Assembly (NCBI GenBank): GCA_000495735.1 | Contig: AYMD01000002.1 | Span: forward strand, 140,467-193,031 | DNA: 52,565 bases | DNA from: an uncultured Acidilobus sp. JCHS | Lineage (GTDB): Archaea; Thermoproteota; Thermoprotei_A; Sulfolobales; Acidilobaceae | Direction of reading: 5' to 3' | The notes under the pieces: generated by a model | The model's database searches: none | Told to the model about the DNA's origin: nothing | Seen by the model: the letters and a program-made list of their open reading frames with translations, nothing else | Made by a program: the position numbers and the translations under genes | Shown here: piece after piece, positions 1 through 52,565 of the stretch | How the letters are laid out: every line of letters starts with the position of its first letter | Position numbering within the stretch: position 1 is the stretch's first letter

Positions 1-495
1 CTGTTCCTCGTGCACTCGCTGGTTGAGAGCCTGGCGAAGGAGATGTTCAGGGGGTTCTCCTCAGTTGTGGTGGAGGCGTACCTGCCGGACGCCCTTCTCG
101 TATACCCAGAGCCCTCAGACGAGGAAGTGCCGCAGGGGTTCTCGGAGCCCGACGGCGCTGAGGCGGAGGCTGAGGAGAAGAGGCTGAGGGTCATGCTTGA
201 CGAGCGGCACTACGCGAGCCTGACGAGGGTCGTGAGCAGGGGGGAGGGCGAGAAGGGCGTCATCGAGAGCGAGGGCGAGCTGAGGGCGCTTTATGACGTT
301 GCCAAGGCCATAGCGCTCTCAAACATAGATGACGAGGCCCTGGCAGCCTACGCCGCCTACAAAGCCCTCGTCAAGATGATCAGGACGCACAGGCTTGCGG
401 TGCCGGAGAGGCTCAGGGACCTGTTGCCCTTCGAGGACAGGGACCTCAGGAGGAGGGTAAGGGAGCAGGTGGCCGAGGAGGGCCTGACCTACTGA
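1..495 (+). CDS. C-terminal part of an unrecognised protein (5' end outside window)
   Basis: The reading frame is open from the first base of the window through a TGA at 493-495, so the true start lies upstream; the GTG at 10 is only the first in-window start-like codon. The visible 164 residues are charged and mostly helical, with an acidic Glu/Ala-rich stretch around residues 45-60 and a basic, arginine-rich C-terminus. No signal peptide, membrane segment or catalytic motif is apparent and I do not recognise the family. It ends 5 bases before the convergent stop of the Nudix gene. Codon use (AGG, GAG, GCC) matches the host genes, so a real coding region is likely. Confidence 0.6.
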   Translation: MFLVHSLVESLAKEMFRGFSSVVVEAYLPDALLVYPEPSDEEVPQGFSEPDGAEAEAEEKRLRVMLDERHYASLTRVVSRGEGEKGVIESEGELRALYDVAKAIALSNIDDEALAAYAAYKALVKMIRTHRLAVPERLRDLLPFEDRDLRRRVREQVAEEGLTY

Positions 496-500
496 GGCCC

Positions 501-977
501 TCACTCGCGAGGGCTTGATGTCTCCACCATTATGGGCCTCCCAAGCGGGACCTCCCCGTTCAACAGCTTCTGCAGGAACCTCCTGGTAGACTCGGCCACC
601 TCAGGGCTCGCAGCGTAAACCCTGGCGTCAAGGAAGGCCGCCTCCAGGGCGTCACTTGAGGGCCTCAGCGTGCCCCTGCAGTCCCCCATCAGTACGGTGA
701 TCAATATATAGTGGTACTTGACGGTCCCGGCCTCGTCCCTTGATATTATCTGGTCCACGTTAACGACGCCCAGGGGCCTGCAGAGGAGGCCCGTCTCCTC
801 CTCGAGCTCCCTCTCAGCCGCCTCGAGGACCCCCTCGCCGAGCTCCACCTTGCCCCCTGGAAGGGCCCACCTGCCTGCCTCAGGCGGCGCGGCCCTCCTG
901 ACCATGAGTACCTCCTGTCCCCTCAGGACCAGGGATCCGACGCCCACCACAGGCTGGGAAGGATATAGGCCCCTCAA
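501..977 (-). CDS. Nudix (MutT-type) nucleotide pyrophosphohydrolase
   Basis: A 158-residue single-domain Nudix hydrolase. The Nudix box is clear at about residues 40-63: GG-K followed by the REL-EEETG helix, which carries the metal-binding glutamates. Members of this family cleave nucleoside diphosphates linked to another moiety (ADP-ribose, oxidised NTPs, dinucleotide polyphosphates); the sequence alone does not say which substrate is used here. Length fits small archaeal ADP-ribose pyrophosphatase/MutT-like enzymes. It is cytoplasmic, with no signal peptide. A weak TATA-like element is readable on the minus strand near 1005-1018. It converges with the gene at 1-495 and stands alone rather than in an operon. 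Confidence 0.85.
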   Translation of the reverse strand: MRGLYPSQPVVGVGSLVLRGQEVLMVRRAAPPEAGRWALPGGKVELGEGVLEAAERELEEETGLLCRPLGVVNVDQIISRDEAGTVKYHYILITVLMGDCRGTLRPSSDALEAAFLDARVYAASPEVAESTRRFLQKLLNGEVPLGRPIMVETSSPRE

Positions 978-1080
978 GGCTACCCGTCAGCGCGAGCGGC
1001 TGGGCCGGGTAAAACGCTAAGAGGTTCTGTGTATACAAATGAAAACGTGGAATAGTTGTAGAATATCATAGTATTCACAG

Positions 1081-1108
1081 ATATTTTTAAACCAAAGCTT
1101 TTTAAAAC
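1081..1108 (+). promoter_or_regulatory. AT-rich archaeal promoter with two TATA-like boxes
   Basis: A run of A/T with the TATA-like strings ATATTTTTAAAC and CTTTTTAAAAC lies 12-40 bases before the ATG at 1120. The first box is at the distance expected for a leaderless or near-leaderless archaeal transcript. Confidence 0.5.
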
Positions 1109-1119
1109 AGCGGCCTACT

Positions 1120-1739
1120 ATGGCATGGTACTCGCCCCTCATACATGCCCTTACCCAGTCGCTCCCGTCAATAGTGGAGTTCATAGTAATCGTCATAATT
1201 GGCATCATGGTGGCCTACGGAGTCGCTGCCGTCCTCAGGAGGGCCCTCTTGCTGAAGTACTTTGATCAGTACCCTGAAGTGAAGGGCCTCCTGGGCCTAA
1301 GCGTAGGCGCCGTCAAGGCCTTCATCATACTGGTCACACTGGCCATAGCGTTCGCGGTCCTGAAGCTGGGACCGGCGACGGTCTACATGCAGGAGGTAGC
1401 CAACTACCCGCTGTCCCTGGCCGGCGCCATAATCCTGCTGACCCTCGGCGTGGCCCTCATTAATATACTGGTGGACTACATCCAGAGGCAGGTGGGAGGG
1501 GCCAGCAGCCCGTTCATGGCCTCCGTCTTCAACATACTTAAGTTGGCCTCTACGCCGTGATAATAAAGATAGCGGTCCAGCTCTCCATATTCTACTGGAT
1601 ACACTTCATCAACCTCTACCTCTTCTATGACATCATAATAGCCTTGGTGATACTGGTTGCCACCCTGACCATCACCGACACGGTAGTTGACCAGCTGCTC
1701 AAGTGTTTACCCGTGGCGGAACTTTTCCTTAACTTTTAA
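1120..1739 (+). CDS. Multi-helix membrane protein, reading frame broken near 1545
   Basis: The first frame (1120-1560) encodes 146 residues with four hydrophobic helices (about residues 15-38, 63-84, 95-118 and a further segment). It then runs into a TGA just after a lysine-leucine pair. A second frame, read to TAA at 1737-1739, continues directly with more hydrophobic helices rich in Ile, Phe and Tyr. Adding one G to the GG at 1545-1546 joins the two parts into one continuous protein of about 206 residues with host-like codons throughout. The layout (several helices, no large soluble domain) could be a small-conductance-channel-like or uncharacterised archaeal membrane protein; I cannot name the family. 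Either an assembly indel or a real frameshift mutation explains the break. Confidence 0.6.
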
Positions 1740-1852
1740 TCTAATTCCGCCGCGGGCACCCCTCTTAAGGGGTCATACACCGTCACCCTTAACTCATTGG
1801 GGCTGGTCGAGGGAAACACCACTACCCTCCCATCCGCTTTTATCGCTCCCAC
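1736..1852 (-). CDS. Possible small protein of about 38 residues
   Basis: A short minus-strand frame starts with GTG at 1852 and ends with TAA, overlapping the convergent stop of the membrane-protein gene by 4 bases. Codons are host-like, and the predicted product is a run of beta-prone segments (RVVVF, LRVTVYD) ending in an acidic tail. An upstream ATG near 1873 would join this frame if a GGG run at about 1853 had one base fewer, giving about 45 residues. A TATA-like string (GGTTTATATGG) lies further upstream on the same strand near 1913-1923. No family is recognised; it could be a gene remnant. Confidence 0.3.
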   Translation of the reverse strand: MGAIKADGRVVVFPSTSPNELRVTVYDPLRGVPAAELD

Positions 1853-1985
1853 CCTCGTGAGCAGCGCCCGTCATCAGGTAGGGGGCTCGTCAGTGAAAGC
1901 TTTCTCGGTAGTACCATATAAACCTAACCCGTATCGAAACGATATCTAGAAGTGATTAAAGATAACTAGTAGTTATGCAGAAGCG

Positions 1986-2201
1986 TTGCCGTCTCACCCT
2001 GAGCTCAAGGACGTCGCCGGCTACGGCAGGTTCCTCCTCTACCTGATATTCCTGCTCATAGCCATAGCGATAATAGTCCAGCCCTTCACCAACGTAACCA
2101 ACATAATCTACGCGTTCAGCTGGGGCCTCGCGATCGCCTTCGCCCTCGCGGTCATACCGCTGGCCTACCTGCTGGTCAAGAGGATAGCGAAGGAGATTTA
2201 A
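1986..2201 (+). CDS. Small two-helix membrane protein
   Basis: A 71-residue protein starting at a TTG. After a short polar N-terminus there are two strong transmembrane segments (about residues 16-33 and 41-63), then a basic tail. No motif is recognised and such small archaeal membrane proteins are usually unannotated. AT-rich sequence upstream (ATTAAAGATAAC around 1955-1966) can serve as a promoter. It converges on the TusA gene, with T-rich sequence between them. Codon use agrees with the host. The preceding 240 bases hold only the weak minus-strand small ORF. Confidence 0.5.
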   Translation: MPSHPELKDVAGYGRFLLYLIFLLIAIAIIVQPFTNVTNIIYAFSWGLAIAFALAVIPLAYLLVKRIAKEI

Positions 2202-2223
2202 TAAAAAAACTTCAGTTTTTAAT
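2202..2223. terminator. T-rich bidirectional transcription terminator
   Basis: The 22 bases between two convergent stop codons contain an A7 run and a T5 run. This gives U-rich transcript ends on both strands, typical for archaeal termination. Confidence 0.5.
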
Positions 2224-2466
2224 TTACTTTTTTGCCGTGACCTTTATGACGGCCACTATCTTGTCCTTCTCCTCCTTGAGCTCTAGGAGCTGGTTCCCAG
2301 TCCTCTTGATCCAGGCCTCTACGTCCGGCTTGAAGCCGGGGTCCGTCGCCCAGACCTCCAGCACGTCACCGTTCTTGGCGTTCCTGTAGGCCTTGACTAT
2401 CTCGGTTATGGGTCCAGGACACGCGAGGCCCCTAGCGTCTATGAGTACCCTCTTCTCCTGGCTCAT
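2224..2466 (-). CDS. tusA: TusA/SirA-family sulfur carrier protein
   Basis: An 80-residue protein with the TusA signature near the N-terminus: LACPGP, whose cysteine carries persulfide sulfur, followed by the beta-alpha-beta-alpha-beta layout of the family. TusA proteins relay sulfur for tRNA thiolation, molybdenum/tungsten cofactor sulfuration or dissimilatory sulfur metabolism. There is no DsrE or rhodanese partner beside it, so the pathway is not shown by context. A role in sulfur-dependent metabolism or tungstopterin maturation would fit the AOR gene downstream, but that is inference. The promoter region is shared with the divergent glutamate dehydrogenase gene. Confidence 0.88.
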   Translation of the reverse strand: MSQEKRVLIDARGLACPGPITEIVKAYRNAKNGDVLEVWATDPGFKPDVEAWIKRTGNQLLELKEEKDKIVAVIKVTAKK

Positions 2467-2609
2467 GATCCCACTCTCTATGTAGAGATAGGCCCGTAAG
2501 AGTACTTAAGCGTTCAACTTGGGCTGTTAGTTCTCAAAAAAGAGAACCGGCGCGAGGCAAGCATTTCTATCAGAAACCCCCTGACGGATTTTATGAAGAA
2601 CTTATATGT

Positions 2610-3917
2610 TTGCTGGAGACTCCTCTGTATACGAGTGAGAGCTTGGCCGTAAGGCCGGACCCGTATGAGGAGGCTAAGAGGCAGCTCAGGCTGACGGTCA
2701 GCGTCCTGGGCCTCAGCGAGGATGTCTACGAGTCCCTTGTGACGCCTGAGAGGGTCATACAGGTCAAGATACCGGTCATAATGAGGGATGGAAGGGTCAA
2801 GACGTTCATAGGCTGGAGGGTCCAGCACAACAGCGCCCTAGGCCCCTACAAGGGAGGGGTCAGGTACAGCCCTGAGACCGACCTGAGCGAGGTCATGGCC
2901 CTGGCCATGTGGATGACTTGGAAGAACGCGCTCGCAGGCCTCCCCTACGGGGGCGCTAAGGGAGGGGTGAGGGTCGACCCGTTCCAGCTGAACCAGTTTG
3001 AGCTGATGCAGCTCTCCAAGAACTACTTCACTGCCATAAGTGAGTTCGTCGGCGTCGACCTAGACATACCTGCCCCCGACGTCAACACCAACCCACAGAC
3101 AATGGCCTGGTTCCTTGACGCTTACCAAGTTAAGACGGGCCTGAGGGAGCTCGGAGTGGTGACTGGGAAGCCCCTGGAGCTCGGGGGGCTCCAGACAAGG
3201 GTCTACTCAACGGGCCTCGGCGTCGCTACAGTTGCCAGGGAGGCCGCCAGGAGGCTCCTGGGAGGCATAGAGGGCAAGATTGTAGCCGTTCAGGGCTTCG
3301 GGAACGTGGGCTACTACACAGCTAAGTTCCTCCACGAGATGGGGGCCAAGATCGTGGCGATATCAGACATAAAGGGCGGCATCTACAGCAGCAAGGGCTT
3401 CAACCCTGATGAGGTCAAGGACTACATAACGACCAAGGGAACGGGATTCGTAATTGACTACCCGCACTATGAAAAGAGGATAAGCAACGAGGAGCTGTTG
3501 ACGAGCGACGTTGACGTGTTAGTGCCGGCCGCCGTTGAGAACGTTATAACCGAGGGGAACGCGCCCAAGGTGAAGGCTAAGCTCATAGTCGAGGGCGCCA
3601 ACGGCCCGACCACAGCTGAGGCTGAGAAGGTCCTAGTCGAGAAGGGCGTCGTGATAGTTCCTGACATACTGGCCAACTCCGGAGGCGTCGTCATGTCACA
3701 CATAGAGTGGGTCAACAACAGGATGGGAGGCTGGATAACTGAGGACGAGGCCAGGAACAAGCTCATGCAGAAGATGGCCGAGAGCTTTAACGCCGTGTGG
3801 GACTTCTGGGAGAAGAGGCTCGGAGGGCCCAGCGGCGCCTACAGCATGAGGGTGGCAGCCCAGGCCATTGCCGTCGACAGGGTAGTCAGGGCCATGAAGC
3901 TGAGGGGCCTGCTCTGA
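2610..3917 (+). CDS. gdhA: Glutamate dehydrogenase
   Basis: A 435-residue hexameric-type Glu/Leu/Phe/Val dehydrogenase catalysing reversible oxidative deamination of glutamate to 2-oxoglutarate and ammonia. The catalytic domain shows the conserved GPYKGGVR and LPYGGAKGG segments (substrate lysines around residues 80-120) and PAPDVNT. The C-terminal Rossmann domain has the dinucleotide loop GFGNVG near residue 230, and NSGGVVMSHIEW is typical of the family. The start is a TTG immediately after a TATA-like stretch (ACTTATATG), so the message is nearly leaderless. Its 3' end overlaps the convergent GTPase gene by 32 bases. It links amino-acid fermentation to the 2-oxoacid pool used by the ferredoxin oxidoreductase at 16-19 kb. 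Confidence 0.97.
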   Translation: MLETPLYTSESLAVRPDPYEEAKRQLRLTVSVLGLSEDVYESLVTPERVIQVKIPVIMRDGRVKTFIGWRVQHNSALGPYKGGVRYSPETDLSEVMALAMWMTWKNALAGLPYGGAKGGVRVDPFQLNQFELMQLSKNYFTAISEFVGVDLDIPAPDVNTNPQTMAWFLDAYQVKTGLRELGVVTGKPLELGGLQTRVYSTGLGVATVAREAARRLLGGIEGKIVAVQGFGNVGYYTAKFLHEMGAKIVAISDIKGGIYSSKGFNPDEVKDYITTKGTGFVIDYPHYEKRISNEELLTSDVDVLVPAAVENVITEGNAPKVKAKLIVEGANGPTTAEAEKVLVEKGVVIVPDILANSGGVVMSHIEWVNNRMGGWITEDEARNKLMQKMAESFNAVWDFWEKRLGGPSGAYSMRVAAQAIAVDRVVRAMKLRGLL

Positions 3918-4884
3918 GCGCCTCCCTGAGGACCTCCAGGGCCGAGTCCCTCGAGGTCGCTGTCATAAGGTAGACCTTCGCTACGCCCGTGAGGTTCTTC
4001 ATTTTTCTGGCCACCTCCTCGGCCCTCTCCCCTCCAACTAAGTCAACCTTGTTCACCGCCATGATCAGCGGCCTGTCGCCCATGACGCCAAGGACCCTCT
4101 TAGCCAGGCCTGCCTGGGCCTCAAGGCCCATGTAAGCTTCGTCGGTGGGGTCGACCAGGAAGATCACGGGGCCTGGGAGGTGCCGAAGGGCGGCCACGGC
4201 CCTCCTCTCCACCTCGTTCATCTCCTCAAGGGGCCTGTCGAGGAGCCCGGGCGTGTCAACCACTTGGACCCTCCTCCCCTCCACCTCAGCATGCCCAACT
4301 ATGACCCTCTTGGTGGTGAAGGGGTAGGGGGCCACCTCTGGCTTGGCTGAGGAAACGGTTGACACAAACGTCGACTTGCCCGCGTTAGGGGGCCCTGACA
4401 CTATCACTATGGGCTCCTCCAGGTCTATGCCGGGCAGGCCAGCTATGAACTTGGCCGCCTCCTTCAGCCTCTGCAGCGACCTGGAGCACTTCCTCAGCTG
4501 TGACATCATTCTCCCCCTCCCCTCCCTGCCAATCCTCCTGGCCTCCGCCTCGCCCTCAGCGGCCATCAGCCTGTACCTGTAGGTCTCCCACATCCTCTCG
4601 GCGAGCCTCCGGGCCTTAGCCACGCACCTGATGTCGCTCTCCAGCTGGCCTAGGTCAAAGCTTATGTTGACGAGCTCCCTGTAGAAGGGGTGGAGGTCCC
4701 TGAGGAGCCTGCCAAGCGTCATAACGGGCTCTGTCCTGTCAATTATGACGTTCCTAACCAGCTCAAGCGACCTCCTCTCCCTCTCGCGGGTGGGCACGTT
4801 ATGGGGGTACCTGGACTTTATCCTCGCCAGGACCTCCTCATAAGTAGGCACGTGTATCCTTTTAGCTATGGACGCTGGGTCCAA
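3886..4884 (-). CDS. NOG1/Obg-type GTPase
   Basis: A 332-residue GTP-binding protein. An N-terminal helical region (about 1-160, with basic coiled-coil-like helices) precedes a G domain with G1 GPPNAGKST (about 170), G3 DTPGLLDRP and G4 NKVD. This order, with a helical NOG1 N-domain in front of the G domain, matches archaeal NOG1 homologues, which act in large-subunit ribosome assembly. The C-terminus ends shortly after the G5 region, as in archaeal rather than eukaryotic NOG1. The start overlaps the 3' end of the TFB-like gene by 23 bases, so the two are co-transcribed. The 3' end runs 32 bases into gdhA on the opposite strand. Confidence 0.88.
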   Translation of the reverse strand: MDPASIAKRIHVPTYEEVLARIKSRYPHNVPTRERERRSLELVRNVIIDRTEPVMTLGRLLRDLHPFYRELVNISFDLGQLESDIRCVAKARRLAERMWETYRYRLMAAEGEAEARRIGREGRGRMMSQLRKCSRSLQRLKEAAKFIAGLPGIDLEEPIVIVSGPPNAGKSTFVSTVSSAKPEVAPYPFTTKRVIVGHAEVEGRRVQVVDTPGLLDRPLEEMNEVERRAVAALRHLPGPVIFLVDPTDEAYMGLEAQAGLAKRVLGVMGDRPLIMAVNKVDLVGGERAEEVARKMKNLTGVAKVYLMTATSRDSALEVLREALRAGPSASWP

Positions 4885-5470
4885 GGCCTGCCTTCAGCTT
4901 CTCAGCCAGCATGGGAGGACTTAACCTCTTCTGCCTCAGGGCCTCAGCAACGACCACCTCATACATGTCCAGCGACCTCTGGTGCCTCTCGCGGACCTTC
5001 GCTATGCTCCTTGGCGAGGCGCCTGTGGCCCTTGAGGCTAACTCCGTCGCCCTTGACCTGCTGAGCCCCATGGCCCTCAGGGCGGCGTAGAGCGCCAGGG
5101 CCTTCCTCACCCTCTCTGTCCTGGACTTCAGGTCAGGGAACCCTGACATCATCTCAAGCAGGCCCTCAAGGCCCTCGACCTTTTCCTTCACGGGCGGCCT
5201 CAGCCTGACGGCCCTCCCGACGACCTCTATCACCCTGCCCCTCCTGACGGCCTTTGCAGCCGCCTCCTCTACGTCCTCCTCAAGGGGCCTTGAGGCTGGA
5301 GGGACTACAGGCTCGGGCCTCCTCCTGATGGGCCTCCAGGGAGGCCTTGGAAGGGCTGGCCGCTCCTCCTCAATTAGCTGCGAGATGACAGCGCCGCAGT
5401 CCTGGCACACAAGGTAGCCCGTCAGCTCGTCCCAGGCGAGCCTCGCGGAGCCGCAGACAGGGCACCTCAA
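4862..5470 (-). CDS. Zinc-ribbon TFIIB-like protein (TFB-like, short)
   Basis: A 202-residue protein with an N-terminal zinc ribbon (CPVC at residues 4-7 and CQDC near 23-26) like that of TFB. A proline/arginine-rich linker follows. The helical C-terminal part (about 95-200) contains only about one cyclin-like repeat, where normal TFB (about 300 residues) has two. A helix-turn-helix-like segment is visible around SRSRATELASRATG. It could be a TFB paralogue acting as a transcription factor, or a derived zinc-ribbon regulator. It lies upstream of and overlaps the NOG1-like gene, suggesting coupled expression with ribosome biogenesis. Confidence 0.65.
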   Translation of the reverse strand: MRCPVCGSARLAWDELTGYLVCQDCGAVISQLIEEERPALPRPPWRPIRRRPEPVVPPASRPLEEDVEEAAAKAVRRGRVIEVVGRAVRLRPPVKEKVEGLEGLLEMMSGFPDLKSRTERVRKALALYAALRAMGLSRSRATELASRATGASPRSIAKVRERHQRSLDMYEVVVAEALRQKRLSPPMLAEKLKAGLGPSVHS

Positions 5471-5503
5471 GCCTCAGCCCCTGGTCAAGGGACCTGCAGG
5501 ACC

Positions 5504-5512
5504 TCTGATAAG
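5504..5512 (+). promoter_or_regulatory. TATA-like box about 25 bases before ATG 5534
   Basis: CTGATAAGC sits about 25 bases upstream of an ATG at 5534. That is the spacing expected for a leaderless transcript starting at the proposed true start of the recombinase gene. Confidence 0.35.
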
Positions 5513-5649
5513 CAACGCCGTAATGCCCTTACCATGTCTCCCCCACACGCCCCGCCGAAACTGACCTCCTCCTCGCCCTGAAGTGCGAGGCCTTCAGCCG
5601 TAACACCGAGCCCGCCTACCTTTACCCAGGGCAGGACAAGTGCTGGGAG

Positions 5650-6606
5650 GTGGTGGGGCTGCCGATAAGGCTCAGGCCGCCAGAGAACGTCAGCAAGCTC
5701 ACCCTCTCCGAGGCAGCCGAGGCCTTCCTCAGGGCCCTGGCAGAGTCAGGGGCCTCCCCCCTCACCGTTAAGTCGTACAGGGCCGCCGTCAGCTCCTTCG
5801 CGTCATTCGTGGGGCCCTCAACGCCAGCATCTAGGCTCACGCCCGACGACTACTACAGGTGGCTCTCAGCCGCGAGGGCCCAGGGGCCGAGGGGGCCGAG
5901 GGGCGGCAGGTGGGAGTCAACTCTTCACTACTACTCCATCTTCGTGAGGAGGTTCCTGGGCTGGCTCGGCCTCAGGGGGCCCCTGCAGGCTGAGCCCAAC
6001 AGGAGGAGGGGGTTCTCAGGGGCCCTGTCATGGGATGAGGTGGAGGCCCTTCTCTCGGCCGCCAGGGACGTCTATGACGCCCTGATAGTCTCCCTCATGG
6101 CCGAGTCAGGCCTGAGGGCCAGGGAGCTCGTTAGCCTGACCTGGGCTGACGTTGACCTTACCAGGAACCAGGTCAGGGTCACCGGCAAGTACGGCAAGGA
6201 GAGGGTCGTCTTCCTGGGCCCCAACGCCAGGGCGCTGCTCCTCTCCGTCTCCGCGGGCAGGAGGCCTGAGGAGAGGGTCGTGCCCCTGAGCTACCAGGCC
6301 GTCTACAACAGGCTTAAGGCCATGGCCAGGAGGGCTGGCGTTGACCCGTCCAGGGTGAGGCCCCACGTGCTGAGGCACACCTTCGCCACCGAGGCCCTCA
6401 GGAGGGGGGTCAGCCTGGCGGCCCTCCAGAGGCTGCTGGGCCACAGCGACATAAAGGTGACGCAGCTCTACCTGCACCTGCTAGACGATGACGTCAGGAG
6501 GGAGTACGAGAGGGCCTTCCTCCAGGCCTACCCTGGCCCTACGCCGTACCAGCCGTGGCCCCAGCAACAGGCCTTCCCCGCGAGAAGTATGGTTAGGTGG
6601 CCCTAG
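5650..6606 (+). CDS. xerA: Tyrosine recombinase XerA
   Basis: A tyrosine recombinase of the archaeal Xer family, which resolves chromosome dimers at dif. The SAM-like core-binding domain (about 20-105) precedes the catalytic domain. Catalytic residues are visible in order: Arg in GLRARELV, Lys in GKYGKER, HxxR in HVLRHTFAT, His in LLGHSD, and the nucleophilic Tyr in VTQLYLH. GTG 5650 is the first start codon in this frame, but the frame continues upstream with host-like codons to about 5528 without any usable start. An ATG at 5534 would join it if the C5 run at 5540-5544 had six Cs, adding about 39 residues. The 3' end overlaps the convergent padR by 4 bases. Confidence 0.93.
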   Translation: MVGLPIRLRPPENVSKLTLSEAAEAFLRALAESGASPLTVKSYRAAVSSFASFVGPSTPASRLTPDDYYRWLSAARAQGPRGPRGGRWESTLHYYSIFVRRFLGWLGLRGPLQAEPNRRRGFSGALSWDEVEALLSAARDVYDALIVSLMAESGLRARELVSLTWADVDLTRNQVRVTGKYGKERVVFLGPNARALLLSVSAGRRPEERVVPLSYQAVYNRLKAMARRAGVDPSRVRPHVLRHTFATEALRRGVSLAALQRLLGHSDIKVTQLYLHLLDDDVRREYERAFLQAYPGPTPYQPWPQQQAFPARSMVRWP

Positions 6607-7052
6607 GCCGTTGATGAGAGCCTCCTCTCCACGGCCTCTAGCCTCTCCCTCAGCGACCTTATCTCTGCCAGCCTCTGCCTAAGCGCTGTCGGCTCGCTCT
6701 CCGCCAGCCTCTCTACGTAATCCACGGCCTCCCTCAGGGCGGCCAGGGGGTCAGGCGGGGGCGGGAGTACTGACTGGGCCAGGGCCCTGCCGGCCTCGCT
6801 CAGCTCGTACCTGCCGTCGGGCCTCCTGACCACAAGGCCCTCCTCAAGCATCTCAGCCAGCATGGGGTAGACGCTGCCCGGCGACGGCCTCCAGAGGCCG
6901 CCTGTCAGCCTCTGTATCTCGTCCATTATCTCAACTCCGTTGAGGGGGCCCTTGTTAAGGAGGAGGCTGAGTATGAGGGGCCTCAGCCAGCCCCTCCTGC
7001 CCCTCATCGCGTGGACCCACGGAGGGTGGCCGCGCTCATGCCAGCCGTGCAA
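6603..7052 (-). CDS. PadR-family winged-helix transcriptional regulator
   Basis: A 149-residue PadR protein. After a basic N-terminus, a winged helix-turn-helix covers about residues 22-95, with the family pattern LILSLLL-x-GPLNGVEIM, the SVYPMLAEMLEEGLV recognition region and the wing RPDGRYELSEAGR. The C-terminal helices (about 105-148) look like the PadR dimerisation coil. PadR regulators usually repress nearby efflux or stress genes, but no obvious target adjoins it. A TATA-like TTATTAAC lies on the minus strand near 7088-7095. The protein is basic and has no effector domain. Confidence 0.85.
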   Translation of the reverse strand: MHGWHERGHPPWVHAMRGRRGWLRPLILSLLLNKGPLNGVEIMDEIQRLTGGLWRPSPGSVYPMLAEMLEEGLVVRRPDGRYELSEAGRALAQSVLPPPPDPLAALREAVDYVERLAESEPTALRQRLAEIRSLRERLEAVERRLSSTA

Positions 7053-7201
7053 CGCGATCCCCCTTAGACGCTTGGCGGCGAGGAAGTTAATAACGCGGCC
7101 TGTCGCCCTCCCTGAGCTGCCTGTCGAGCCTCAGCCCATTGGCTGCTGTCCTTCTGAAGCTAAGCACAGACTTGAACGTCATGGCTTTAAACTACGTTGT
7201 T

Positions 7202-8785
7202 ATGAACGGAGAGCTATATGCGTGCCATCCACCTCTCAGGCAGGTGCTAGGCCTGCAGCTGGAGCAGGGCGCTGTCGTAAAGAGGTACAGGAAGGGCATG
7301 ACGAGGGTGGCGCTGCTCTACCCCTCAACCTATGAGGTGGCCCTCTCCTCGCTAGTCTACCACAGGCTCTACTTCACGCTTAACGACATGGAGAACGTCT
7401 ACGTCGAGCGGTTCTTCCTCAGGTCACCGGGCGGCCCCCCTGAGCCCCTGAGGGGGTATGAGGGTGGGGGTCCCCTCAGGTCCTTTGACTTCATAGTGGC
7501 CCCCATACATTACGAGCTTGACTACGCTAACCTGGCCAGGGCCCTCCTGGGCTCAGGGGTCCCCGTGCTCTCGCGGGAGAGGGCCTCGCCTAAGGTCATA
7601 GTTGGGGGCCCGGCCCCCACGGCGAACCCTGAGCCCATAGCTGACATGGTGGACGCCGTGGTCATGGGGGACCTTGAGGCCTCCCAGGGGTGGCTTGAGG
7701 GAGTCCTGAGCGAGGGGATGCCTATAGAACCCGCTGAGACCGTCTACGTGCCAGCTGAGGGCAAGCATGAGGTGCGGATAGGCTACAGCGCCTCCGTGCC
7801 CCGCGGGGACCTGAGGAGGATAAGGGCTCCCGAGGCCTCCTTCTCGATAGCCGTTGAAGTAGCTAGGGGGTGCCCCTTCTCCTGCGCCTTCTGCCTGGAG
7901 GGGCACATAACAAAGCCCTTCAGGACAAGGCCTGCCAGCGAGATTATTGAGGAGGCTGAGGGCCTCTACAGGCTCTACGGCCTGAGGGTGGCCCTCGTCT
8001 CCCTGACGGCCAACGCCTCGCCGTGGTTTAAGGACGTAGTTAGGGGGCTCGTGGCGAGGGGCGTCCCCTTCTCCGTGCCCTCGCTCAGGGCCGAGCTCCT
8101 TGACGAGGAGTCCATAGACCTCCTTGCCAGGGCAGGCCAGCTCACGCTCACCCTGGCCCCTGAGGCCTCTGAGAGGCTGAGGGAGGCCCTCGGGAAGCTG
8201 GCCAAGGACGAGGACTTCGTCAGGGCGGCGAGGCTGGCTGCAAGCAAGGGGATGAAGGTCAAGCTCTACGCCCTGGTCGGCGTCCCCGGCGAGACCACGG
8301 ATGACCTCAGGGCATTCGCAGAGCTGACGAGGCGCATGGCGGCGAGCGGGGCAAGGCTCGAGCTCAGCGTCAACCCCCTGGTCATAAAGCCGCGGACGCC
8401 CCTGCAGTGGCTCCCCATGTTGCCCGAGGACGAGCTGAACTCAAGGATAAGGGCAGCCAGGGACCTCTACGCCTATGAGAGGTTCTCTTACTATGACCCC
8501 TTTGAGGCCCTTGTCCAGGGCTCCCTGTCGCTCGGGGACAGGGACACGCTCAAGTACATAGTGGAGGTAGCAAGGGACGGGGTGGGCAGGGGGTCGTGGA
8601 GGAGGGCCACCTCAAGGGGGCTCCTCTCGATAGCCCTGAGGCCAAGGAGGTCGCCCCTACCCTGGAGCCACGTTAAGGGGCCCTTTGACGAGAAGGTGCT
8701 GGCGGAGAGGCTGAGAGCCTACCTTGAGCGCGTCCCCGAGGCCAGGGCCCTCCTGGCACAGGCCCCGCCTGGGCAGGACGCTTAA
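7202..8785 (+). CDS. Radical SAM protein with N-terminal B12-binding-like domain
   Basis: A protein of about 527 residues. Its N-terminal half has the alternating alpha/beta pattern of a B12-binding (Rossmann-like) domain. The radical SAM domain begins at GCPFSCAFC, the CxxxCxxC motif that binds the [4Fe-4S] cluster reducing S-adenosylmethionine. GVPGET and the following helices fit a TIM-barrel SAM domain. The frame opens at 7139, but ATG 7202 (or 7181) fits better because a TATA-like CTTTAAAC lies at 7184-7191. Related archaeal proteins often act in methylthiolation or methylation of RNA or lipids; the substrate cannot be read from the sequence. No operon partner adjoins it; tRNA-Gly follows. 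Confidence 0.82.
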   Translation: MNGELYACHPPLRQVLGLQLEQGAVVKRYRKGMTRVALLYPSTYEVALSSLVYHRLYFTLNDMENVYVERFFLRSPGGPPEPLRGYEGGGPLRSFDFIVAPIHYELDYANLARALLGSGVPVLSRERASPKVIVGGPAPTANPEPIADMVDAVVMGDLEASQGWLEGVLSEGMPIEPAETVYVPAEGKHEVRIGYSASVPRGDLRRIRAPEASFSIAVEVARGCPFSCAFCLEGHITKPFRTRPASEIIEEAEGLYRLYGLRVALVSLTANASPWFKDVVRGLVARGVPFSVPSLRAELLDEESIDLLARAGQLTLTLAPEASERLREALGKLAKDEDFVRAARLAASKGMKVKLYALVGVPGETTDDLRAFAELTRRMAASGARLELSVNPLVIKPRTPLQWLPMLPEDELNSRIRAARDLYAYERFSYYDPFEALVQGSLSLGDRDTLKYIVEVARDGVGRGSWRRATSRGLLSIALRPRRSPLPWSHVKGPFDEKVLAERLRAYLERVPEARALLAQAPPGQDA

Positions 8786-8789
8786 AAGC

Positions 8790-8798
8790 CCGCACAAG
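8790..8798 (+). promoter_or_regulatory. TATA box for the tRNA-Gly gene
   Basis: GCTTAAAAG lies about 20-24 bases before the tRNA 5' end, the usual spacing for archaeal tRNA promoters. Confidence 0.6.
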
Positions 8799-8814
8799 AA
8801 GCGCAGTCAGCGGT

Positions 8815-8893
8815 GCGGCGGTCGTCTAGCCTGGTCTAGGACGCCGGCCCCCCAAGCCGGAGGTCCCGGGTTCAAATCCCGGCCGCCGCACCA
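8815..8893 (+). tRNA. tRNA-Gly(CCC), with C at position 33
   Basis: A full cloverleaf is readable. The 7-bp acceptor stem GCGGCGG/CCGCCGC is followed by discriminator A and an encoded CCA (8891-8893). The D arm, a 5-bp anticodon stem CCGGC/GCCGG and the T arm CCGGG/CCCGG with TTCAAAT loop are all present, and there is no intron. The anticodon loop reads CCCCCAA, which gives anticodon CCC for glycine but puts C where U33 is nearly universal. The acceptor and T stems match archaeal glycine tRNAs. CCC decodes GGG, a codon used frequently in this GC-rich window. Confidence 0.92.
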
Positions 8894-8985
8894 CCCCCTA
8901 AATGAAAACCCCTGTCCACGCGTGCGTCCTTACCAACGCTTTTAACCTGACGTGCTATCCGCCCTGGCGGTGAAACCTTGAGCCA

Positions 8986-9501
8986 ATGGAGTCCCAGAGG
9001 GTCCACGTAGTTGTGGACCCCTCCAAGTGCGTGGGCTGCAACATCTGTGAGCTCTCGTGCTCCTATGAACATGAGGGCGTCTTCTCAAGGTCCCTCTCGA
9101 GGATCAACGTGATAACGTATGAGCGCCTAGGCCTTGACTACCCCGTGGTCTGCCAGCAGTGCGAGCCCGCGCCGTGCGTTGAGCTGTGCCCCACCGGGGC
9201 CCTAAGCAAGGGCAGGATGGGCGAGGTAAACCTTGACAAGGGCAAGTGCATAGGCTGCAGGGTGTGTAGCGAGGTCTGCCCCTACGGCGCTGCTAGGATG
9301 GACCCCGAGGGCAGGTACCCGCTGATCTGCGACCTATGCGGCGGCGAGCCGGCCTGCGTTATGAAGTGCCCGACCAACGCCCTCTCGCTCTCGTCGAGAG
9401 TCTCTGTCAGGCTGGAGGCCAACAACACCACGGAGAGGTTCGCCATAAGCGAGCTGAAGAGGCTCGCTGCGGGATGGGGTGTGAAAGTTGACGAGGCTTA
9501 A
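8986..9501 (+). CDS. Polyferredoxin-like electron transfer subunit (four [4Fe-4S] clusters)
   Basis: A 171-residue iron-sulfur protein of the DMSO-reductase-B/HycB type. Sixteen cysteines fall in four groups: CVGCNICELSC, CQQC with CVELCP, CIGCRVCSEVCP, and CDLC with CVMKCP. This is enough for four [4Fe-4S] clusters. It overlaps the AOR gene by 14 bases and is read first, so it almost certainly accepts electrons from the aldehyde oxidoreductase, a pairing known in archaea and anaerobic bacteria. It is cytoplasmic with no signal peptide or Tat motif. ATG 8986 is preceded by a purine-poor leader; a TTTTAACC-like promoter lies at 8938-8946. Confidence 0.9.
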   Translation: MESQRVHVVVDPSKCVGCNICELSCSYEHEGVFSRSLSRINVITYERLGLDYPVVCQQCEPAPCVELCPTGALSKGRMGEVNLDKGKCIGCRVCSEVCPYGAARMDPEGRYPLICDLCGGEPACVMKCPTNALSLSSRVSVRLEANNTTERFAISELKRLAAGWGVKVDEA

Positions 9502-11404
9502 GGGCTACGGCGGCAGGGTCCTGAGGGTTGACCTGACCCACAGGACGTATAGGGCTGAGGAGCTCGACGAGTCGCTGGCCAGGGCTTTCCTGGGCGGCAG
9601 GGGCCTCAACGTCTACAGGCTCTACTGGGAGGTGCCGCCGGGCGTCAACCCCCTAGGCCCTGAGAACAAGCTCATGATAGCCACGGGCCCCATGGTGGGC
9701 TTCCCCCACGGCCTGGGCTCAAGGGTGAACGTGACTGCCCGCTCCCCCCTGACAGGCCTGCTAGGTGACTCGAACGCCGGGACCCACTTCTCTGAGGAGA
9801 TGAAGTTCGCCGGCTACGACCAGATCGTGGTAGAGGGGAGGAGCGACAGGCCCGTCTACCTCTACGTCACGGAGTCGGGCGTTGAGTTCATGGACGCGGA
9901 GGGCCTGTGGGGCCTAAGGGTCTCAGAGGCCCACGAGGCCATAAGGAGGGAGCTCAAGGATCACAGGGTCCAGGTAGCCGTGGTCGGCCCGGCCGCCGAG
10001 AACCTCGTGAAGTTCGCCGGCGTCTTCTTCAACGTCTACAGGGCCGCGGGCAGGACCGGCATGGGCGCCGTGCTGGCCTCAAAGGGCGTCAAGGCTATAG
10101 CCGTTAGGGGCGACGGCTATGTTGAGGCTGCGAAGCCTGACAAGCTCCTTGAGGTTATGGACGAGATGCTGCGCAGGATATACGAGAACCCCCAGTACTG
10201 GCCCAGGAGGATAATGGGCACCTCAAGAATACTCATGGCAGGCAACAGGCTGGGCTTCCTGCCCGGGAGGCACTTCCAGGACCCCGTTGTTGACTACGCC
10301 TATGACGTGAGCGGCGAGAGGCTCGCGAGGGAGTACAACGTCAAGGTGAGGGCTTGCTCAGCAGGCTGCGCCCTCCCGTGCGCCAGGTTCTTCGTCGTCA
10401 AGAAGGGCCCCCTGGCCGGCCTCATGGGGGAGGGGCCTGAGTACGAGCCCCTCGGCGGCTTCACGATAAGGGTCGGCAACAGGGACCTCGACAGGGCCCT
10501 CAAGATAATACTCAAGGTGAGCGACTACGGCATGGATGCCATAACCACGAGCGAGGTCATAGCGTGGCTCATGGAGCTCAGGCAGCGCGGCGAGGTGAGC
10601 GATGAGGAGGTCGGCCTGAGGCTTGAGTGGGGGGACCCGGAGGTCATAGAGCGGCTTGTCGACATGATAGCGTACAGGAAGGGCATAGGAAACGTGTTGG
10701 CCGAGGGGGTCAAGAGGGCCTCGGAGATCCTGGGGAAGGGGCAGGACATAGCCTTCCACGTAAAGGGACTTGAGATGATCCAGGCGGACCCAAGGGCCCT
10801 GAAGGGCTACGGCCTCGGCTTCGCGGTGGCCAGCAGGGGAGCTGACCACCTGAGGTCCGAGCCTTTCGTAGAGGTCGAGGACGACCCCGAGCTGGGCAGG
10901 AGGATGTTCGGGGAGCCCGAGGCGGCCATGAGGCTGGGGGTCAGGGGCAAGGGGAAGCTCGTGGCGTTCTTCGAGGACCTCAACGCGGTAGTTGACTCCA
11001 TGGAGGTCTGTAAGAACACAGCTGAGAACATGCTGGTCCTTGACTTTGACACGGCCGCCAGGGCCTACTCAGCCATAACTGGCTTCGATGTGACCCCCTC
11101 GGAGATGAGGCTGACGGGCGAGAGGATAGTGAACATTGAAAGGGCTTACCTGGTCAGGGAGGGGGTCAGGAGGGAGCACGACAGGCTGCCCAGGAGGTTC
11201 CTTGAGGAGCCGCTCAGGGACGGTCCCGCTAAGGGCCACGTGCACGAGCTCGAGACCATGCTTGACGAATACTACTCCGTGAGGGGGTGGAGCCGTGACG
11301 GTGTGCCCACTAAGTCAAAGCTGGCCTCCCTGGGACTTCATGAGGTCGTCCAGGACCTGGAGCTCAGGAGGCTCAGGCTGGCAGGTTGTCCAGGGGACCT
11401 CTAA
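9488..11404 (+). CDS. aor: Tungsten-containing aldehyde:ferredoxin oxidoreductase
   Basis: A 638-residue enzyme of the AOR family, which oxidises aldehydes to acids on a tungsten bis-pyranopterin and a [4Fe-4S] cluster. The N-terminal AOR domain is clear: YGGRVLRVDL, FLGGRGLNVY and the TGP--GLGSRVNVTARSP segment that contacts the pterin. Further conserved patches include DSNAGTHFSEEMKFAGYD and RTGMGAVLASKGVKAI. The cluster cysteines lie in CSAGCALPC (about residues 290-298) plus a distal Cys near 500 (EVCKNTAENML). TTG 9488 lies inside the ferredoxin gene, implying translational coupling. The likely function is disposal of aldehydes from 2-oxoacid breakdown; which family member (AOR, FOR, GAPOR, WOR) is uncertain. 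The stop overlaps a convergent frame by 4 bases. Confidence 0.94.
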   Translation: MTRLKGYGGRVLRVDLTHRTYRAEELDESLARAFLGGRGLNVYRLYWEVPPGVNPLGPENKLMIATGPMVGFPHGLGSRVNVTARSPLTGLLGDSNAGTHFSEEMKFAGYDQIVVEGRSDRPVYLYVTESGVEFMDAEGLWGLRVSEAHEAIRRELKDHRVQVAVVGPAAENLVKFAGVFFNVYRAAGRTGMGAVLASKGVKAIAVRGDGYVEAAKPDKLLEVMDEMLRRIYENPQYWPRRIMGTSRILMAGNRLGFLPGRHFQDPVVDYAYDVSGERLAREYNVKVRACSAGCALPCARFFVVKKGPLAGLMGEGPEYEPLGGFTIRVGNRDLDRALKIILKVSDYGMDAITTSEVIAWLMELRQRGEVSDEEVGLRLEWGDPEVIERLVDMIAYRKGIGNVLAEGVKRASEILGKGQDIAFHVKGLEMIQADPRALKGYGLGFAVASRGADHLRSEPFVEVEDDPELGRRMFGEPEAAMRLGVRGKGKLVAFFEDLNAVVDSMEVCKNTAENMLVLDFDTAARAYSAITGFDVTPSEMRLTGERIVNIERAYLVREGVRREHDRLPRRFLEEPLRDGPAKGHVHELETMLDEYYSVRGWSRDGVPTKSKLASLGLHEVVQDLELRRLRLAGCPGDL

Positions 11405-11612
11405 GGATAGAGGGGGGCTGGGGCAGGCGCTCTTAACATAGATCCAGGGCCTCCTAGGAGTGCCCTGTAGAAGTCAAGGCTGAGGGCCGTCAGTGAGGCG
11501 CTAGGGCTTTCAAGGGCCTTTAGGGCTGAGGCCTTTTCACGTCAGTGAGGGCTTCCCTTTCTGTGACAAGCCTAGGGACTTGGTAACGCGCGTCGCAGGC
11601 CGCAGCCCTCTT
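11401..11612 (-). pseudogene. Frameshifted small coding region on the minus strand
   Basis: The 238-base space after the AOR gene is not empty. On the minus strand, host-like codons run from about 11612 to a TAG at 11401-11403, which overlaps the AOR stop by 4 bases as real convergent neighbours here do. The frame breaks at the A4 run (minus strand, 11534-11537); one extra A would join an N-terminal part (ending EREALTDVKK) to a C-terminal part (ASALKALESPS ... LLGGPG). The joined frame has no standard start codon. It may be a genuine small gene of about 70 residues damaged by an indel, or a decaying remnant. No family is recognised. Confidence 0.4.
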
Positions 11613-11618
11613 TTAAAC
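11610..11618 (+). promoter_or_regulatory. TATA box of the mosaic gene
   Basis: CTTTTAAAC lies 24-32 bases before the ATG at 11642, giving a leaderless transcript. The string is nearly palindromic and could also fire on the minus strand. Confidence 0.55.
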
Positions 11619-11641
11619 CCCTCTGACGCAGGGGGCCTGGG

Positions 11642-12463
11642 ATGCCTGTGGCCTCGCCCAGGCCCCTCTACGCCCATGGAGCTGGCAGCGCGGCCCAGAC
11701 GGCGTCAAGCGCGCAGAGGGGAGGCAGGGCCAGGCTTTACGCCGTGATGGGGGCAGTAGTCATAGTCGTAGTCCTTCTGGCCGCGCTTTATGCCAGCGGG
11801 GCCCTCCGCCCTCAGGCGCCAGTACACTACCTGGGCTCGCCCTCAGGCTATGAGGCGTTTGTGCCAAACGGTCAAACAGTAAACTATAATGGACAGACAG
11901 ACCCTGTAGGTGATTTAATATTAAATAATGGGACTACAGTACATAACGTAATATGGAATGGACAATATGCAAGTACAATAATTAATAATCATAATCAAAT
12001 AGTTCAATTGAATAACCAATTTGTTGGACAAACCGATCCAATAAATCATCAACCATATGTACCCTTACAGGACTTCTATGTAATTAAAGGCCAGGTGCCG
12101 GTTGAACAGGCAACAGTAAATGGACAAACATATTATATAATAGATGCTAATAAAATAAACCCAGCGGACATTGCGGGGTTCTACACATATGATAAATGGG
12201 TATCTAACTTCGTAGCGGCAATGAACACGCCAGGAACAATACCTGCGGGATTACCTGGAAACTCTCCAGTATTTCAATGGACGAACACAACAGGAACAGT
12301 AGCATATCAAACAATGACATATGGAGGATATGGAGCTGGACCTGGGGGATATGTATTAGTGCTGCCTAACAAAACTATAATTCCATATGGAATACCTTTT
12401 AGTCCTGCTGGTTCAGCCATTCCCTTCGATTCACCACAACAGACCTATAATCTTTCTAGCTAA
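11642..12463 (+). CDS. Membrane-anchored Asn/Gln/Thr/Tyr-rich extracellular protein, two-composition mosaic
   Basis: A 273-residue protein with a short basic cytoplasmic N-terminus, one transmembrane helix (about 33-55) and a long outward-facing domain. The first 75 codons are GC-rich and host-like. From about 11865 the same frame becomes strongly AT-rich, with synonymous choices such as ATA, AAT and ACA, and encodes repeated NGQT-, NN- and QTDP-containing stretches and a GGYGAGPGGY loop. Low-complexity polar sequence with several NxT sites suggests a glycosylated surface or adhesin-like protein. The composition break inside one frame suggests domain replacement from a foreign AT-rich source. 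Family not recognised. The C-terminal YGIP stretch loosely resembles the C-terminus of the neighbouring minus-strand product. Confidence 0.6.
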   Translation: MPVASPRPLYAHGAGSAAQTASSAQRGGRARLYAVMGAVVIVVVLLAALYASGALRPQAPVHYLGSPSGYEAFVPNGQTVNYNGQTDPVGDLILNNGTTVHNVIWNGQYASTIINNHNQIVQLNNQFVGQTDPINHQPYVPLQDFYVIKGQVPVEQATVNGQTYYIIDANKINPADIAGFYTYDKWVSNFVAAMNTPGTIPAGLPGNSPVFQWTNTTGTVAYQTMTYGGYGAGPGGYVLVLPNKTIIPYGIPFSPAGSAIPFDSPQQTYNLSS

Positions 12464-13078
12464 TTTTTTAGTAATTTTTAAGATACATTCACAACATAAG
12501 GCACACCATATGTTACTATTATCCAATTTAAGTACATAAATCCTGATCCTCCTCCAGATCCTGTCGAGACGAACAAATAAGGTATCCCTATATAATTATT
12601 AATGCTATCTGCTAAATATTTTACTCTAAATCTCTCTCCAATATTACTATATTCTTCAGCATAACCGAAAGTTCCATTTATAAAATTGTTATCTATGTCA
12701 TTAGAAGAAAAATACTGATAGTTTTTCAAAGCTTTCTGGCAATTATTATTTGGTTGATTAAACGCCGTATTATATGCATTTATGTATGATTGTACGAATA
12801 AAGTTCCACATTCTCCTGTAGGAGGACAAAAGAGATATGCAGGTGGCATTGACGGTATTGCATTTTCACTTCCTCCATTCCAACTATATGATCCTAAAGC
12901 AAGAGAATAATTGTATATGTTTCCATTCATTAAGAAGAATATATTCATATTATTATTTTCATTATTATTTTCTGGCTGGAACCAATTATATAGCCAAAAC
13001 ACTCCATATTGAGAATAAGCAGGATAATTTTGTTGACCTGGCGGCATAAAAGCGAAACGATGCGATCCTCCATTATAT
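11865..13078. other. AT-rich foreign-looking segment (about 1.2 kb)
   Basis: Composition drops abruptly at about 11865 and recovers at about 13078. The 60-base line from 11941 has only 14 G or C, whereas flanking lines are around 60 percent G+C. Both edges cut coding sequence: the left edge lies inside the mosaic gene, and at the right edge an AT-rich minus-strand gene meets the middle of a GC-rich plus-strand ATPase gene. No terminal inverted repeats or integrase are visible. Confidence 0.7.
12478..13047 (-). CDS. AT-rich Asn/Tyr-rich secreted-type protein, probably 5'-truncated
   Basis: A 189-residue frame from ATG 13047, with Asn-rich (ENNNENNNMN), Tyr-rich and Gly/Ser-rich (GSGGGSGF) stretches. 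Three cysteines occur around CPPTGEC and NNNCQKA. No membrane anchor or signal peptide is seen. The frame stays open upstream of the ATG and encodes plausible residues (RYNGGSHRFAF) right up to the composition break at about 13078. The original N-terminus, including any signal peptide, was therefore probably lost at that junction. Base composition and residue bias match the C-terminal part of the convergent mosaic gene, and the two end 14 bases apart. Family not recognised; viral, plasmid or surface-protein origin are all possible. Confidence 0.5.
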   Translation of the reverse strand: MPPGQQNYPAYSQYGVFWLYNWFQPENNNENNNMNIFFLMNGNIYNYSLALGSYSWNGGSENAIPSMPPAYLFCPPTGECGTLFVQSYINAYNTAFNQPNNNCQKALKNYQYFSSNDIDNNFINGTFGYAEEYSNIGERFRVKYLADSINNYIGIPYLFVSTGSGGGSGFMYLNWIIVTYGVPYVVNVS

Positions 13079-13330
13079 CTCAGGGTAGCCCTGGGCGAGG
13101 CAGGCGTTACCTACCTCTACGTTGACGTCAGGCTGAGCCTCTACGCGGGCTACAGGGACATAGCTGAGGTCTTCGCCAGGTCCCTCGAGGACCTCCTCAG
13201 GAGGGAGGCCTCGCTTGCCGACAGGCTGAGGGAGGCCCTCAGGGGCCTGGGCGGCCTAGAGGTCTCCCTGGGCCCGCCAGGCGTCGGGGTGACCTTCAGG
13301 GGGAGGGGCGGTTTCGCTGCTAGTGATTGA
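13079..13330 (+). pseudogene. Internal fragment of an archaeal P-loop ATPase gene
   Basis: Host-like codons in one plus-strand frame encode about 83 residues ending at TGA 13328-13330. The pattern (LRVALGEAG, a YLYVDVR strand, then AGYRDIAEVFARSLEDLL and a C-terminal VSLGPPGVGVTF) corresponds to the part just after the Walker A helix in the archaeal ATPase family (PF01637-like). Neither the Walker A region before it nor Walker B after it is present. The left end is cut by the AT-rich segment and the right end by the IS607-type element, so this is a fragment cut at both ends. The assignment rests on pattern recognition only. Confidence 0.55.
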
Positions 13331-13337
13331 TAGTTAA

Positions 13338-13347
13338 GTTTATAAGC
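13338..13347 (+). promoter_or_regulatory. TATA box of the IS607-type operon
   Basis: AGTTTATAAG lies about 25 bases upstream of the GTG at 13371, fitting leaderless transcription of the recombinase gene. Confidence 0.5.
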
Positions 13348-13370
13348 TCTGGTTTTGTTTAATATTATTG

Positions 13371-14015
13371 GTGTCAACAACGGAGAGGCTGCTGAGGCCT
13401 AAGGAGGTCTGCCAGAGGCTCGGCATCAGCTACCCAACCCTGGCCAGGTGGGTCAGGGAGGGCAAGATCAGGGCGATTAGGACGGCCGGCGGCAAGTATA
13501 GGATACCTGAGAGCGAGGTCAGGAGGATAGCCGAGGGCCTGCCGATTAGCAAGGAGGTCAGGGCGGTCATATACGCGCGGGTGAGCTCCCCAGGCCAGAA
13601 GGGCGACCTGGAGGGTCAGGTCCAGTACCTAAAGCAGTACTGCTCCTCCAGGGGCTACAAAGTCATTGACGTGCTGAGCGATATTGCGAGCGGGCTGAGG
13701 GCTGATAGGCGAGGCTTACTGAAGCTCCTCGACTACGTCGTCAACAGGCAGGTTGACGTGATCGTGGTGGCGTACAGGGATAGACTGACTAGGTTCGGCC
13801 TCGAGTACCTTGAGTACTTCTTCAGGCAGTACGGGGTCAGGGTTGAGGCCGCCTTGGGGGAGGAGCCCAAGGAATCCCGCCAGGAGCTCGTTGAGGACCT
13901 GGTGGAGGTCGTGACCTCCTTCGCTGTGAAGCTCTATGGAGTAAGGAGCCGTAGGAAGAGGACGCTGGTCGAGGGGTTTAAGAGGCTCCTGGAAGAGGTC
14001 GAGAGGGGTGGTTGA
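13371..14015 (+). CDS. tnpA: IS607-type serine recombinase (TnpA)
   Basis: About 214 residues. An N-terminal MerR-like helix-turn-helix (LLRPKEVCQRLGIS through WVREGKIRAIRTAGGKYRI) precedes a serine-recombinase catalytic domain. The nucleophile lies in YARVSSPGQ near residue 70, and the conserved DVLSDIASGLRADRRGL and YRDRLTRFG segments follow. HTH first and catalytic domain second is the hallmark of IS607 transposases. GTG 13371 is preferred over TTG 13368 because it fits the TATA spacing. It overlaps tnpB by 8 bases. All catalytic motifs look intact, so the element may still be active. Confidence 0.94.
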   Translation: MSTTERLLRPKEVCQRLGISYPTLARWVREGKIRAIRTAGGKYRIPESEVRRIAEGLPISKEVRAVIYARVSSPGQKGDLEGQVQYLKQYCSSRGYKVIDVLSDIASGLRADRRGLLKLLDYVVNRQVDVIVVAYRDRLTRFGLEYLEYFFRQYGVRVEAALGEEPKESRQELVEDLVEVVTSFAVKLYGVRSRRKRTLVEGFKRLLEEVERGG

Positions 14016-15312
14016 GGCCGTTAGGACTGTTGTCGTCAGGTCTGCGACATTACCTAGGAGGACCTTCAGGATCTTCGTGGAGCTCGAGGGCATGTACAGG
14101 AACATGGTCGAGCAGCTGGTCCTATACGCTGTAAATAACGGCATAACTAAGTTCACCAGGCTTAAGGCTGAGAGGTACCGCGAGGTAAGGTCACTCTACC
14201 CTCAGCTGTCATCTCACTACGCCTACACCGCCTGCCAGGACGCCGCAGAGAGGGCCCACTCGTTCCTCAGGCTAAGGAAGATGGGTAGGGCGAGGAAGGC
14301 TTACCCTGAGGTCAGGGGCGTCAGCATATGGCTCGACGACCACCTGTGGAGGGCCGAGGGGCTGACCTCGATAAGCATGGCAACCCACAGGGGCAGGGTC
14401 AGGGTATCCGTTGAGCTTAACAAGCACTTCCTGAGGTACGTTAACAGGGGCTGGAGGCTGGCATCAGAGGCTAAGGTCAAGCTTGACCGCAGAAATAGGA
14501 GGCTGATACTCTACCTAACGTTTAAGAAGGAGGTCAGCGAGCACAGGCCGAAGGGTTATATCACGGTTGACGTTAACGAAAACGCTGAGGCCGTCCTCAT
14601 AGACGGGATTGTCTACCTCCTTGAGACTGACCTGAGTAGGATAACTCTGGGCTACTACTACAGGAAAAAGAGGGTCCAGGAGAGGTACGACAGGGTCTAC
14701 GGCCCAGGCAGCAGGCCTGAGAGGAAGATATTCAAGAGCCTAAGGGGCAATGAGAGGGCTTTGAAGAGGGAGATAAGGCAGAAGCTCGCTGCCCTGATCG
14801 TAAGGGAGGCTGCAAGAAGGCAGGCCGCCATAGTCCTCGAGAGGTTAGGGAAGGAGCCAGCCAAGGGCATGATAGAGCGCATCAAGGACCCCCAGCTCAG
14901 GCACAGGGTATATCAGGCGGCCTTCAAAGGAATGCAGAGGGCCATTGAGGAGAAGGCGAGGGAGTACGGTGTGCCGGTGGTCTACGTTGACCCCAGGAAC
15001 ACGTCCAGGGTATGTCCTATACATGGGGCTGAGATAGTCTACGGCAAGGACAGGCACGGCACCTGCTCAAGGGGAGGCGAGACTTGGCACAGGGACGTAG
15101 CTGCCTGCTACAACCTCCTTCTGAGGGCCCTGGGCGGCGATGGGGGCTATGCCCCAAGCCGCGTGAGGGCCTTCGTTGCCGTAGATGGGGGCCCCGTGCC
15201 GTTGGGCCCGACGGCCGCCCATGAGCCCATAAGGATCTCTAGGTCCTTATGGGCGAGGTGGAGGTCCCTAGGTGCAATAAATAAACATGAACAAATAAGA
15301 ATAAATACCTAG
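14008..15312 (+). CDS. tnpB: TnpB, RNA-guided nuclease-type protein of IS607
   Basis: A 434-residue TnpB (OrfB). The RuvC-like active site appears in order: Asp in ITVDVNENAEAV (about 188), Glu in IVLERLGKEP (about 278) and Asp in WHRDVAACYNLL (about 366). The zinc-finger region is unusual, with CPIHG and CSRGG where the family normally shows two Cys/His pairs; the fourth ligand appears to be lost. The last 60 codons lack family motifs and overlap a strong hairpin, so this region probably also encodes the element's right end and guide RNA. TnpB proteins of known elements use a guide RNA transcribed from this region; that function here is inferred. Confidence 0.93.
   Translation: MVEAVRTVVVRSATLPRRTFRIFVELEGMYRNMVEQLVLYAVNNGITKFTRLKAERYREVRSLYPQLSSHYAYTACQDAAERAHSFLRLRKMGRARKAYPEVRGVSIWLDDHLWRAEGLTSISMATHRGRVRVSVELNKHFLRYVNRGWRLASEAKVKLDRRNRRLILYLTFKKEVSEHRPKGYITVDVNENAEAVLIDGIVYLLETDLSRITLGYYYRKKRVQERYDRVYGPGSRPERKIFKSLRGNERALKREIRQKLAALIVREAARRQAAIVLERLGKEPAKGMIERIKDPQLRHRVYQAAFKGMQRAIEEKAREYGVPVVYVDPRNTSRVCPIHGAEIVYGKDRHGTCSRGGETWHRDVAACYNLLLRALGGDGGYAPSRVRAFVAVDGGPVPLGPTAAHEPIRISRSLWARWRSLGAINKHEQIRINT
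15225..15254 (+). repeat. Perfect 11-bp hairpin near the right end of the IS (candidate guide-RNA structure)
   Basis: GCCCATAAGGA (15225-15235) pairs perfectly with TCCTTATGGGC (15244-15254) across an 8-base loop, inside the 3' end of tnpB. A second, 9-bp inverted repeat (TCCCTAGGT at 15265-15273 with ACCTAGGGA at 15307-15315) encloses AT-rich sequence up to the element's edge. Both lie where omega-RNA scaffolds of TnpB elements are found. Confidence 0.6.
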
Positions 15313-15314
15313 GG

Positions 15315-16004
15315 ACAAACGGGCTCAGGCTCACCCCTCTCTCGGCGGCCCTCTTCGTGGCAGCCGGCGTGGTCAACTTCGCGCTGGGGAGGACCACCAT
15401 GTACGCCGCTACGTCTGCGCTCACGGCCAGCGGGGCGAGCGTGATGACGGCCTCTAGCGCCGTCTTCTCGGTGGCCATAGGGGCGGCCATGGGGGAGGCA
15501 GTTACATGGAACGTGGCCCTCGGCGTCACGGCGATCGTGGTAGCCGTCTACCTGGCCTCAGGCTGGTCAGCCGGGTCTGGCCTCACCGCCCGCGGCCTAG
15601 GGCTGGGCCTGGCGACAGGCCTCGCCATAGCGACCTCGGTAGCGATAATAAAGCTCGGCGATCTGGAGGGCGGGAGCCCAGGCCTCGGCGTCATCATAGC
15701 CTACCTCTCAGGCGTCATGGCCCTCTCTCCAAGGCTTAGGGAGGCCGTCAGGGTCCTGACGTCGAGAAGCAGGCCAGTCATAACCATGGGGGTTTCGGCC
15801 GCCGCGGGCCAGTTGATGAGGTACCTGGCGCTCACCGCACTGGGCGTAGAGGTTGTAACCCCGCTTCAGAACATCAGGCCAATAGCGGCGACCTTCCTGC
15901 TCTTCTGGCTGGGGAGCGGGTCAAAGAGGCCAGCCGCGAGGCACTGGGCCGCCGCGGCTGCGGCCTTTGTCGGAGTGGCGCTGGTATCAGGCCTAATACG
16001 CTGA
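15315..16004 (+). pseudogene. 5'-truncated EamA/DMT-family transporter
   Basis: The transporter frame is open from the IS edge. Coding-like residues (LRLTPLSAALFVAAGVVNF) begin right after it, before the first available GTG at 15357. About eight transmembrane helices remain: the last three of the first EamA repeat and the five of the second repeat (GLGLGLATGLAIATSVAIIK onwards). Full-length DMT transporters have ten helices and about 290 residues, so roughly the first two helices are missing. The missing part is not found left of the element, where an ATPase fragment stands instead, so a deletion accompanied or followed the insertion. A GTG-initiated shorter protein might still be made but is unlikely to work. 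Confidence 0.7.
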
Positions 16005-16025
16005 CCTAGGGCTCGGCGGCCTCGG

Positions 16026-17003
16026 TCACTGGCTTTGGGCCTGCCTTCTGTTATTTCTCGAGACCTCTATTACGTAGTCCCTGAACATGGACCTCATAGC
16101 CTGCAGGTCTATGACGGGCGTCCCGTCCTCCCTGGCTATAACGTTCTTGGCGGGCGGCATCGACTCATAGAACGTGTTCACCTTGCTCACGTTGTCGGCG
16201 AAGCTCTCAACGTATGGGTTAACGTAGAATATGCCTATTGGTATCCTGTCGCCCCACTCCTGGGCCCTCTCAAAGGCCCTTGACAGCTTCTCGGCCGCCT
16301 CCTTAGGGTCAGGGCTCCTGACGAAGGGGTCCCAGCCCTTGTCGCTGTCGAGCCTGTAGAGCCTCTGCTTGTAGAAGTCGGGGGTGTATATGTTGTTCCA
16401 GGTAGGGCACGGCTGGAGCACGTCTATGACGGCCGCCCCCCTGTGCCTTATCGCCATCTTCAGTATCTCCTTGAGGTCGTCGACCCAGAGCGCGTAGGCC
16501 CTGGCAACGAAGGTGTAGCCGCTCGCCAGGGCAACGGTGATAGGGTTGACCCAGTCCTGCATGTTTGGCAGAGGCATCGACTTGACCTTCTGGCCCACCC
16601 TCAGCGTCGGTGAGGCCTGGCCCTTGGTCAGGCCGTAGACCTGGTTGTCATGTATTATCACCTTTATGTCGAGGTTCCTCCTGCCCAGGGCCACGAAGTG
16701 GGCCATGCCTATGCCCAGCAGGTCCCCGTCGCCGCCGTTCACTATGACCGTCAGGTCCGGGTTGGCCAGCTTTATGCCCTCGGCGTAAGGTATTGACCTG
16801 CCGTGAAGGTTGTGGACCCCGTTAACGTTTAGGAAGTGCGACGTCTTGCCGCTGCAGCCTATGCCGGATATGTCCACAACCTTTTCAGGCGGTATATTCA
16901 GCTCCGCCAGGGCCTTCTGCATGGCCGCCAGTATGCCGAAGTTGCCGCAGGCCGGGCACCAGTCAACCCATACGTTTGTCCTGTAGGCCGCCTCACTCGC
17001 CAT
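16026..17003 (-). CDS. 2-oxoacid:ferredoxin oxidoreductase, beta subunit
   Basis: A 325-residue thiamine-diphosphate-binding beta subunit. The cluster-binding cysteines are present: CPACG at about 16-20, GIGCSGKTSHF near 50 and QPCPTWNN near 195. The TPP/Mg motif GDGDLLGIG is followed by the expected Asn (IIHDNQVYGLTKGQ). Together with the fused alpha-gamma subunit it forms the two-subunit enzyme known from crenarchaea (for example Sulfolobus and Aeropyrum). That enzyme oxidises pyruvate, 2-oxoglutarate and other 2-oxoacids to acyl-CoA and CO2 with reduction of ferredoxin. It starts 11 bases inside the alpha gene, so translation is coupled. The C-terminal tail is basic and Gln-rich. Confidence 0.96.
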   Translation of the reverse strand: MASEAAYRTNVWVDWCPACGNFGILAAMQKALAELNIPPEKVVDISGIGCSGKTSHFLNVNGVHNLHGRSIPYAEGIKLANPDLTVIVNGGDGDLLGIGMAHFVALGRRNLDIKVIIHDNQVYGLTKGQASPTLRVGQKVKSMPLPNMQDWVNPITVALASGYTFVARAYALWVDDLKEILKMAIRHRGAAVIDVLQPCPTWNNIYTPDFYKQRLYRLDSDKGWDPFVRSPDPKEAAEKLSRAFERAQEWGDRIPIGIFYVNPYVESFADNVSKVNTFYESMPPAKNVIAREDGTPVIDLQAMRSMFRDYVIEVSRNNRRQAQSQ

Positions 17004-18909
17004 AGGTCAACACCTCCCTCGTGCTCTTCCCCTCAAGGATCCTCTTCACAGCATCCACCAGCTCCATGCGGTATATGGGCCTCCCGGTGTACTTCAGGAC
17101 GAACCTAGATATCTCGTAGCCTGTGTACATCCTTACCGCCATGGCGGCCTGTCCAAGGTAGTTGTGCTCAACGTCTATGACCCTGCTCGGGCTGAACTTC
17201 GAGAGTATAGCTGAGACGTACCTTGACGGGAACGGGCTGAAGACCTTGAGGTGGAGGTAGGCCCCGTGATAGCCCTGAGCCCTGAGCTCCTCCAGCGCGT
17301 CCAGGGCAACGCCCTTCACGAAGCCCCACCCGACCAGGAGGAAGTCGGCGTCCCCATCGCCATAGTAGACGGCCCTCTCCTCCGGCGGTATCTCCTGGTC
17401 CATGATCTCGAGCTTCCTCATCCTCTTGTCATACATCCTCACCCTGTTTATGGGGTCCTCACTTATGTGGCCCCACTCGTTATGCTCATCACCGGTATAC
17501 CACGTTATGGCGCCTGACCCTATCGCGGGCCTCGGGCTTATGGCCTCGCTTAGGTCGAACCTCTTAGCGGGCCCTGACGCCTTCAGGACCAGCTTCCCCC
17601 TCTCTACCTTGACCGCCGAGGGGTCAGGGACCCTCATAGAGGCTATCACGTTAGCCATGTACTTGTCGAGCAGGTGTATGACAGGCACCTGGAACCTCTC
17701 GGCCCAGTTCAACGCCTTTATGGTGTCATAGAAGACCTCCTCTATGTCCCCGCTCGTTATGACTATCCTTGGGAACTCCCCGTGGCTTGCGAAGAGCGAG
17801 AACAGCAGGTCACCCTGCTCTCCCCTGGTGGGCTGGCCCGTGCTAGGGCCTCCCCTCTGGTAGAGGGTTATGAGCAGGGGGACCTCGTTGTGGCCGGCCC
17901 AGCCGAGGCCCTCAACCATGAGGCTGAAGCCCGGCCCGCTGGTAGCTGTTGCGGCCCTCACGCCCGTAAGGGCAGCCCCTATCGCTGAGTTTATGGCAGC
18001 TATCTCGTCCTCCGTCTGGAAGACCACGATGGAGCCCACGGGCTTACCGTCAACGCTTATGGACTGGTGGGCCTCTATGAAGACGGACTCGTCGGAGGCC
18101 GGCGTTATCGGGTAGTAGGCCTGGTACCTGACGCCGCCAACTATCTTAGCCATGCCCACTACGTCGTTGCCGCTGGCGCTCAGCATCTCCTCCACGTCAA
18201 GGCTTGAGGGCTCCAGCCTTGCCGCCCCCCTGGCGGCCTGTGGGACGGAGTCCATTGCCAGCTCCACGACGACCATGTTGGCGTCAATTACCTTCTTGTT
18301 GCCCCTGAACCTCACGGCCAGGCCCTCCCTTAGCGCGTCCGGGTCTAGGCCTAGCACGGCGGCCGCTGCGCCCAGCAGTATGCTGTTCCTGTACCTCTGA
18401 ACCTCAACGCTTGTGACGCCCAGCTTCTGCCTGGCCTCCTCAAGTACGCCCTTGTAGTCAAGGCCGACCGGCAGGGCCTTCAGGCCCTCCTTCGCCGCCC
18501 TGACGGCGCCGGCCACCGTTGGCTCGACTCCATAGGCCTTGAGCCTGGCCTCCACGCGGGCCCTGACCTCAGGCTCCATGCTGACCACCTGGATGAGCCT
18601 AGAGGCCTCAAGGCCTGTGTCGTAAACCAGGACGCCGCCCTCTGCCACCTCGTGAAAGTGCGTGAAGACGCTCTCGGCGTCCATGGCCCCCATCAGCTCA
18701 ACAGGGTAGGTCAGGCTGCGGGGGAACGAGGTCGCTGATACCGTGAAGTGGACGTACGAGTGCCTCCCAACTATGTTGGAGTAGTACTCCCTGTCAGACA
18801 TCACTCCGTAGCCCAGCTTAGCTAATGAGGCCGTTAGGACGGACGCCGTAGTCTCAACGCCTGCGCCCTGAGGGCCTCCTAAGATCAGGTGAACCTCCTT
18901 GAGCGCCAC
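16993..18909 (-). CDS. 2-oxoacid:ferredoxin oxidoreductase, fused gamma-alpha subunit
   Basis: A 638-residue fusion. The N-terminal gamma domain (about 1-190, GGPQGAGVETTASVL) is followed by the alpha pyrimidine-binding domain with YYPITPASDES (about 265), the archaeal variant of the YPITP motif. Next come ATATSGPGFSLMVEGLGWAG and the C-terminal domain with DADFLLVGWG and HNYLGQAAM. This order is the two-subunit crenarchaeal OFOR type, which has broad 2-oxoacid specificity. It is the first gene of the operon, with a strong TATA box on the minus strand at 18939-18950, and overlaps the beta gene by 11 bases. The enzyme feeds reduced ferredoxin to catabolism and probably shares the carrier pool with the AOR system. 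Confidence 0.96.
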   Translation of the reverse strand: MALKEVHLILGGPQGAGVETTASVLTASLAKLGYGVMSDREYYSNIVGRHSYVHFTVSATSFPRSLTYPVELMGAMDAESVFTHFHEVAEGGVLVYDTGLEASRLIQVVSMEPEVRARVEARLKAYGVEPTVAGAVRAAKEGLKALPVGLDYKGVLEEARQKLGVTSVEVQRYRNSILLGAAAAVLGLDPDALREGLAVRFRGNKKVIDANMVVVELAMDSVPQAARGAARLEPSSLDVEEMLSASGNDVVGMAKIVGGVRYQAYYPITPASDESVFIEAHQSISVDGKPVGSIVVFQTEDEIAAINSAIGAALTGVRAATATSGPGFSLMVEGLGWAGHNEVPLLITLYQRGGPSTGQPTRGEQGDLLFSLFASHGEFPRIVITSGDIEEVFYDTIKALNWAERFQVPVIHLLDKYMANVIASMRVPDPSAVKVERGKLVLKASGPAKRFDLSEAISPRPAIGSGAITWYTGDEHNEWGHISEDPINRVRMYDKRMRKLEIMDQEIPPEERAVYYGDGDADFLLVGWGFVKGVALDALEELRAQGYHGAYLHLKVFSPFPSRYVSAILSKFSPSRVIDVEHNYLGQAAMAVRMYTGYEISRFVLKYTGRPIYRMELVDAVKRILEGKSTREVLTYGE

Positions 18910-18938
18910 TCAGCTCGCCGATTTAGGTGTCCCTAAAA

Positions 18939-18950
18939 GCTTTTTATAGA
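18939..18950 (-). promoter_or_regulatory. TATA box of the ferredoxin oxidoreductase operon
   Basis: Read on the minus strand, TCTATAAAAAGC lies 30-41 bases before the alpha-subunit start, leaving a very short leader. The flanking sequence is unusually AT-rich for this window. Confidence 0.6.
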
Positions 18951-19045
18951 TAGGTAAGTATAATTTTTGATTATTACAGTTATTTAATTGAATTGAAACG
19001 TAAATGATCAGACGCAGGGTCCCTGCGAAGGACGGCCTTAGTTTA

Positions 19046-19549
19046 TCAGCTTCGCCGCAACCCGCTTGAGAGCCAGTAGTTGTAGACATGGGAAAGGCTG
19101 GACGCCAGCTTGACCTCGTCAAGGGACAGTATGGAGAGGACCTCGATGACCCCCGGCATTGAGGCCATCGCCTCAACCACGCCTGAGACCTCCTTCTGAG
19201 AGGGGGCCAGGACCTTCACCAGGAAGTTGTAGGGGCCCGTGACCTCATGTGCCTCAACAACGTATGGGGTCTCCGCGAGCCTTCCCCTCACCTCCTGGGT
19301 CGCGTCTGCCCTCACCTTGAGGAGGAAGAAGGCCGTTACCTTGAGCCCCAGCTTAGCGGGCTCCACCCTCACTGTGAAGCCCCTTATCACGCCCTCCTCG
19401 GTGAGCCTCTTGACCCTGAGGTAGACCGTGGCCTCACTGACGCCCATCTCTGACGCTATCTGCCTCCAGGGCTTCCTCCCATCGTCCTCAAGGGACCTTA
19501 TCAGCTGAAGGTCCCTCTCATCGACGCTTGGCTCAGCGCTCCTCCTCAA
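19046..19549 (-). CDS. Lrp/AsnC-family transcriptional regulator
   Basis: A 167-residue Lrp-type regulator. The N-terminal winged helix-turn-helix (about 10-60) contains GRKPWRQIASEMGVSEATVYLRVKRL read as short segments. The C-terminal RAM/effector domain (about 75-150) is a beta-alpha-beta-beta-alpha-beta fold with the glycine-containing VTGPYNFLVKV segment. Such proteins sense amino acids and control amino-acid and central metabolism in archaea. It lies between the flavoprotein gene, which it overlaps by 4 bases, and the OFOR operon on the same strand. Control of the OFOR genes is therefore plausible but not shown. Confidence 0.92.
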   Translation of the reverse strand: MRRSAEPSVDERDLQLIRSLEDDGRKPWRQIASEMGVSEATVYLRVKRLTEEGVIRGFTVRVEPAKLGLKVTAFFLLKVRADATQEVRGRLAETPYVVEAHEVTGPYNFLVKVLAPSQKEVSGVVEAMASMPGVIEVLSILSLDEVKLASSLSHVYNYWLSSGLRRS

Positions 19550-20607
19550 CCTCCCCCACCTATGTACTTAATGAGCTTCAGGGCTAAATCGGGCCTGCTT
19601 GCCAGGGCCCTCAGTATCCTGCCTGTCCTGAGGCTACCGAGCGCCACCTCCTCATGGACCTCGGCAGGCATGGCCATCAGGAACTCCCTCCTCCTCTCCT
19701 GGCTCATCCTCTTAACGGCCTCAAGAATTGACCTCTGGACCCTCACAGCCCTGGCCACTGGAAGGGAGGAGAGGGCTGAGACGGGGTCATCGCCTTTGGC
19801 CAGGGCAGCCCCAGCGTAATAGCCTGATATGACGGAGGGCCTTATCCCCTCGCCCGTGAGGGGGAGCACGAAGCCCGCCGCCTCGCCCACCTTGGCTAGG
19901 CCTTTCAGGGTCCCAAGGTCAAGCCCTCCGACAGCTATGGGGGCCCCCGAGAGGTCCGTCAGCCTGGCCCCCCTGGTGAGCTCGTTCCCCTCCACGAACC
20001 TCTCAAGCAGCCTTCTCAGGGCTTCAAAGTCCGCGTAACCCCCCACGCCCACCTCTGCGACATCCCCATAGGGGAAGACCCAGTAGTAGCCGAGGAGGCC
20101 CGTGTCAAAGTATATGTAGAGGCCGTCAAGGCCCTTAAGCCCCTCTGACCTGGCTAACGCCTGTACGGCCAGTATCTTCTCGCCCCCGTAGAACGCCACG
20201 CCGCCAGCCAGCAGGCCGCCTTTCACCTCCCTGGGCTCACCCCCTGCCCTGACCACGCCGGTGAAGGGGTTGAACCTCGAGGACTTGTGGACCTCTGCCC
20301 CCGCGAGCGCTAGCCACTCCTCCAGCAGCTCCTCCTTGTCAACAACGTAGCCTGCGCCGTTCAGCTCAACGTCGACGGTCTTAACGCCGTCAACGTAGAG
20401 CACGGCCCTCCTGACAGGCTCAATTATGACGTCCCTTGGTATGGGCAGGGGAAGGTCTGAAGTTGCTGGCACGGCGCGGCCGCACGGCTTAACGGCCAGC
20501 CTGTCCATGGCCTCATAGACTGCGGCTCTGAGGCCGGCCTTCGACAGCGCGACGGCGGCGGCTGCCCCAGCGGGGCCCCCTCCTATGATCGCTATCTCCT
20601 CTGGCAT
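19546..20607 (-). CDS. Geranylgeranyl-reductase-family flavoprotein
   Basis: A 353-residue FAD protein. The N-terminal dinucleotide fold GGGPAGAAAAVAL (about 8-20) is followed by an E at the end of strand two. The family's PCGRAVP segment (about 41) and GYYWVFPYGDVAEVGVGGY (about 175) match the PxxCGxG and YxWxFP motifs of geranylgeranyl reductases. The second FAD motif is GEAAGFVLPLTGEGI. Archaeal members saturate digeranylgeranyl lipids, prenyl chains or quinones. It reads first in an operon with the lrp gene. A second, more divergent relative lies at 26.4-27.6 kb; this one has the more canonical motifs and is the better candidate for membrane-lipid saturation. Confidence 0.85.
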   Translation of the reverse strand: MPEEIAIIGGGPAGAAAAVALSKAGLRAAVYEAMDRLAVKPCGRAVPATSDLPLPIPRDVIIEPVRRAVLYVDGVKTVDVELNGAGYVVDKEELLEEWLALAGAEVHKSSRFNPFTGVVRAGGEPREVKGGLLAGGVAFYGGEKILAVQALARSEGLKGLDGLYIYFDTGLLGYYWVFPYGDVAEVGVGGYADFEALRRLLERFVEGNELTRGARLTDLSGAPIAVGGLDLGTLKGLAKVGEAAGFVLPLTGEGIRPSVISGYYAGAALAKGDDPVSALSSLPVARAVRVQRSILEAVKRMSQERRREFLMAMPAEVHEEVALGSLRTGRILRALASRPDLALKLIKYIGGGG

Positions 20608-20660
20608 CTCCGCTTCTCCTTAAAGGCCGGCGTTCGCCCCTAAAATCCTAGGGGTCGTTG

Positions 20661-21095
20661 ATGGAGGGCTGCCCCAGCTTCGAGTTCCTCGACCACACGG
20701 CTGACGTCCTGATAGAGGCAAGGGGGAGGACCCTTGAGGAGGCCCTTGAGGAGGCAGGCCTCGCCGTATATGAGGTCATGACTGACACCTCAAGGGTCAG
20801 GCCCCTCACAAGGCGCGAGGTGGAGGTTGAAGGCCTAGACCTCTACAACACTGTCTACAGGTGGATCGAGAGCCTCCTCGTCATGACTGACTCGGAAGGC
20901 CTGGTCTTCAGCGTCTTCAGGGTATGTGAGGTCTCCCAGGACGGCACTAGGCTTAAAGGCGTCGTGTGGGGTGAGCCCTTTGACCCCAACAGGCATGAGC
21001 ACAGGACCATAGTCAAGGCTATGACCTACTCTCAGATGGACCTAGGCCAAGATGAAAGGGGCTGCTGGAGGCTCAGGTTCGTTGTGGATATCTAG
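20661..21095 (+). CDS. Archease
   Basis: A 144-residue archease, the cofactor that activates the RNA ligase RtcB for tRNA splicing and repair by promoting its guanylylation with GTP. The sequence begins with the typical FEFLDHTADVLIEA, whose aspartate is a metal ligand. The central DLYNTVYRWIESLLVMTD is present, and the C-terminal FRFVVDI-like strand carries another conserved Asp. ATG 20661 is preferred over the adjacent TTG. A CCTAAAATCC TATA-like element lies about 20 bases upstream, in the region shared with the divergent flavoprotein gene. No rtcB is in the window. The stop overlaps the convergent archaemetzincin stop by 4 bases. Confidence 0.93.
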   Translation: MEGCPSFEFLDHTADVLIEARGRTLEEALEEAGLAVYEVMTDTSRVRPLTRREVEVEGLDLYNTVYRWIESLLVMTDSEGLVFSVFRVCEVSQDGTRLKGVVWGEPFDPNRHEHRTIVKAMTYSQMDLGQDERGCWRLRFVVDI

Positions 21096-21538
21096 CCGTA
21101 CCTAGCCCTGAGGAAAAGCGTACAGTTTGTGCAGAACCTGGCCTCTTTCCTGTCCACGTCGGCTATTGAGTTGCTAAACGACATAACGCAGGCCGGGTTG
21201 TCGCAGTGGCCCAGCCCTAACAGGTGGCCCAGCTCATGCATGGCCTCCTTAAGGAGCCTGGTCCTGTAAAGGGTCTCGTCAGGGGTCTCCAGCCTCTTGG
21301 TGTAAACCGTGGCCACCTTGAGCTCAGGGGAGGCGAGGCCGAACACGAAGTTTAGGCCCTCGACGTAACCGTCAGCGCTCACTATCCCCAGGGTCAGCCT
21401 CCCGCCCTCCAAGGCCTGGGACAGCCTGTCCCTAAGCCACCTGTTCATCGCGTCAGCCCTGTACCGCATCCTGGACCAGTCGTAGGCGCTGATGGGGGGC
21501 TGAAGGGGCCACATGCTGGGGTAGACAGTGACGCTCAC
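21092..21538 (-). CDS. amzA: Archaemetzincin zinc metallopeptidase (start likely at 21647)
   Basis: A metallopeptidase with the archaemetzincin zinc motif HELGHLLGLGHC and the following cysteine-rich part (CDNPACVMSFSNS, then FCTNC) that binds a second zinc. GTG 21538 yields only 148 residues and cuts off the conserved N-terminal strand. The frame stays open upstream and encodes IVVEVLLVPVG and a helix, as in full-length family members of about 180 residues, but has no start codon. An ATG at 21647 preceded by a minus-strand TATA-like GGTTTTAACG is one base out of frame. Removing one G from the G4 run (21636-21639) restores a 185-residue protein. The substrate is unknown for the family. Confidence 0.9.
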   Translation of the reverse strand: MSVTVYPSMWPLQPPISAYDWSRMRYRADAMNRWLRDRLSQALEGGRLTLGIVSADGYVEGLNFVFGLASPELKVATVYTKRLETPDETLYRTRLLKEAMHELGHLLGLGHCDNPACVMSFSNSIADVDRKEARFCTNCTLFLRARYG

Positions 21539-21682
21539 CGGGAACCTCCTGGGGATCTCCTCCGCTAGGTAGGACAGGTCCCTCGGGCTTGCGGACCCGA
21601 CCGGGACCAGCAGGACCTCAACTACTATTGTAGCTCCCCAGGGTCATCTGCCCAGAGTCTTCGTTAAAACCCTACCTCTCAG

Positions 21683-22375
21683 GTGTACACAGCGGAAGCC
21701 TTGAAGGGCAGGATAAGCGTTGATGGCCCTACGGCCTTCAGGCTCATAAAGGATGCCGTCGAGGTGAGGCCCTCTGAGTTCACGGCCCTCCATGCACTCA
21801 GGGACGGTCCCTACGCCCTGCTCGTAGCGATAGTCCTCAGCCAGAACTCCAACGACAAAAACTCAATAGCGGCCTACGAGGACCTCAGGAGGGCGACGGG
21901 CCTCAGGCCAAGCGAGGTGCTGAGGCTTGGCGACAGGCTGGGCGAGGTCATAAGGAAGGCTGGGATGGTAAGGCAGAAGTCGGAGGCCATAATGGCCCTA
22001 ACCAGGCTCGTCCTGGAGAGGGGCGAGGAGTACCTCAACAGGGCGCCCCCTGATGAGCTGAAGGCTGAGCTCATGAAGATAAGGGGGGTAGGACCAAAGA
22101 CTATCGACGTCTTCCTTGCCGTCTATAGGAGGGTGCCCGTGTTCGCCGTGGACACCCATGCGAGGAGGATAGCGGCCAGGTGGGGGCTGGTGAGGCAGGG
22201 GGCCAGCTATGAGGAAATCTCAAGGGCCCTGCTAGAGTTCTTCGGCCCAGAGAGGGCTGACGAGGCCCACAGGCTCCTCATAGCCTTTGGCAGGAAGTTC
22301 TGTAGGGCGAGGAACCCCCGCTGTAACGAGTGCCCGCTGAGGGACTACTGCCCGTCGGCGGTGCAGAGGCCTTGA
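21683..22375 (+). CDS. nth: Endonuclease III-like DNA glycosylase/AP lyase
   Basis: A 230-residue HhH-GPD glycosylase of base excision repair. The helix-hairpin-helix with catalytic lysine is IRGVGPKTIDVFL (about 135). The catalytic aspartate is in FAVDTHARRIAARWG. The C-terminal [4Fe-4S] loop has C-x6-C-x2-C-x5-C (CRARNPRCNECPLRDYC). Lys plus Asp means a bifunctional glycosylase/lyase, probably acting on oxidised pyrimidines. GTG start. Its stop overlaps the TTG of the next gene in the tetranucleotide TTGA, so the two are translationally coupled. Divergently placed from archaemetzincin with a shared promoter region. Confidence 0.94.
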   Translation: MYTAEALKGRISVDGPTAFRLIKDAVEVRPSEFTALHALRDGPYALLVAIVLSQNSNDKNSIAAYEDLRRATGLRPSEVLRLGDRLGEVIRKAGMVRQKSEAIMALTRLVLERGEEYLNRAPPDELKAELMKIRGVGPKTIDVFLAVYRRVPVFAVDTHARRIAARWGLVRQGASYEEISRALLEFFGPERADEAHRLLIAFGRKFCRARNPRCNECPLRDYCPSAVQRP

Positions 22376-22884
22376 CTAGGTGTCCGTCGCTGGTCGGGAC
22401 AAGCCTTCCAGGCAGGGACAGCTGGGCGCTGGAGGAGTTCATGGACACGGTCATAACGGCGGACCCGGAGGCTGAGGTGAGGAGCACCGAGTACAGGGGC
22501 GTCTTCGTGGCCTACTCCCTGAGGGAGCCTGCATCGCTGGCCACCAGGTTCCTCTCCTTCACCCACGCCTTCCTGGCCAGGGTATACCCTGTAATGCTCT
22601 GCGGAGGTCCCCAGGAACTAGACTCATTGGTCTCAGCTCTCCTAAGCCAGGTCAGGGTGAGCGAGGCCAGGCTCGAGGTGAAGCTGAGGGAGCCCCTCTC
22701 AAGGCAGCTCACAGAGTCAAGGGTTATCTCATCAATTGCCGCAGGGGGGCTCAGGTCATCAAAGCGGTCAGAGCTGGTCGTGCTGGTTGAGACCCTGTGG
22801 GACCTAGTCCTGCTCTCCTACGGCAGGCTCGCGAGCTGCGGGCCAAGGTGCAGGCTGCTGTTGCCGAGGGTCTCCCAACAATAA
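22372..22884 (+). CDS. THUMP-like domain protein of unknown function
   Basis: About 170 residues starting at TTG 22372, inside the stop of nth. The N-terminal stretch LVGTSLPGRDSWALEEFMDTV and the alternating beta/alpha pattern up to VYPVMLC resemble an archaeal THUMP-like RNA-binding fold. The second half is helical and basic. No methyltransferase or catalytic motif follows, so it would be a stand-alone RNA-binding or adaptor protein. The family assignment rests on pattern similarity only. The C-terminus contains a small cysteine cluster (CGPRC). Confidence 0.5.
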   Translation: MTRCPSLVGTSLPGRDSWALEEFMDTVITADPEAEVRSTEYRGVFVAYSLREPASLATRFLSFTHAFLARVYPVMLCGGPQELDSLVSALLSQVRVSEARLEVKLREPLSRQLTESRVISSIAAGGLRSSKRSELVVLVETLWDLVLLSYGRLASCGPRCRLLLPRVSQQ

Positions 22885-22953
22885 TACCATAGGCCCCCCT
22901 TATGGCCTGAAGGCCCTCCTCCCTTCCCCTCTCCGTTAATAAGGCCCGGCTTA

Positions 22954-22969
22954 CTTCCGTTAGTGGAAG
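22954..22969. repeat. Short dyad upstream of orc1, loosely like an origin recognition box
   Basis: CTTCC-GTTAGT-GGAAG is a 5-bp inverted repeat upstream of the Orc1/Cdc6 gene. Crenarchaeal origin recognition boxes contain a TTCC-n3-GGAA dyad; here the spacer is 6 and no G-string follows. The surrounding sequence is not AT-rich, so evidence for an origin is weak. Confidence 0.25.
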
Positions 22970-23039
22970 GAACTTTGCTGACTGTGTTAAGCGGAGGTGA
23001 AGTGGGACGCTAGGAGGAAGGATATTCACGGACAGGAGG

Positions 23040-24248
23040 GTGTTTGAGGAGACGTATGTCCCTAAGACGCTGCCAGTGAGGGACCAGGAGGCCGAGCTCC
23101 TCCTCAACAGGTATTACTCAAGGTTCATGGAAGGGCCTGGCTCCACTGACATAACCCTCATCTACGGCTCCATGGGAAGGGTCGGCATCGGGAAGACGAC
23201 CCTGGCCAAGTACGTGGCCTTCACCCTCAGGGATAAGCTTAAGGGGAGGGGCGTTAACATGAGCCCCGTCTACATAAACGTCTACGGCTCCCCGAGCCTG
23301 CATCAGATGCTGGCGGGCATAGTTAACGAGCTCGGCGTCAACGTCCCTACTAGAGGCACGGCGGCCGTTGAGGTGCTCAAGGCCATAACCGACTACCTCT
23401 ACGTGAAGGACTCCTACGCCCTCGTTGTGCTTGACGAGTTCCAGTCGCTGCTCCTGTCAAACAAGGTCAGCAACGACGAGCTCTACATGCTCCTCAGGGT
23501 CTACGAGGAGATACCGCCGAGGGACAACGTGAACAGGCTGAACTTCCTCCTGGTGGCCCAGGACTTCAGGGTCCTCAGCTACATGAAGGAGAAGATACCC
23601 CAGGTGGAGTCTCAGATAGGCTTCAAGGTCTACCTAAAGCCCTACACCGCTGACGAGCTGAAGCTCATACTTGAGCAGAGGGCGACGCTGGGGCTTAGGG
23701 ACAGCGCGTGGGGGCCTGAGGTCATCGACATGATAGCTGACTACTACGGCTACTCTGAGACCGGGGCAGGGGACGGAAGCGCTAGGAGGGCCATACTGGC
23801 CCTGAGGATGGCGGCTGAGATGGCTGAGGCCCAGGGCGACAGCAGGATAACTGAGGAGCACGTGAGGAAGGCCATAAGCAGCGACGCCATATCGAACGTG
23901 CCTCTTGAGTACATGAGGTCCCTTAACCTCCACCAGCTGCTCATCCTCCTGGCCATATCAATGCTCATAGCCTCAAAGGGAGGGTGGCTGTCCACCGGTG
24001 AGGTCAAGGCCGAGTACGAGGGGCTCGCCAGGGCCTATGGCGAGGAGCCGAGGAAGCACACGCAGTTCTACGAGTACCTTAAGGAGCTCAGCAACGCGGG
24101 CCTAGTGGAGGCCAGGGTGACCAGCGTGAGCCCCAAGGGCAGGACGACAATGCTCAGGCTGCCGCCCGAGATACCTGCTGACAGGCTCAGGGAGGTAATA
24201 GAGTCGATCATAATGGACAGGGTGGGCGGGCCCCCGTCAAGGGGGTGA
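23040..24248 (+). CDS. Orc1/Cdc6-type replication initiator (start probably at 22997)
   Basis: An AAA+ ATPase of the archaeal Orc1/Cdc6 family that binds origins and loads MCM. Walker A is GRVGIGKTTLAK (about 50), Walker B is LVVLDEFQSLL (about 135), then sensor 1 (LLVAQD) and an Arg-containing sensor 2 region (GSARRAILALRMA). A C-terminal winged helix (about 310-395) carries the DNA-binding surface. From GTG 23040 the usual first residues are missing, yet the frame is open upstream (IFTDRR just before VFEETYVPKTLP is typical). GTG 22997, in a GGAGGTGAAG context like the ROK gene, is one base out of frame; loss of one base at 23004-23019 would join them. It overlaps the following gene by 4 bases. 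Confidence 0.92.
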   Translation: MFEETYVPKTLPVRDQEAELLLNRYYSRFMEGPGSTDITLIYGSMGRVGIGKTTLAKYVAFTLRDKLKGRGVNMSPVYINVYGSPSLHQMLAGIVNELGVNVPTRGTAAVEVLKAITDYLYVKDSYALVVLDEFQSLLLSNKVSNDELYMLLRVYEEIPPRDNVNRLNFLLVAQDFRVLSYMKEKIPQVESQIGFKVYLKPYTADELKLILEQRATLGLRDSAWGPEVIDMIADYYGYSETGAGDGSARRAILALRMAAEMAEAQGDSRITEEHVRKAISSDAISNVPLEYMRSLNLHQLLILLAISMLIASKGGWLSTGEVKAEYEGLARAYGEEPRKHTQFYEYLKELSNAGLVEARVTSVSPKGRTTMLRLPPEIPADRLREVIESIIMDRVGGPPSRG

Positions 24249-24517
24249 CGCCCTTGGACCTGGAGAGGCTCCTCTCAAGCAAGGGCAGGCTGAGGGTCCT
24301 GAAGGTCCTCCTCTCGGAGGGCCAGGCCAACATAACCAGGATAGTCAAGGAGACGGGCCTCAACCACAGCCTTGTTGAGAGGCACCTAAGCGACCTGGTA
24401 AGCATGGGGATCGTGCAGGAGAAGCGCTACGGCAGGATGAGGGTCTTCATGGTAGACCTGAGGGACCCTAAGGTAAGTGGGCTCTACGAGCTCTTAAGGC
24501 AGCTTGAAAGCCTCTAG
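24245..24517 (+). CDS. Winged-helix DNA-binding protein
   Basis: A 90-residue ArsR/MarR-like winged helix-turn-helix protein. The helix-turn-helix is ANITRIVKETGLNHSLVERHL (quoted in part), followed by a wing with basic residues (EKRYGRMRVF). GTG 24245 overlaps the Orc1/Cdc6 stop by 4 bases (GTGA), so the two proteins are made from one message. This coupling suggests a partner or autoregulator of the initiator gene, or a replication-linked DNA-binding protein. No ligand domain is present. Confidence 0.75.
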   Translation: MTPLDLERLLSSKGRLRVLKVLLSEGQANITRIVKETGLNHSLVERHLSDLVSMGIVQEKRYGRMRVFMVDLRDPKVSGLYELLRQLESL

Positions 24518-24573
24518 CTACGAAGGCGCTGTCATACTCTTTCTAACCAGCCAAGTCATAGGGTCAACCACGT

Positions 24574-24588
24574 ACTAGTTAAAATAAA
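24574..24588 (+). promoter_or_regulatory. TATA box of moaC
   Basis: TAGTTAAAATAAAGG is centred about 27 bases before ATG 24608, a classic leaderless archaeal promoter spacing. Confidence 0.6.
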
Positions 24589-24607
24589 GGCCGGGAGGTC
24601 GCTATTG

Positions 24608-25063
24608 ATGGGAGCTAAGTTGGCCCACATGGTTGATGTCACTGAGAAGCCCATTGTGTACAGGGAGGCCGTGGCGAGCGGCGAGATAGTCCTAAGGCCT
24701 GAGACAGTCAAGCGCATAAGGTCTAGAGGGGTGGAGAAGGGGGACGTCGAGGCAGTTGCATCAGTGGCGGCAGTCATGGCGGCCAAGGAGGCCTCAAGGA
24801 TAATCCCATTGGCTCACCCCATACCAATAACCGGTGTTGAGGTCTCCTTCAGCTACGGGGAGGACCGCGTCAGGGTGCAGGTCAGGGTGAGGACAAAGGC
24901 CGAGACAGGTGTTGAGATGGACGCCTTAGCGGGGGTCACGGCGGCCCTTCTCACGATCTGGGACATGGTCAAGTCCTATGAGAAGGATGAGAGAGGCCAG
25001 TACCCCCACACGAAGATAGAGAAAGTTGTAGTGGAGTCCAAGTTCAAGGCTGATACGCCCTGA
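24608..25063 (+). CDS. moaC: Cyclic pyranopterin monophosphate synthase MoaC
   Basis: A 151-residue MoaC, which makes cyclic pyranopterin monophosphate together with MoaA in molybdopterin and tungstopterin synthesis. Conserved patches are MVDVTEKP, the [22 protein letters not shown] region with the catalytic His, and [34 protein letters not shown] with the catalytic Lys and Asp. ATG 24608 fits the TATA box better than the adjacent TTG. The gene stands alone. The pterin cofactor it helps make is required by the tungsten AOR encoded at 9.5 kb. Confidence 0.96.
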
Positions 25064-25120
25064 CCGCGAACTGTACAAAGGGATAATATTCCACGGGACC
25101 CAAGAACGGCCGGAGCGGGC

Positions 25121-25372
25121 TTGAGGGTTCACGACGCCCTGAGGAAGGCCTTCACCAAGTTCAACGCCTACGCCGACCCCTTCACCCTGATGGAGCTGGA
25201 GGGCTTCGTCCTCTCAGCCCTCAAGGAGGGTGAGCCTGGCCAGGCCCAGAGGACCCTGATTGACAACGTCAGGGACGTCCTGGCTAGGTCCGACGACCCA
25301 GACCCAGAGGGCAGGGCCAAGGCCATAGTAGACTATGTCCTGCAGCTCTGCTCAAGGGGCTGCACGTCTTGA
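25121..25372 (+). CDS. Small hypothetical helical protein, coupled to a DHH phosphoesterase
   Basis: An 83-residue, mostly helical, acidic protein from TTG 25121, ending with three cysteines (LCSRGCTS). No known domain is recognised. Its stop overlaps the start of the DHH protein gene by 4 bases, so both are co-translated and probably act together. The TATA-like GGGATAATATTCC lies at 25079-25091, about 30-40 bases upstream. Confidence 0.6.
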   Translation: MRVHDALRKAFTKFNAYADPFTLMELEGFVLSALKEGEPGQAQRTLIDNVRDVLARSDDPDPEGRAKAIVDYVLQLCSRGCTS

Positions 25373-26421
25373 GCCTCTCGAGGAACGCCCTGGCCTCCCT
25401 AATTGCGTCATCAGAGCCCCTCATAGTGGCCCACTGGGACGCTGACGGCATAGCCTCTGCCGTCACCGCTGCGGGCTTCGTGAGCGGCAGGGCCGACTTC
25501 GTTATACCCCCCTTCACCTACAGGCCCTCAAGGGACTTCCTTGAGCTGATAGCCAGGAGGGCTGAGGCCAAGGACCTGGTCCTGGTCCTTGACTACAATG
25601 TAGCCCCTGAGGTATTGGTCTCCATGGCGGCCTCAGCCAGGAAGCCCGTAGTCGTTGTTGACCACCACATAGCCTCATACCCTCGCGTGCCCAACGTCTA
25701 CCACTACAACCCGGCCGCCGAGGGGGACCCCGAGGGCCTGTGGCCCTCCGCAGCTCATGTGCTGGCCGACGCGCTGGGCTTCTACGACCCCCTGCTCATA
25801 GCGATGAGCATATACAGCGACTTACGCGATGGGGCGCCGCATAACAGGGTCTTCAGGTACTACATGGAGCAGGTGGGCCTTGACCCCGAGGCTGACCTGG
25901 GCCTGCTGGCCCAGTGCTCAGACCAGGTATGGGGGGCTGAGGCGGTAGGCGACCTCAGTGTGCTTGAGGGCCTCCCCTACGAGCTGGCCTATGGGGGCGT
26001 TGACCCCTGCCAGGCCCTGATGAGCGACCCAAGGCTGACCAACGACAGGCTGAGGGCCGAGGGGGAGGTTGACAGGGCCGTCAGGGAGGCCATGGCCTCA
26101 AGGAGGGCCGAGGGGAGGGTGGGAGTCTATGTCGTAAGCCTTAGGGCCAGGGTGGCTGGCGAGGTGGCCAGGAGGGTCAGGAGGAGTTCCAGGGACCCGG
26201 TCATCGTCCTCGTGGCGCGTGAGGAGAACACGGGGTCAACAAAGATCTACGTAAGGGGGGACGAGCTGAACGTGGCCAAGGTGATGAAGGCCCTTGAGGG
26301 GCAGGGCATAAGGGCCTCAGGCAAGGACCAGGCGGGCAACAGGGTCCTCGTAGTTGACGTAGGCCAAGGGCCTCACGAGAGGGTACTTCAGGCGCTCACC
26401 AGTGCCATAAACGCGCCCTAG
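25369..26421 (+). CDS. DHH-family (RecJ-like) phosphoesterase
   Basis: A 350-residue DHH/DHHA1 protein. The first metal motif is HWDADGIASA (about 22-31), the second VLDYN (about 77) and the DHH signature VVDHHIASY (about 97). A further Asp lies in the SIYSDLRDG segment. The C-terminal DHHA1-like domain (about 250-350) contains the GRVGVYVV strand and SGKDQAGN near its end, where family members have a GGH loop; the GGH itself is absent. Archaeal RecJ-like proteins act as 5'-3' exonucleases, in RNA decay, or as Cdc45-like parts of the replicative helicase; nanoRNase activity is another option. The 4-base overlap with the small helical protein suggests a two-component unit. Confidence 0.82.
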   Translation: MSLSRNALASLIASSEPLIVAHWDADGIASAVTAAGFVSGRADFVIPPFTYRPSRDFLELIARRAEAKDLVLVLDYNVAPEVLVSMAASARKPVVVVDHHIASYPRVPNVYHYNPAAEGDPEGLWPSAAHVLADALGFYDPLLIAMSIYSDLRDGAPHNRVFRYYMEQVGLDPEADLGLLAQCSDQVWGAEAVGDLSVLEGLPYELAYGGVDPCQALMSDPRLTNDRLRAEGEVDRAVREAMASRRAEGRVGVYVVSLRARVAGEVARRVRRSSRDPVIVLVAREENTGSTKIYVRGDELNVAKVMKALEGQGIRASGKDQAGNRVLVVDVGQGPHERVLQALTSAINAP

Positions 26422-27563
26422 GCCATGGCGTCCCTTATGAGGGCCCCCAGGAGCTTAGCTGCGCCCTCAAGGCTCCTCAACGTCAGCATAGCGGCCCCAA
26501 GGGGGGCCCTCAGGGACCTGATAGAGGCTGTGAAGAGGGTGTAATGGACGTCGTAGTCTACCCTGCCCGACACGGCCCTGGCCAGGCCCGAGGCCTCGGC
26601 GGCCTCCGCCAGCATGTCAACTATGTCAGGCCTCGCGTGGAGGAGCTTAGACACGTGGTAGCTCCTCCTCAGCTCGCGGGAGACGGCCAGCAGCGCCCTC
26701 TCAGCTGAGGACAACAGGTCAACGCCGTCACTTATCATTGAGAGCGCTAGGACAGCCGCCTTAGCCGAGGGGTAGAGGCCTCCCCCGGTAAGGGGCTTGT
26801 TCATGCCTGCGGCGTCGCCTACCGCTATCAGCTTCCCAAGCCTGAGCCTCTCGGCCGGAGGGCCCGTTATAACGGGGCCGCCGTAGAACCTGCTGACCCT
26901 CGCGCCCTCAAGGCCGAATCGCTTCATGGCCTCCCTTAGAAGGGGCTGGAGCAGGCGGGGCTCACTTGAAGCCGTCCCCACGAGGGATGTTGACCCCATT
27001 GGGACGTACCACGAGAAGAGCCCCCTTGAAGTGCTGTTGTCGAAGAGCGCCACGAAGTCCCCCTGCGAGGAGCCCTCGACCTCAGCGTTGACCCCGTAGA
27101 GGGGTTGAGCGGTGTAGCCTATGCCTAGGGATCGCCTCAGCCTGCCGGTGTAGCCCTCGGCTAAGACGACAAGGTCGTATTCCCTGCCCTCAGGCAGCAC
27201 CGTGCCCTCAGGGGTGACCCTCACCTTGGCGCCTGGCCTGTACCTCACCCCCTCCCTCACAGCTTCGTCAAGCATCTCCTGCTCAAGCCTCACCCTGTCA
27301 AGCTTTATCACGGGCTCGGAGGTCCTCAGTCTCACGGCATGCCTTGGGCCCGATATTATGAAGCCCTCGTAGGCTGCGAGCCTGGACCTCTCGGCAGGCC
27401 TGCCTATGAGCCTCACGGTCGCTAGCGAGACCAGGCCCGTGCAGTGCTCAGGGAAGCCCACCCTCTCGTGCTCCTCGTAGAGGTCCACGTTGGCGTCGGC
27501 CCTCGCCAGGGCCATGGCGAACATCAGCCCTGAGAACCCTGCCCCAACCACCGCGACCCTCAA
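26418..27563 (-). CDS. FAD-dependent oxidoreductase, divergent geranylgeranyl-reductase-like
   Basis: About 381 residues with an N-terminal FAD fold (VGAGFSGLMFAMALARA) and E in DLYEEHERVG. PEHCTGLVS sits where geranylgeranyl reductases have their PxxCGxG motif. The second FAD motif is AVGDAAGMNKPLTGGGLYPS. The tryptophan/proline pattern of the active site is altered (LFSWYVPMGSTSLVG). The frame opens at 27590, but the minus-strand sequence CGAATATATAG at about 27573-27583 looks like the promoter, so TTG 27563 is the likelier start. It may reduce isoprenoids or another lipid; specificity is open. Its 3' end overlaps the convergent DHH gene by 4 bases. Confidence 0.75.
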   Translation of the reverse strand: MRVAVVGAGFSGLMFAMALARADANVDLYEEHERVGFPEHCTGLVSLATVRLIGRPAERSRLAAYEGFIISGPRHAVRLRTSEPVIKLDRVRLEQEMLDEAVREGVRYRPGAKVRVTPEGTVLPEGREYDLVVLAEGYTGRLRRSLGIGYTAQPLYGVNAEVEGSSQGDFVALFDNSTSRGLFSWYVPMGSTSLVGTASSEPRLLQPLLREAMKRFGLEGARVSRFYGGPVITGPPAERLRLGKLIAVGDAAGMNKPLTGGGLYPSAKAAVLALSMISDGVDLLSSAERALLAVSRELRRSYHVSKLLHARPDIVDMLAEAAEASGLARAVSGRVDYDVHYTLFTASIRSLRAPLGAAMLTLRSLEGAAKLLGALIRDAMA

Positions 27564-27640
27564 AGTCAGGGCACTATATATTCGCCCCAAAGTCCAATCC
27601 CTAAAAATCTGGCTAAGCCTGGGGCTGAGGGGAAGGGACC

Positions 27641-30352
27641 TTGAGCAGAACAGACATAGAGGTGGCCTTTGAGAAGATGGACACCTACATGGGGCCTGCC
27701 ACCATAGTCAACCTGAGAAGGCTTGAGGAGGTCGGCCTCATCAAGGTAAGCCGCATGCCCTACTCCATAAGGGTGCTCCTCGAGAACGTTGTCAGGAACT
27801 ACGACGGCTTCGTGGTGAGGGACGAGGACCTTAAGGCCATATTCAACTGGAAGGAGAGCGCTGGCAAGGTGGAGATTCCTCTTCTCCCGGCCAGGGTCAT
27901 AATGCAGGACCTGACGGGTGTCCCAGCCGTAATCGACCTGGCAACCATGAGGGACGCTTTCAAGGACATGGGCTACGACCCCAACCTCGTCAACCCCCTG
28001 ATACCCGTTGACCTCGTTATAGACCACAGCGTCCAGGTCGACTATTACGGGACGTCGCTGGCCCTGAGGAAGAACATGGAGAAGGAGTTCGAGAGGAACT
28101 CCGAGAGGTACAGGCTCCTCAAGTGGGCCCAGAAGGCCTTCCAGAACTTCAGGGTCGTCCCGCCAGGCAAGGGCATCATACACCAGGTCAACCTGGAGTA
28201 CCTGGCTAAGGTCGTCTGGCTAGGGAATGATAGGAGGCGCGGCCTCATGGCCTACCCGGACAGCGTCCTGGGCACTGACAGCCACACGACCATGATAAAC
28301 GGCATTGGCGTCCTGGGCTGGGGCGTCGGGGGGATAGAGGCCGAGGCCGTCCTCCTAGGCCAGCCGTACTACATGCTTGTGCCCCCGGTCGTGGGAGTCA
28401 GGCTCGTCGGCAGGCCAAAGAGCGGCGTCACCCCGACAGACATAGTGCTTTACACAACTGAGCTCCTCAGGAAGAAGGGCGTCGTGGGCAAGTTCGTGGA
28501 GTTCTTTGGGCCAGGCCTAAAGTACCTGAGCGCAGCCGACAGGGCGACGATAGCTAACATGGCCCCCGAGTACGGGGCCACCATGGGCTACTTCCCAATA
28601 GATGAGATAACTATCAACTACCTGATGATGACAGGCAGGGACCCAAGGCACGTAAGCCTTGTCGCAGAGTACGCCAAGAGGGTTGGGCTCTGGTACGACC
28701 CAGAGGCGCCAGAGCCGGAGTACTCGGAGGCCGTAGAGGTCGACCTGGGCAAGGTAGAGCCTGCCATAGCTGGCCCTGCGAACCCCGAGGACAGGATACC
28801 GCTGGCCCAGGCCAAGGAGAAGCTCGGCTCAATAATAGAGGCCTACGCCAAGAATGCCAAGAGGGAGAGGAAGAAGGTCTCCCTGACCATTGATGGTGAG
28901 AGCTATGAAGTTGGGGACGGGATGGTCATCATAGCTGCAATAACCAGCTGTACCAACACGAGCAACCCGACCAACATGGTGGCGGCAGGCCTCCTGGCCA
29001 GGAACGCTGTGCAGAGGGGCCTCAAGGTGAAGCCGTGGGTCAAGACGAGCAACGCCCCCGGCAGCAGGGTGGTTACGGAGTACCTCACCAGGCTCGGCCT
29101 CATGCCCTACCTCGAGGCCCTCGGCTTCCACGTGACCGGCTACGGCTGCACAGTCTGCATAGGCAACACAGGCCCGCTGAGGAAGGAAGTTGAGGACTTC
29201 ATAAGGAAGGAGGGTGTCTACACTGCCGCGGTCCTTAGCGGCAATAGGAACTTTGAGGGCAGAATTCACCCGCTGGCCTCAGGCGCCTTCCTGGCCTCGC
29301 CGCCGCTCGTGGTAGCCTACGCTATAGCTGGGCGTATAGACATAGACTTCGACAAGGAGCCCCTGGGCTACGACCCCAACGGGGAGCCCGTCTACCTGAG
29401 GGACATATGGCCTGACCCAGAGGAGCTGAGGAAGTATGTCGATGCTGCCCTTGACCCAAAGGAGTTCCAGGCCAAGTACAGTGACGTCTTTGAGGGCACT
29501 GAGGAGTGGGTCAAGCTGGAGGCCCCCGCCACGCCGACGTTCCAGTGGGACCCTAAGAGCACTTACCTGAAGAAGCCGCCGTTCTTCGAGAAGCTGTCCG
29601 AGAAGCCCGAGCCGCTTAAGGACATAATAGGCGCCAGGGTGCTGATCTACGCCCCTGACAGGATAAGCACTGACCACATAAGCCCCGCAGGGGCCATAAG
29701 CCCTAGCTCCAAGGCCGGCCAGTACCTACAGAGCCTCGGCGTCCCGCCAGAGGAGCTTAACACCTGCGGCAGCAGGAGGGGCAACCACGAGGTCATGATG
29801 AGGTGCACCTTCGACAACCCGAAGTTCAGGAACCTGCTGGTCCCTGACAGGCAGGGAGGGTGGACGATATTCTGGCCCACCAAGGAGGTTATGCACGTCT
29901 TTGACGCGGCCATGAAGTACAAGGAGCTGGGGACGCCCGTTATAGTGCTGGGGAGAAGCAACTACGGCGTGGGCAGCAGCAGGGACTGGGCTGCAAAGGG
30001 GCCCTACCTGCTCGGCGTCAGGGCGGTCATAGCTAAGAGCTTCGAGAGGATTCACAGGAGCAACCTAGTAGGCATGGGCATCATCCCGCTGGAGTTCATG
30101 CCAGGCCAGGGACCAGATGAGCTAGGCCTTGACGGGAGCGAGACCTACGACATACTGGGGCTCTCCGACCTGACACCTGGCAAGACACTGAAGGTCAGGG
30201 CCGTGAAGCCGGACGGCAAGGTGATAGAGTTCAACGTGAAGGCCAGGGTGGACACACCTATAGAGGTTGAATATGTCAAACACGGCGGCATACTGCATTA
30301 CATGCTCAGGAAGCTGGCTGAGGAGGCCAAGGAGGGGCGGAAGGCCTCGTAG
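27641..30352 (+). CDS. acnA: Aconitate hydratase
   Basis: A 903-residue aconitase A/IRP-type enzyme interconverting citrate and isocitrate. The [4Fe-4S] cysteines are in ITSCTNTSNP (about 440) and GYGCTVCIGNTGPL (about 505). Substrate-binding patches include DSHTTMINGIGVLGWGVGGIEAE (quoted in parts) and the C-terminal swivel domain with YGVGSSRDWAAKG and SFERIHRSNLVGMGIIPLEF. Length matches AcnA rather than AcnB. TTG start with the TATA-like CCTAAAAATC at 27599-27608. The gene is monocistronic. With glutamate dehydrogenase and OFOR it implies at least a partial citric-acid cycle feeding 2-oxoglutarate and glutamate. Confidence 0.97.
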   Translation: MSRTDIEVAFEKMDTYMGPATIVNLRRLEEVGLIKVSRMPYSIRVLLENVVRNYDGFVVRDEDLKAIFNWKESAGKVEIPLLPARVIMQDLTGVPAVIDLATMRDAFKDMGYDPNLVNPLIPVDLVIDHSVQVDYYGTSLALRKNMEKEFERNSERYRLLKWAQKAFQNFRVVPPGKGIIHQVNLEYLAKVVWLGNDRRRGLMAYPDSVLGTDSHTTMINGIGVLGWGVGGIEAEAVLLGQPYYMLVPPVVGVRLVGRPKSGVTPTDIVLYTTELLRKKGVVGKFVEFFGPGLKYLSAADRATIANMAPEYGATMGYFPIDEITINYLMMTGRDPRHVSLVAEYAKRVGLWYDPEAPEPEYSEAVEVDLGKVEPAIAGPANPEDRIPLAQAKEKLGSIIEAYAKNAKRERKKVSLTIDGESYEVGDGMVIIAAITSCTNTSNPTNMVAAGLLARNAVQRGLKVKPWVKTSNAPGSRVVTEYLTRLGLMPYLEALGFHVTGYGCTVCIGNTGPLRKEVEDFIRKEGVYTAAVLSGNRNFEGRIHPLASGAFLASPPLVVAYAIAGRIDIDFDKEPLGYDPNGEPVYLRDIWPDPEELRKYVDAALDPKEFQAKYSDVFEGTEEWVKLEAPATPTFQWDPKSTYLKKPPFFEKLSEKPEPLKDIIGARVLIYAPDRISTDHISPAGAISPSSKAGQYLQSLGVPPEELNTCGSRRGNHEVMMRCTFDNPKFRNLLVPDRQGGWTIFWPTKEVMHVFDAAMKYKELGTPVIVLGRSNYGVGSSRDWAAKGPYLLGVRAVIAKSFERIHRSNLVGMGIIPLEFMPGQGPDELGLDGSETYDILGLSDLTPGKTLKVRAVKPDGKVIEFNVKARVDTPIEVEYVKHGGILHYMLRKLAEEAKEGRKAS

Positions 30353-30392
30353 GCCCTCTTTTGAGCTTATTACCCTTAACGTTGTTTTTGCC

Positions 30393-31268
30393 TTAATACT
30401 CGCTGAGGGTGCCCTCCCTCCTAGCCTTGTCAAAGCCCAGCCTGTAAATCAGAACGCCAAGGGGCAGGAGGACAGCGTCGTAGACCAGCAGCTCCAGCTC
30501 ATAAGTCGCAAGCCTGAGCACCCCATAGCCCTGGATCAGCGAGAGCCTGAGCGCCTCAAGGGCCGGCGTCAGCGGGACTGAGTAGCTCAGGGCCTGGGCC
30601 CAGAGGGGCATCACGGTCACCGGGAACACCGTACCGGAGATCAGCGCCGTGACCGTCGTGAAGAAGAACGCTATGGGGTTGCCCTGCTTCGTTATCATAA
30701 CTACGCCGCCAGCCATCATGGCCAGGCCCAGGGTGGCCACCAGCAGCTCTGCAGTTATCATTATGGCCGCGAGGAGGCCTGAGACCAGGTACCTGACCCC
30801 GAGCGCGTAGCCTATCGCTAAGGTGACGGCCATGCTTATCGCGTTCATTATGAAGCCCCAAAGGGAGGAGTAGATTAACATGCCAAAGACGCCGCTCTGC
30901 GTCATGAGGTAGTACTCTATTGTGCCCATGAGCTGCTCGTTCCTAAGCCTCTGACTTATAGTAGTTACCACCGATGACACGTAGCCCTGGAAGGCGAGGC
31001 CTATCACGACGAAAGGCGTGTACTCCTGTGGAGCCATGCCCATGCCCTTTACTATCCTGGCCCCCAGCGCCGTGCCCGTGAAGTAATACGTGAAGACTGG
31101 CAACACCCAGCTCAGCACGTTGAGGACTATCTGGGTCCTGTAGCTGGCCCACACCTTGAAGCCCCTAAGGTAGATGTAAGCGTACAGCCTAACGCCAACT
31201 ATTGAGAGCCTCCTGCCGATGGCCTCCCTTAGGGCCTTTACCTGGCCGCCCATCCCCCTCCCCTCCAC
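30393..31268 (-). CDS. ABC-2 type transporter, membrane subunit
   Basis: A 291-residue membrane protein with about six transmembrane helices and a short cytoplasmic N-terminal helix. The pattern (a first helix after RTQIVLNVLSWVLPVF, then paired helices, and a conserved-looking GNPIAFFFTTVTALISGTVFPVTVMPLWAQ) is that of ABC-2 exporters of drugs, lipids or polysaccharides. It overlaps the ATPase gene by 31 bases, and both lie on the minus strand in the order ATPase then permease. The start within the ATPase gene (the MEGRGMGGQ region) implies translational coupling. The substrate is unknown. It converges on the aconitase gene across a 40-base gap. Confidence 0.86.
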   Translation of the reverse strand: MEGRGMGGQVKALREAIGRRLSIVGVRLYAYIYLRGFKVWASYRTQIVLNVLSWVLPVFTYYFTGTALGARIVKGMGMAPQEYTPFVVIGLAFQGYVSSVVTTISQRLRNEQLMGTIEYYLMTQSGVFGMLIYSSLWGFIMNAISMAVTLAIGYALGVRYLVSGLLAAIMITAELLVATLGLAMMAGGVVMITKQGNPIAFFFTTVTALISGTVFPVTVMPLWAQALSYSVPLTPALEALRLSLIQGYGVLRLATYELELLVYDAVLLPLGVLIYRLGFDKARREGTLSEY

Positions 31269-32188
31269 CGGCCCCTTGACCTGAAGTCTATCTCGAAGGC
31301 TTCCTCGCCGACCAGGTGAGCGTAGACGTCCTCAAGCGTTGGCTCTGAGGCCCCGAGCACCTCCGCTGAGCCGTTGACGGAGGAGAGGACCTCATTAGGC
31401 GCCCTGACTCGCGCCTTCCCCCCTCTGACAAAGACCACGTACCTCATGAGCTCGCGGGGCACCAGGTCAAATGGCACATCGGCCTCAACGACTTTCCCTA
31501 CAAGCCTCTTGAGCTCCTCGGGGGTCCCCTCAGCTATGATCCTGCCGTCCTTTATTACGTATATGTAGTCCGCCAGGCCCTCGACCTCGCCCATGTAATG
31601 GCTTGTGAAGAGCACGGCCTTATCCTCTGAGAGCGACCTCAGTAACGACCTGAGCTCCCTGGCTGAGACTGGGTCAAGGCCCAGGGTGAGCTCATCAAGC
31701 AGGAGCACGGGAGGGTCGTGCATGAGGGCCCTGGCTAGAGCCAGCCTCCTCTGCATCCCCAGGCTGTACTTCATGTACTGGACGTCGGCCCACCTCGAGA
31801 GCCCGACCATATCCAGTACTTCCCTTGCCCTCCTCCTGACCTCGCCTAGGCTCATGTCGTAGAGGCTCCCGAAGAACACTAGGTTCTCGTAGCCTGTGAG
31901 CCTGTAGTAAAACAGCCTCTCGCCGGTCAGCACGAGACCTATGTTCCTCCTCACCTCCCTCTCCTGGGAGGTGACGTCATAGCCCATGATGTAGGCCTTG
32001 CCAGAGGTCGGCGTGAGCAGCGTTGAGAGTATCTTTATGAGCGTTGTCTTGCCGGCCCCGTTAGGGCCCACAAGGGCTACGACGTTACCCTTCCTGACCC
32101 TGACAGAGACGCCATTTAGCGCCCTGACCTCAAGGCCCTTGACCTTGAAGACCCTGACGAGGTCCTCTGTCCTTATTGCCTCCGTCAC
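31238..32188 (-). CDS. ABC transporter ATP-binding subunit
   Basis: A 316-residue ATPase. Walker A is GPNGAGKTTLIK (about 39), Q-loop in NIGLVLTGERLFYYRLTG, signature YSLGMQRRLALARAL (about 140), Walker B LLLDELTLGLD with an E after D, and H-loop LFTSHYMGEVE. The C-terminal extension after residue 225 is of the type found in drug/Nod-like exporters. It is the first gene of the operon, with a minus-strand TATA-like GTTGATATATCG at 32202-32213. It powers the ABC-2 permease that follows. The very C-terminus is Arg/Gly/Trp-rich where it overlaps the permease gene. Confidence 0.95.
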   Translation of the reverse strand: MTEAIRTEDLVRVFKVKGLEVRALNGVSVRVRKGNVVALVGPNGAGKTTLIKILSTLLTPTSGKAYIMGYDVTSQEREVRRNIGLVLTGERLFYYRLTGYENLVFFGSLYDMSLGEVRRRAREVLDMVGLSRWADVQYMKYSLGMQRRLALARALMHDPPVLLLDELTLGLDPVSARELRSLLRSLSEDKAVLFTSHYMGEVEGLADYIYVIKDGRIIAEGTPEELKRLVGKVVEADVPFDLVPRELMRYVVFVRGGKARVRAPNEVLSSVNGSAEVLGASEPTLEDVYAHLVGEEAFEIDFRSRGRWRGGGWAAR

Positions 32189-32230
32189 GGACCCCTCTGT
32201 GATCGATATATCAACACCAGGGGGTTTGTT

Positions 32231-32863
32231 TTAAGGTTGTCGGGCCAGCGACTCACAGAGAAGGAGAAGCCTGGCCGAGACCCTGACAGCCCTGAAGTCA
32301 CCCCTTGGCACAACCCCCTGCGACCTGAGGACCTCCATGACGTGGCCGAGCTCGTCAGGGCTTAGCCCAAGGGCCTTGGCGGCCGCCATAAAGTCCTCAG
32401 AGGACGCTATCGCGCTGAGCACCCTTACCTGCTCCTTGGACAGCCTGCCGCACATGGACAGAGGTCTGGTAACCCTGTCCAGCGCCTCCTCGACAGCCGC
32501 CTCAATAGTCTCGTACAGCTCGTCAGGGTTCACGTAGAGCTGGTCAGGCAGGGTTATTACCTCAACGCCCAGCCTGCGGGCTACCGCCACGGCGGCCTCG
32601 TCGGAGAAGCCCCTGGCCACCAAGAGGGGCCTCATGCCCGTGAGGACAGAGTTCACGTAGGCCTGCCTCACTGACGACACGTCCACATAGCCCGCCTTGA
32701 CCTCGACGGCGTACCGAACTCCGTCCCTCTCGGCGACTATGTCCACGTCGGAGACCTCAACGTTGTCTACTATCACCTTGGACCTCCTCTCTACGACCTT
32801 GAAGCCCATTGACTCAAGGGCCCTGGCGGCTATCTCCTCGCTCTCCCTCAGCTGACCTGTCAA
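32231..32863 (-). CDS. RecB-family-like PD-(D/E)XK nuclease with helical C-domain
   Basis: A 210-residue protein. The N-terminal nuclease fold shows the restriction-endonuclease signature: a conserved E in an N-terminal helix, D in EVSDVDIVAE (about 40) and ExK in YAVEVKAG (about 52). A following helix (SVRQAYVNSVLTG) and strand (RPLLVAR) complete the fold. The C-terminal part (about 130-205) looks like a winged helix (SKEQVRVLSAIAS, then LGLSPDELGHVMEVLRSQG). Such stand-alone archaeal proteins are annotated as Holliday-junction-resolvase-like or RecB-like nucleases; the DNA substrate is unknown. It lies upstream of the ABC operon on the same strand but is separated from it by that operon's promoter. 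Confidence 0.7.
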   Translation of the reverse strand: MTGQLRESEEIAARALESMGFKVVERRSKVIVDNVEVSDVDIVAERDGVRYAVEVKAGYVDVSSVRQAYVNSVLTGMRPLLVARGFSDEAAVAVARRLGVEVITLPDQLYVNPDELYETIEAAVEEALDRVTRPLSMCGRLSKEQVRVLSAIASSEDFMAAAKALGLSPDELGHVMEVLRSQGVVPRGDFRAVRVSARLLLLCESLARQP

Positions 32864-32934
32864 GCGACGTCCCTAACGTATGAAGATCAAGGCAAGGCTT
32901 AATTTTTGAAGAGGACTTTTACAATCGGGAGATC

Positions 32935-34350
32935 ATGAACAGGCCCTCTGGAACCTATGACGTTGTCTTCATAGGCGGCGGAGGCGCCTCATACCCTGGG
33001 GCCTTCGAGCTGGCTAAGAAGGGACACAGGGTCCTGGTAGTTGACGACAAAGGCGTCCTGGGCGGCGTATGCCTCTACGCCGGCTGCGTGCCCTCCAAGG
33101 CGCTCAGGCGATGGGCGCTCGCAGTGCGTGACGCCGAGGTCATTGGTAACGCAAAGGTGGACCCCGACGACGTCTGGAGGAGAGCTATTGAGGCCAAGGA
33201 GGGCGTTCAGAAGGAGGTTTTCGGCCAACTCGACTGGCTGGCCAGGCAGCTCGGCGAGAGCCTGGACTTCGTGAAGGGGTGGGCCTCCATAAGGGACGAG
33301 AGGAACGTCGTTATAAGGACCAACGAAGGGGAGTTCAACGTGACCACCAAGTTCATTCACCTAGGCGCTGGGTCCGTTGACGTTATCCCTCCTGGCCTAC
33401 AAGGGGCTGAGCTGGCCTTGACCAGCGACGACCTCTACGCCTACGGCCGCTCCATGAGGAATCTCCCGGACTCAATGGTAATCGTCGGCGCCGGCTACGT
33501 GGGCGTCGAGACCGCTGTATTGCTCTCGATGTTCAAGGTCAAGGTGACCCTCGTGGAGATGATGGAGAGGCCCCTGCCCAACATGCCCATGGACATCTCT
33601 AGGTCAGTCCTGAGGGGGCTTCAGAGGCTGGGGGTCACAGTACACCTGGGCGCTAGGGCATCGTCTATAGAGAGGAAGGGCAACACAAAGGTCCTGAGGG
33701 CCATCAAGAGGGACGGCAGCGCCCTAGAGCTCGAGGCCGACGAGGTGATGCTTGCCGTGGGCAGGAGGCCAAGGCTTGAAGGCTATGGGCTTGAGAGCCT
33801 CGTCGCGAGGGGGCTGAAGTACTCAAGGGAGGGAGTAAGCGTTGACGAGTACATGAGGACCTCGCTGCCTAATGTGTTCGCCGCAGGCGACGTTATCGGT
33901 GGGGCCATGCTCTACCACGCCGCCCTGGTCGGCAGCCTCGTGGCGGCCAGGAACATGGAGGCGGGCTCCAGCAAGTACAGGTATAACCCAATAACTATCC
34001 CACGCGTGGTCTTCACGCACCCTGAGGCAGGCTGCGTGGGCTACACTGAGGAGCAGCTGAGGCAGGCCGGCGTGGGCTACACAGTCATAAGGTACAGCAT
34101 GAAGGCCAACTCCTACTCCCTCATTGAGGGCATGCCTGACGCGTGGGTCAAGGTGATAGTCAGCAAGGAGGACGGCAGGGTGCTCGGGGCTCAGGCTTAC
34201 GCCCCTGAGGCCCATTCAATACTGGCTGCGTTCGCCCTCGGCTTGATGAGGGGGCTTGGCAGGGAAGACTTCTACTGGCTGGCGGCCCCGCACCCAAGCC
34301 CCATTGAGGCCCTTCCGGAGTCCTTCAGAATGGCCGAGCTCCTGGACTAG
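32935..34350 (+). CDS. Dihydrolipoamide dehydrogenase-like pyridine nucleotide-disulfide oxidoreductase
   Basis: A 471-residue flavoprotein. FAD motif IGGGGASYPGAFELAKKG (unusual Gly/Ser spacing), redox-active disulfide GGVCLYAGCVPSKAL (about 44-58), NAD(P)-binding GAGYVGVETAVLL (about 186) and second FAD motif VFAAGDVIGGAMLYHAA. The C-terminal dimerisation domain carries the active-site pair in APHPSPIEALPESF (His with a downstream Glu; HPS replaces the usual HPT). This is the Lpd/mercuric reductase family. No 2-oxoacid dehydrogenase E1/E2 genes adjoin it, so it may serve a thiol-redox role instead. ATG 32935 lies behind an AT-rich promoter (TTAATTTTTGAA, 32900-32911). Confidence 0.88.
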   Translation: MNRPSGTYDVVFIGGGGASYPGAFELAKKGHRVLVVDDKGVLGGVCLYAGCVPSKALRRWALAVRDAEVIGNAKVDPDDVWRRAIEAKEGVQKEVFGQLDWLARQLGESLDFVKGWASIRDERNVVIRTNEGEFNVTTKFIHLGAGSVDVIPPGLQGAELALTSDDLYAYGRSMRNLPDSMVIVGAGYVGVETAVLLSMFKVKVTLVEMMERPLPNMPMDISRSVLRGLQRLGVTVHLGARASSIERKGNTKVLRAIKRDGSALELEADEVMLAVGRRPRLEGYGLESLVARGLKYSREGVSVDEYMRTSLPNVFAAGDVIGGAMLYHAALVGSLVAARNMEAGSSKYRYNPITIPRVVFTHPEAGCVGYTEEQLRQAGVGYTVIRYSMKANSYSLIEGMPDAWVKVIVSKEDGRVLGAQAYAPEAHSILAAFALGLMRGLGREDFYWLAAPHPSPIEALPESFRMAELLD

Positions 34351-34357
34351 GGCCTAT

Positions 34358-34510
34358 AGGGGTTCAGCTCTCATATAGGCTCACGTTGTTTACGGTCATC
34401 GCCTCATCCCTGTTCCCCCGCATCCCGCTCGGGCTTTCATCGGGCTTGGGGGCGTTCAGGGCCACCCCAGGGGCCCCACATCTTGAGTGCTTAGCCACAT
34501 ACCTCCTGAT
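34358..34510 (-). ncRNA. Structured RNA of unknown family, copy A
   Basis: The 210-base space between the oxidoreductase stop and the ROK kinase stop contains, on the minus strand, a TATA box (TTTATAG, 34532-34538) and a region strongly similar to 48533-48685. The two share 30 identical bases (34424-34453), 13 identical bases around CGATGACCGTAAA (34389-34401) and 16 around GAGCTGAACCCCT (34358-34373). The core can fold as nested stems, CCCCC with GGGGG outside and CCCG with CGGG inside. CGATGACC and GCTGAAC resemble C and D boxes. There is no open reading frame. It is not recognisable as SRP RNA, RNase P RNA or a tRNA. Confidence 0.7.
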
Positions 34511-34560
34511 GTATGTTGACTGAACGACGACCTATAAACTTACTATGAAAACCAAAACAG

Positions 34561-35532
34561 CTACGGCCTATAGGCGTCCCTGGCTATCGAGGAGGGCGGC
34601 GACATGGCTATCGCTGCAGCCCCCTCAAGGACCTGGTCATCGCCGAAAGAGCACCTCTCGATCCTCGGTACGCCAAAGACCCCCACGTATCTCTGCAGGT
34701 GCTTAATTACGCCAGGCCTTATCAGGTCCTCGTTGTAGAGGTATATGCTGCCGCCTATGAATATGGCCTCAGGGTCATAGGCCGCTATTAACGTCATTAT
34801 GCCCGCGGCATGGGCCCTGTTAATGTAATCGACCACGTGAGCCGCGAAGGGATCGCCCTCCCTCGCCATGGAGTACAGCAGCTCAGGGCTCAGCTCCCCG
34901 CGGGACGCAAGCTCGTAGGCCCTGGTCTTGGAGCCGCTCCAGAGCTGGGCCAGCCTGGCCGCCACCCTCGGTATGTTCTTGCCGCCCACAAAGGCCTCCC
35001 AGTGGCCTACGCCCCCGCACCCGCACGGCATATCTGACTCAAAGCTTATCACAGCATGGCCCAGCTCGTGAGCGTTGCCCCTCCTCCCCACGAGCAGGTT
35101 CCCGTCAACGACAGCGCCTACCCCGAGGCCCGTGCTCATGGTTATGTAAGCTAGGTCGTTCAGGTCCTTGCCCTTCCCTAGGACCTTCTCTGCCCAGACG
35201 CCCGCCATGGCGTCGTTGGCCAGGTAGACAGGCCTCCTGAACTCCTCACCTAGGGAGTCCCTGATCCTGACGTTACCGTAGCCCAGGTTAGGGGTGTATA
35301 GGATGAGCCCCCTTGAGATGTCCAGGGGACCTATTGAGGCTACGCCGATAGCGTTAAAGTCCTCACCTTGACTGACCTCCTTGATTAGACCTATGATTGC
35401 CATTATCAGGTCGTCGCCTGACGTCCTGGGCGTCTGGACCTTCCTAAGCCTCACCGGCGAGGTGCCTGAGAACAGCGCGGCCCTCAGGTTGGTCGCCCCC
35501 ACGTCAACAGCTACCACGTTCAAGTCCTTCAC
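34561..35532 (-). CDS. ROK-family sugar kinase (glucokinase/hexokinase type)
   Basis: A 323-residue ROK kinase. ATP-binding DVGATNLRAALF (about 10-21), the family segment GIGPLDISRG-like (ASIGPLDISRGLI), NDAMAGVWAEKVLGKG with the catalytic-region Asp, and the zinc motif HELGHAV ... CGCGGVGHWEAFVGG (about 157-187). Crenarchaeal ROK enzymes phosphorylate glucose and other hexoses with ATP and are the entry step to their modified sugar pathways. The GTG start is inside a GGAGGTGAAGG context. Downstream of the stop on the same strand lies structured RNA copy A with its own promoter. Divergently transcribed from the phosphoribosyltransferase gene. Confidence 0.92.
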   Translation of the reverse strand: MKDLNVVAVDVGATNLRAALFSGTSPVRLRKVQTPRTSGDDLIMAIIGLIKEVSQGEDFNAIGVASIGPLDISRGLILYTPNLGYGNVRIRDSLGEEFRRPVYLANDAMAGVWAEKVLGKGKDLNDLAYITMSTGLGVGAVVDGNLLVGRRGNAHELGHAVISFESDMPCGCGGVGHWEAFVGGKNIPRVAARLAQLWSGSKTRAYELASRGELSPELLYSMAREGDPFAAHVVDYINRAHAAGIMTLIAAYDPEAIFIGGSIYLYNEDLIRPGVIKHLQRYVGVFGVPRIERCSFGDDQVLEGAAAIAMSPPSSIARDAYRP

Positions 35533-35617
35533 CTCCTGTACGGTCCTCGCGTTACCTATCAGCGTGAGCCTGCGACACGCTTTTAAGAGTCCTCAGCTGA
35601 GGGCCTTGGGGATATAA

Positions 35618-36313
35618 GTGCCAAGGGTCCCCGTTAAGTTAGTCTCCTGGGATGAAATAGTGGAGTGGAGCCTGGGCCTCGGTAAGGTGATCGAGTCCTC
35701 TGGCTGGACCCCAGACATGGTGGTAGCGGTCGCCAGGGGAGGCTACGTGCCCGCGAGGCTCCTGTGCGACTACCTTGGCATCACGGACCTGGTGAGCCTT
35801 CAGAGCCAGCACTGGGTTGAGGCCGCGAAGGCTGCCCAGAAGGCCATCATAAGGAACGCCTACAGTATCGAGGCCAGGGGACTTAAGGTCCTCGTCGTTG
35901 ACGACATAGTGGACACGGGCGAGACCCTGGCCTTGGCAAGGGACTTCATTAGGGCGGAGTGGAAGCCTGAGGACGTCAGGACTGCCGCACTTCAGTGGAT
36001 AAGCCCCATAGCCAAGTTCAAGCCTGACTACTACTATATTGAGGTTAAGGACTGGACGTGGTTCCAGTACCCGTGGACGAGGCTTGAGGACCTGACCCAG
36101 TTCATAGAGCGGGTATTCAGGGAGGACGAGAGGGCCCGCGGGGGCCTGTCAGAGGAGGACCTGAGGAGGGTCTTCACGGAGTGGTACGGAGTCAGGCCTG
36201 AGGACTTTGGCTCCTACTGGAGGCTAGCCCTTGACAGGCTCACCAGCAGGGGCGTCCTAGAGGCCGTTGAGGGCAGGCTGCGCCTGGCCAGAAGGCCTAA
36301 GGCCCAGGGTTAG
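35618..36313 (+). CDS. Phosphoribosyltransferase with C-terminal helical extension
   Basis: A 231-residue protein. The type I PRTase fold occupies about residues 1-150, with the hood segment VVAVARGGYVPARLL and the PRPP-binding loop VLVVDDIVDTGETL (about 91-104). The C-terminal part (about 160-225) is helical and looks like a winged-helix or dimerisation domain. Crenarchaeal relatives salvage hypoxanthine, guanine or xanthine, or act as PRPP-sensing regulators; the substrate cannot be fixed here. GTG start behind a TATA-like CGCTTTTAAGAG (35578-35589). The stop overlaps the convergent pyruvate kinase stop by 4 bases. Confidence 0.85.
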   Translation: MPRVPVKLVSWDEIVEWSLGLGKVIESSGWTPDMVVAVARGGYVPARLLCDYLGITDLVSLQSQHWVEAAKAAQKAIIRNAYSIEARGLKVLVVDDIVDTGETLALARDFIRAEWKPEDVRTAALQWISPIAKFKPDYYYIEVKDWTWFQYPWTRLEDLTQFIERVFREDERARGGLSEEDLRRVFTEWYGVRPEDFGSYWRLALDRLTSRGVLEAVEGRLRLARRPKAQG

Positions 36314-37692
36314 AGCATCTGTCTAACCTTAACTATAGCTGTGGCCCTGTCAAGGGACCACGAGAGCTCCACCACCAGTGAGCCAGGACCCAGGAGACCC
36401 CTGGCCCTGAGCTCCCTCTCCGTCTCCTCAAGGCCCTTGACCTCGTCAAGCCCGTCCTTCACCGTGACCGTGCTCATGCCCCACAGCACGCTCAGCAGCC
36501 TGGCCAGCCTCCTGTCTGAGACGCCTACGTAAACGGGGGAGGGCGGCCTGAAGGCCGCCAGCAGCCTGGCAGCGTCATAGTCAGCCGCGTAGGCCACTAT
36601 TGAGGCCCCGACGCTCTGGGCGAGCTCCACAACACCCCTTGATATCCTTGCGTCAAGGCCTGCGGTGATGGGCTCCACCCTCCTCGGCCTCACGTTCTTG
36701 TTGGCCTCCTCGACGACCCTGTTGAGCCAGGAGACGACCTCGACTGGGTACTTCCCTATCGAGGTCTCTGACGTCACCAGGAAGCCATCGACGCCTTCCT
36801 CCACCCCAGCGTAGACGTCTGAGATCTCCCCCCTGGTGGGCAGGGGTCTCTCTATCATGCTCATAAATATTTCCGTGGCGAGGATCACGGGCTTCAGCCT
36901 CTTCCTCGAGGCCTCTATGATCCTTCTCTGTATGATTGGTATGTCCTCAAGTGGGAAGTGCATACCTAGGTCGCCCCTTGCCACAACGATGCCGTCAGCT
37001 GACTCTGCTATCTCATCAATGTTGACCACGCCGCTTGGGGTCTCTATCTTGGCCAGGATCTTAGCGTCCTTGGCCCCAGCCTCTCTCAATGCCCTCCTAA
37101 TTACGTCTATGTGCCTGGCGCTCCTGACGAAGCTGACCATGACGTAGTCGAAGTCCTTTGAGGCTATGAACCCTATGTCCTTCAGGTCCTTGTCCGTGAG
37201 CGGGGGCAGGTCGTACTCCTTGCCTGCCACGACGACGCCCTTCCTGGCCTCGAGCCTTGAGCCTGAGACCACCCTCAACGTGGCCTGGTCCCTCTCAACG
37301 TCCTCCGCGGTCAGGACAACCCTGCCGTCGTCCACTAGAACCCTGTCGCCCCTCTCTATGGTGTCAAAGAAGGCCCTGCTGTCAACAGGTACCCCCTCAC
37401 CGCCTGCGTCCTTGTACTTGAACTTCACAACGTCCCCAGGCTTGACGTCAAGCCCATCGAACGAGCCTAGCCTCACCCTTGGGCCCTCCAGGTCAGCTAT
37501 CAAGGCCACGTCAAGGCCTAGCTCCTCTGACGCCTTCCTAACCATGTCGACAAATGAAGACCACTGGGCCTCGTTCCCGTGGCTCATGTTGATCCTGAAA
37601 CCGTTGGCTCCAGCGGCGAGCATCCTTCTGACCACGGCGTAGTCCGACGTCGATGGGCCCATAGTCACCAGCACCTTGGCTAGCCTTATCAA
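36310..37692 (-). CDS. pyk: Pyruvate kinase
   Basis: A 460-residue pyruvate kinase making ATP and pyruvate from phosphoenolpyruvate. Barrel motifs: FRINMSHGNE, IADLEGPRVRLG (the usual DTKGPE is replaced by DLEGPR), VMVSFVRSARHI, ILAKIETPSGVVNIDEI (catalytic Lys), DGIVVARGDLGMHFPLE and VILATEIFMSM. The latter two carry small deviations from textbook forms (ATQMLESM). The B domain is about 70-155 and the C domain about 340-460. It provides pyruvate for the ferredoxin oxidoreductase. It starts at ATG 37692, monocistronic, with T/A-rich sequence upstream (ATAAAATAACG near 37725). Confidence 0.96.
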   Translation of the reverse strand: MIRLAKVLVTMGPSTSDYAVVRRMLAAGANGFRINMSHGNEAQWSSFVDMVRKASEELGLDVALIADLEGPRVRLGSFDGLDVKPGDVVKFKYKDAGGEGVPVDSRAFFDTIERGDRVLVDDGRVVLTAEDVERDQATLRVVSGSRLEARKGVVVAGKEYDLPPLTDKDLKDIGFIASKDFDYVMVSFVRSARHIDVIRRALREAGAKDAKILAKIETPSGVVNIDEIAESADGIVVARGDLGMHFPLEDIPIIQRRIIEASRKRLKPVILATEIFMSMIERPLPTRGEISDVYAGVEEGVDGFLVTSETSIGKYPVEVVSWLNRVVEEANKNVRPRRVEPITAGLDARISRGVVELAQSVGASIVAYAADYDAARLLAAFRPPSPVYVGVSDRRLARLLSVLWGMSTVTVKDGLDEVKGLEETERELRARGLLGPGSLVVELSWSLDRATAIVKVRQML

Positions 37693-37735
37693 GGCTGATC
37701 CCTGAGAACCCTGTGAGAGCGAGAATAAAATAACG

Positions 37736-38299
37736 CTAGGCCCTGATTATGCCTGCCTCACGAAGCCTCCTCATGATTATCTGGGCTTCGTCGAACTCCT
37801 CGACAGCTTTCTCTATCTCTTCATAGCTTACCTTCAGCCTGCCCCTCTTCACCAGGTCAGCCACCCTCTTGAGGCCCTCCAAGTCCTCCTCCCTGCCCGC
37901 CCTCCCCTTGAGGGCCAGGTACTCTTCAGGCTTTATGACCTTGACCTTGACCCCCTCTACGTCAACCCTCTTGGCCTCGTGGATGAACCTCTCCGGCACG
38001 TAGAAGTCGTAGAGGTTATCGTAAAACTCCACGGGCACCTCCTCAGCCTCGACCACCATGGTGATCCTCGGCGTCCCCAACCAAGTCTGGCCGAGGTCCC
38101 AGTGGTTAAGGTCGGCCGCCCTCCCATAGGCCTCCTCGGCCTCCACTACGCTGGGGGACTCTGCAAACAGGTCTATGTCGTCACCCATGTCGTCAAGTTC
38201 CGCGGCTATGCTTATCACGGAGCCCCCGATGATCGTGAACCTGAAGCCGTTGTCGAGGAGCGCCCTCAGCGCGGCTGCGAACGCCCTCCTGCTGACCAT
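37736..38299 (-). CDS. Nucleotidyltransferase-fold protein
   Basis: A 187-residue protein. The N-terminal nucleotidyltransferase motif is FTIIGGSVISIAAELDDMGDDIDLF: the GG(S) pair followed by D-x-D (DDIDLF) as metal ligands. A third Asp/Glu is likely in VPVEFYDN. The middle region (VIKPEEYLALKGRAGREEDLEGLKRVADLV) is typical of the archaeal/bacterial MNT/AbiEii-like and DUF-type nucleotidyltransferases, which use this Lys/Arg stretch for NTP binding. The function could be tRNA or protein nucleotidylation. No toxin-antitoxin partner (HEPN) adjoins it. It lies upstream of pyk on the same strand. Confidence 0.75.
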   Translation of the reverse strand: MVSRRAFAAALRALLDNGFRFTIIGGSVISIAAELDDMGDDIDLFAESPSVVEAEEAYGRAADLNHWDLGQTWLGTPRITMVVEAEEVPVEFYDNLYDFYVPERFIHEAKRVDVEGVKVKVIKPEEYLALKGRAGREEDLEGLKRVADLVKRGRLKVSYEEIEKAVEEFDEAQIIMRRLREAGIIRA

Positions 38300-38343
38300 G
38301 GCGCTGGCCTCCTACATTGCTGAGCGGTGGGCTACTAAAAATA

Positions 38344-39420
38344 TCACCTGGTGACCTTGGACTCAAGGACCTTAACGAGCTGGACGACGTCGGGCCTCTC
38401 GAAGAGCTTCCTGGGCCCCTCAAGGAGCCTTACAAGCGACTCGGCCGTGGCCTCCTTGAGGTCAGCCGGGTGAAGCCTCCCTTCAACGTACGCCCTCTCC
38501 AGCTCCTCGTAGGAGTAGAAGTCCACGGGCCCCCCGTACTTCTGAGGCCTATCAATGTGAAGCGTGAAGCCTGGCTTCGCGAACAGCAGGTACTTGTTAA
38601 TTTCCATCACTGGGTTGAACTCGACTTGCCTCGGAGGGCAGTAGGCGGCCCTGACCTTCGCCCTTATCTCCTCAGGCGCGTCGTTAACGAATATCGCGTC
38701 TGAGGCCTTGGACTTGGACATCTTGAAGGCAGCGACCTCCTCATCCTTCTCGGCCCCCTCCATCCTCTTCCCCCCGCTGAGCCCTGTGAGGATGGGCGTG
38801 TGAAGCGCTATGACCTTCTTGCGGCCCATGCGCTCCGCCACCTCCCTCTGGAGTACGTGGGCCTTCCTCTGGTCAAGCCCCCCTAGGGCTAGGTCGAGGT
38901 CCAGGTAAATTATGTCAGAGACCTGCATAGCGGGGTAAATGAGCTTTGACGTGTCGAGCTCGGCCTCATCAACGCTCCTCCCCATTATGGTGAGGGCCCT
39001 CCTCATCCTCGCCAGGCTTGTCATCTTCATTACCTTGATTACCAGGGCCCAGTAGTCCTTATCAGATGCCAGCCTCTCAGCGTCAACGAACTCTACGCGG
39101 TCAACGTCGACGCCGACGGACCTCATGACCTCCCTCATCAGCCACGCGGCCTTCCTTATGAGGTCTATGTCGCCCCCTAGCTTGTCGTTAATCATGGCGT
39201 GCCATGTGGCCTCAAGGACCACGAAGTGCACCCCTGCATCCACGAGATCCCTGACCTTGTTCATCCATATCAGGTGCCCTATGTGGACCAGGCCGCTCGG
39301 CTCGTACCCTATGTACCCCCTCAGCCTCTGGCCTGACCCCAGCTTCTCCTTCAGCTCGGCCTCCGTTAGCACCTCAACGAGGTTCCTCGTGATCAGCGAG
39401 AGCTTGTCCTCCGCGGTCAA
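38344..39420 (-). CDS. tyrS: Tyrosyl-tRNA synthetase
   Basis: A 358-residue class I aminoacyl-tRNA synthetase of the archaeal TyrRS type. The HIGH signature lies in YEPSGLVHIGHLIWMNK (about 39-55) and KMSKS is exact (about 232). Tyrosine-binding and dimer-interface patches such as YPAMQVSDIIYLDLDLALGG and DQRKAHVLQREVAERMGR are as in Aeropyrum/Methanocaldococcus TyrRS. Archaeal TyrRS lacks the bacterial S4 domain and this one ends after a short anticodon-binding region, as expected. The last residues overlap no neighbour. It is a single gene; a minus-strand TATA-like ATTTAAGAC lies near 39450. Confidence 0.96.
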   Translation of the reverse strand: MTAEDKLSLITRNLVEVLTEAELKEKLGSGQRLRGYIGYEPSGLVHIGHLIWMNKVRDLVDAGVHFVVLEATWHAMINDKLGGDIDLIRKAAWLMREVMRSVGVDVDRVEFVDAERLASDKDYWALVIKVMKMTSLARMRRALTIMGRSVDEAELDTSKLIYPAMQVSDIIYLDLDLALGGLDQRKAHVLQREVAERMGRKKVIALHTPILTGLSGGKRMEGAEKDEEVAAFKMSKSKASDAIFVNDAPEEIRAKVRAAYCPPRQVEFNPVMEINKYLLFAKPGFTLHIDRPQKYGGPVDFYSYEELERAYVEGRLHPADLKEATAESLVRLLEGPRKLFERPDVVQLVKVLESKVTR

Positions 39421-39471
39421 GCCGCATCTGAGGACATAACTGGGTAACCGTCTTAAATAACTATCTAAAGG

Positions 39472-40749
39472 TTATCCCTCGAACCCTGGTATCCTCGCCC
39501 TCTCAAACTTCAAGTCCGAGCCCAGGGGCTTAGTAGCGTCTATCCCGACCTTGCTAGTCATGCCGTCCTCTACCGAGCTGGGGTCAAGCGTCGACCCCCT
39601 CGCCCTGTACACCACCACCAGCCCCCTGTCGGCCTGGAACCTCGTGGCTATGGCCCACTCGACCTGGCCAAGGTCATCAACGTCTATGTCGTCATCTACT
39701 ATGACAACATGTTTGAGGCTGGGGTGGGCGCCGAAGGCGGCCATTATGGCGTTCTTCGGGTCCCCGTCATGGCTCTTCCTTATCGATATCACTGCGTGAA
39801 GCCAGTGGCCGCTGGCCTGCGTTAGCCTCACCGCAATAACCTCAGGCACGGCCCTCGAGACGGCGTCCCATATGGCGGCCTCCCGGGGGAACCCCATCAG
39901 CATCCCGTGCTCGTAGCCTCCTGGAAGGATCACGTGAGCCGGCTCCTCGACATTTATCAGCACCCTCCTCACGGCCAGGACCGGCTGCTTCCTCACCCTG
40001 TCGTAGCCGCCCATGGCCTCAACGAAGGGTCCCTCGTCAACGAGCTCACCTGTCAGGTGGCCCTCGATCACGGCCGCGACCCCTACAGGGACTGGGTTGC
40101 CGTGGACAGGGCTCCTGAAGACCTCTAGGCCCCCGAGGAGGGCCGAGGCGGCCTCCAGCTCAAATACGCCCAGAGGGGGCGAGGAGGCGGCCGCCAGCAT
40201 AACGGCCGGGTGGACGCCGATCACTACGGTAACTGGGAGGTCCTCCCCCCTTGACCTGGCCTGCTGGTAGAGGTACCAGAGGTGCCTCGGCACGAGCCTC
40301 ACAGCGCCCCTCCTCTCATCAAGGACCATGACCCTGTGAACGCTTGCGTTGCATATCCCCATGTAGCAGGCCACGAAGACCCCGCTCGTGAGGTAGTAGC
40401 CCCCGTCACGCTCGTAGAACCTTATGGCAGGCAGCGACAGGAGCCCCCTGCTGGCCTCCCTGAGGGGGGGAGGAGAGGCCTCAACAAGCCGCTGAGGTGA
40501 CGAAAGCGCTGACAACAGCTTCCTGTAAGCTTCCTTCAGGTCGCTCGCTTCCAGCGCCTTCATGACCTTGGGCCTCGTGTCGGTTACGTTGCCCACGGCC
40601 TGGAGCTCTGAGCCCCTCACTGAGAACCTGAGGGCCCTAGGCCCTTCCTGGGACCTCTTCAGCGCGGCGGCCGGCTCAAAGTCAGGGGAGAGCAGGCCAA
40701 CGTCTTCATAGCCTATCCTCTCCACGAACGACGCCAGCGAGGCCTTCAT
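39472..40749 (-). CDS. UbiD-family decarboxylase
   Basis: A 425-residue UbiD-type decarboxylase using prenylated FMN. Conserved parts include YYLTSGVFVACYMGICNASVHRVMV read in short pieces, and the PGGYEHGMLMGFPREA segment (about 270-285) with the active-site Glu pair and Arg. IVDDDIDVDDLGQVEWA is the C-terminal family hallmark. ATG 40749 is chosen because GGAGGG precedes it at good spacing and the TATA-like minus-strand TTAAATAAT (40784-40792) fits; a TTG at 40764 is the alternative. In Aeropyrum-type archaea a UbiD protein is the anhydromevalonate phosphate decarboxylase of the modified mevalonate pathway. That role is a good candidate here but not proven; no UbiX gene is in the window. Confidence 0.88.
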   Translation of the reverse strand: MKASLASFVERIGYEDVGLLSPDFEPAAALKRSQEGPRALRFSVRGSELQAVGNVTDTRPKVMKALEASDLKEAYRKLLSALSSPQRLVEASPPPLREASRGLLSLPAIRFYERDGGYYLTSGVFVACYMGICNASVHRVMVLDERRGAVRLVPRHLWYLYQQARSRGEDLPVTVVIGVHPAVMLAAASSPPLGVFELEAASALLGGLEVFRSPVHGNPVPVGVAAVIEGHLTGELVDEGPFVEAMGGYDRVRKQPVLAVRRVLINVEEPAHVILPGGYEHGMLMGFPREAAIWDAVSRAVPEVIAVRLTQASGHWLHAVISIRKSHDGDPKNAIMAAFGAHPSLKHVVIVDDDIDVDDLGQVEWAIATRFQADRGLVVVYRARGSTLDPSSVEDGMTSKVGIDATKPLGSDLKFERARIPGFEG

Positions 40750-40787
40750 CGAATCGCCCTCCAACTTATGGGGCTAGCGCTCATTAT

Positions 40788-41405
40788 TTAATGATTGACC
40801 ACCTGTAGGAGCGCTAGGCGAACCGCCGCCCTCGCGTTCCTGTCCCTGAGCCTGAGGGGCAGTAGGTCAGCCGCGGAGTTCGTGGTGCCCATCTCGTCGG
40901 CTACCGTGAAACTCAGGCTCCTCTCGAGCAGCCTTGACGCCACCTCCTCCCACCCACTCCCTGACCCCAGGACGAGGCTGAACCTGGCGGCAGGCGCTGC
41001 CCTCACGAGCCTCTCTGCCCGCTCGGCTACCTCGTCACATGTGACAGAGCGCGCCTCTATGATCAAGCCGTCGGCCACGGCTGCAAGCCCGCAGAGCCTC
41101 TGGCCAGGGTCCACGCCGATTCTGAGCGTGGAAAAGCCATCCTTTGGGTACGCGAGGGCCAGGAGGAGCGCCCTCAGGGGGTCCTCATCGCTTACGGCCG
41201 GCCCCTTAGCCTGCACAACGCTGAAGACCTTTGACTCAGGCGACTCAGGCAGCGGCATAACTGCTACGTCCCACTGCGACGCTGGGTCAAAGGTAACGTA
41301 TACGCCCTGCGGCCTGAGGAGCCACAGCCTTGATTTGAGCTCCCTTATGGCCTCCGGGTCACCCCTGAGCCAGAGTATCCTCTTAGCGACCCAGCCAGCA
41401 CCCAC
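40788..41405 (-). CDS. Predicted RNase H-fold (RuvC/YqgF-like) protein
   Basis: A 205-residue protein. The C-terminal part (about 93-200) starts with LRIGVDPGQRLCGLAAVADG, the first strand and Asp of a RuvC/YqgF-type RNase H fold, followed by further strands and helices (RFSLVLGSGSGWEEVASRLLE, then SFTVADEMGTTNSAADLLP with a candidate second acidic residue). The N-terminal 90 residues form a separate alpha/beta region with no recognised motif. It may be an archaeal DNA or RNA nuclease or an inactive homologue. I base this on the strand-one signature only. tRNA-Pro lies immediately upstream on the same strand. Confidence 0.5.
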   Translation of the reverse strand: MGAGWVAKRILWLRGDPEAIRELKSRLWLLRPQGVYVTFDPASQWDVAVMPLPESPESKVFSVVQAKGPAVSDEDPLRALLLALAYPKDGFSTLRIGVDPGQRLCGLAAVADGLIIEARSVTCDEVAERAERLVRAAPAARFSLVLGSGSGWEEVASRLLERSLSFTVADEMGTTNSAADLLPLRLRDRNARAAVRLALLQVVNH

Positions 41406-41470
41406 AGCATATCATTACAGCGGGGATATAAGTTGTTCCCAGGGTCACTTCCAGGGCCACGAGAACTAAG

Positions 41471-41547
41471 TGGTGGGGCCGCCGGGATTTGAACCCGGGA
41501 CCACGAGGGCCCAAGCCTCGCATCCTACCAAGCTGGACTACGGCCCC
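41471..41547 (-). tRNA. tRNA-Pro(TGG)
   Basis: Read on the minus strand: acceptor stem GGGGCCG/CGGCCCC with discriminator A and encoded CCA (41471-41473). The D arm, anticodon stem CGAGG/CCTCG with loop CTTGGGC (anticodon TGG, normal U33) and T arm CCGGG/CCCGG with TTCAAAT are present. There is no intron. A TATA-like GCAAAATAG lies about 25 bases upstream on the minus strand. Confidence 0.95.
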
Positions 41548-41710
41548 CCAAGCCCCTCTCGGGCGAGGGCTGGCTATTTTGCGTATCGCGCCTAAGGTCA
41601 ATGGGTAATACGTCTGTGGGGAAGGGATCCTTGAAGGATTGTCGTAAGACGGCGATGTCTTTTTAAGCTTTGGCCGACCACAACTACCCGAGCACAGCGG
41701 GTGAGTGAGT

Positions 41711-41956
41711 ATGGCCCAGAACCTAGAGTTGGTGAAGGAGTGGGTCATCACCAGGAAGCCGGCTAGGGTTGAGGTAGGCCTCTTCGAGCTCCCTGACGGC
41801 AAGAGGAGGGTAATGAGCCTGAAGAAGGGCCAGGAAGCCGGCTACAAGCTAATCAAGTCATGGACGCTCGCTCCAAAGCATGTCAAGGCTCTGAAGGCCC
41901 AGCTCTTCAGGGACAAGAGCACCGGCAAGTACGTCAGGAAGATAGTCCCGGCTTAG
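41711..41956 (+). CDS. Cren7-like chromatin protein
   Basis: An 81-residue basic protein. The C-terminal half (about 40-81), with SWTLAPKHVKALKAQLF, then RDKSTGKYVRKIVP, resembles the Cren7 SH3-like chromatin protein of crenarchaea (compare the VWxLAPK ... GLFKxPETGKYFR pattern). It carries a longer N-terminal part than Cren7 (about 60 residues). Such proteins bind and bend double-stranded DNA in the minor groove. ATG 41711 is preferred over GTG 41705; GGTGAGTGAG just upstream can act as a ribosome binding site. A strong TATA box (CTTTTTAAGC, 41658-41667) and a T-rich terminator after the gene suggest high, independent expression. Assignment is by pattern. Confidence 0.55.
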   Translation: MAQNLELVKEWVITRKPARVEVGLFELPDGKRRVMSLKKGQEAGYKLIKSWTLAPKHVKALKAQLFRDKSTGKYVRKIVPA

Positions 41957-42003
41957 CGAATTAAATCAAAATAAAAATATTTTTATTTTATTATTTTTAT
42001 TAA
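41957..42003 (+). terminator. T-rich terminator after the Cren7-like gene
   Basis: Almost pure A/T with several runs of five T, giving U-rich transcript ends. It contrasts sharply with the GC-rich surroundings. Confidence 0.6.
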
Positions 42004-42058
42004 GCTTATGTGACCCTACTATGCCTACTGACTAAGACCTGGACTTACGTCCTAGTGA

Positions 42059-42144
42059 CGCCGGGGGTGGGATTCGAACCCACGCGCCCCTTTAAGAGCA
42101 ACGGGTCTCGAGCCCGTCGCCTTGGACCGCTCGGCCACCCCGGC
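42059..42144 (-). tRNA. tRNA-Ser(CGA)
   Basis: An 86-nt minus-strand tRNA with a long variable arm. Acceptor stem GCCGGGG/CCCCGGC, discriminator G, anticodon stem ACGGG/CCCGT with loop CTCGAGA (anticodon CGA, U33 normal), extra arm around GCTCTTAAAGGGGCG and T arm GTGGG/CCCAC. The discriminator G and extra arm are serine identity features. CCA is not encoded. The 210 bases between this gene and dnaG hold only the dnaG promoter (AGCTTAAAGG near 42331-42340); I see no other gene there. Confidence 0.95.
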
Positions 42145-42353
42145 GCCGTTGTTTATGTTCTCTCAGCCCCTTTTTACCTTGCTTGCAGAATTAGCCCTAC
42201 TAGGATCGTGCTCAGGCCCTGCTGATTACATAGAGCTATATCATTATTTAGGAGAAGGCTTTCCTGAACTAACCTTATTATCCTTAACTCCCTCCAAGCG
42301 ATTTGGCTGATGGAACCCAGCGTCACATGACGTAGCTTAAAGGGTGAGAAGAC

Positions 42354-43703
42354 TTGAAGTACCTGATAAAGGCCTCATTTGAGGTCGACGGAAGGGTTGA
42401 AAAGCACGACATAATAGGCGCTGTGTTCGGGCAGACGGAGGGCCTCCTGGGCTCAGAGTTCAACCTGGAGGAGCTACAGAACAAGGACAAGATAGGGAGG
42501 GTCCACCTAGACCTGAAGTACCAGGGAACTAAGACCGTTGGCGTGATCCAGATCCCGAGTAACCTGGACCGCGTGGAGACAGTTATCCTGGCCGCGATGC
42601 TTGAGACGGTTGACCGCGTGGGGCCCTACTCGGCCAGGGTCACGGTGGAGTCCATTGAGGACCTCAGGGCCGAGAAGCTGAAGTGGATAGTTCAGAGGGC
42701 GCGCGAGCTGCTCCAGCAGGTCAAGGAGCAGGAGCCTGACATCAAGGAGATCATAAGGCAGGTCTCCCAGAAGGCTGAGGCCCCGCCCAAGGTAATAGAG
42801 TACGGCGAGGACAAGCTGCCGGCGGGGCCTGACGTTGAGAGGTCCGACACGCTGATAGTTGTTGAGGGAAGGGCTGACGTGATCAACCTGCTCAGGTACG
42901 GCTACACGAACGTGATAGCCCTGGGCGGGGCCAAGGAGAAGGCGCCTAGGACGATCCTCGAGCTGGCCAAGAACAAGAAGGTCATACTCTTCGTTGACGG
43001 TGACAGGGGAGGGGAGCTCATACTTAAGAACATGCTTAACCAGATGCATGTTGACTATGTGGCCAGGGCCCCCAAGGGGATGGAGGTTGAACAGCTCACA
43101 GGGAAGGAGATAGCGAGGGCCCTGGCCCAGATGGTCCCAGCAGAGGAGGTGGCCAAACAGCTGCTCAAGGAGGTGGTTCAGCAACCCCAGGCGCCTGCGC
43201 CCTCCGCTCCCCAGGCGCCTCAGCCCGCTCAACCCGAGGTTGCCCCTCAGCCCACTGAAGTCCAGCCCGCGCCGCCCGTAGCTGAACAGGCCCAGCGGGC
43301 TGAGCAGCAGGCTGTTGCGCCTGCTCAGCAGGCCCCAGCGGCCGAGGTTCAGCAGCCCCAGGCGCCCCTCCAGCAGGCTGAGCAGCAGGCCGTGACCACT
43401 ATGGCGGTGCCAAGGAAGGTCATAGACGGCATAAAGGACCTCAAGGGGACCCTCGAGGCCGTGGCCTACGACAGGTCCTGGAACGAGGTGGAGAGGGTGA
43501 AGGTGAAGGACCTCTTCAGCTGGATGCAGCAGGTGGAGCCAGGCAAGGTCTATGCTGTCGTTTTTGACGGCATAGTGACCCAGAGGCTCCTTGACGTTGC
43601 GTCGGAGAAGGGCATAGCCCTGCTCATCGGGGCCCGCATAGGCAGCAAGGTCACGTCTAAGAAGGGAGACGTAATATTTATGACGTTCAGTGACCTTACT
43701 TAA
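42354..43703 (+). CDS. dnaG: Archaeal DnaG-type primase/exosome protein
   Basis: A 449-residue archaeal DnaG. The TOPRIM domain (about 165-250) has the glutamate in LIVVEGRADVINLLRYG and the DGD motif in VILFVDGDRGGELI. The N-terminal domain (KYLIKASFEVDGRVEKHDIIGAVFGQTEGLLG, read in pieces) is the conserved archaeal part. A 90-residue linker (about 275-365) is extremely rich in Gln, Pro, Ala and Val, followed by a C-terminal basic domain. In archaea DnaG is chiefly a poly(A)-binding subunit of the RNA exosome, with weak primase activity. TTG start after AGACT. It overlaps the convergent polB stop by 4 bases. Confidence 0.95.
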   Translation: MKYLIKASFEVDGRVEKHDIIGAVFGQTEGLLGSEFNLEELQNKDKIGRVHLDLKYQGTKTVGVIQIPSNLDRVETVILAAMLETVDRVGPYSARVTVESIEDLRAEKLKWIVQRARELLQQVKEQEPDIKEIIRQVSQKAEAPPKVIEYGEDKLPAGPDVERSDTLIVVEGRADVINLLRYGYTNVIALGGAKEKAPRTILELAKNKKVILFVDGDRGGELILKNMLNQMHVDYVARAPKGMEVEQLTGKEIARALAQMVPAEEVAKQLLKEVVQQPQAPAPSAPQAPQPAQPEVAPQPTEVQPAPPVAEQAQRAEQQAVAPAQQAPAAEVQQPQAPLQQAEQQAVTTMAVPRKVIDGIKDLKGTLEAVAYDRSWNEVERVKVKDLFSWMQQVEPGKVYAVVFDGIVTQRLLDVASEKGIALLIGARIGSKVTSKKGDVIFMTFSDLT

Positions 43704-46105
43704 CCTCCTTTTTTGCCCAGGTAGTCGAACAGGGAGGCCTGCCTGGCCCCCGACTTGAGCTCCCTCTCGCTGACGCCGAAGAGCTCCAGGATCCTCAGGG
43801 CCGCCGGCACCACCTGCTTATCTATGTAGTAGTTATAGTCTATCTCCGTGGGCTTCACTATGAAGTAGGGCCTGGCCCTCCTTGAGACAGGCCCTTCGCC
43901 CTTAACTATCACGTAACCTATCTTGGACCCGACGTCTACCTTAAAGCCGAGCTTCTCCATCATCCTGGCAGCATATACGTGAGGCGCCTCGGCCTCGTAC
44001 TCGTCGAGGCCCTTGGTCAGCGTCTTCCATATGACCAGCTTCTCTACGTTTGCCTTCCCTGACCTCAGGTCATTTATGACGGCCTTAACGTACTCAATAG
44101 CCTTTCTGACGTCGCCTGTCCTCAGCACTATCTCGGCCACATTGGCCTGAGTCTCCTTAGCCAGCTCGCTCCAGTCCCCCCTCACTGCCTCAAAGCCCAC
44201 TATGTCAATCTTACCGTCAGCGGTGAGGCCGGCGTACCTCTTCTTGGCCTCGGTGAAGAATACCCTGCTGTAGACCTTGTCCACCTTTATGTCGAACTCA
44301 AGGCCCTTTGTTATCTCCTCTATGAGCCTTGAGACCTTCTCGGGCTCGTTGGCCACGAACAGGCTGTCTGTGTCACCGTAGTACACCTGTAGGCCTAGCG
44401 ACCTGGCTATGGAGACGGCCTTAGTTATGAGCTCCCTTCCCCAGGCGGTAACGGACTCCGCGCACCCCTTGCAGTACCACCTAGCCGCGGCCCAGCCCAT
44501 GTAGCCGTAGCTCGCGTTGGCCAGGACCTTTATCGCCCTCTGCCTCTCGTTCAGGAGCCTGTACTGGGGCGAGCCCCCGGGGTACTTCTTCATGGCGGCC
44601 TTGACCTCGGCCCTCCACTTGAGGAACCTCTCAAGGACCCTCCTGAAGAAGGCTGGCCTGTCAGCGCAGAACCTGTGGCCCACCCCTGGGGCCTGGTTCT
44701 CCCTTTCACATCGCTCGCCCTCCTTAAGCAACGTGTCAGGCCCCACGTTGTACTTGACCATTATGCTCGGGTACATGCTGGCGAAGTCGAGGACGGCGAC
44801 GTCCTTATGGACGCCAGGCTTGGGTTCAAGTACTATAGCCCCCGTATAGGTCTCGAAGGCCCTCGCCTCCTCCTCCTTCCTGTTGGGCACCAGCTCGCCC
44901 AGCTTCCTGGCCTCCCTCATGAACCTCATCTCTAGCCTGAAGGCGACGCTCGCGGCGGCAACCTGGTCAAGGGGGAGGCCGCTTATCTGGCTGAGCTGGG
45001 CCCCGAAGGGCAGGAACTGGTAGGCCAGCCCGAGGGTCGAGGTCACGTCATCCACGTTATAGGCCAGCAGGAGCCCGCGCCTCTCCGGGCTGTCCCAGTA
45101 CTCCGCTATCTTCCACCACTCTATGTTGACCCTCTTGTCCTTCGGCATGACCCCGAGGTAGTCAGCCACCTCGTCAAGTGACTTAACCTTGACCTCCTCT
45201 ATCTCCTCGGCGAAGTTGTAGAGGTCAACGTTGAGCCTGCCCTGAACTGATATGTGGCCAAAGACGCTGGGGCTGGGCTCTGCTCCCCTCTTCCTGCCCA
45301 CCTCGAGCTTCAGGCCGTTTACCTTGGCCCTCTCAAGCAGGTAAGGCCAGTCGAAGGAGTTCTGGTTATACCCAACTATTATGTCGGGGTCCTTCCTCCT
45401 GACGAGCTCCACGAACTCCCTAAGCACATCCTTATCGTCGTGGCCTTTAGCCTGGAGCTGCACTTTCTCGCCGTCATTAAAGGCCATCCCTATCACTACA
45501 ACCGGGTCCCTAGACGGGTTGGGCGAGCCCTGAGGGTTGTAGGCCTCTATGTCAAAGGCCATTATCCTGAGGCCCTCGAGGGGGTCCACGTCAGCCAACG
45601 AGGGCTCCTCGGCCAGGTCTGAGCTCAGCTTGTAAACGGCGTCGACCACGAAGTCGTTCCTCTGGACCCTCTCCCCGCTGGCCCTGTACCACCTCATAGG
45701 GTACAGGTTCTTGTCTATGAGGTACCTTATGGAGAACCTTACGTCGGCCTCCAGCACCTCCTTGACGCCGGGGAGCTTTGCCACCTCCTCCCTGTAGTCC
45801 CTCACGGTCTCAGGGATGACGGTCTGTACCCTCAGGGCCTTGACAGGCCGCCCGAAGTACCTGGCCTCCACAAGGTCTACGCCAGTTATGGGGCTCCTCG
45901 GCTTGGAGAGCCTCCTGACCGCGGCGCTGACAGCGCTTGGGTCCTGCCCCTCCTCGAGCAGTGCGTAGAAGTAGGGTCTGAAGCTGTCGTCAAGCAGCAC
46001 TATCCTCCTGCCCTTGTCGTCCCTGGCCCATATCTCGATGACCGGGCGGCCCGCCTCAACCTCGTAACTCACGTCAAGGATCTGGAACGTCAGGTCCTCT
46101 GGCAA
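43700..46105 (-). CDS. polB: Family B DNA polymerase
   Basis: An 801-residue PolB. The 3'-5' exonuclease motifs are Exo I MAFDIEAYN (about 182-190), Exo II VGYNQNSFDWPYLL and Exo III YNVDDVTSTLG. The polymerase palm has motif A LDFASMYPSIMVKYN, motif B KVLANASYGYMG and motif C YYGDTDSLFV, followed by KKRYAGL. The N-terminal region (PVIEIWARDDKGRR, then DDSFRPYFYALLEE) resembles the uracil-sensing N-domain of the KOD/PolB3-like enzymes, which suggests the main replicative type. Both catalytic sites are intact. The C-terminus ends with SLFDY, a plausible PCNA-binding (PIP-like) peptide. Monocistronic, convergent with dnaG. Confidence 0.97.
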   Translation of the reverse strand: MPEDLTFQILDVSYEVEAGRPVIEIWARDDKGRRIVLLDDSFRPYFYALLEEGQDPSAVSAAVRRLSKPRSPITGVDLVEARYFGRPVKALRVQTVIPETVRDYREEVAKLPGVKEVLEADVRFSIRYLIDKNLYPMRWYRASGERVQRNDFVVDAVYKLSSDLAEEPSLADVDPLEGLRIMAFDIEAYNPQGSPNPSRDPVVVIGMAFNDGEKVQLQAKGHDDKDVLREFVELVRRKDPDIIVGYNQNSFDWPYLLERAKVNGLKLEVGRKRGAEPSPSVFGHISVQGRLNVDLYNFAEEIEEVKVKSLDEVADYLGVMPKDKRVNIEWWKIAEYWDSPERRGLLLAYNVDDVTSTLGLAYQFLPFGAQLSQISGLPLDQVAAASVAFRLEMRFMREARKLGELVPNRKEEEARAFETYTGAIVLEPKPGVHKDVAVLDFASMYPSIMVKYNVGPDTLLKEGERCERENQAPGVGHRFCADRPAFFRRVLERFLKWRAEVKAAMKKYPGGSPQYRLLNERQRAIKVLANASYGYMGWAAARWYCKGCAESVTAWGRELITKAVSIARSLGLQVYYGDTDSLFVANEPEKVSRLIEEITKGLEFDIKVDKVYSRVFFTEAKKRYAGLTADGKIDIVGFEAVRGDWSELAKETQANVAEIVLRTGDVRKAIEYVKAVINDLRSGKANVEKLVIWKTLTKGLDEYEAEAPHVYAARMMEKLGFKVDVGSKIGYVIVKGEGPVSRRARPYFIVKPTEIDYNYYIDKQVVPAALRILELFGVSERELKSGARQASLFDYLGKKGG

Positions 46106-46158
46106 GCGGCCCCCAGAGTTCCATAGCCTTGGGAGGCCTTAAGCAGTAGCGCCTATCC

Positions 46159-47355
46159 TTAAGGGATCAGGGCCATAAGGCCGCTGGCCACCACGAGCGC
46201 CGAGAGGGCCCAGTAGGCCGCCGCCCTGGCCCCCTTCAGCCTCTCCTCGCCCATCACGTCGCTCCTTGATGCTACCCTGCCCAAGAGGTACAGCAGGGGC
46301 GCCAGGACTATAGTGAAGGAGACCATCAGGTCAAGCATGAGCTCCACGAGGTTCCTTGATATCAGCACGACTAAGAGGGCCGGCAGGGACTCAAGGACAT
46401 ATATGAGCCTGAACGTCGTCGAGCCCCTCCTGACGCCGAGCGACTCCATAAAGCCCCAGGCCGAGGCCAGGGAGATCACTATCAGGGCCAGGAATCCTGA
46501 GAACGCGAAGCCCAGCCCCATTATGTACCTGGCCGCCTGTCCGAAGGGCCGCAGTGCGGCCACCATGATGGAGGGGTCCAGGTAGCCCCTCACGTCACCT
46601 ATGGCCACGCCGTCTATGACCGTGATGGCCATGAGGACCTCCGAGACCAGGGCCCCCACGAGGGTCTCGGCCCTCTCAGGCCTTAGGTCCTTCCTGGAGA
46701 GGCCCTTCCTGGCGTCTGCGCCTGAGTGAAAGAAGAGCATCCAGGGCATTATGACGGACCCCACGCTGGCCGCCAGCATGTAGTCGAATTCCCTGTCCTG
46801 AAGGGGCATGCCCGCGACCATAGAGTCCATAACGGCCGCAGGGTCAAGCCTCATCATGGCAACCGAGGCCACTATTGTGGCCACCAGTAAGAAGCTGAAA
46901 GGGAGCAGGAAGGCCTCCACGTGCCTGTAGCGGCCGGTCCAGGCCACAACTATGTGTAAGACGAACACGAGCAGAAGCATGGGCAGTACCGGCAGGCCCA
47001 GGAGGCCCAGCCCCAGGGCTATGCCAGCGTACTCGGCGACGTACTCAAGTACGTCAAGCAGGGCCATCGGGATCGCCGCGGCCATCGCCACCCTCCTGCC
47101 GTAGAGCCTCCTTACGGCAGTCCCGAGGCCCGTGCCGCTCACGGTGCCCAGGGTCCCGGCCACGTCCTGTATTACGAAGAGGGGCACCGCCAGGAGGAGC
47201 ATGACCAGGACCATCCTGTAGCCCCAGCTGGCCCCGACCTGGAGGCCTGTGACTATGGAGGCTACGTCTACGTCTGCTATCATCACCAGCCACGCGGGGC
47301 CGAAGGTCCTCATGTAATCCTTTATCTTGGCGTAATCCAAGGCGCTCACTTCCAT
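46159..47355 (-). CDS. Divergent Nramp-family transporter
   Basis: About 398 residues with about eleven transmembrane helices in the LeuT-fold Nramp pattern (FGPAWLVMIADVDVASIVTG in helix 1, ASVGSVIMPWMLFFHSG in helix 6). The helix 1 metal motif DPGN is replaced by DVDVAS, and the helix 6 MPH is MPW, so only the Asp and Met positions seem kept. Nramp proteins co-transport Mn2+, Fe2+ or other divalent ions with protons. Replacement of the Asn and His points to altered ion preference, as in Nramp-related magnesium or aluminium transporters. The frame opens at 47367, but the TATA-like GCTTAAAAATC at 47369-47379 favours ATG 47355. Confidence 0.8.
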   Translation of the reverse strand: MEVSALDYAKIKDYMRTFGPAWLVMIADVDVASIVTGLQVGASWGYRMVLVMLLLAVPLFVIQDVAGTLGTVSGTGLGTAVRRLYGRRVAMAAAIPMALLDVLEYVAEYAGIALGLGLLGLPVLPMLLLVFVLHIVVAWTGRYRHVEAFLLPFSFLLVATIVASVAMMRLDPAAVMDSMVAGMPLQDREFDYMLAASVGSVIMPWMLFFHSGADARKGLSRKDLRPERAETLVGALVSEVLMAITVIDGVAIGDVRGYLDPSIMVAALRPFGQAARYIMGLGFAFSGFLALIVISLASAWGFMESLGVRRGSTTFRLIYVLESLPALLVVLISRNLVELMLDLMVSFTIVLAPLLYLLGRVASRSDVMGEERLKGARAAAYWALSALVVASGLMALIP

Positions 47356-47471
47356 GTTGGCCTCCAAGATTTTTAAGCTTGCCTAAACTTTGATATTATT
47401 CAGAAAAATAACGCTTATCCGATACAGGGTCACCAGCCAATAAAAGGGGCTCAAGATAGTTTTACCTCGGC

Positions 47472-48140
47472 TTGGCCGGCGCGCTGATAGCTGTTGAGGG
47501 GATAGACGGCAGCGGGCTCAGCACGCACTCAAAGCTCCTCGTCAAGTCCCTTGAGTCCCTCGGCCTCAGGTCCGTCTACACTAAGGAGCCCACGGAGGGC
47601 CCCGTGGGGAAGCTCATAAGGTCTCTCCTATCGACCAAGGGGCCTGACCCCTACCTGATGGCCCTCCTGTTCGCGGCCGACAGGGCATGGCACCTCAGGG
47701 GCGACGAAAGCCTTCCTGGCGGGAGAGGGGTCCTCGGCGCGCTTGAGCTGAACTACGTAGTGGTCACAGACAGGTACAAGTACAGCTCTATAGCGTACCA
47801 GGGCAGCGCAGGGGCCCCTAAGGAGTGGCTGTGGTCGCTCAACTCCTTCGCCAGGGAGGCCGACGTCATAGTCTACATAGACGTGCCCGTCAGGCTTGCT
47901 CTGAGCAGGATAGCCGCGAGGAGGGCCGTTGAGGCATACGAGGATGAGGCCTTTCTAATGAAGGTCAAGGAGTCCTTCAGCGAGGTCCTTGAGAGGGCCT
48001 CGGAGGCCGGCGTTAAGGTCATCAGGGTCCCTGGGTCCGTGGGCGAGGAGCCAAGGCCAGTTGAGGACGTCTCCAAAGATGTACTCACCGGGGTTTTAGG
48101 GTGGCTTCAGGAGACCCGGCGACTTAACTTTAAAAGCTAG
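47472..48140 (+). CDS. tmk: Thymidylate kinase
   Basis: A 222-residue dTMP kinase making dTDP. The P-loop is VEGIDGSGLSTHSKLL (Gly-Leu-Ser-Thr replaces the usual GKST lysine region, a change known in some archaeal members). Conserved TKEPTEGPVGKLIRSLL, the DRYKYSSIAYQG substrate-binding motif and the DVPVRLALSRIAAR lid region are all present. A missing Walker A lysine is notable and shifts phosphate binding to other basic residues. TTG start with AATAAAAG TATA-like sequence upstream (47439-47446). Followed 30 bases later by a small membrane protein on the same strand. Confidence 0.9.
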   Translation: MAGALIAVEGIDGSGLSTHSKLLVKSLESLGLRSVYTKEPTEGPVGKLIRSLLSTKGPDPYLMALLFAADRAWHLRGDESLPGGRGVLGALELNYVVVTDRYKYSSIAYQGSAGAPKEWLWSLNSFAREADVIVYIDVPVRLALSRIAARRAVEAYEDEAFLMKVKESFSEVLERASEAGVKVIRVPGSVGEEPRPVEDVSKDVLTGVLGWLQETRRLNFKS

Positions 48141-48169
48141 GCATTTAGCGTCACAAGGGGGTCTAGGGT

Positions 48170-48472
48170 ATGCCGAGCAGTAAGGCCACAGGCGCCCTCC
48201 TGCTCATAGTGTCAATAGTGATAATAGTAGCTTATAACGTGGCCCTCTGGCTGCCTCCTCTCTCGTCAGAGGCCTCGATCTTCCTGCTAAAGCTCACTGA
48301 CTCAATAATAGTCATAGCGGTGCTGGCCATATTGGCCTGGATAGGCTACACGCTCATAACGACGCCTCCGCCCAAGCCCATCGAGGAGATAGAGAAAGAG
48401 CTTGAGAAGGAGCTCAAGAGCATAACCCAGAAGCCTCAGCAGGAGACGGGCCAGGCAACCTCAGGCTCCTAG
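48170..48472 (+). CDS. Small membrane protein with charged C-terminal tail
   Basis: A 100-residue protein with two transmembrane helices (about 8-28 and 40-62). The tail is proline-rich (TPPPKP) and then strongly charged and helical (EEIEKELEKELKSI), ending Gln/Gly/Ser-rich. It resembles small archaeal membrane anchors but has no recognised family. ATG 48170 with a GGTCTAGGGT leader. Its stop is followed by the promoter of structured RNA copy B. It may be co-transcribed with tmk. Confidence 0.6.
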   Translation: MPSSKATGALLLIVSIVIIVAYNVALWLPPLSSEASIFLLKLTDSIIVIAVLAILAWIGYTLITTPPPKPIEEIEKELEKELKSITQKPQQETGQATSGS

Positions 48473-48501
48473 CCTTCCGTAGCTGTTTCGATTTTCATAA
48501 T

Positions 48502-48511
48502 AAGCTTATAG
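48502..48511 (+). promoter_or_regulatory. TATA box of structured RNA copy B
   Basis: TAAGCTTATA lies about 25 bases before the proposed RNA 5' end. The box and about 20 surrounding bases are conserved in copy A (TTATAGGTCGTC is identical), which supports a functional promoter. Confidence 0.6.
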
Positions 48512-48532
48512 GTCGTCATTGTAACCAACGTC

Positions 48533-48685
48533 TACACGAGGTATATGATAGAGCAGTCAAGACGTGGAGCCCCTGAGATGGCCCTGAAAAGCCCCCAAGC
48601 CCGATGAAAGCCCGAGCGGGGCGGGGAATAGTGCTGAGACGATGACCGTAAAACAGCATGAACCTGAGAGCTGAACCCCTGGTTT
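48533..48685 (+). ncRNA. Structured RNA of unknown family, copy B
   Basis: Homologous to 34358-34510 on the opposite strand. The identical 30-base core is at 48591-48620, followed by CGATGACCGTAAA (48640-48652) and the end block ending in GAGCTGAACCCCT (to 48680), then a T5 run as terminator. Bases between blocks vary while the pairings CCCC/GGGG and CCCG/CGGG are kept. There is no ORF. The C/D-like boxes suggest L7Ae binding, but the RNA is about three times longer than a normal C/D sRNA. Confidence 0.7.
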
Positions 48686-48719
48686 TTAACCGTCCAGCTC
48701 TGCTGCTTCCCAGAGAGCC

Positions 48720-49559
48720 TTGAGAGGCAGGTCGATAGCGAGGTCCTCGGCCGCCTTCATCATAGTCCTGATAGCCGTTGTCGCCGCTGTCCTCTACTGG
48801 GGCCTCAGGAGCTACCTGACCCCCACCTCAACGTCAACGGCTACTTCGACGGGTGTTACGGGAGTGACCACCACAGGCACGACCTCCACTTCCTCGACCC
48901 CTCCAGCGCACACCACATCAACGTTTACTACTAGCATGCAGCTCACGCTCGCAGACATCGAGTCAATGCCAGGCCTAAGCGAGACGCCTACCCTTGGTCC
49001 CTCCAACTCCTCAAAGGTGATAGTCATAGCTTATGACCCTGAGTGCCCCTACTGCGCCCTCGAGCTCAACGCCACGTTCCCGTTCCTTTACTACATATCC
49101 GCTAACACTAGTCAGGCCCGCGTGATCTTCCTGGGGCTTCCAATCCACGAGTACTCGACGCAGATGCTTGAGCTCCTCGACCTGATCTACAACAAGTACG
49201 GGGCCAAGGCCTTCGCCGAGGTCCTGGACATTAACTACGCGTTCTACGTCCGCAACATATTGCTTTATGAGGAGGGGCAGACGCCCCAGCTCATAATGCC
49301 GACGAACCTGACCATTATTGAGATAGCTGATGATCTGGGCTATAACGTGACCCAGCAGGAGGCCTCAGGCTACCTCGGCCTCGTCAACTCGACTACGAGC
49401 TTCCTGATCCAGCACGGGATAACGGGAGTGCCGACGGTCCTGGCCTTCAGCGGGTCTGGGCCGCCCGTCTACGTTCAGGTAGGGCTCGTGCAGCCCAAGT
49501 ACCTCATATGCAATTTAACCCTCAAGCTCTCACTCAGCGTCCCCGGTGTCAGCTGCTGA
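48720..49559 (+). CDS. Membrane-anchored thioredoxin-fold (DsbA-like) protein
   Basis: A 279-residue protein with an N-terminal membrane anchor (about 8-30), a 45-residue Ser/Thr-rich linker (likely O-glycosylated) and an extracytoplasmic thioredoxin fold. The redox motif is DPECPYCALEL (CPYC, about 107), and the cis-proline lies in GITGVPTVLAF (about 240). The insert between them is helical. CPYC and the cis-Pro loop fit DsbA/DsbG-like disulfide oxidoreductases acting outside the membrane. A further Cys pair occurs near the C-terminus. TTG start. It overlaps the Cgi121-like gene by 4 bases. Confidence 0.82.
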   Translation: MRGRSIARSSAAFIIVLIAVVAAVLYWGLRSYLTPTSTSTATSTGVTGVTTTGTTSTSSTPPAHTTSTFTTSMQLTLADIESMPGLSETPTLGPSNSSKVIVIAYDPECPYCALELNATFPFLYYISANTSQARVIFLGLPIHEYSTQMLELLDLIYNKYGAKAFAEVLDINYAFYVRNILLYEEGQTPQLIMPTNLTIIEIADDLGYNVTQQEASGYLGLVNSTTSFLIQHGITGVPTVLAFSGSGPPVYVQVGLVQPKYLICNLTLKLSLSVPGVSC

Positions 49560-50008
49560 GCTGCAAGGCGTACGAGGCTGAGCTCCCCTGGGGGAAGCGG
49601 TACGTAGCAGTGTGCAGAGACGTAAGGGTCCCTGACGAGCTTCTGGAGTCGGCCTCCAGGGGCCTTCCGCCCTCCAGGCTCCTGGTTAGGCTGGCAGGGG
49701 AGCCGGACCCGTGCGCCCTGGCCGTCGCCCTGTCATACGTTGAGGAGGACTACTCGTCAGGGCTCGCGAGGCTCAGGACGCCATCCCTTCAGGCACTCCT
49801 ATACTTGACGTCCTCCAGACAGGTCGACGAGGCCATCTCCAGGTCAAAGGGTGGCGACATTTTGGCCTTTGGGGCTGAGAGCCCTCAGGCCCTGACAGAC
49901 CTCATGAGGTCCTTTGGCCTGAGCCCTGAACCCCTTCACCCCCTGCCTCAGTGTGACAGGCGCAGCCTTGGGACGCTGGCCGCCAGCAGGCTTGACATAA
50001 TGAGTTAG
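49556..50008 (+). CDS. KEOPS complex subunit Cgi121-like
   Basis: About 150 residues. The pattern PCALAVALSYVEEDYSSGLA, then LRTPSLQALLYLTSSRQVDEAI with the following GGDILAFG strand, matches Cgi121, which binds Bud32 and delivers tRNA for t6A synthesis. The usual start would be CTG 49556, because CTGA overlaps the stop of the preceding gene exactly as TTGA and GTGA do at other couplings here. The only in-frame ATG is at 49508, 52 bases inside the upstream gene, and would add 16 unfamiliar residues. Other KEOPS genes are not in the window. Confidence 0.7.
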   Translation: MSCKAYEAELPWGKRYVAVCRDVRVPDELLESASRGLPPSRLLVRLAGEPDPCALAVALSYVEEDYSSGLARLRTPSLQALLYLTSSRQVDEAISRSKGGDILAFGAESPQALTDLMRSFGLSPEPLHPLPQCDRRSLGTLAASRLDIMS

Positions 50009-50095
50009 GAAATAACCTCCAGAGAGCCCTGCGCAGCCGCTAGGAGGGCCTGTGATTGAATGGGCCGCTGCGGACCAGTGACGCCTGGGTCAAAG

Positions 50096-50953
50096 CTATG
50101 AGGCCCTCCTGGGCCTCATGAAGTCAACGACCTTGGTATAGTCACGCGCCCCAAGCCCGTGAACCTCCGCCTGCTTGAACAGCCTTGACGCTGTGGAGAC
50201 TATATGGAGGGGCACGCCAGCGTCAAAGGCGGCCCTGCTGGCGTACTCGAGGTCCTTCGCTGCCAGCGAGAGCCTGAAGTGGACAGGCGAGCTCGGGTCG
50301 AGCATGCGCGGCAGGTACTTGTTGGCGACCTCGGAAAAGGCCGTCCTCTTCATGACCTCCTGCAGCGTTGAAGGGCTCACGCCGTAGAGCTCCGCGAGGG
50401 TTACGGCCTCGCCAAGGACCCCAACGGTTGATATGAGAACGGCGTTATAGGCGAGCTTGAGGGCCATGGCGGACCCTATGGTCTCGCCTACCTCCATTAC
50501 CTCGCCCGCCGCTGAGAGCACCCTGCCCGAGGACCTGACACAGCTCTTGTCGCCGGCCGCCAGGAACAGGGCCCTGCCCTGCCTTACATCATTGGCTCCC
50601 CCTACGACGGGGGCCTCCACGTAGCATATGCCCAGGCCCTCAAGGTGACTTGCCGCCAGCTGGCTGACTCTTGGGGTAACCGTTGACGAGTTTATGTAGA
50701 CGAGCCCGTCGGCCCTCCTCATGTCAGCCGCGACGGCTAGAAGGGCGTTGTCGTCAGCCAAGAAGGCTATTGCGAAGTCCGACCTCTCAGAGGCCGACCA
50801 GGGGCTTGGGTAAACGGTCGCACCTATGGACTTAGCCAAGGACTCCGCCTTCTCACGGGTCCTGTTCCACAGGGCTACCTCAAAGCCCTGGGAGGCCAGT
50901 CGCTCAGCCATGGCTGAGCCCATTATGCCAACTCCAAGGACGGCAACGCGCAA
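50096..50953 (-). CDS. 3-hydroxyisobutyrate dehydrogenase-family oxidoreductase
   Basis: A 285-residue beta-hydroxyacid dehydrogenase. The NAD(P) Rossmann motif is GVGIMGSAMAERL (about 7-19) followed by WNRTREKAE, where Arg after Asn suggests NADPH. Substrate-site residues are in INSSTVTP and APVVGGANDVRQG, and the catalytic Lys is in LKLAYNAVL (about 167). Relatives reduce glyoxylate/succinic semialdehyde or oxidise 3-hydroxyisobutyrate; the substrate is not settled. GTG or ATG start near 50953. It stands divergent to the NMD3 operon. Confidence 0.9.
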   Translation of the reverse strand: MRVAVLGVGIMGSAMAERLASQGFEVALWNRTREKAESLAKSIGATVYPSPWSASERSDFAIAFLADDNALLAVAADMRRADGLVYINSSTVTPRVSQLAASHLEGLGICYVEAPVVGGANDVRQGRALFLAAGDKSCVRSSGRVLSAAGEVMEVGETIGSAMALKLAYNAVLISTVGVLGEAVTLAELYGVSPSTLQEVMKRTAFSEVANKYLPRMLDPSSPVHFRLSLAAKDLEYASRAAFDAGVPLHIVSTASRLFKQAEVHGLGARDYTKVVDFMRPRRAS

Positions 50954-51013
50954 GCCGGACCCCCTGTTATTTTAGGCGTGGCCCCCTTATGCAGCTTCCT
51001 ATGGGACCGCTAA

Positions 51014-52060
51014 GTGCCAGAAAGGATATGCCCGATGTGCGGGAGGAGCAGCAAGGAGGTCCCCTTCATAGGCAACCTCTGCAGGGACTGCTTCGTCAAG
51101 AGATACGGCGTCGCGCAGGCCCCTTCACAGGTCGAGTTCACCTACTGCGTCTCTTGCTACGCCCACAGGGCCCAGGGGAGGTGGTCGGCCCCGTACCCTG
51201 ACCTCAGGGAGTCGCTGAGGGACTACGTGATGTCTCAGGTGGTGCCGAGGCTGAGGCCAGTCGCTCCGATCCAGGAGCTTGTGGTCAAGGAGGTTGAACC
51301 AGGCGAGGGGCAGCCCCCCAGGGAGGTCTACGTCAGGGTTGAGGGGGTGTACGAGGGCGTAAGGGCTGAGGAGGTCAAGGTCATAAAGGTCGTGCCAAGG
51401 CCCTCGCTGTGCCCTGTCTGCGCGGCCAGGAAGAGCGGCGAGGGCTACAGCGCCGTGGTGCAGCTGCGCTCCTACCCGCGGCCCCTCGGCGGCGATAAGG
51501 AGAGCGCGAGGCTCGTTCGCTGGCTGATAGAGTCCATGAGCGACGAGGTAGTCAAGGTGGAGGAAGTCAAGGAAGGGCTTGACGTGTATCTCAGGGACCA
51601 CGGCGCCGCGAGGGCCCTCGCCACGAGGCTCAGGTCAGAGGCCGGCGCAAAGATAGTTGAGACCTTCAAGGGGGGAGGGAGAAAGGTGAAGCTCTACGTC
51701 TCGGCCAGGCTGGCAACGATAAGGCCCGGTGACGTAATTGAGATCGAGGGGAGGCCCCTGTTCTACCTGACCTTCACGCCCCAGGGCTTCATGTTCATAG
51801 ACCTTGACAGGGGAGGGAGAAAGGTGATCCCTCCTGAGGACCTGTGGGATAAGGGCTTCAAGGTCTACGACGGCCCTAACCTGAGGAGGGCCATGGTGCT
51901 CAGCAAGGAGGGAGGAAAGTACGTCCTTTTCTGGGACGGCGGCTCCCTGGAGGTCCCGAGCTCCGACGTTGTCCTGTTGACTGAAGAGGCCTCAGAAGGG
52001 CAAGAGTTTTTAGTTTACCTTTCCCAGAGGAGAGTGTACCTATTGAGGAGGGAAGCCTGA
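51014..52060 (+). CDS. nmd3: NMD3-family ribosome-associated protein
   Basis: A 348-residue archaeal NMD3. N-terminal zinc pairs CPMC (about 6-9) and CRDC (23-26), then CVSC (about 45) and CPVC (about 134), form the metal-binding module. The rest folds into beta-rich eIF5A/OB-like domains, ending with a STT3-like strand pattern (PLFYLTFTPQGFMFIDLDRGG). NMD3 works in large-subunit maturation and export in eukaryotes; archaeal members bind the large subunit. GTG start. It is the first gene of a run NMD3, aIF-1A, RIO1 with 0-4 base spacing, a translation/ribosome-maturation operon. Confidence 0.9.
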   Translation: MPERICPMCGRSSKEVPFIGNLCRDCFVKRYGVAQAPSQVEFTYCVSCYAHRAQGRWSAPYPDLRESLRDYVMSQVVPRLRPVAPIQELVVKEVEPGEGQPPREVYVRVEGVYEGVRAEEVKVIKVVPRPSLCPVCAARKSGEGYSAVVQLRSYPRPLGGDKESARLVRWLIESMSDEVVKVEEVKEGLDVYLRDHGAARALATRLRSEAGAKIVETFKGGGRKVKLYVSARLATIRPGDVIEIEGRPLFYLTFTPQGFMFIDLDRGGRKVIPPEDLWDKGFKVYDGPNLRRAMVLSKEGGKYVLFWDGGSLEVPSSDVVLLTEEASEGQEFLVYLSQRRVYLLRREA

Positions 52061-52399
52061 GTGCCAGCCAAGAGGCAGGAGGGCAGCAAGGGCGAGACTC
52101 CGTTGCCAAGCGACGAAGAGGGGACCATCCTGTGCGTGACGGAGAAGATAATAGGGGGTAACTTCGTCGAGGTCGTCTGCTCTGACGGCAACAAGTACAA
52201 GGCTATGATACCGGGCAAGATGAGGAGAAGGGTATGGATCCACGAGGGGGACCTGGTCCTTTTCCTGCCGTGGGGGACAGCCGACATGAAGGGCGAGCTG
52301 GTTCACCGGTACAGCGAGTCTGAGGCCAGGGACCTCATGAAGAGGGGGCTTGTGCCCAAGGAGCTTGTAGACCTGATGGGCGGCGAGGGAGCTGTTTGA
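52061..52399 (+). CDS. Translation initiation factor aIF-1A
   Basis: A 112-residue initiation factor with a short basic N-terminus, the S1/OB domain (about 22-85; GTILCVTEKIIGGNFVEVVCSDG and MRRRVWIHEGDLVLF) and a C-terminal helix. It binds the A site of the 30S subunit and assists start codon selection. GTG 52061 follows the NMD3 stop without spacing. The stop overlaps the RIO1 start in TTGA. Confidence 0.96.
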   Translation: MPAKRQEGSKGETPLPSDEEGTILCVTEKIIGGNFVEVVCSDGNKYKAMIPGKMRRRVWIHEGDLVLFLPWGTADMKGELVHRYSESEARDLMKRGLVPKELVDLMGGEGAV

Positions 52400-52565
52400 G
52401 CCCTCACAGGATCAGGGTAGACAGGGAGAAGAGCAAGGTCAAGGACGAGGACGTGGTTAAGACCGTTGACGAGGTCTTTGACGCCTTTACCAACTACCAC
52501 CTTTACAGGCTCAGGAACACGATTAAGGCCTTCAAGGAGCTCAGGGGGTCCATAAGCTCCGGCAA
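52396..52565 (+). CDS. rio1: RIO1-type protein kinase, N-terminal part (3' end outside window)
   Basis: A TTG in TTGA overlaps the aIF-1A stop. The 56 visible residues run from a charged N-terminus to FKELRGSISSGK, matching the RIO1 nucleotide-binding flexible loop (ISSGKEA), which continues beyond the window. RIO1 kinases/ATPases act in small-subunit maturation, and in archaea the gene commonly follows aIF-1A. No frame defect is visible in the part seen. Confidence 0.85.
   Translation, partial: MSPHRIRVDREKSKVKDEDVVKTVDEVFDAFTNYHLYRLRNTIKAFKELRGSISSG

What the first reader, a model, noticed from the sequence alone, without database searches (positions are those of the whole stretch)
34358..48685. 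Two homologous structured RNA genes of unknown family, 14 kb apart on opposite strands
34358-34510 (minus) and 48533-48685 (plus) share a TATA region (TTATAGGTCGTC), a 30-base identical core, a 13-base block (CGATGACCGTAAA) and a 16-base end block, with diverged linkers between. Neither holds an ORF. The nested stems CCCCC/GGGGG (four pairs in copy B) and CCCG/CGGG are kept although the spacer between them differs (ATGC versus GC). CGATGACC and GCTGAAC look like C and D boxes, so L7Ae binding is plausible, but the RNA is too long for an ordinary C/D sRNA. I cannot match it to SRP, RNase P or tRNA. Multiple promoter-bearing copies suggest a small regulatory or guide RNA family.
Basis: seen in the sequence. 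Interest (0 to 1): 0.8.

Follow-up and report, generated by a model that had tools for sequence, protein, structure and literature searches.

The report
Mini-transposons carrying a TnpB guide-RNA scaffold
The two matching "RNA genes" are two of about ten copies of a 208-base mobile DNA remnant that keeps only the ends of a TnpB transposon, including the stretch that would encode the guide RNA of its Cas12-like nuclease, so they belong to a known kind of mobile element rather than a new RNA family.

Summary
The pair is real but is not a stand-alone two-gene RNA family. Both are internal-deletion derivatives (PATE/MITE type) of a TnpB-only IS200/IS605-like insertion sequence: about 45 nt of transposon left end (GCCY...CTGTTTC...TTTATA) fused at one shared junction to the last ~150 nt of tnpB plus the right end (GAGAGCTGAACCCC|). 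In full-length relatives this 3' segment sits where the TnpB guide RNA (omegaRNA) lies. The own genome holds 10 hits (8 ends-only copies, 2 at a frameshifted tnpB next to an assembly gap). The family is patchy in the order (46 of 197 genomes), reaching 84 copies in one MAG that also encodes uninterrupted TnpB. No own copy was found at an orthologous site in three congeners, so they moved recently. The "C and D boxes" are tnpB codons and stop; copy A still reads 47 codons of tnpB. No Rfam match. Likely working: mobilised in trans; if transcribed from the TATA element now abutting it, the product would be an omegaRNA whose guide is the flanking host DNA. Here the cognate TnpB is broken, so the copies are probably inert. 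No transcript was tested. Kind known; family apparently undescribed.

The parts
34359..34567 (-). Copy A: whole mini-element, left end GCC at 34567 to right end ...GAACCCC at 34359 (209 bp)
   Evidence: sharp conservation boundaries on both sides (56 left ends; right ends of all copies); the flanking genes are adjacent without it in G001
34533..34538 (-). TATA-like box TTTATA, part of the transposon left end (candidate promoter)
   Evidence: same block in the left end of full-length tnpB elements; promoter activity is inferred, not tested
34497..34516 (-). 5' hairpin ACATAC-ATCAGGAG-GTATGT near the start site expected from the TATA box
   Evidence: read from sequence; equivalent short hairpins in other copies seen by eye, not counted statistically
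34364..34507 (-). In-frame remnant of the tnpB C-terminus (47 codons and stop)
   Evidence: same peptide end in full-length TnpB of G052 and G002
34359..34491 (-). Conserved omegaRNA-like scaffold (133 nt) with stem CCCCC 34452-34448 / GGGGG 34419-34415 and inner stem CCCG 34444-34441 / CGGG 34427-34424
   Evidence: covariance model hit 159.6 bits (the copy is in the training set); covariation
34341..34358 (-). Predicted guide: host DNA just past the right end (TATAGGCCCTAGTCCAGG)
   Evidence: by analogy with known TnpB omegaRNAs (PMC10640517); its first 12 nt match the uninterrupted orthologous gene end of G001 at 10/12; no other perfect match in own genome
48472..48679 (+). Copy B: whole mini-element (208 bp)
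48505..48511 (+). TATA-like box CTTATAG in the left end of copy B
48529..48547 (+). 5' hairpin CGTCTAC-ACGAG-GTATATG (one mismatch)
   Evidence: read from sequence
48552..48679 (+). Scaffold of copy B; tnpB frame broken by indels
   Evidence: 102.7 bits with model R1; frames
48680..48697 (+). Predicted guide of copy B (TGGTTTTTAACCGTCCAG)
   Evidence: only its own site in the genome within 3 mismatches

Best explanation
The two loci are copies of a non-autonomous mobile element (PATE/MITE type) derived from a TnpB-only IS200/IS605-like insertion sequence by one internal deletion that fused the left end to the last part of tnpB and the right end. SHOWN: shared ends with full-length tnpB elements, one common fusion junction in the copies of the two congeneric species, sharp ends, many dispersed copies, uninterrupted orthologous sites, covarying stems in the 3' scaffold. 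INFERRED: the element is moved in trans by an unidentified transposase; the TATA box of the left end can transcribe the scaffold plus the adjacent host DNA; that RNA is a TnpB omegaRNA whose guide (the 3' flank) matches the pre-insertion site, so where an active TnpB is present it would cut the empty site and help the mini-element persist. In this genome the only tnpB of this lineage that carries the scaffold is frameshifted, so the copies are most likely inert or dying. Confidence 0.9 is for the identity; the RNA-guided step in trans is far less sure (about 0.25, see the section on the most novel reading).
For: 10 hits in the own genome. TnpB zinc-ribbon (PF07282) hits lie directly upstream of the same RNA segment in G052, G047, G039, G008, G002 and own C2:116-118 kb. 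In G052 an uninterrupted 428-aa TnpB ORF ends inside GAGAGCTGAACCCC, with RuvC D-E-D motif and two CxxC pairs. The left end of the solos matches the left end of the full-length copies. TnpB identity: NF040570 E 3.4e-28 (99 bits, just under its 100-bit cut-off), TIGR01766 and PF07282 over cut-off; solved Cas12f/TnpB chains match by sequence. Sharp left boundary at GCC in 56 left ends (information rises from below 0.3 to above 1 bit). Orthologous flanks in G001/G002/G003 lack the insert, e.g. about 12 nt in G001 where copy A's locus has about 238 nt. Patchy distribution, 46/197 genomes of the order. Genome G204 (MAG GXS.bins.2, JAUQPH01): 84 copies and three near-full-length TnpB ORFs without stops. 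Stem covariation including C-G to G-C swaps. Solos of the two congeners show no third-codon-position bias and fewer changes at paired columns.
Against: No Y1 transposase (PF01797) in the own genome, G002, G062, G066 or G204, and the Y1 loci tested elsewhere do not carry these ends, so the mobiliser is unknown; IS607 serine recombinases are present but their ends were not matched. No transcript, TnpB binding or cleavage was tested. The paired-column result counts related sequences and is not an independent test; in the larger solo set the number of pairs with double changes does not exceed shuffles. Copy A is flanked by an imperfect 12-bp direct repeat (TATAGGCCGTAG / TATAGGCCCTAG), not expected for IS200/IS605 and not seen at other copies.
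Confidence: 0.9

Rival explanations
1. Domesticated trans-acting guide RNAs: the solos are kept by selection as separate omegaRNA genes that programme a TnpB (or TnpB-like repressor) with distinct guides.
For: TATA-like element directly upstream; scaffold stems covary among solos; in G204, G207 and G066 many solos coexist with TnpB ORFs without stops; some solos also keep a hairpin from the 5' end of tnpB.
Against: No own copy was found at an orthologous site in three congeners, so no guide is conserved; guides of copies A and B have no other perfect site in the genome; own and G002 cognate TnpBs are frameshifted or lack a zinc-ribbon half.
Confidence: 0.12
2. Pure transposon debris: no RNA function at all; similarity reflects recent common origin from tnpB, and the stems are carried over from the parent omegaRNA. 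This is compatible with the identity given in the best explanation and differs only in denying any RNA step.
For: Own TnpB is frameshifted, copy B has indels in the frame and shortens the outer stem; single-sequence folding energy is ordinary.
Against: Fewer changes at paired columns in the own/G002 solos; copy numbers of 36-84 in some genomes show that the mini-elements themselves propagate.
Confidence: 0.4
3. Independent archaeal C/D-box or other L7Ae-binding sRNA family.
For: Short motifs resembling C and D boxes in the two copies.
Against: Motifs are tnpB codons and stop; not invariant; no Rfam match up to E = 5; homologues lie at the 3' end of tnpB.
Confidence: 0.01

Closest known systems
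PATEs, palindrome-associated transposable elements (Haloquadratum walsbyi, PMC3119063; Halanaerobium, PMC7290912)
   Same: Ends-only derivatives of IS605-type/IS1341-type (TnpB) transposons formed by core deletion, sometimes keeping part of the tnpB C-terminal coding region, dispersed, without transposase
   Different: Here the parent is a TnpB-only element of Sulfolobales/Desulfurococcales-type archaea; near-terminal palindromes were not demonstrated; the deletion brings the left-end TATA box to the guide-RNA scaffold
omegaRNA of TnpB (ISDra2, PMC8612924; S. islandicus SisTnpB1, PMC10640517)
   Same: Structured RNA encoded by the tnpB 3' end plus right end; conserved scaffold followed by non-conserved guide
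   Different: No biochemistry here; candidate TAM is GC-rich (GCCY) instead of TTTAA/TTTAT; most copies have lost tnpB
RAGATH-18 RNA of IS607 TnpB (PMC11061315)
   Same: Precedent of an orphan structured RNA motif that turned out to be a TnpB guide RNA
   Different: Different sequence and transposon family; this one has no Rfam match

Membership tests
Non-autonomous IS200/IS605-type derivative (PATE) | Both ends shared with a full-length element of the same group | tested here: met
   Left end and right end found around full-length tnpB in G002, G052 and own 116-118 kb
Non-autonomous IS200/IS605-type derivative (PATE) | Core deletion removing the protein genes | tested here: met
   Common junction of left end to tnpB 3' part in own/G002 solos
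Non-autonomous IS200/IS605-type derivative (PATE) | Mobility: uninterrupted orthologous sites | tested here: met
   (flanks without insert in G001, G002, G003)
Non-autonomous IS200/IS605-type derivative (PATE) | No terminal inverted repeats and no target duplication | tested here: inconclusive
   Termini GCCY... and ...ACCCC are not inverted repeats; copy A alone has an imperfect 12-bp direct repeat
Non-autonomous IS200/IS605-type derivative (PATE) | Near-terminal palindromes | not tested
   Only weak candidates seen by eye in the left end
IS200/IS605 family in the strict sense | Mobilised by a Y1 (HuH) TnpA | tested here: inconclusive
   No PF01797 in own genome, G002, G204, G062 or G066; Y1 loci tested in other genomes do not have these ends
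TnpB omegaRNA | Encoded at the 3' end of tnpB overlapping the right end | tested here: met
TnpB omegaRNA | Conserved structured scaffold with sharp 3' end followed by variable guide | tested here: met
TnpB omegaRNA | Binds TnpB and guides cleavage next to a TAM | not testable with these tools
   Candidate TAM GCCY from left-flank logo only
Archaeal C/D box sRNA | Conserved C/D boxes with closing stem (kink-turn) and guides | tested here: not met
   'Boxes' vary and are tnpB codons/stop; no Rfam match
Any described Rfam family | Match to a covariance model | tested here: not met

The most novel reading that the evidence does not exclude
A family of TATA-preceded, tnpB-less omegaRNA genes that spreads as mini-transposons through thermophilic archaea (up to 84 per genome) and programmes one TnpB in trans with dozens of different guides, so that non-autonomous elements borrow an RNA-guided nuclease for their own retention.
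Probability: 0.25. Interest if true: 0.65.

Novelty: new member of a known kind. Interest (0 to 1): 0.36.

Why it matters
It removes a false 'new RNA family' and shows how an orphan structured RNA can be traced to a TnpB transposon. It also offers a natural test of whether mini-transposons that keep only the guide-RNA part benefit from TnpB supplied in trans, with one genome holding 84 copies alongside TnpB ORFs without stops, and raises the open question of how TnpB-only elements move when no Y1 transposase with matching ends is found.

Tried and rejected
Rfam at gathering score over the window and with E up to 5 over copy A: no match apart from three tRNAs elsewhere in the window. Single-sequence folding: not informative. 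Short ORF hypothesis: SD-like AGGAGG seen at the 5' end, but the frame is the tnpB frame and is broken in copy B. Phage and viral collections: no match. Extra 5' hairpins in solos of other genera first looked like a new module; blast showed that they come from the 5' end of tnpB. Alternative pairings (GGGG with terminal CCCC; GTGGGG with CCCCC) are compatible with the data but not better supported. Orthologous copies between own genome and G002: none found. Attempt to lay the whole genome in the Python box: not available.

Full report
Check of the observation. The two segments are homologous and on opposite strands as described. A search of the window's own genome (G000, 1.48 Mb) with copy A finds 10 places at E <= 5e-25, copy B among them. 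All-copy alignment shows homology starting at GCC (34567 and 48472 in the window) and ending at ...GAGAGCTGAACCCC (34359 and 48679), after which the sequences are unrelated. So the unit is about 208 bp, not a 150-nt RNA gene pair.

Relatives. In 60 relatives the segment is patchy: 8 genomes have it, often in about ten copies, while two of three congeners have none. A covariance model (R1) finds it in 46 of 197 genomes of the order, with 84 copies in one 1.6-Mb MAG (GXS.bins.2) and 36 in another. Viral and phage collections gave nothing.

What it is. TnpB zinc-ribbon hits (PF07282) lie immediately upstream of the segment in several genomes (read together). In G052 an ORF of 428 residues without a stop ends '...GFTGDRDVVACINLFHRYSRCGGLRVPLNAPKPDENPSGMQGNKDEAMKPTNINLYKS*', its TGA lying inside GAGAGCTGAACCCC. 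It has the RuvC D-E-D motif and two CxxC pairs, matches the RNA-guided TnpB models and solved Cas12f/TnpB chains by sequence. Copy A reads the same peptide end in frame. The left block of the solos (GCCYNNCGTAGCTGTTTCAACTTTCATATAGGTTTATA) is the left end of full-length tnpB copies. The solos of the own genome and G002 share one fusion point between the left end and the tnpB codons for DVIATINIYRR, so they descend from one deletion derivative. Solos of other genera have other deletions, some keeping a hairpin from the tnpB 5' end.

Mobility. Flanking DNA of the own copies was located in G001, G002 and G003. The copies are absent there; at copy A, G001 has about 12 nt between the matched flanks where the own genome has about 238. 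None of the own copies was found at the same site in G002, although G002 has at least 17 copies. The right flank of copy A (predicted guide, TATAGGCCCTAG) matches 10 of 12 bases of the uninterrupted gene end in G001 right after GCC, as expected if guide = pre-insertion site and GCC(Y) is the target-adjacent motif. The left-end logo of 56 copies has a sharp start at GCCY. This is one locus and a logo, not a functional test.

RNA-level evidence. Minimum free energies are ordinary. Comparative evidence is positive: structure with 15 pairs, 93.4% of cells paired, 29 double-changed cells against 9.8 in shuffles, score 0.249 against 0.173, and slid versions far lower. In the own and G002 solos changes are not concentrated at third codon positions (4.3, 8.0, 4.6%) and are rarer at paired columns (2.6 against 7.5%); shared ancestry makes this suggestive only.

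Is it active here? The only own tnpB of this lineage with the scaffold (C2:116-118 kb) is frameshifted and sits at an N gap with duplicated flanks, probably an assembly artefact. G002's copy lacks half of the zinc ribbon. G204, G207 and G066 do encode TnpBs of this lineage without stops. No Y1 transposase was found in the own genome, G002, G062, G066 or G204. IS607 serine recombinases do exist, one of them in the window at 13368-14015. Which enzyme moves these elements is unresolved; a similar puzzle was noted for Haloquadratum (PMC3119063).

Comparison with the known. Ends-only derivatives of IS605/IS1341-type elements are known as PATEs, including ones that keep the tnpB 3' end (PMC3119063, PMC7290912). 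TnpB omegaRNAs encoded at the tnpB 3' end with the guide in the flank are known, including in Sulfolobus islandicus (PMC8612924, PMC10640517), and TnpB processes its own mRNA into omegaRNA (PMC10278001, abstract). RAGATH-18 is the precedent of an orphan RNA motif becoming a TnpB guide RNA (PMC11061315). No paper on this family was found in the held library (the library lacks most subscription papers). From my own knowledge, unverified here: stand-alone omegaRNAs have been noted for IscB. The case is therefore a new member of a known kind, with an interesting but untested possibility of trans-guiding.

Noticed in passing
window 13368-15312 (+): A complete IS607-type element: serine recombinase (NF033518, 227 bits) followed by its own tnpB; the genome has five such recombinases, each near a tnpB.
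   Followed up: partly
window 34341-34581: Copy A is flanked by an imperfect 12-bp direct repeat (TATAGGCCGTAG left, TATAGGCCCTAG right) that keeps the end of the upstream sugar-kinase-like gene intact; unexpected for IS200/IS605 and not seen at the other copies.
   Followed up: partly
L178, L261-L290 (G204, MAG GXS.bins.2, JAUQPH01): 84 copies of the element in a 1.6-Mb genome that also encodes three near-full-length TnpB ORFs without stops; no Y1 transposase detected.
   Followed up: partly
L120 (G000:C2:112400-122400): N gap flanked by duplicated tnpB 3' halves, probably an assembly artefact at the repeat.
   Followed up: no
L107 (G002), minus strand 2357-1011: tnpB whose zinc ribbon lost one CxxC pair and whose frame reads through the right end into the flanking DNA.
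   Followed up: no
L263-L289, L311-L319, L050, L058: Solos of other genera keep hairpins from the 5' end of tnpB (GAGAGCC...GGCTCTCCCC) next to the scaffold, suggesting that the 5' end of the tnpB message may also be part of the functional RNA.
   Followed up: partly
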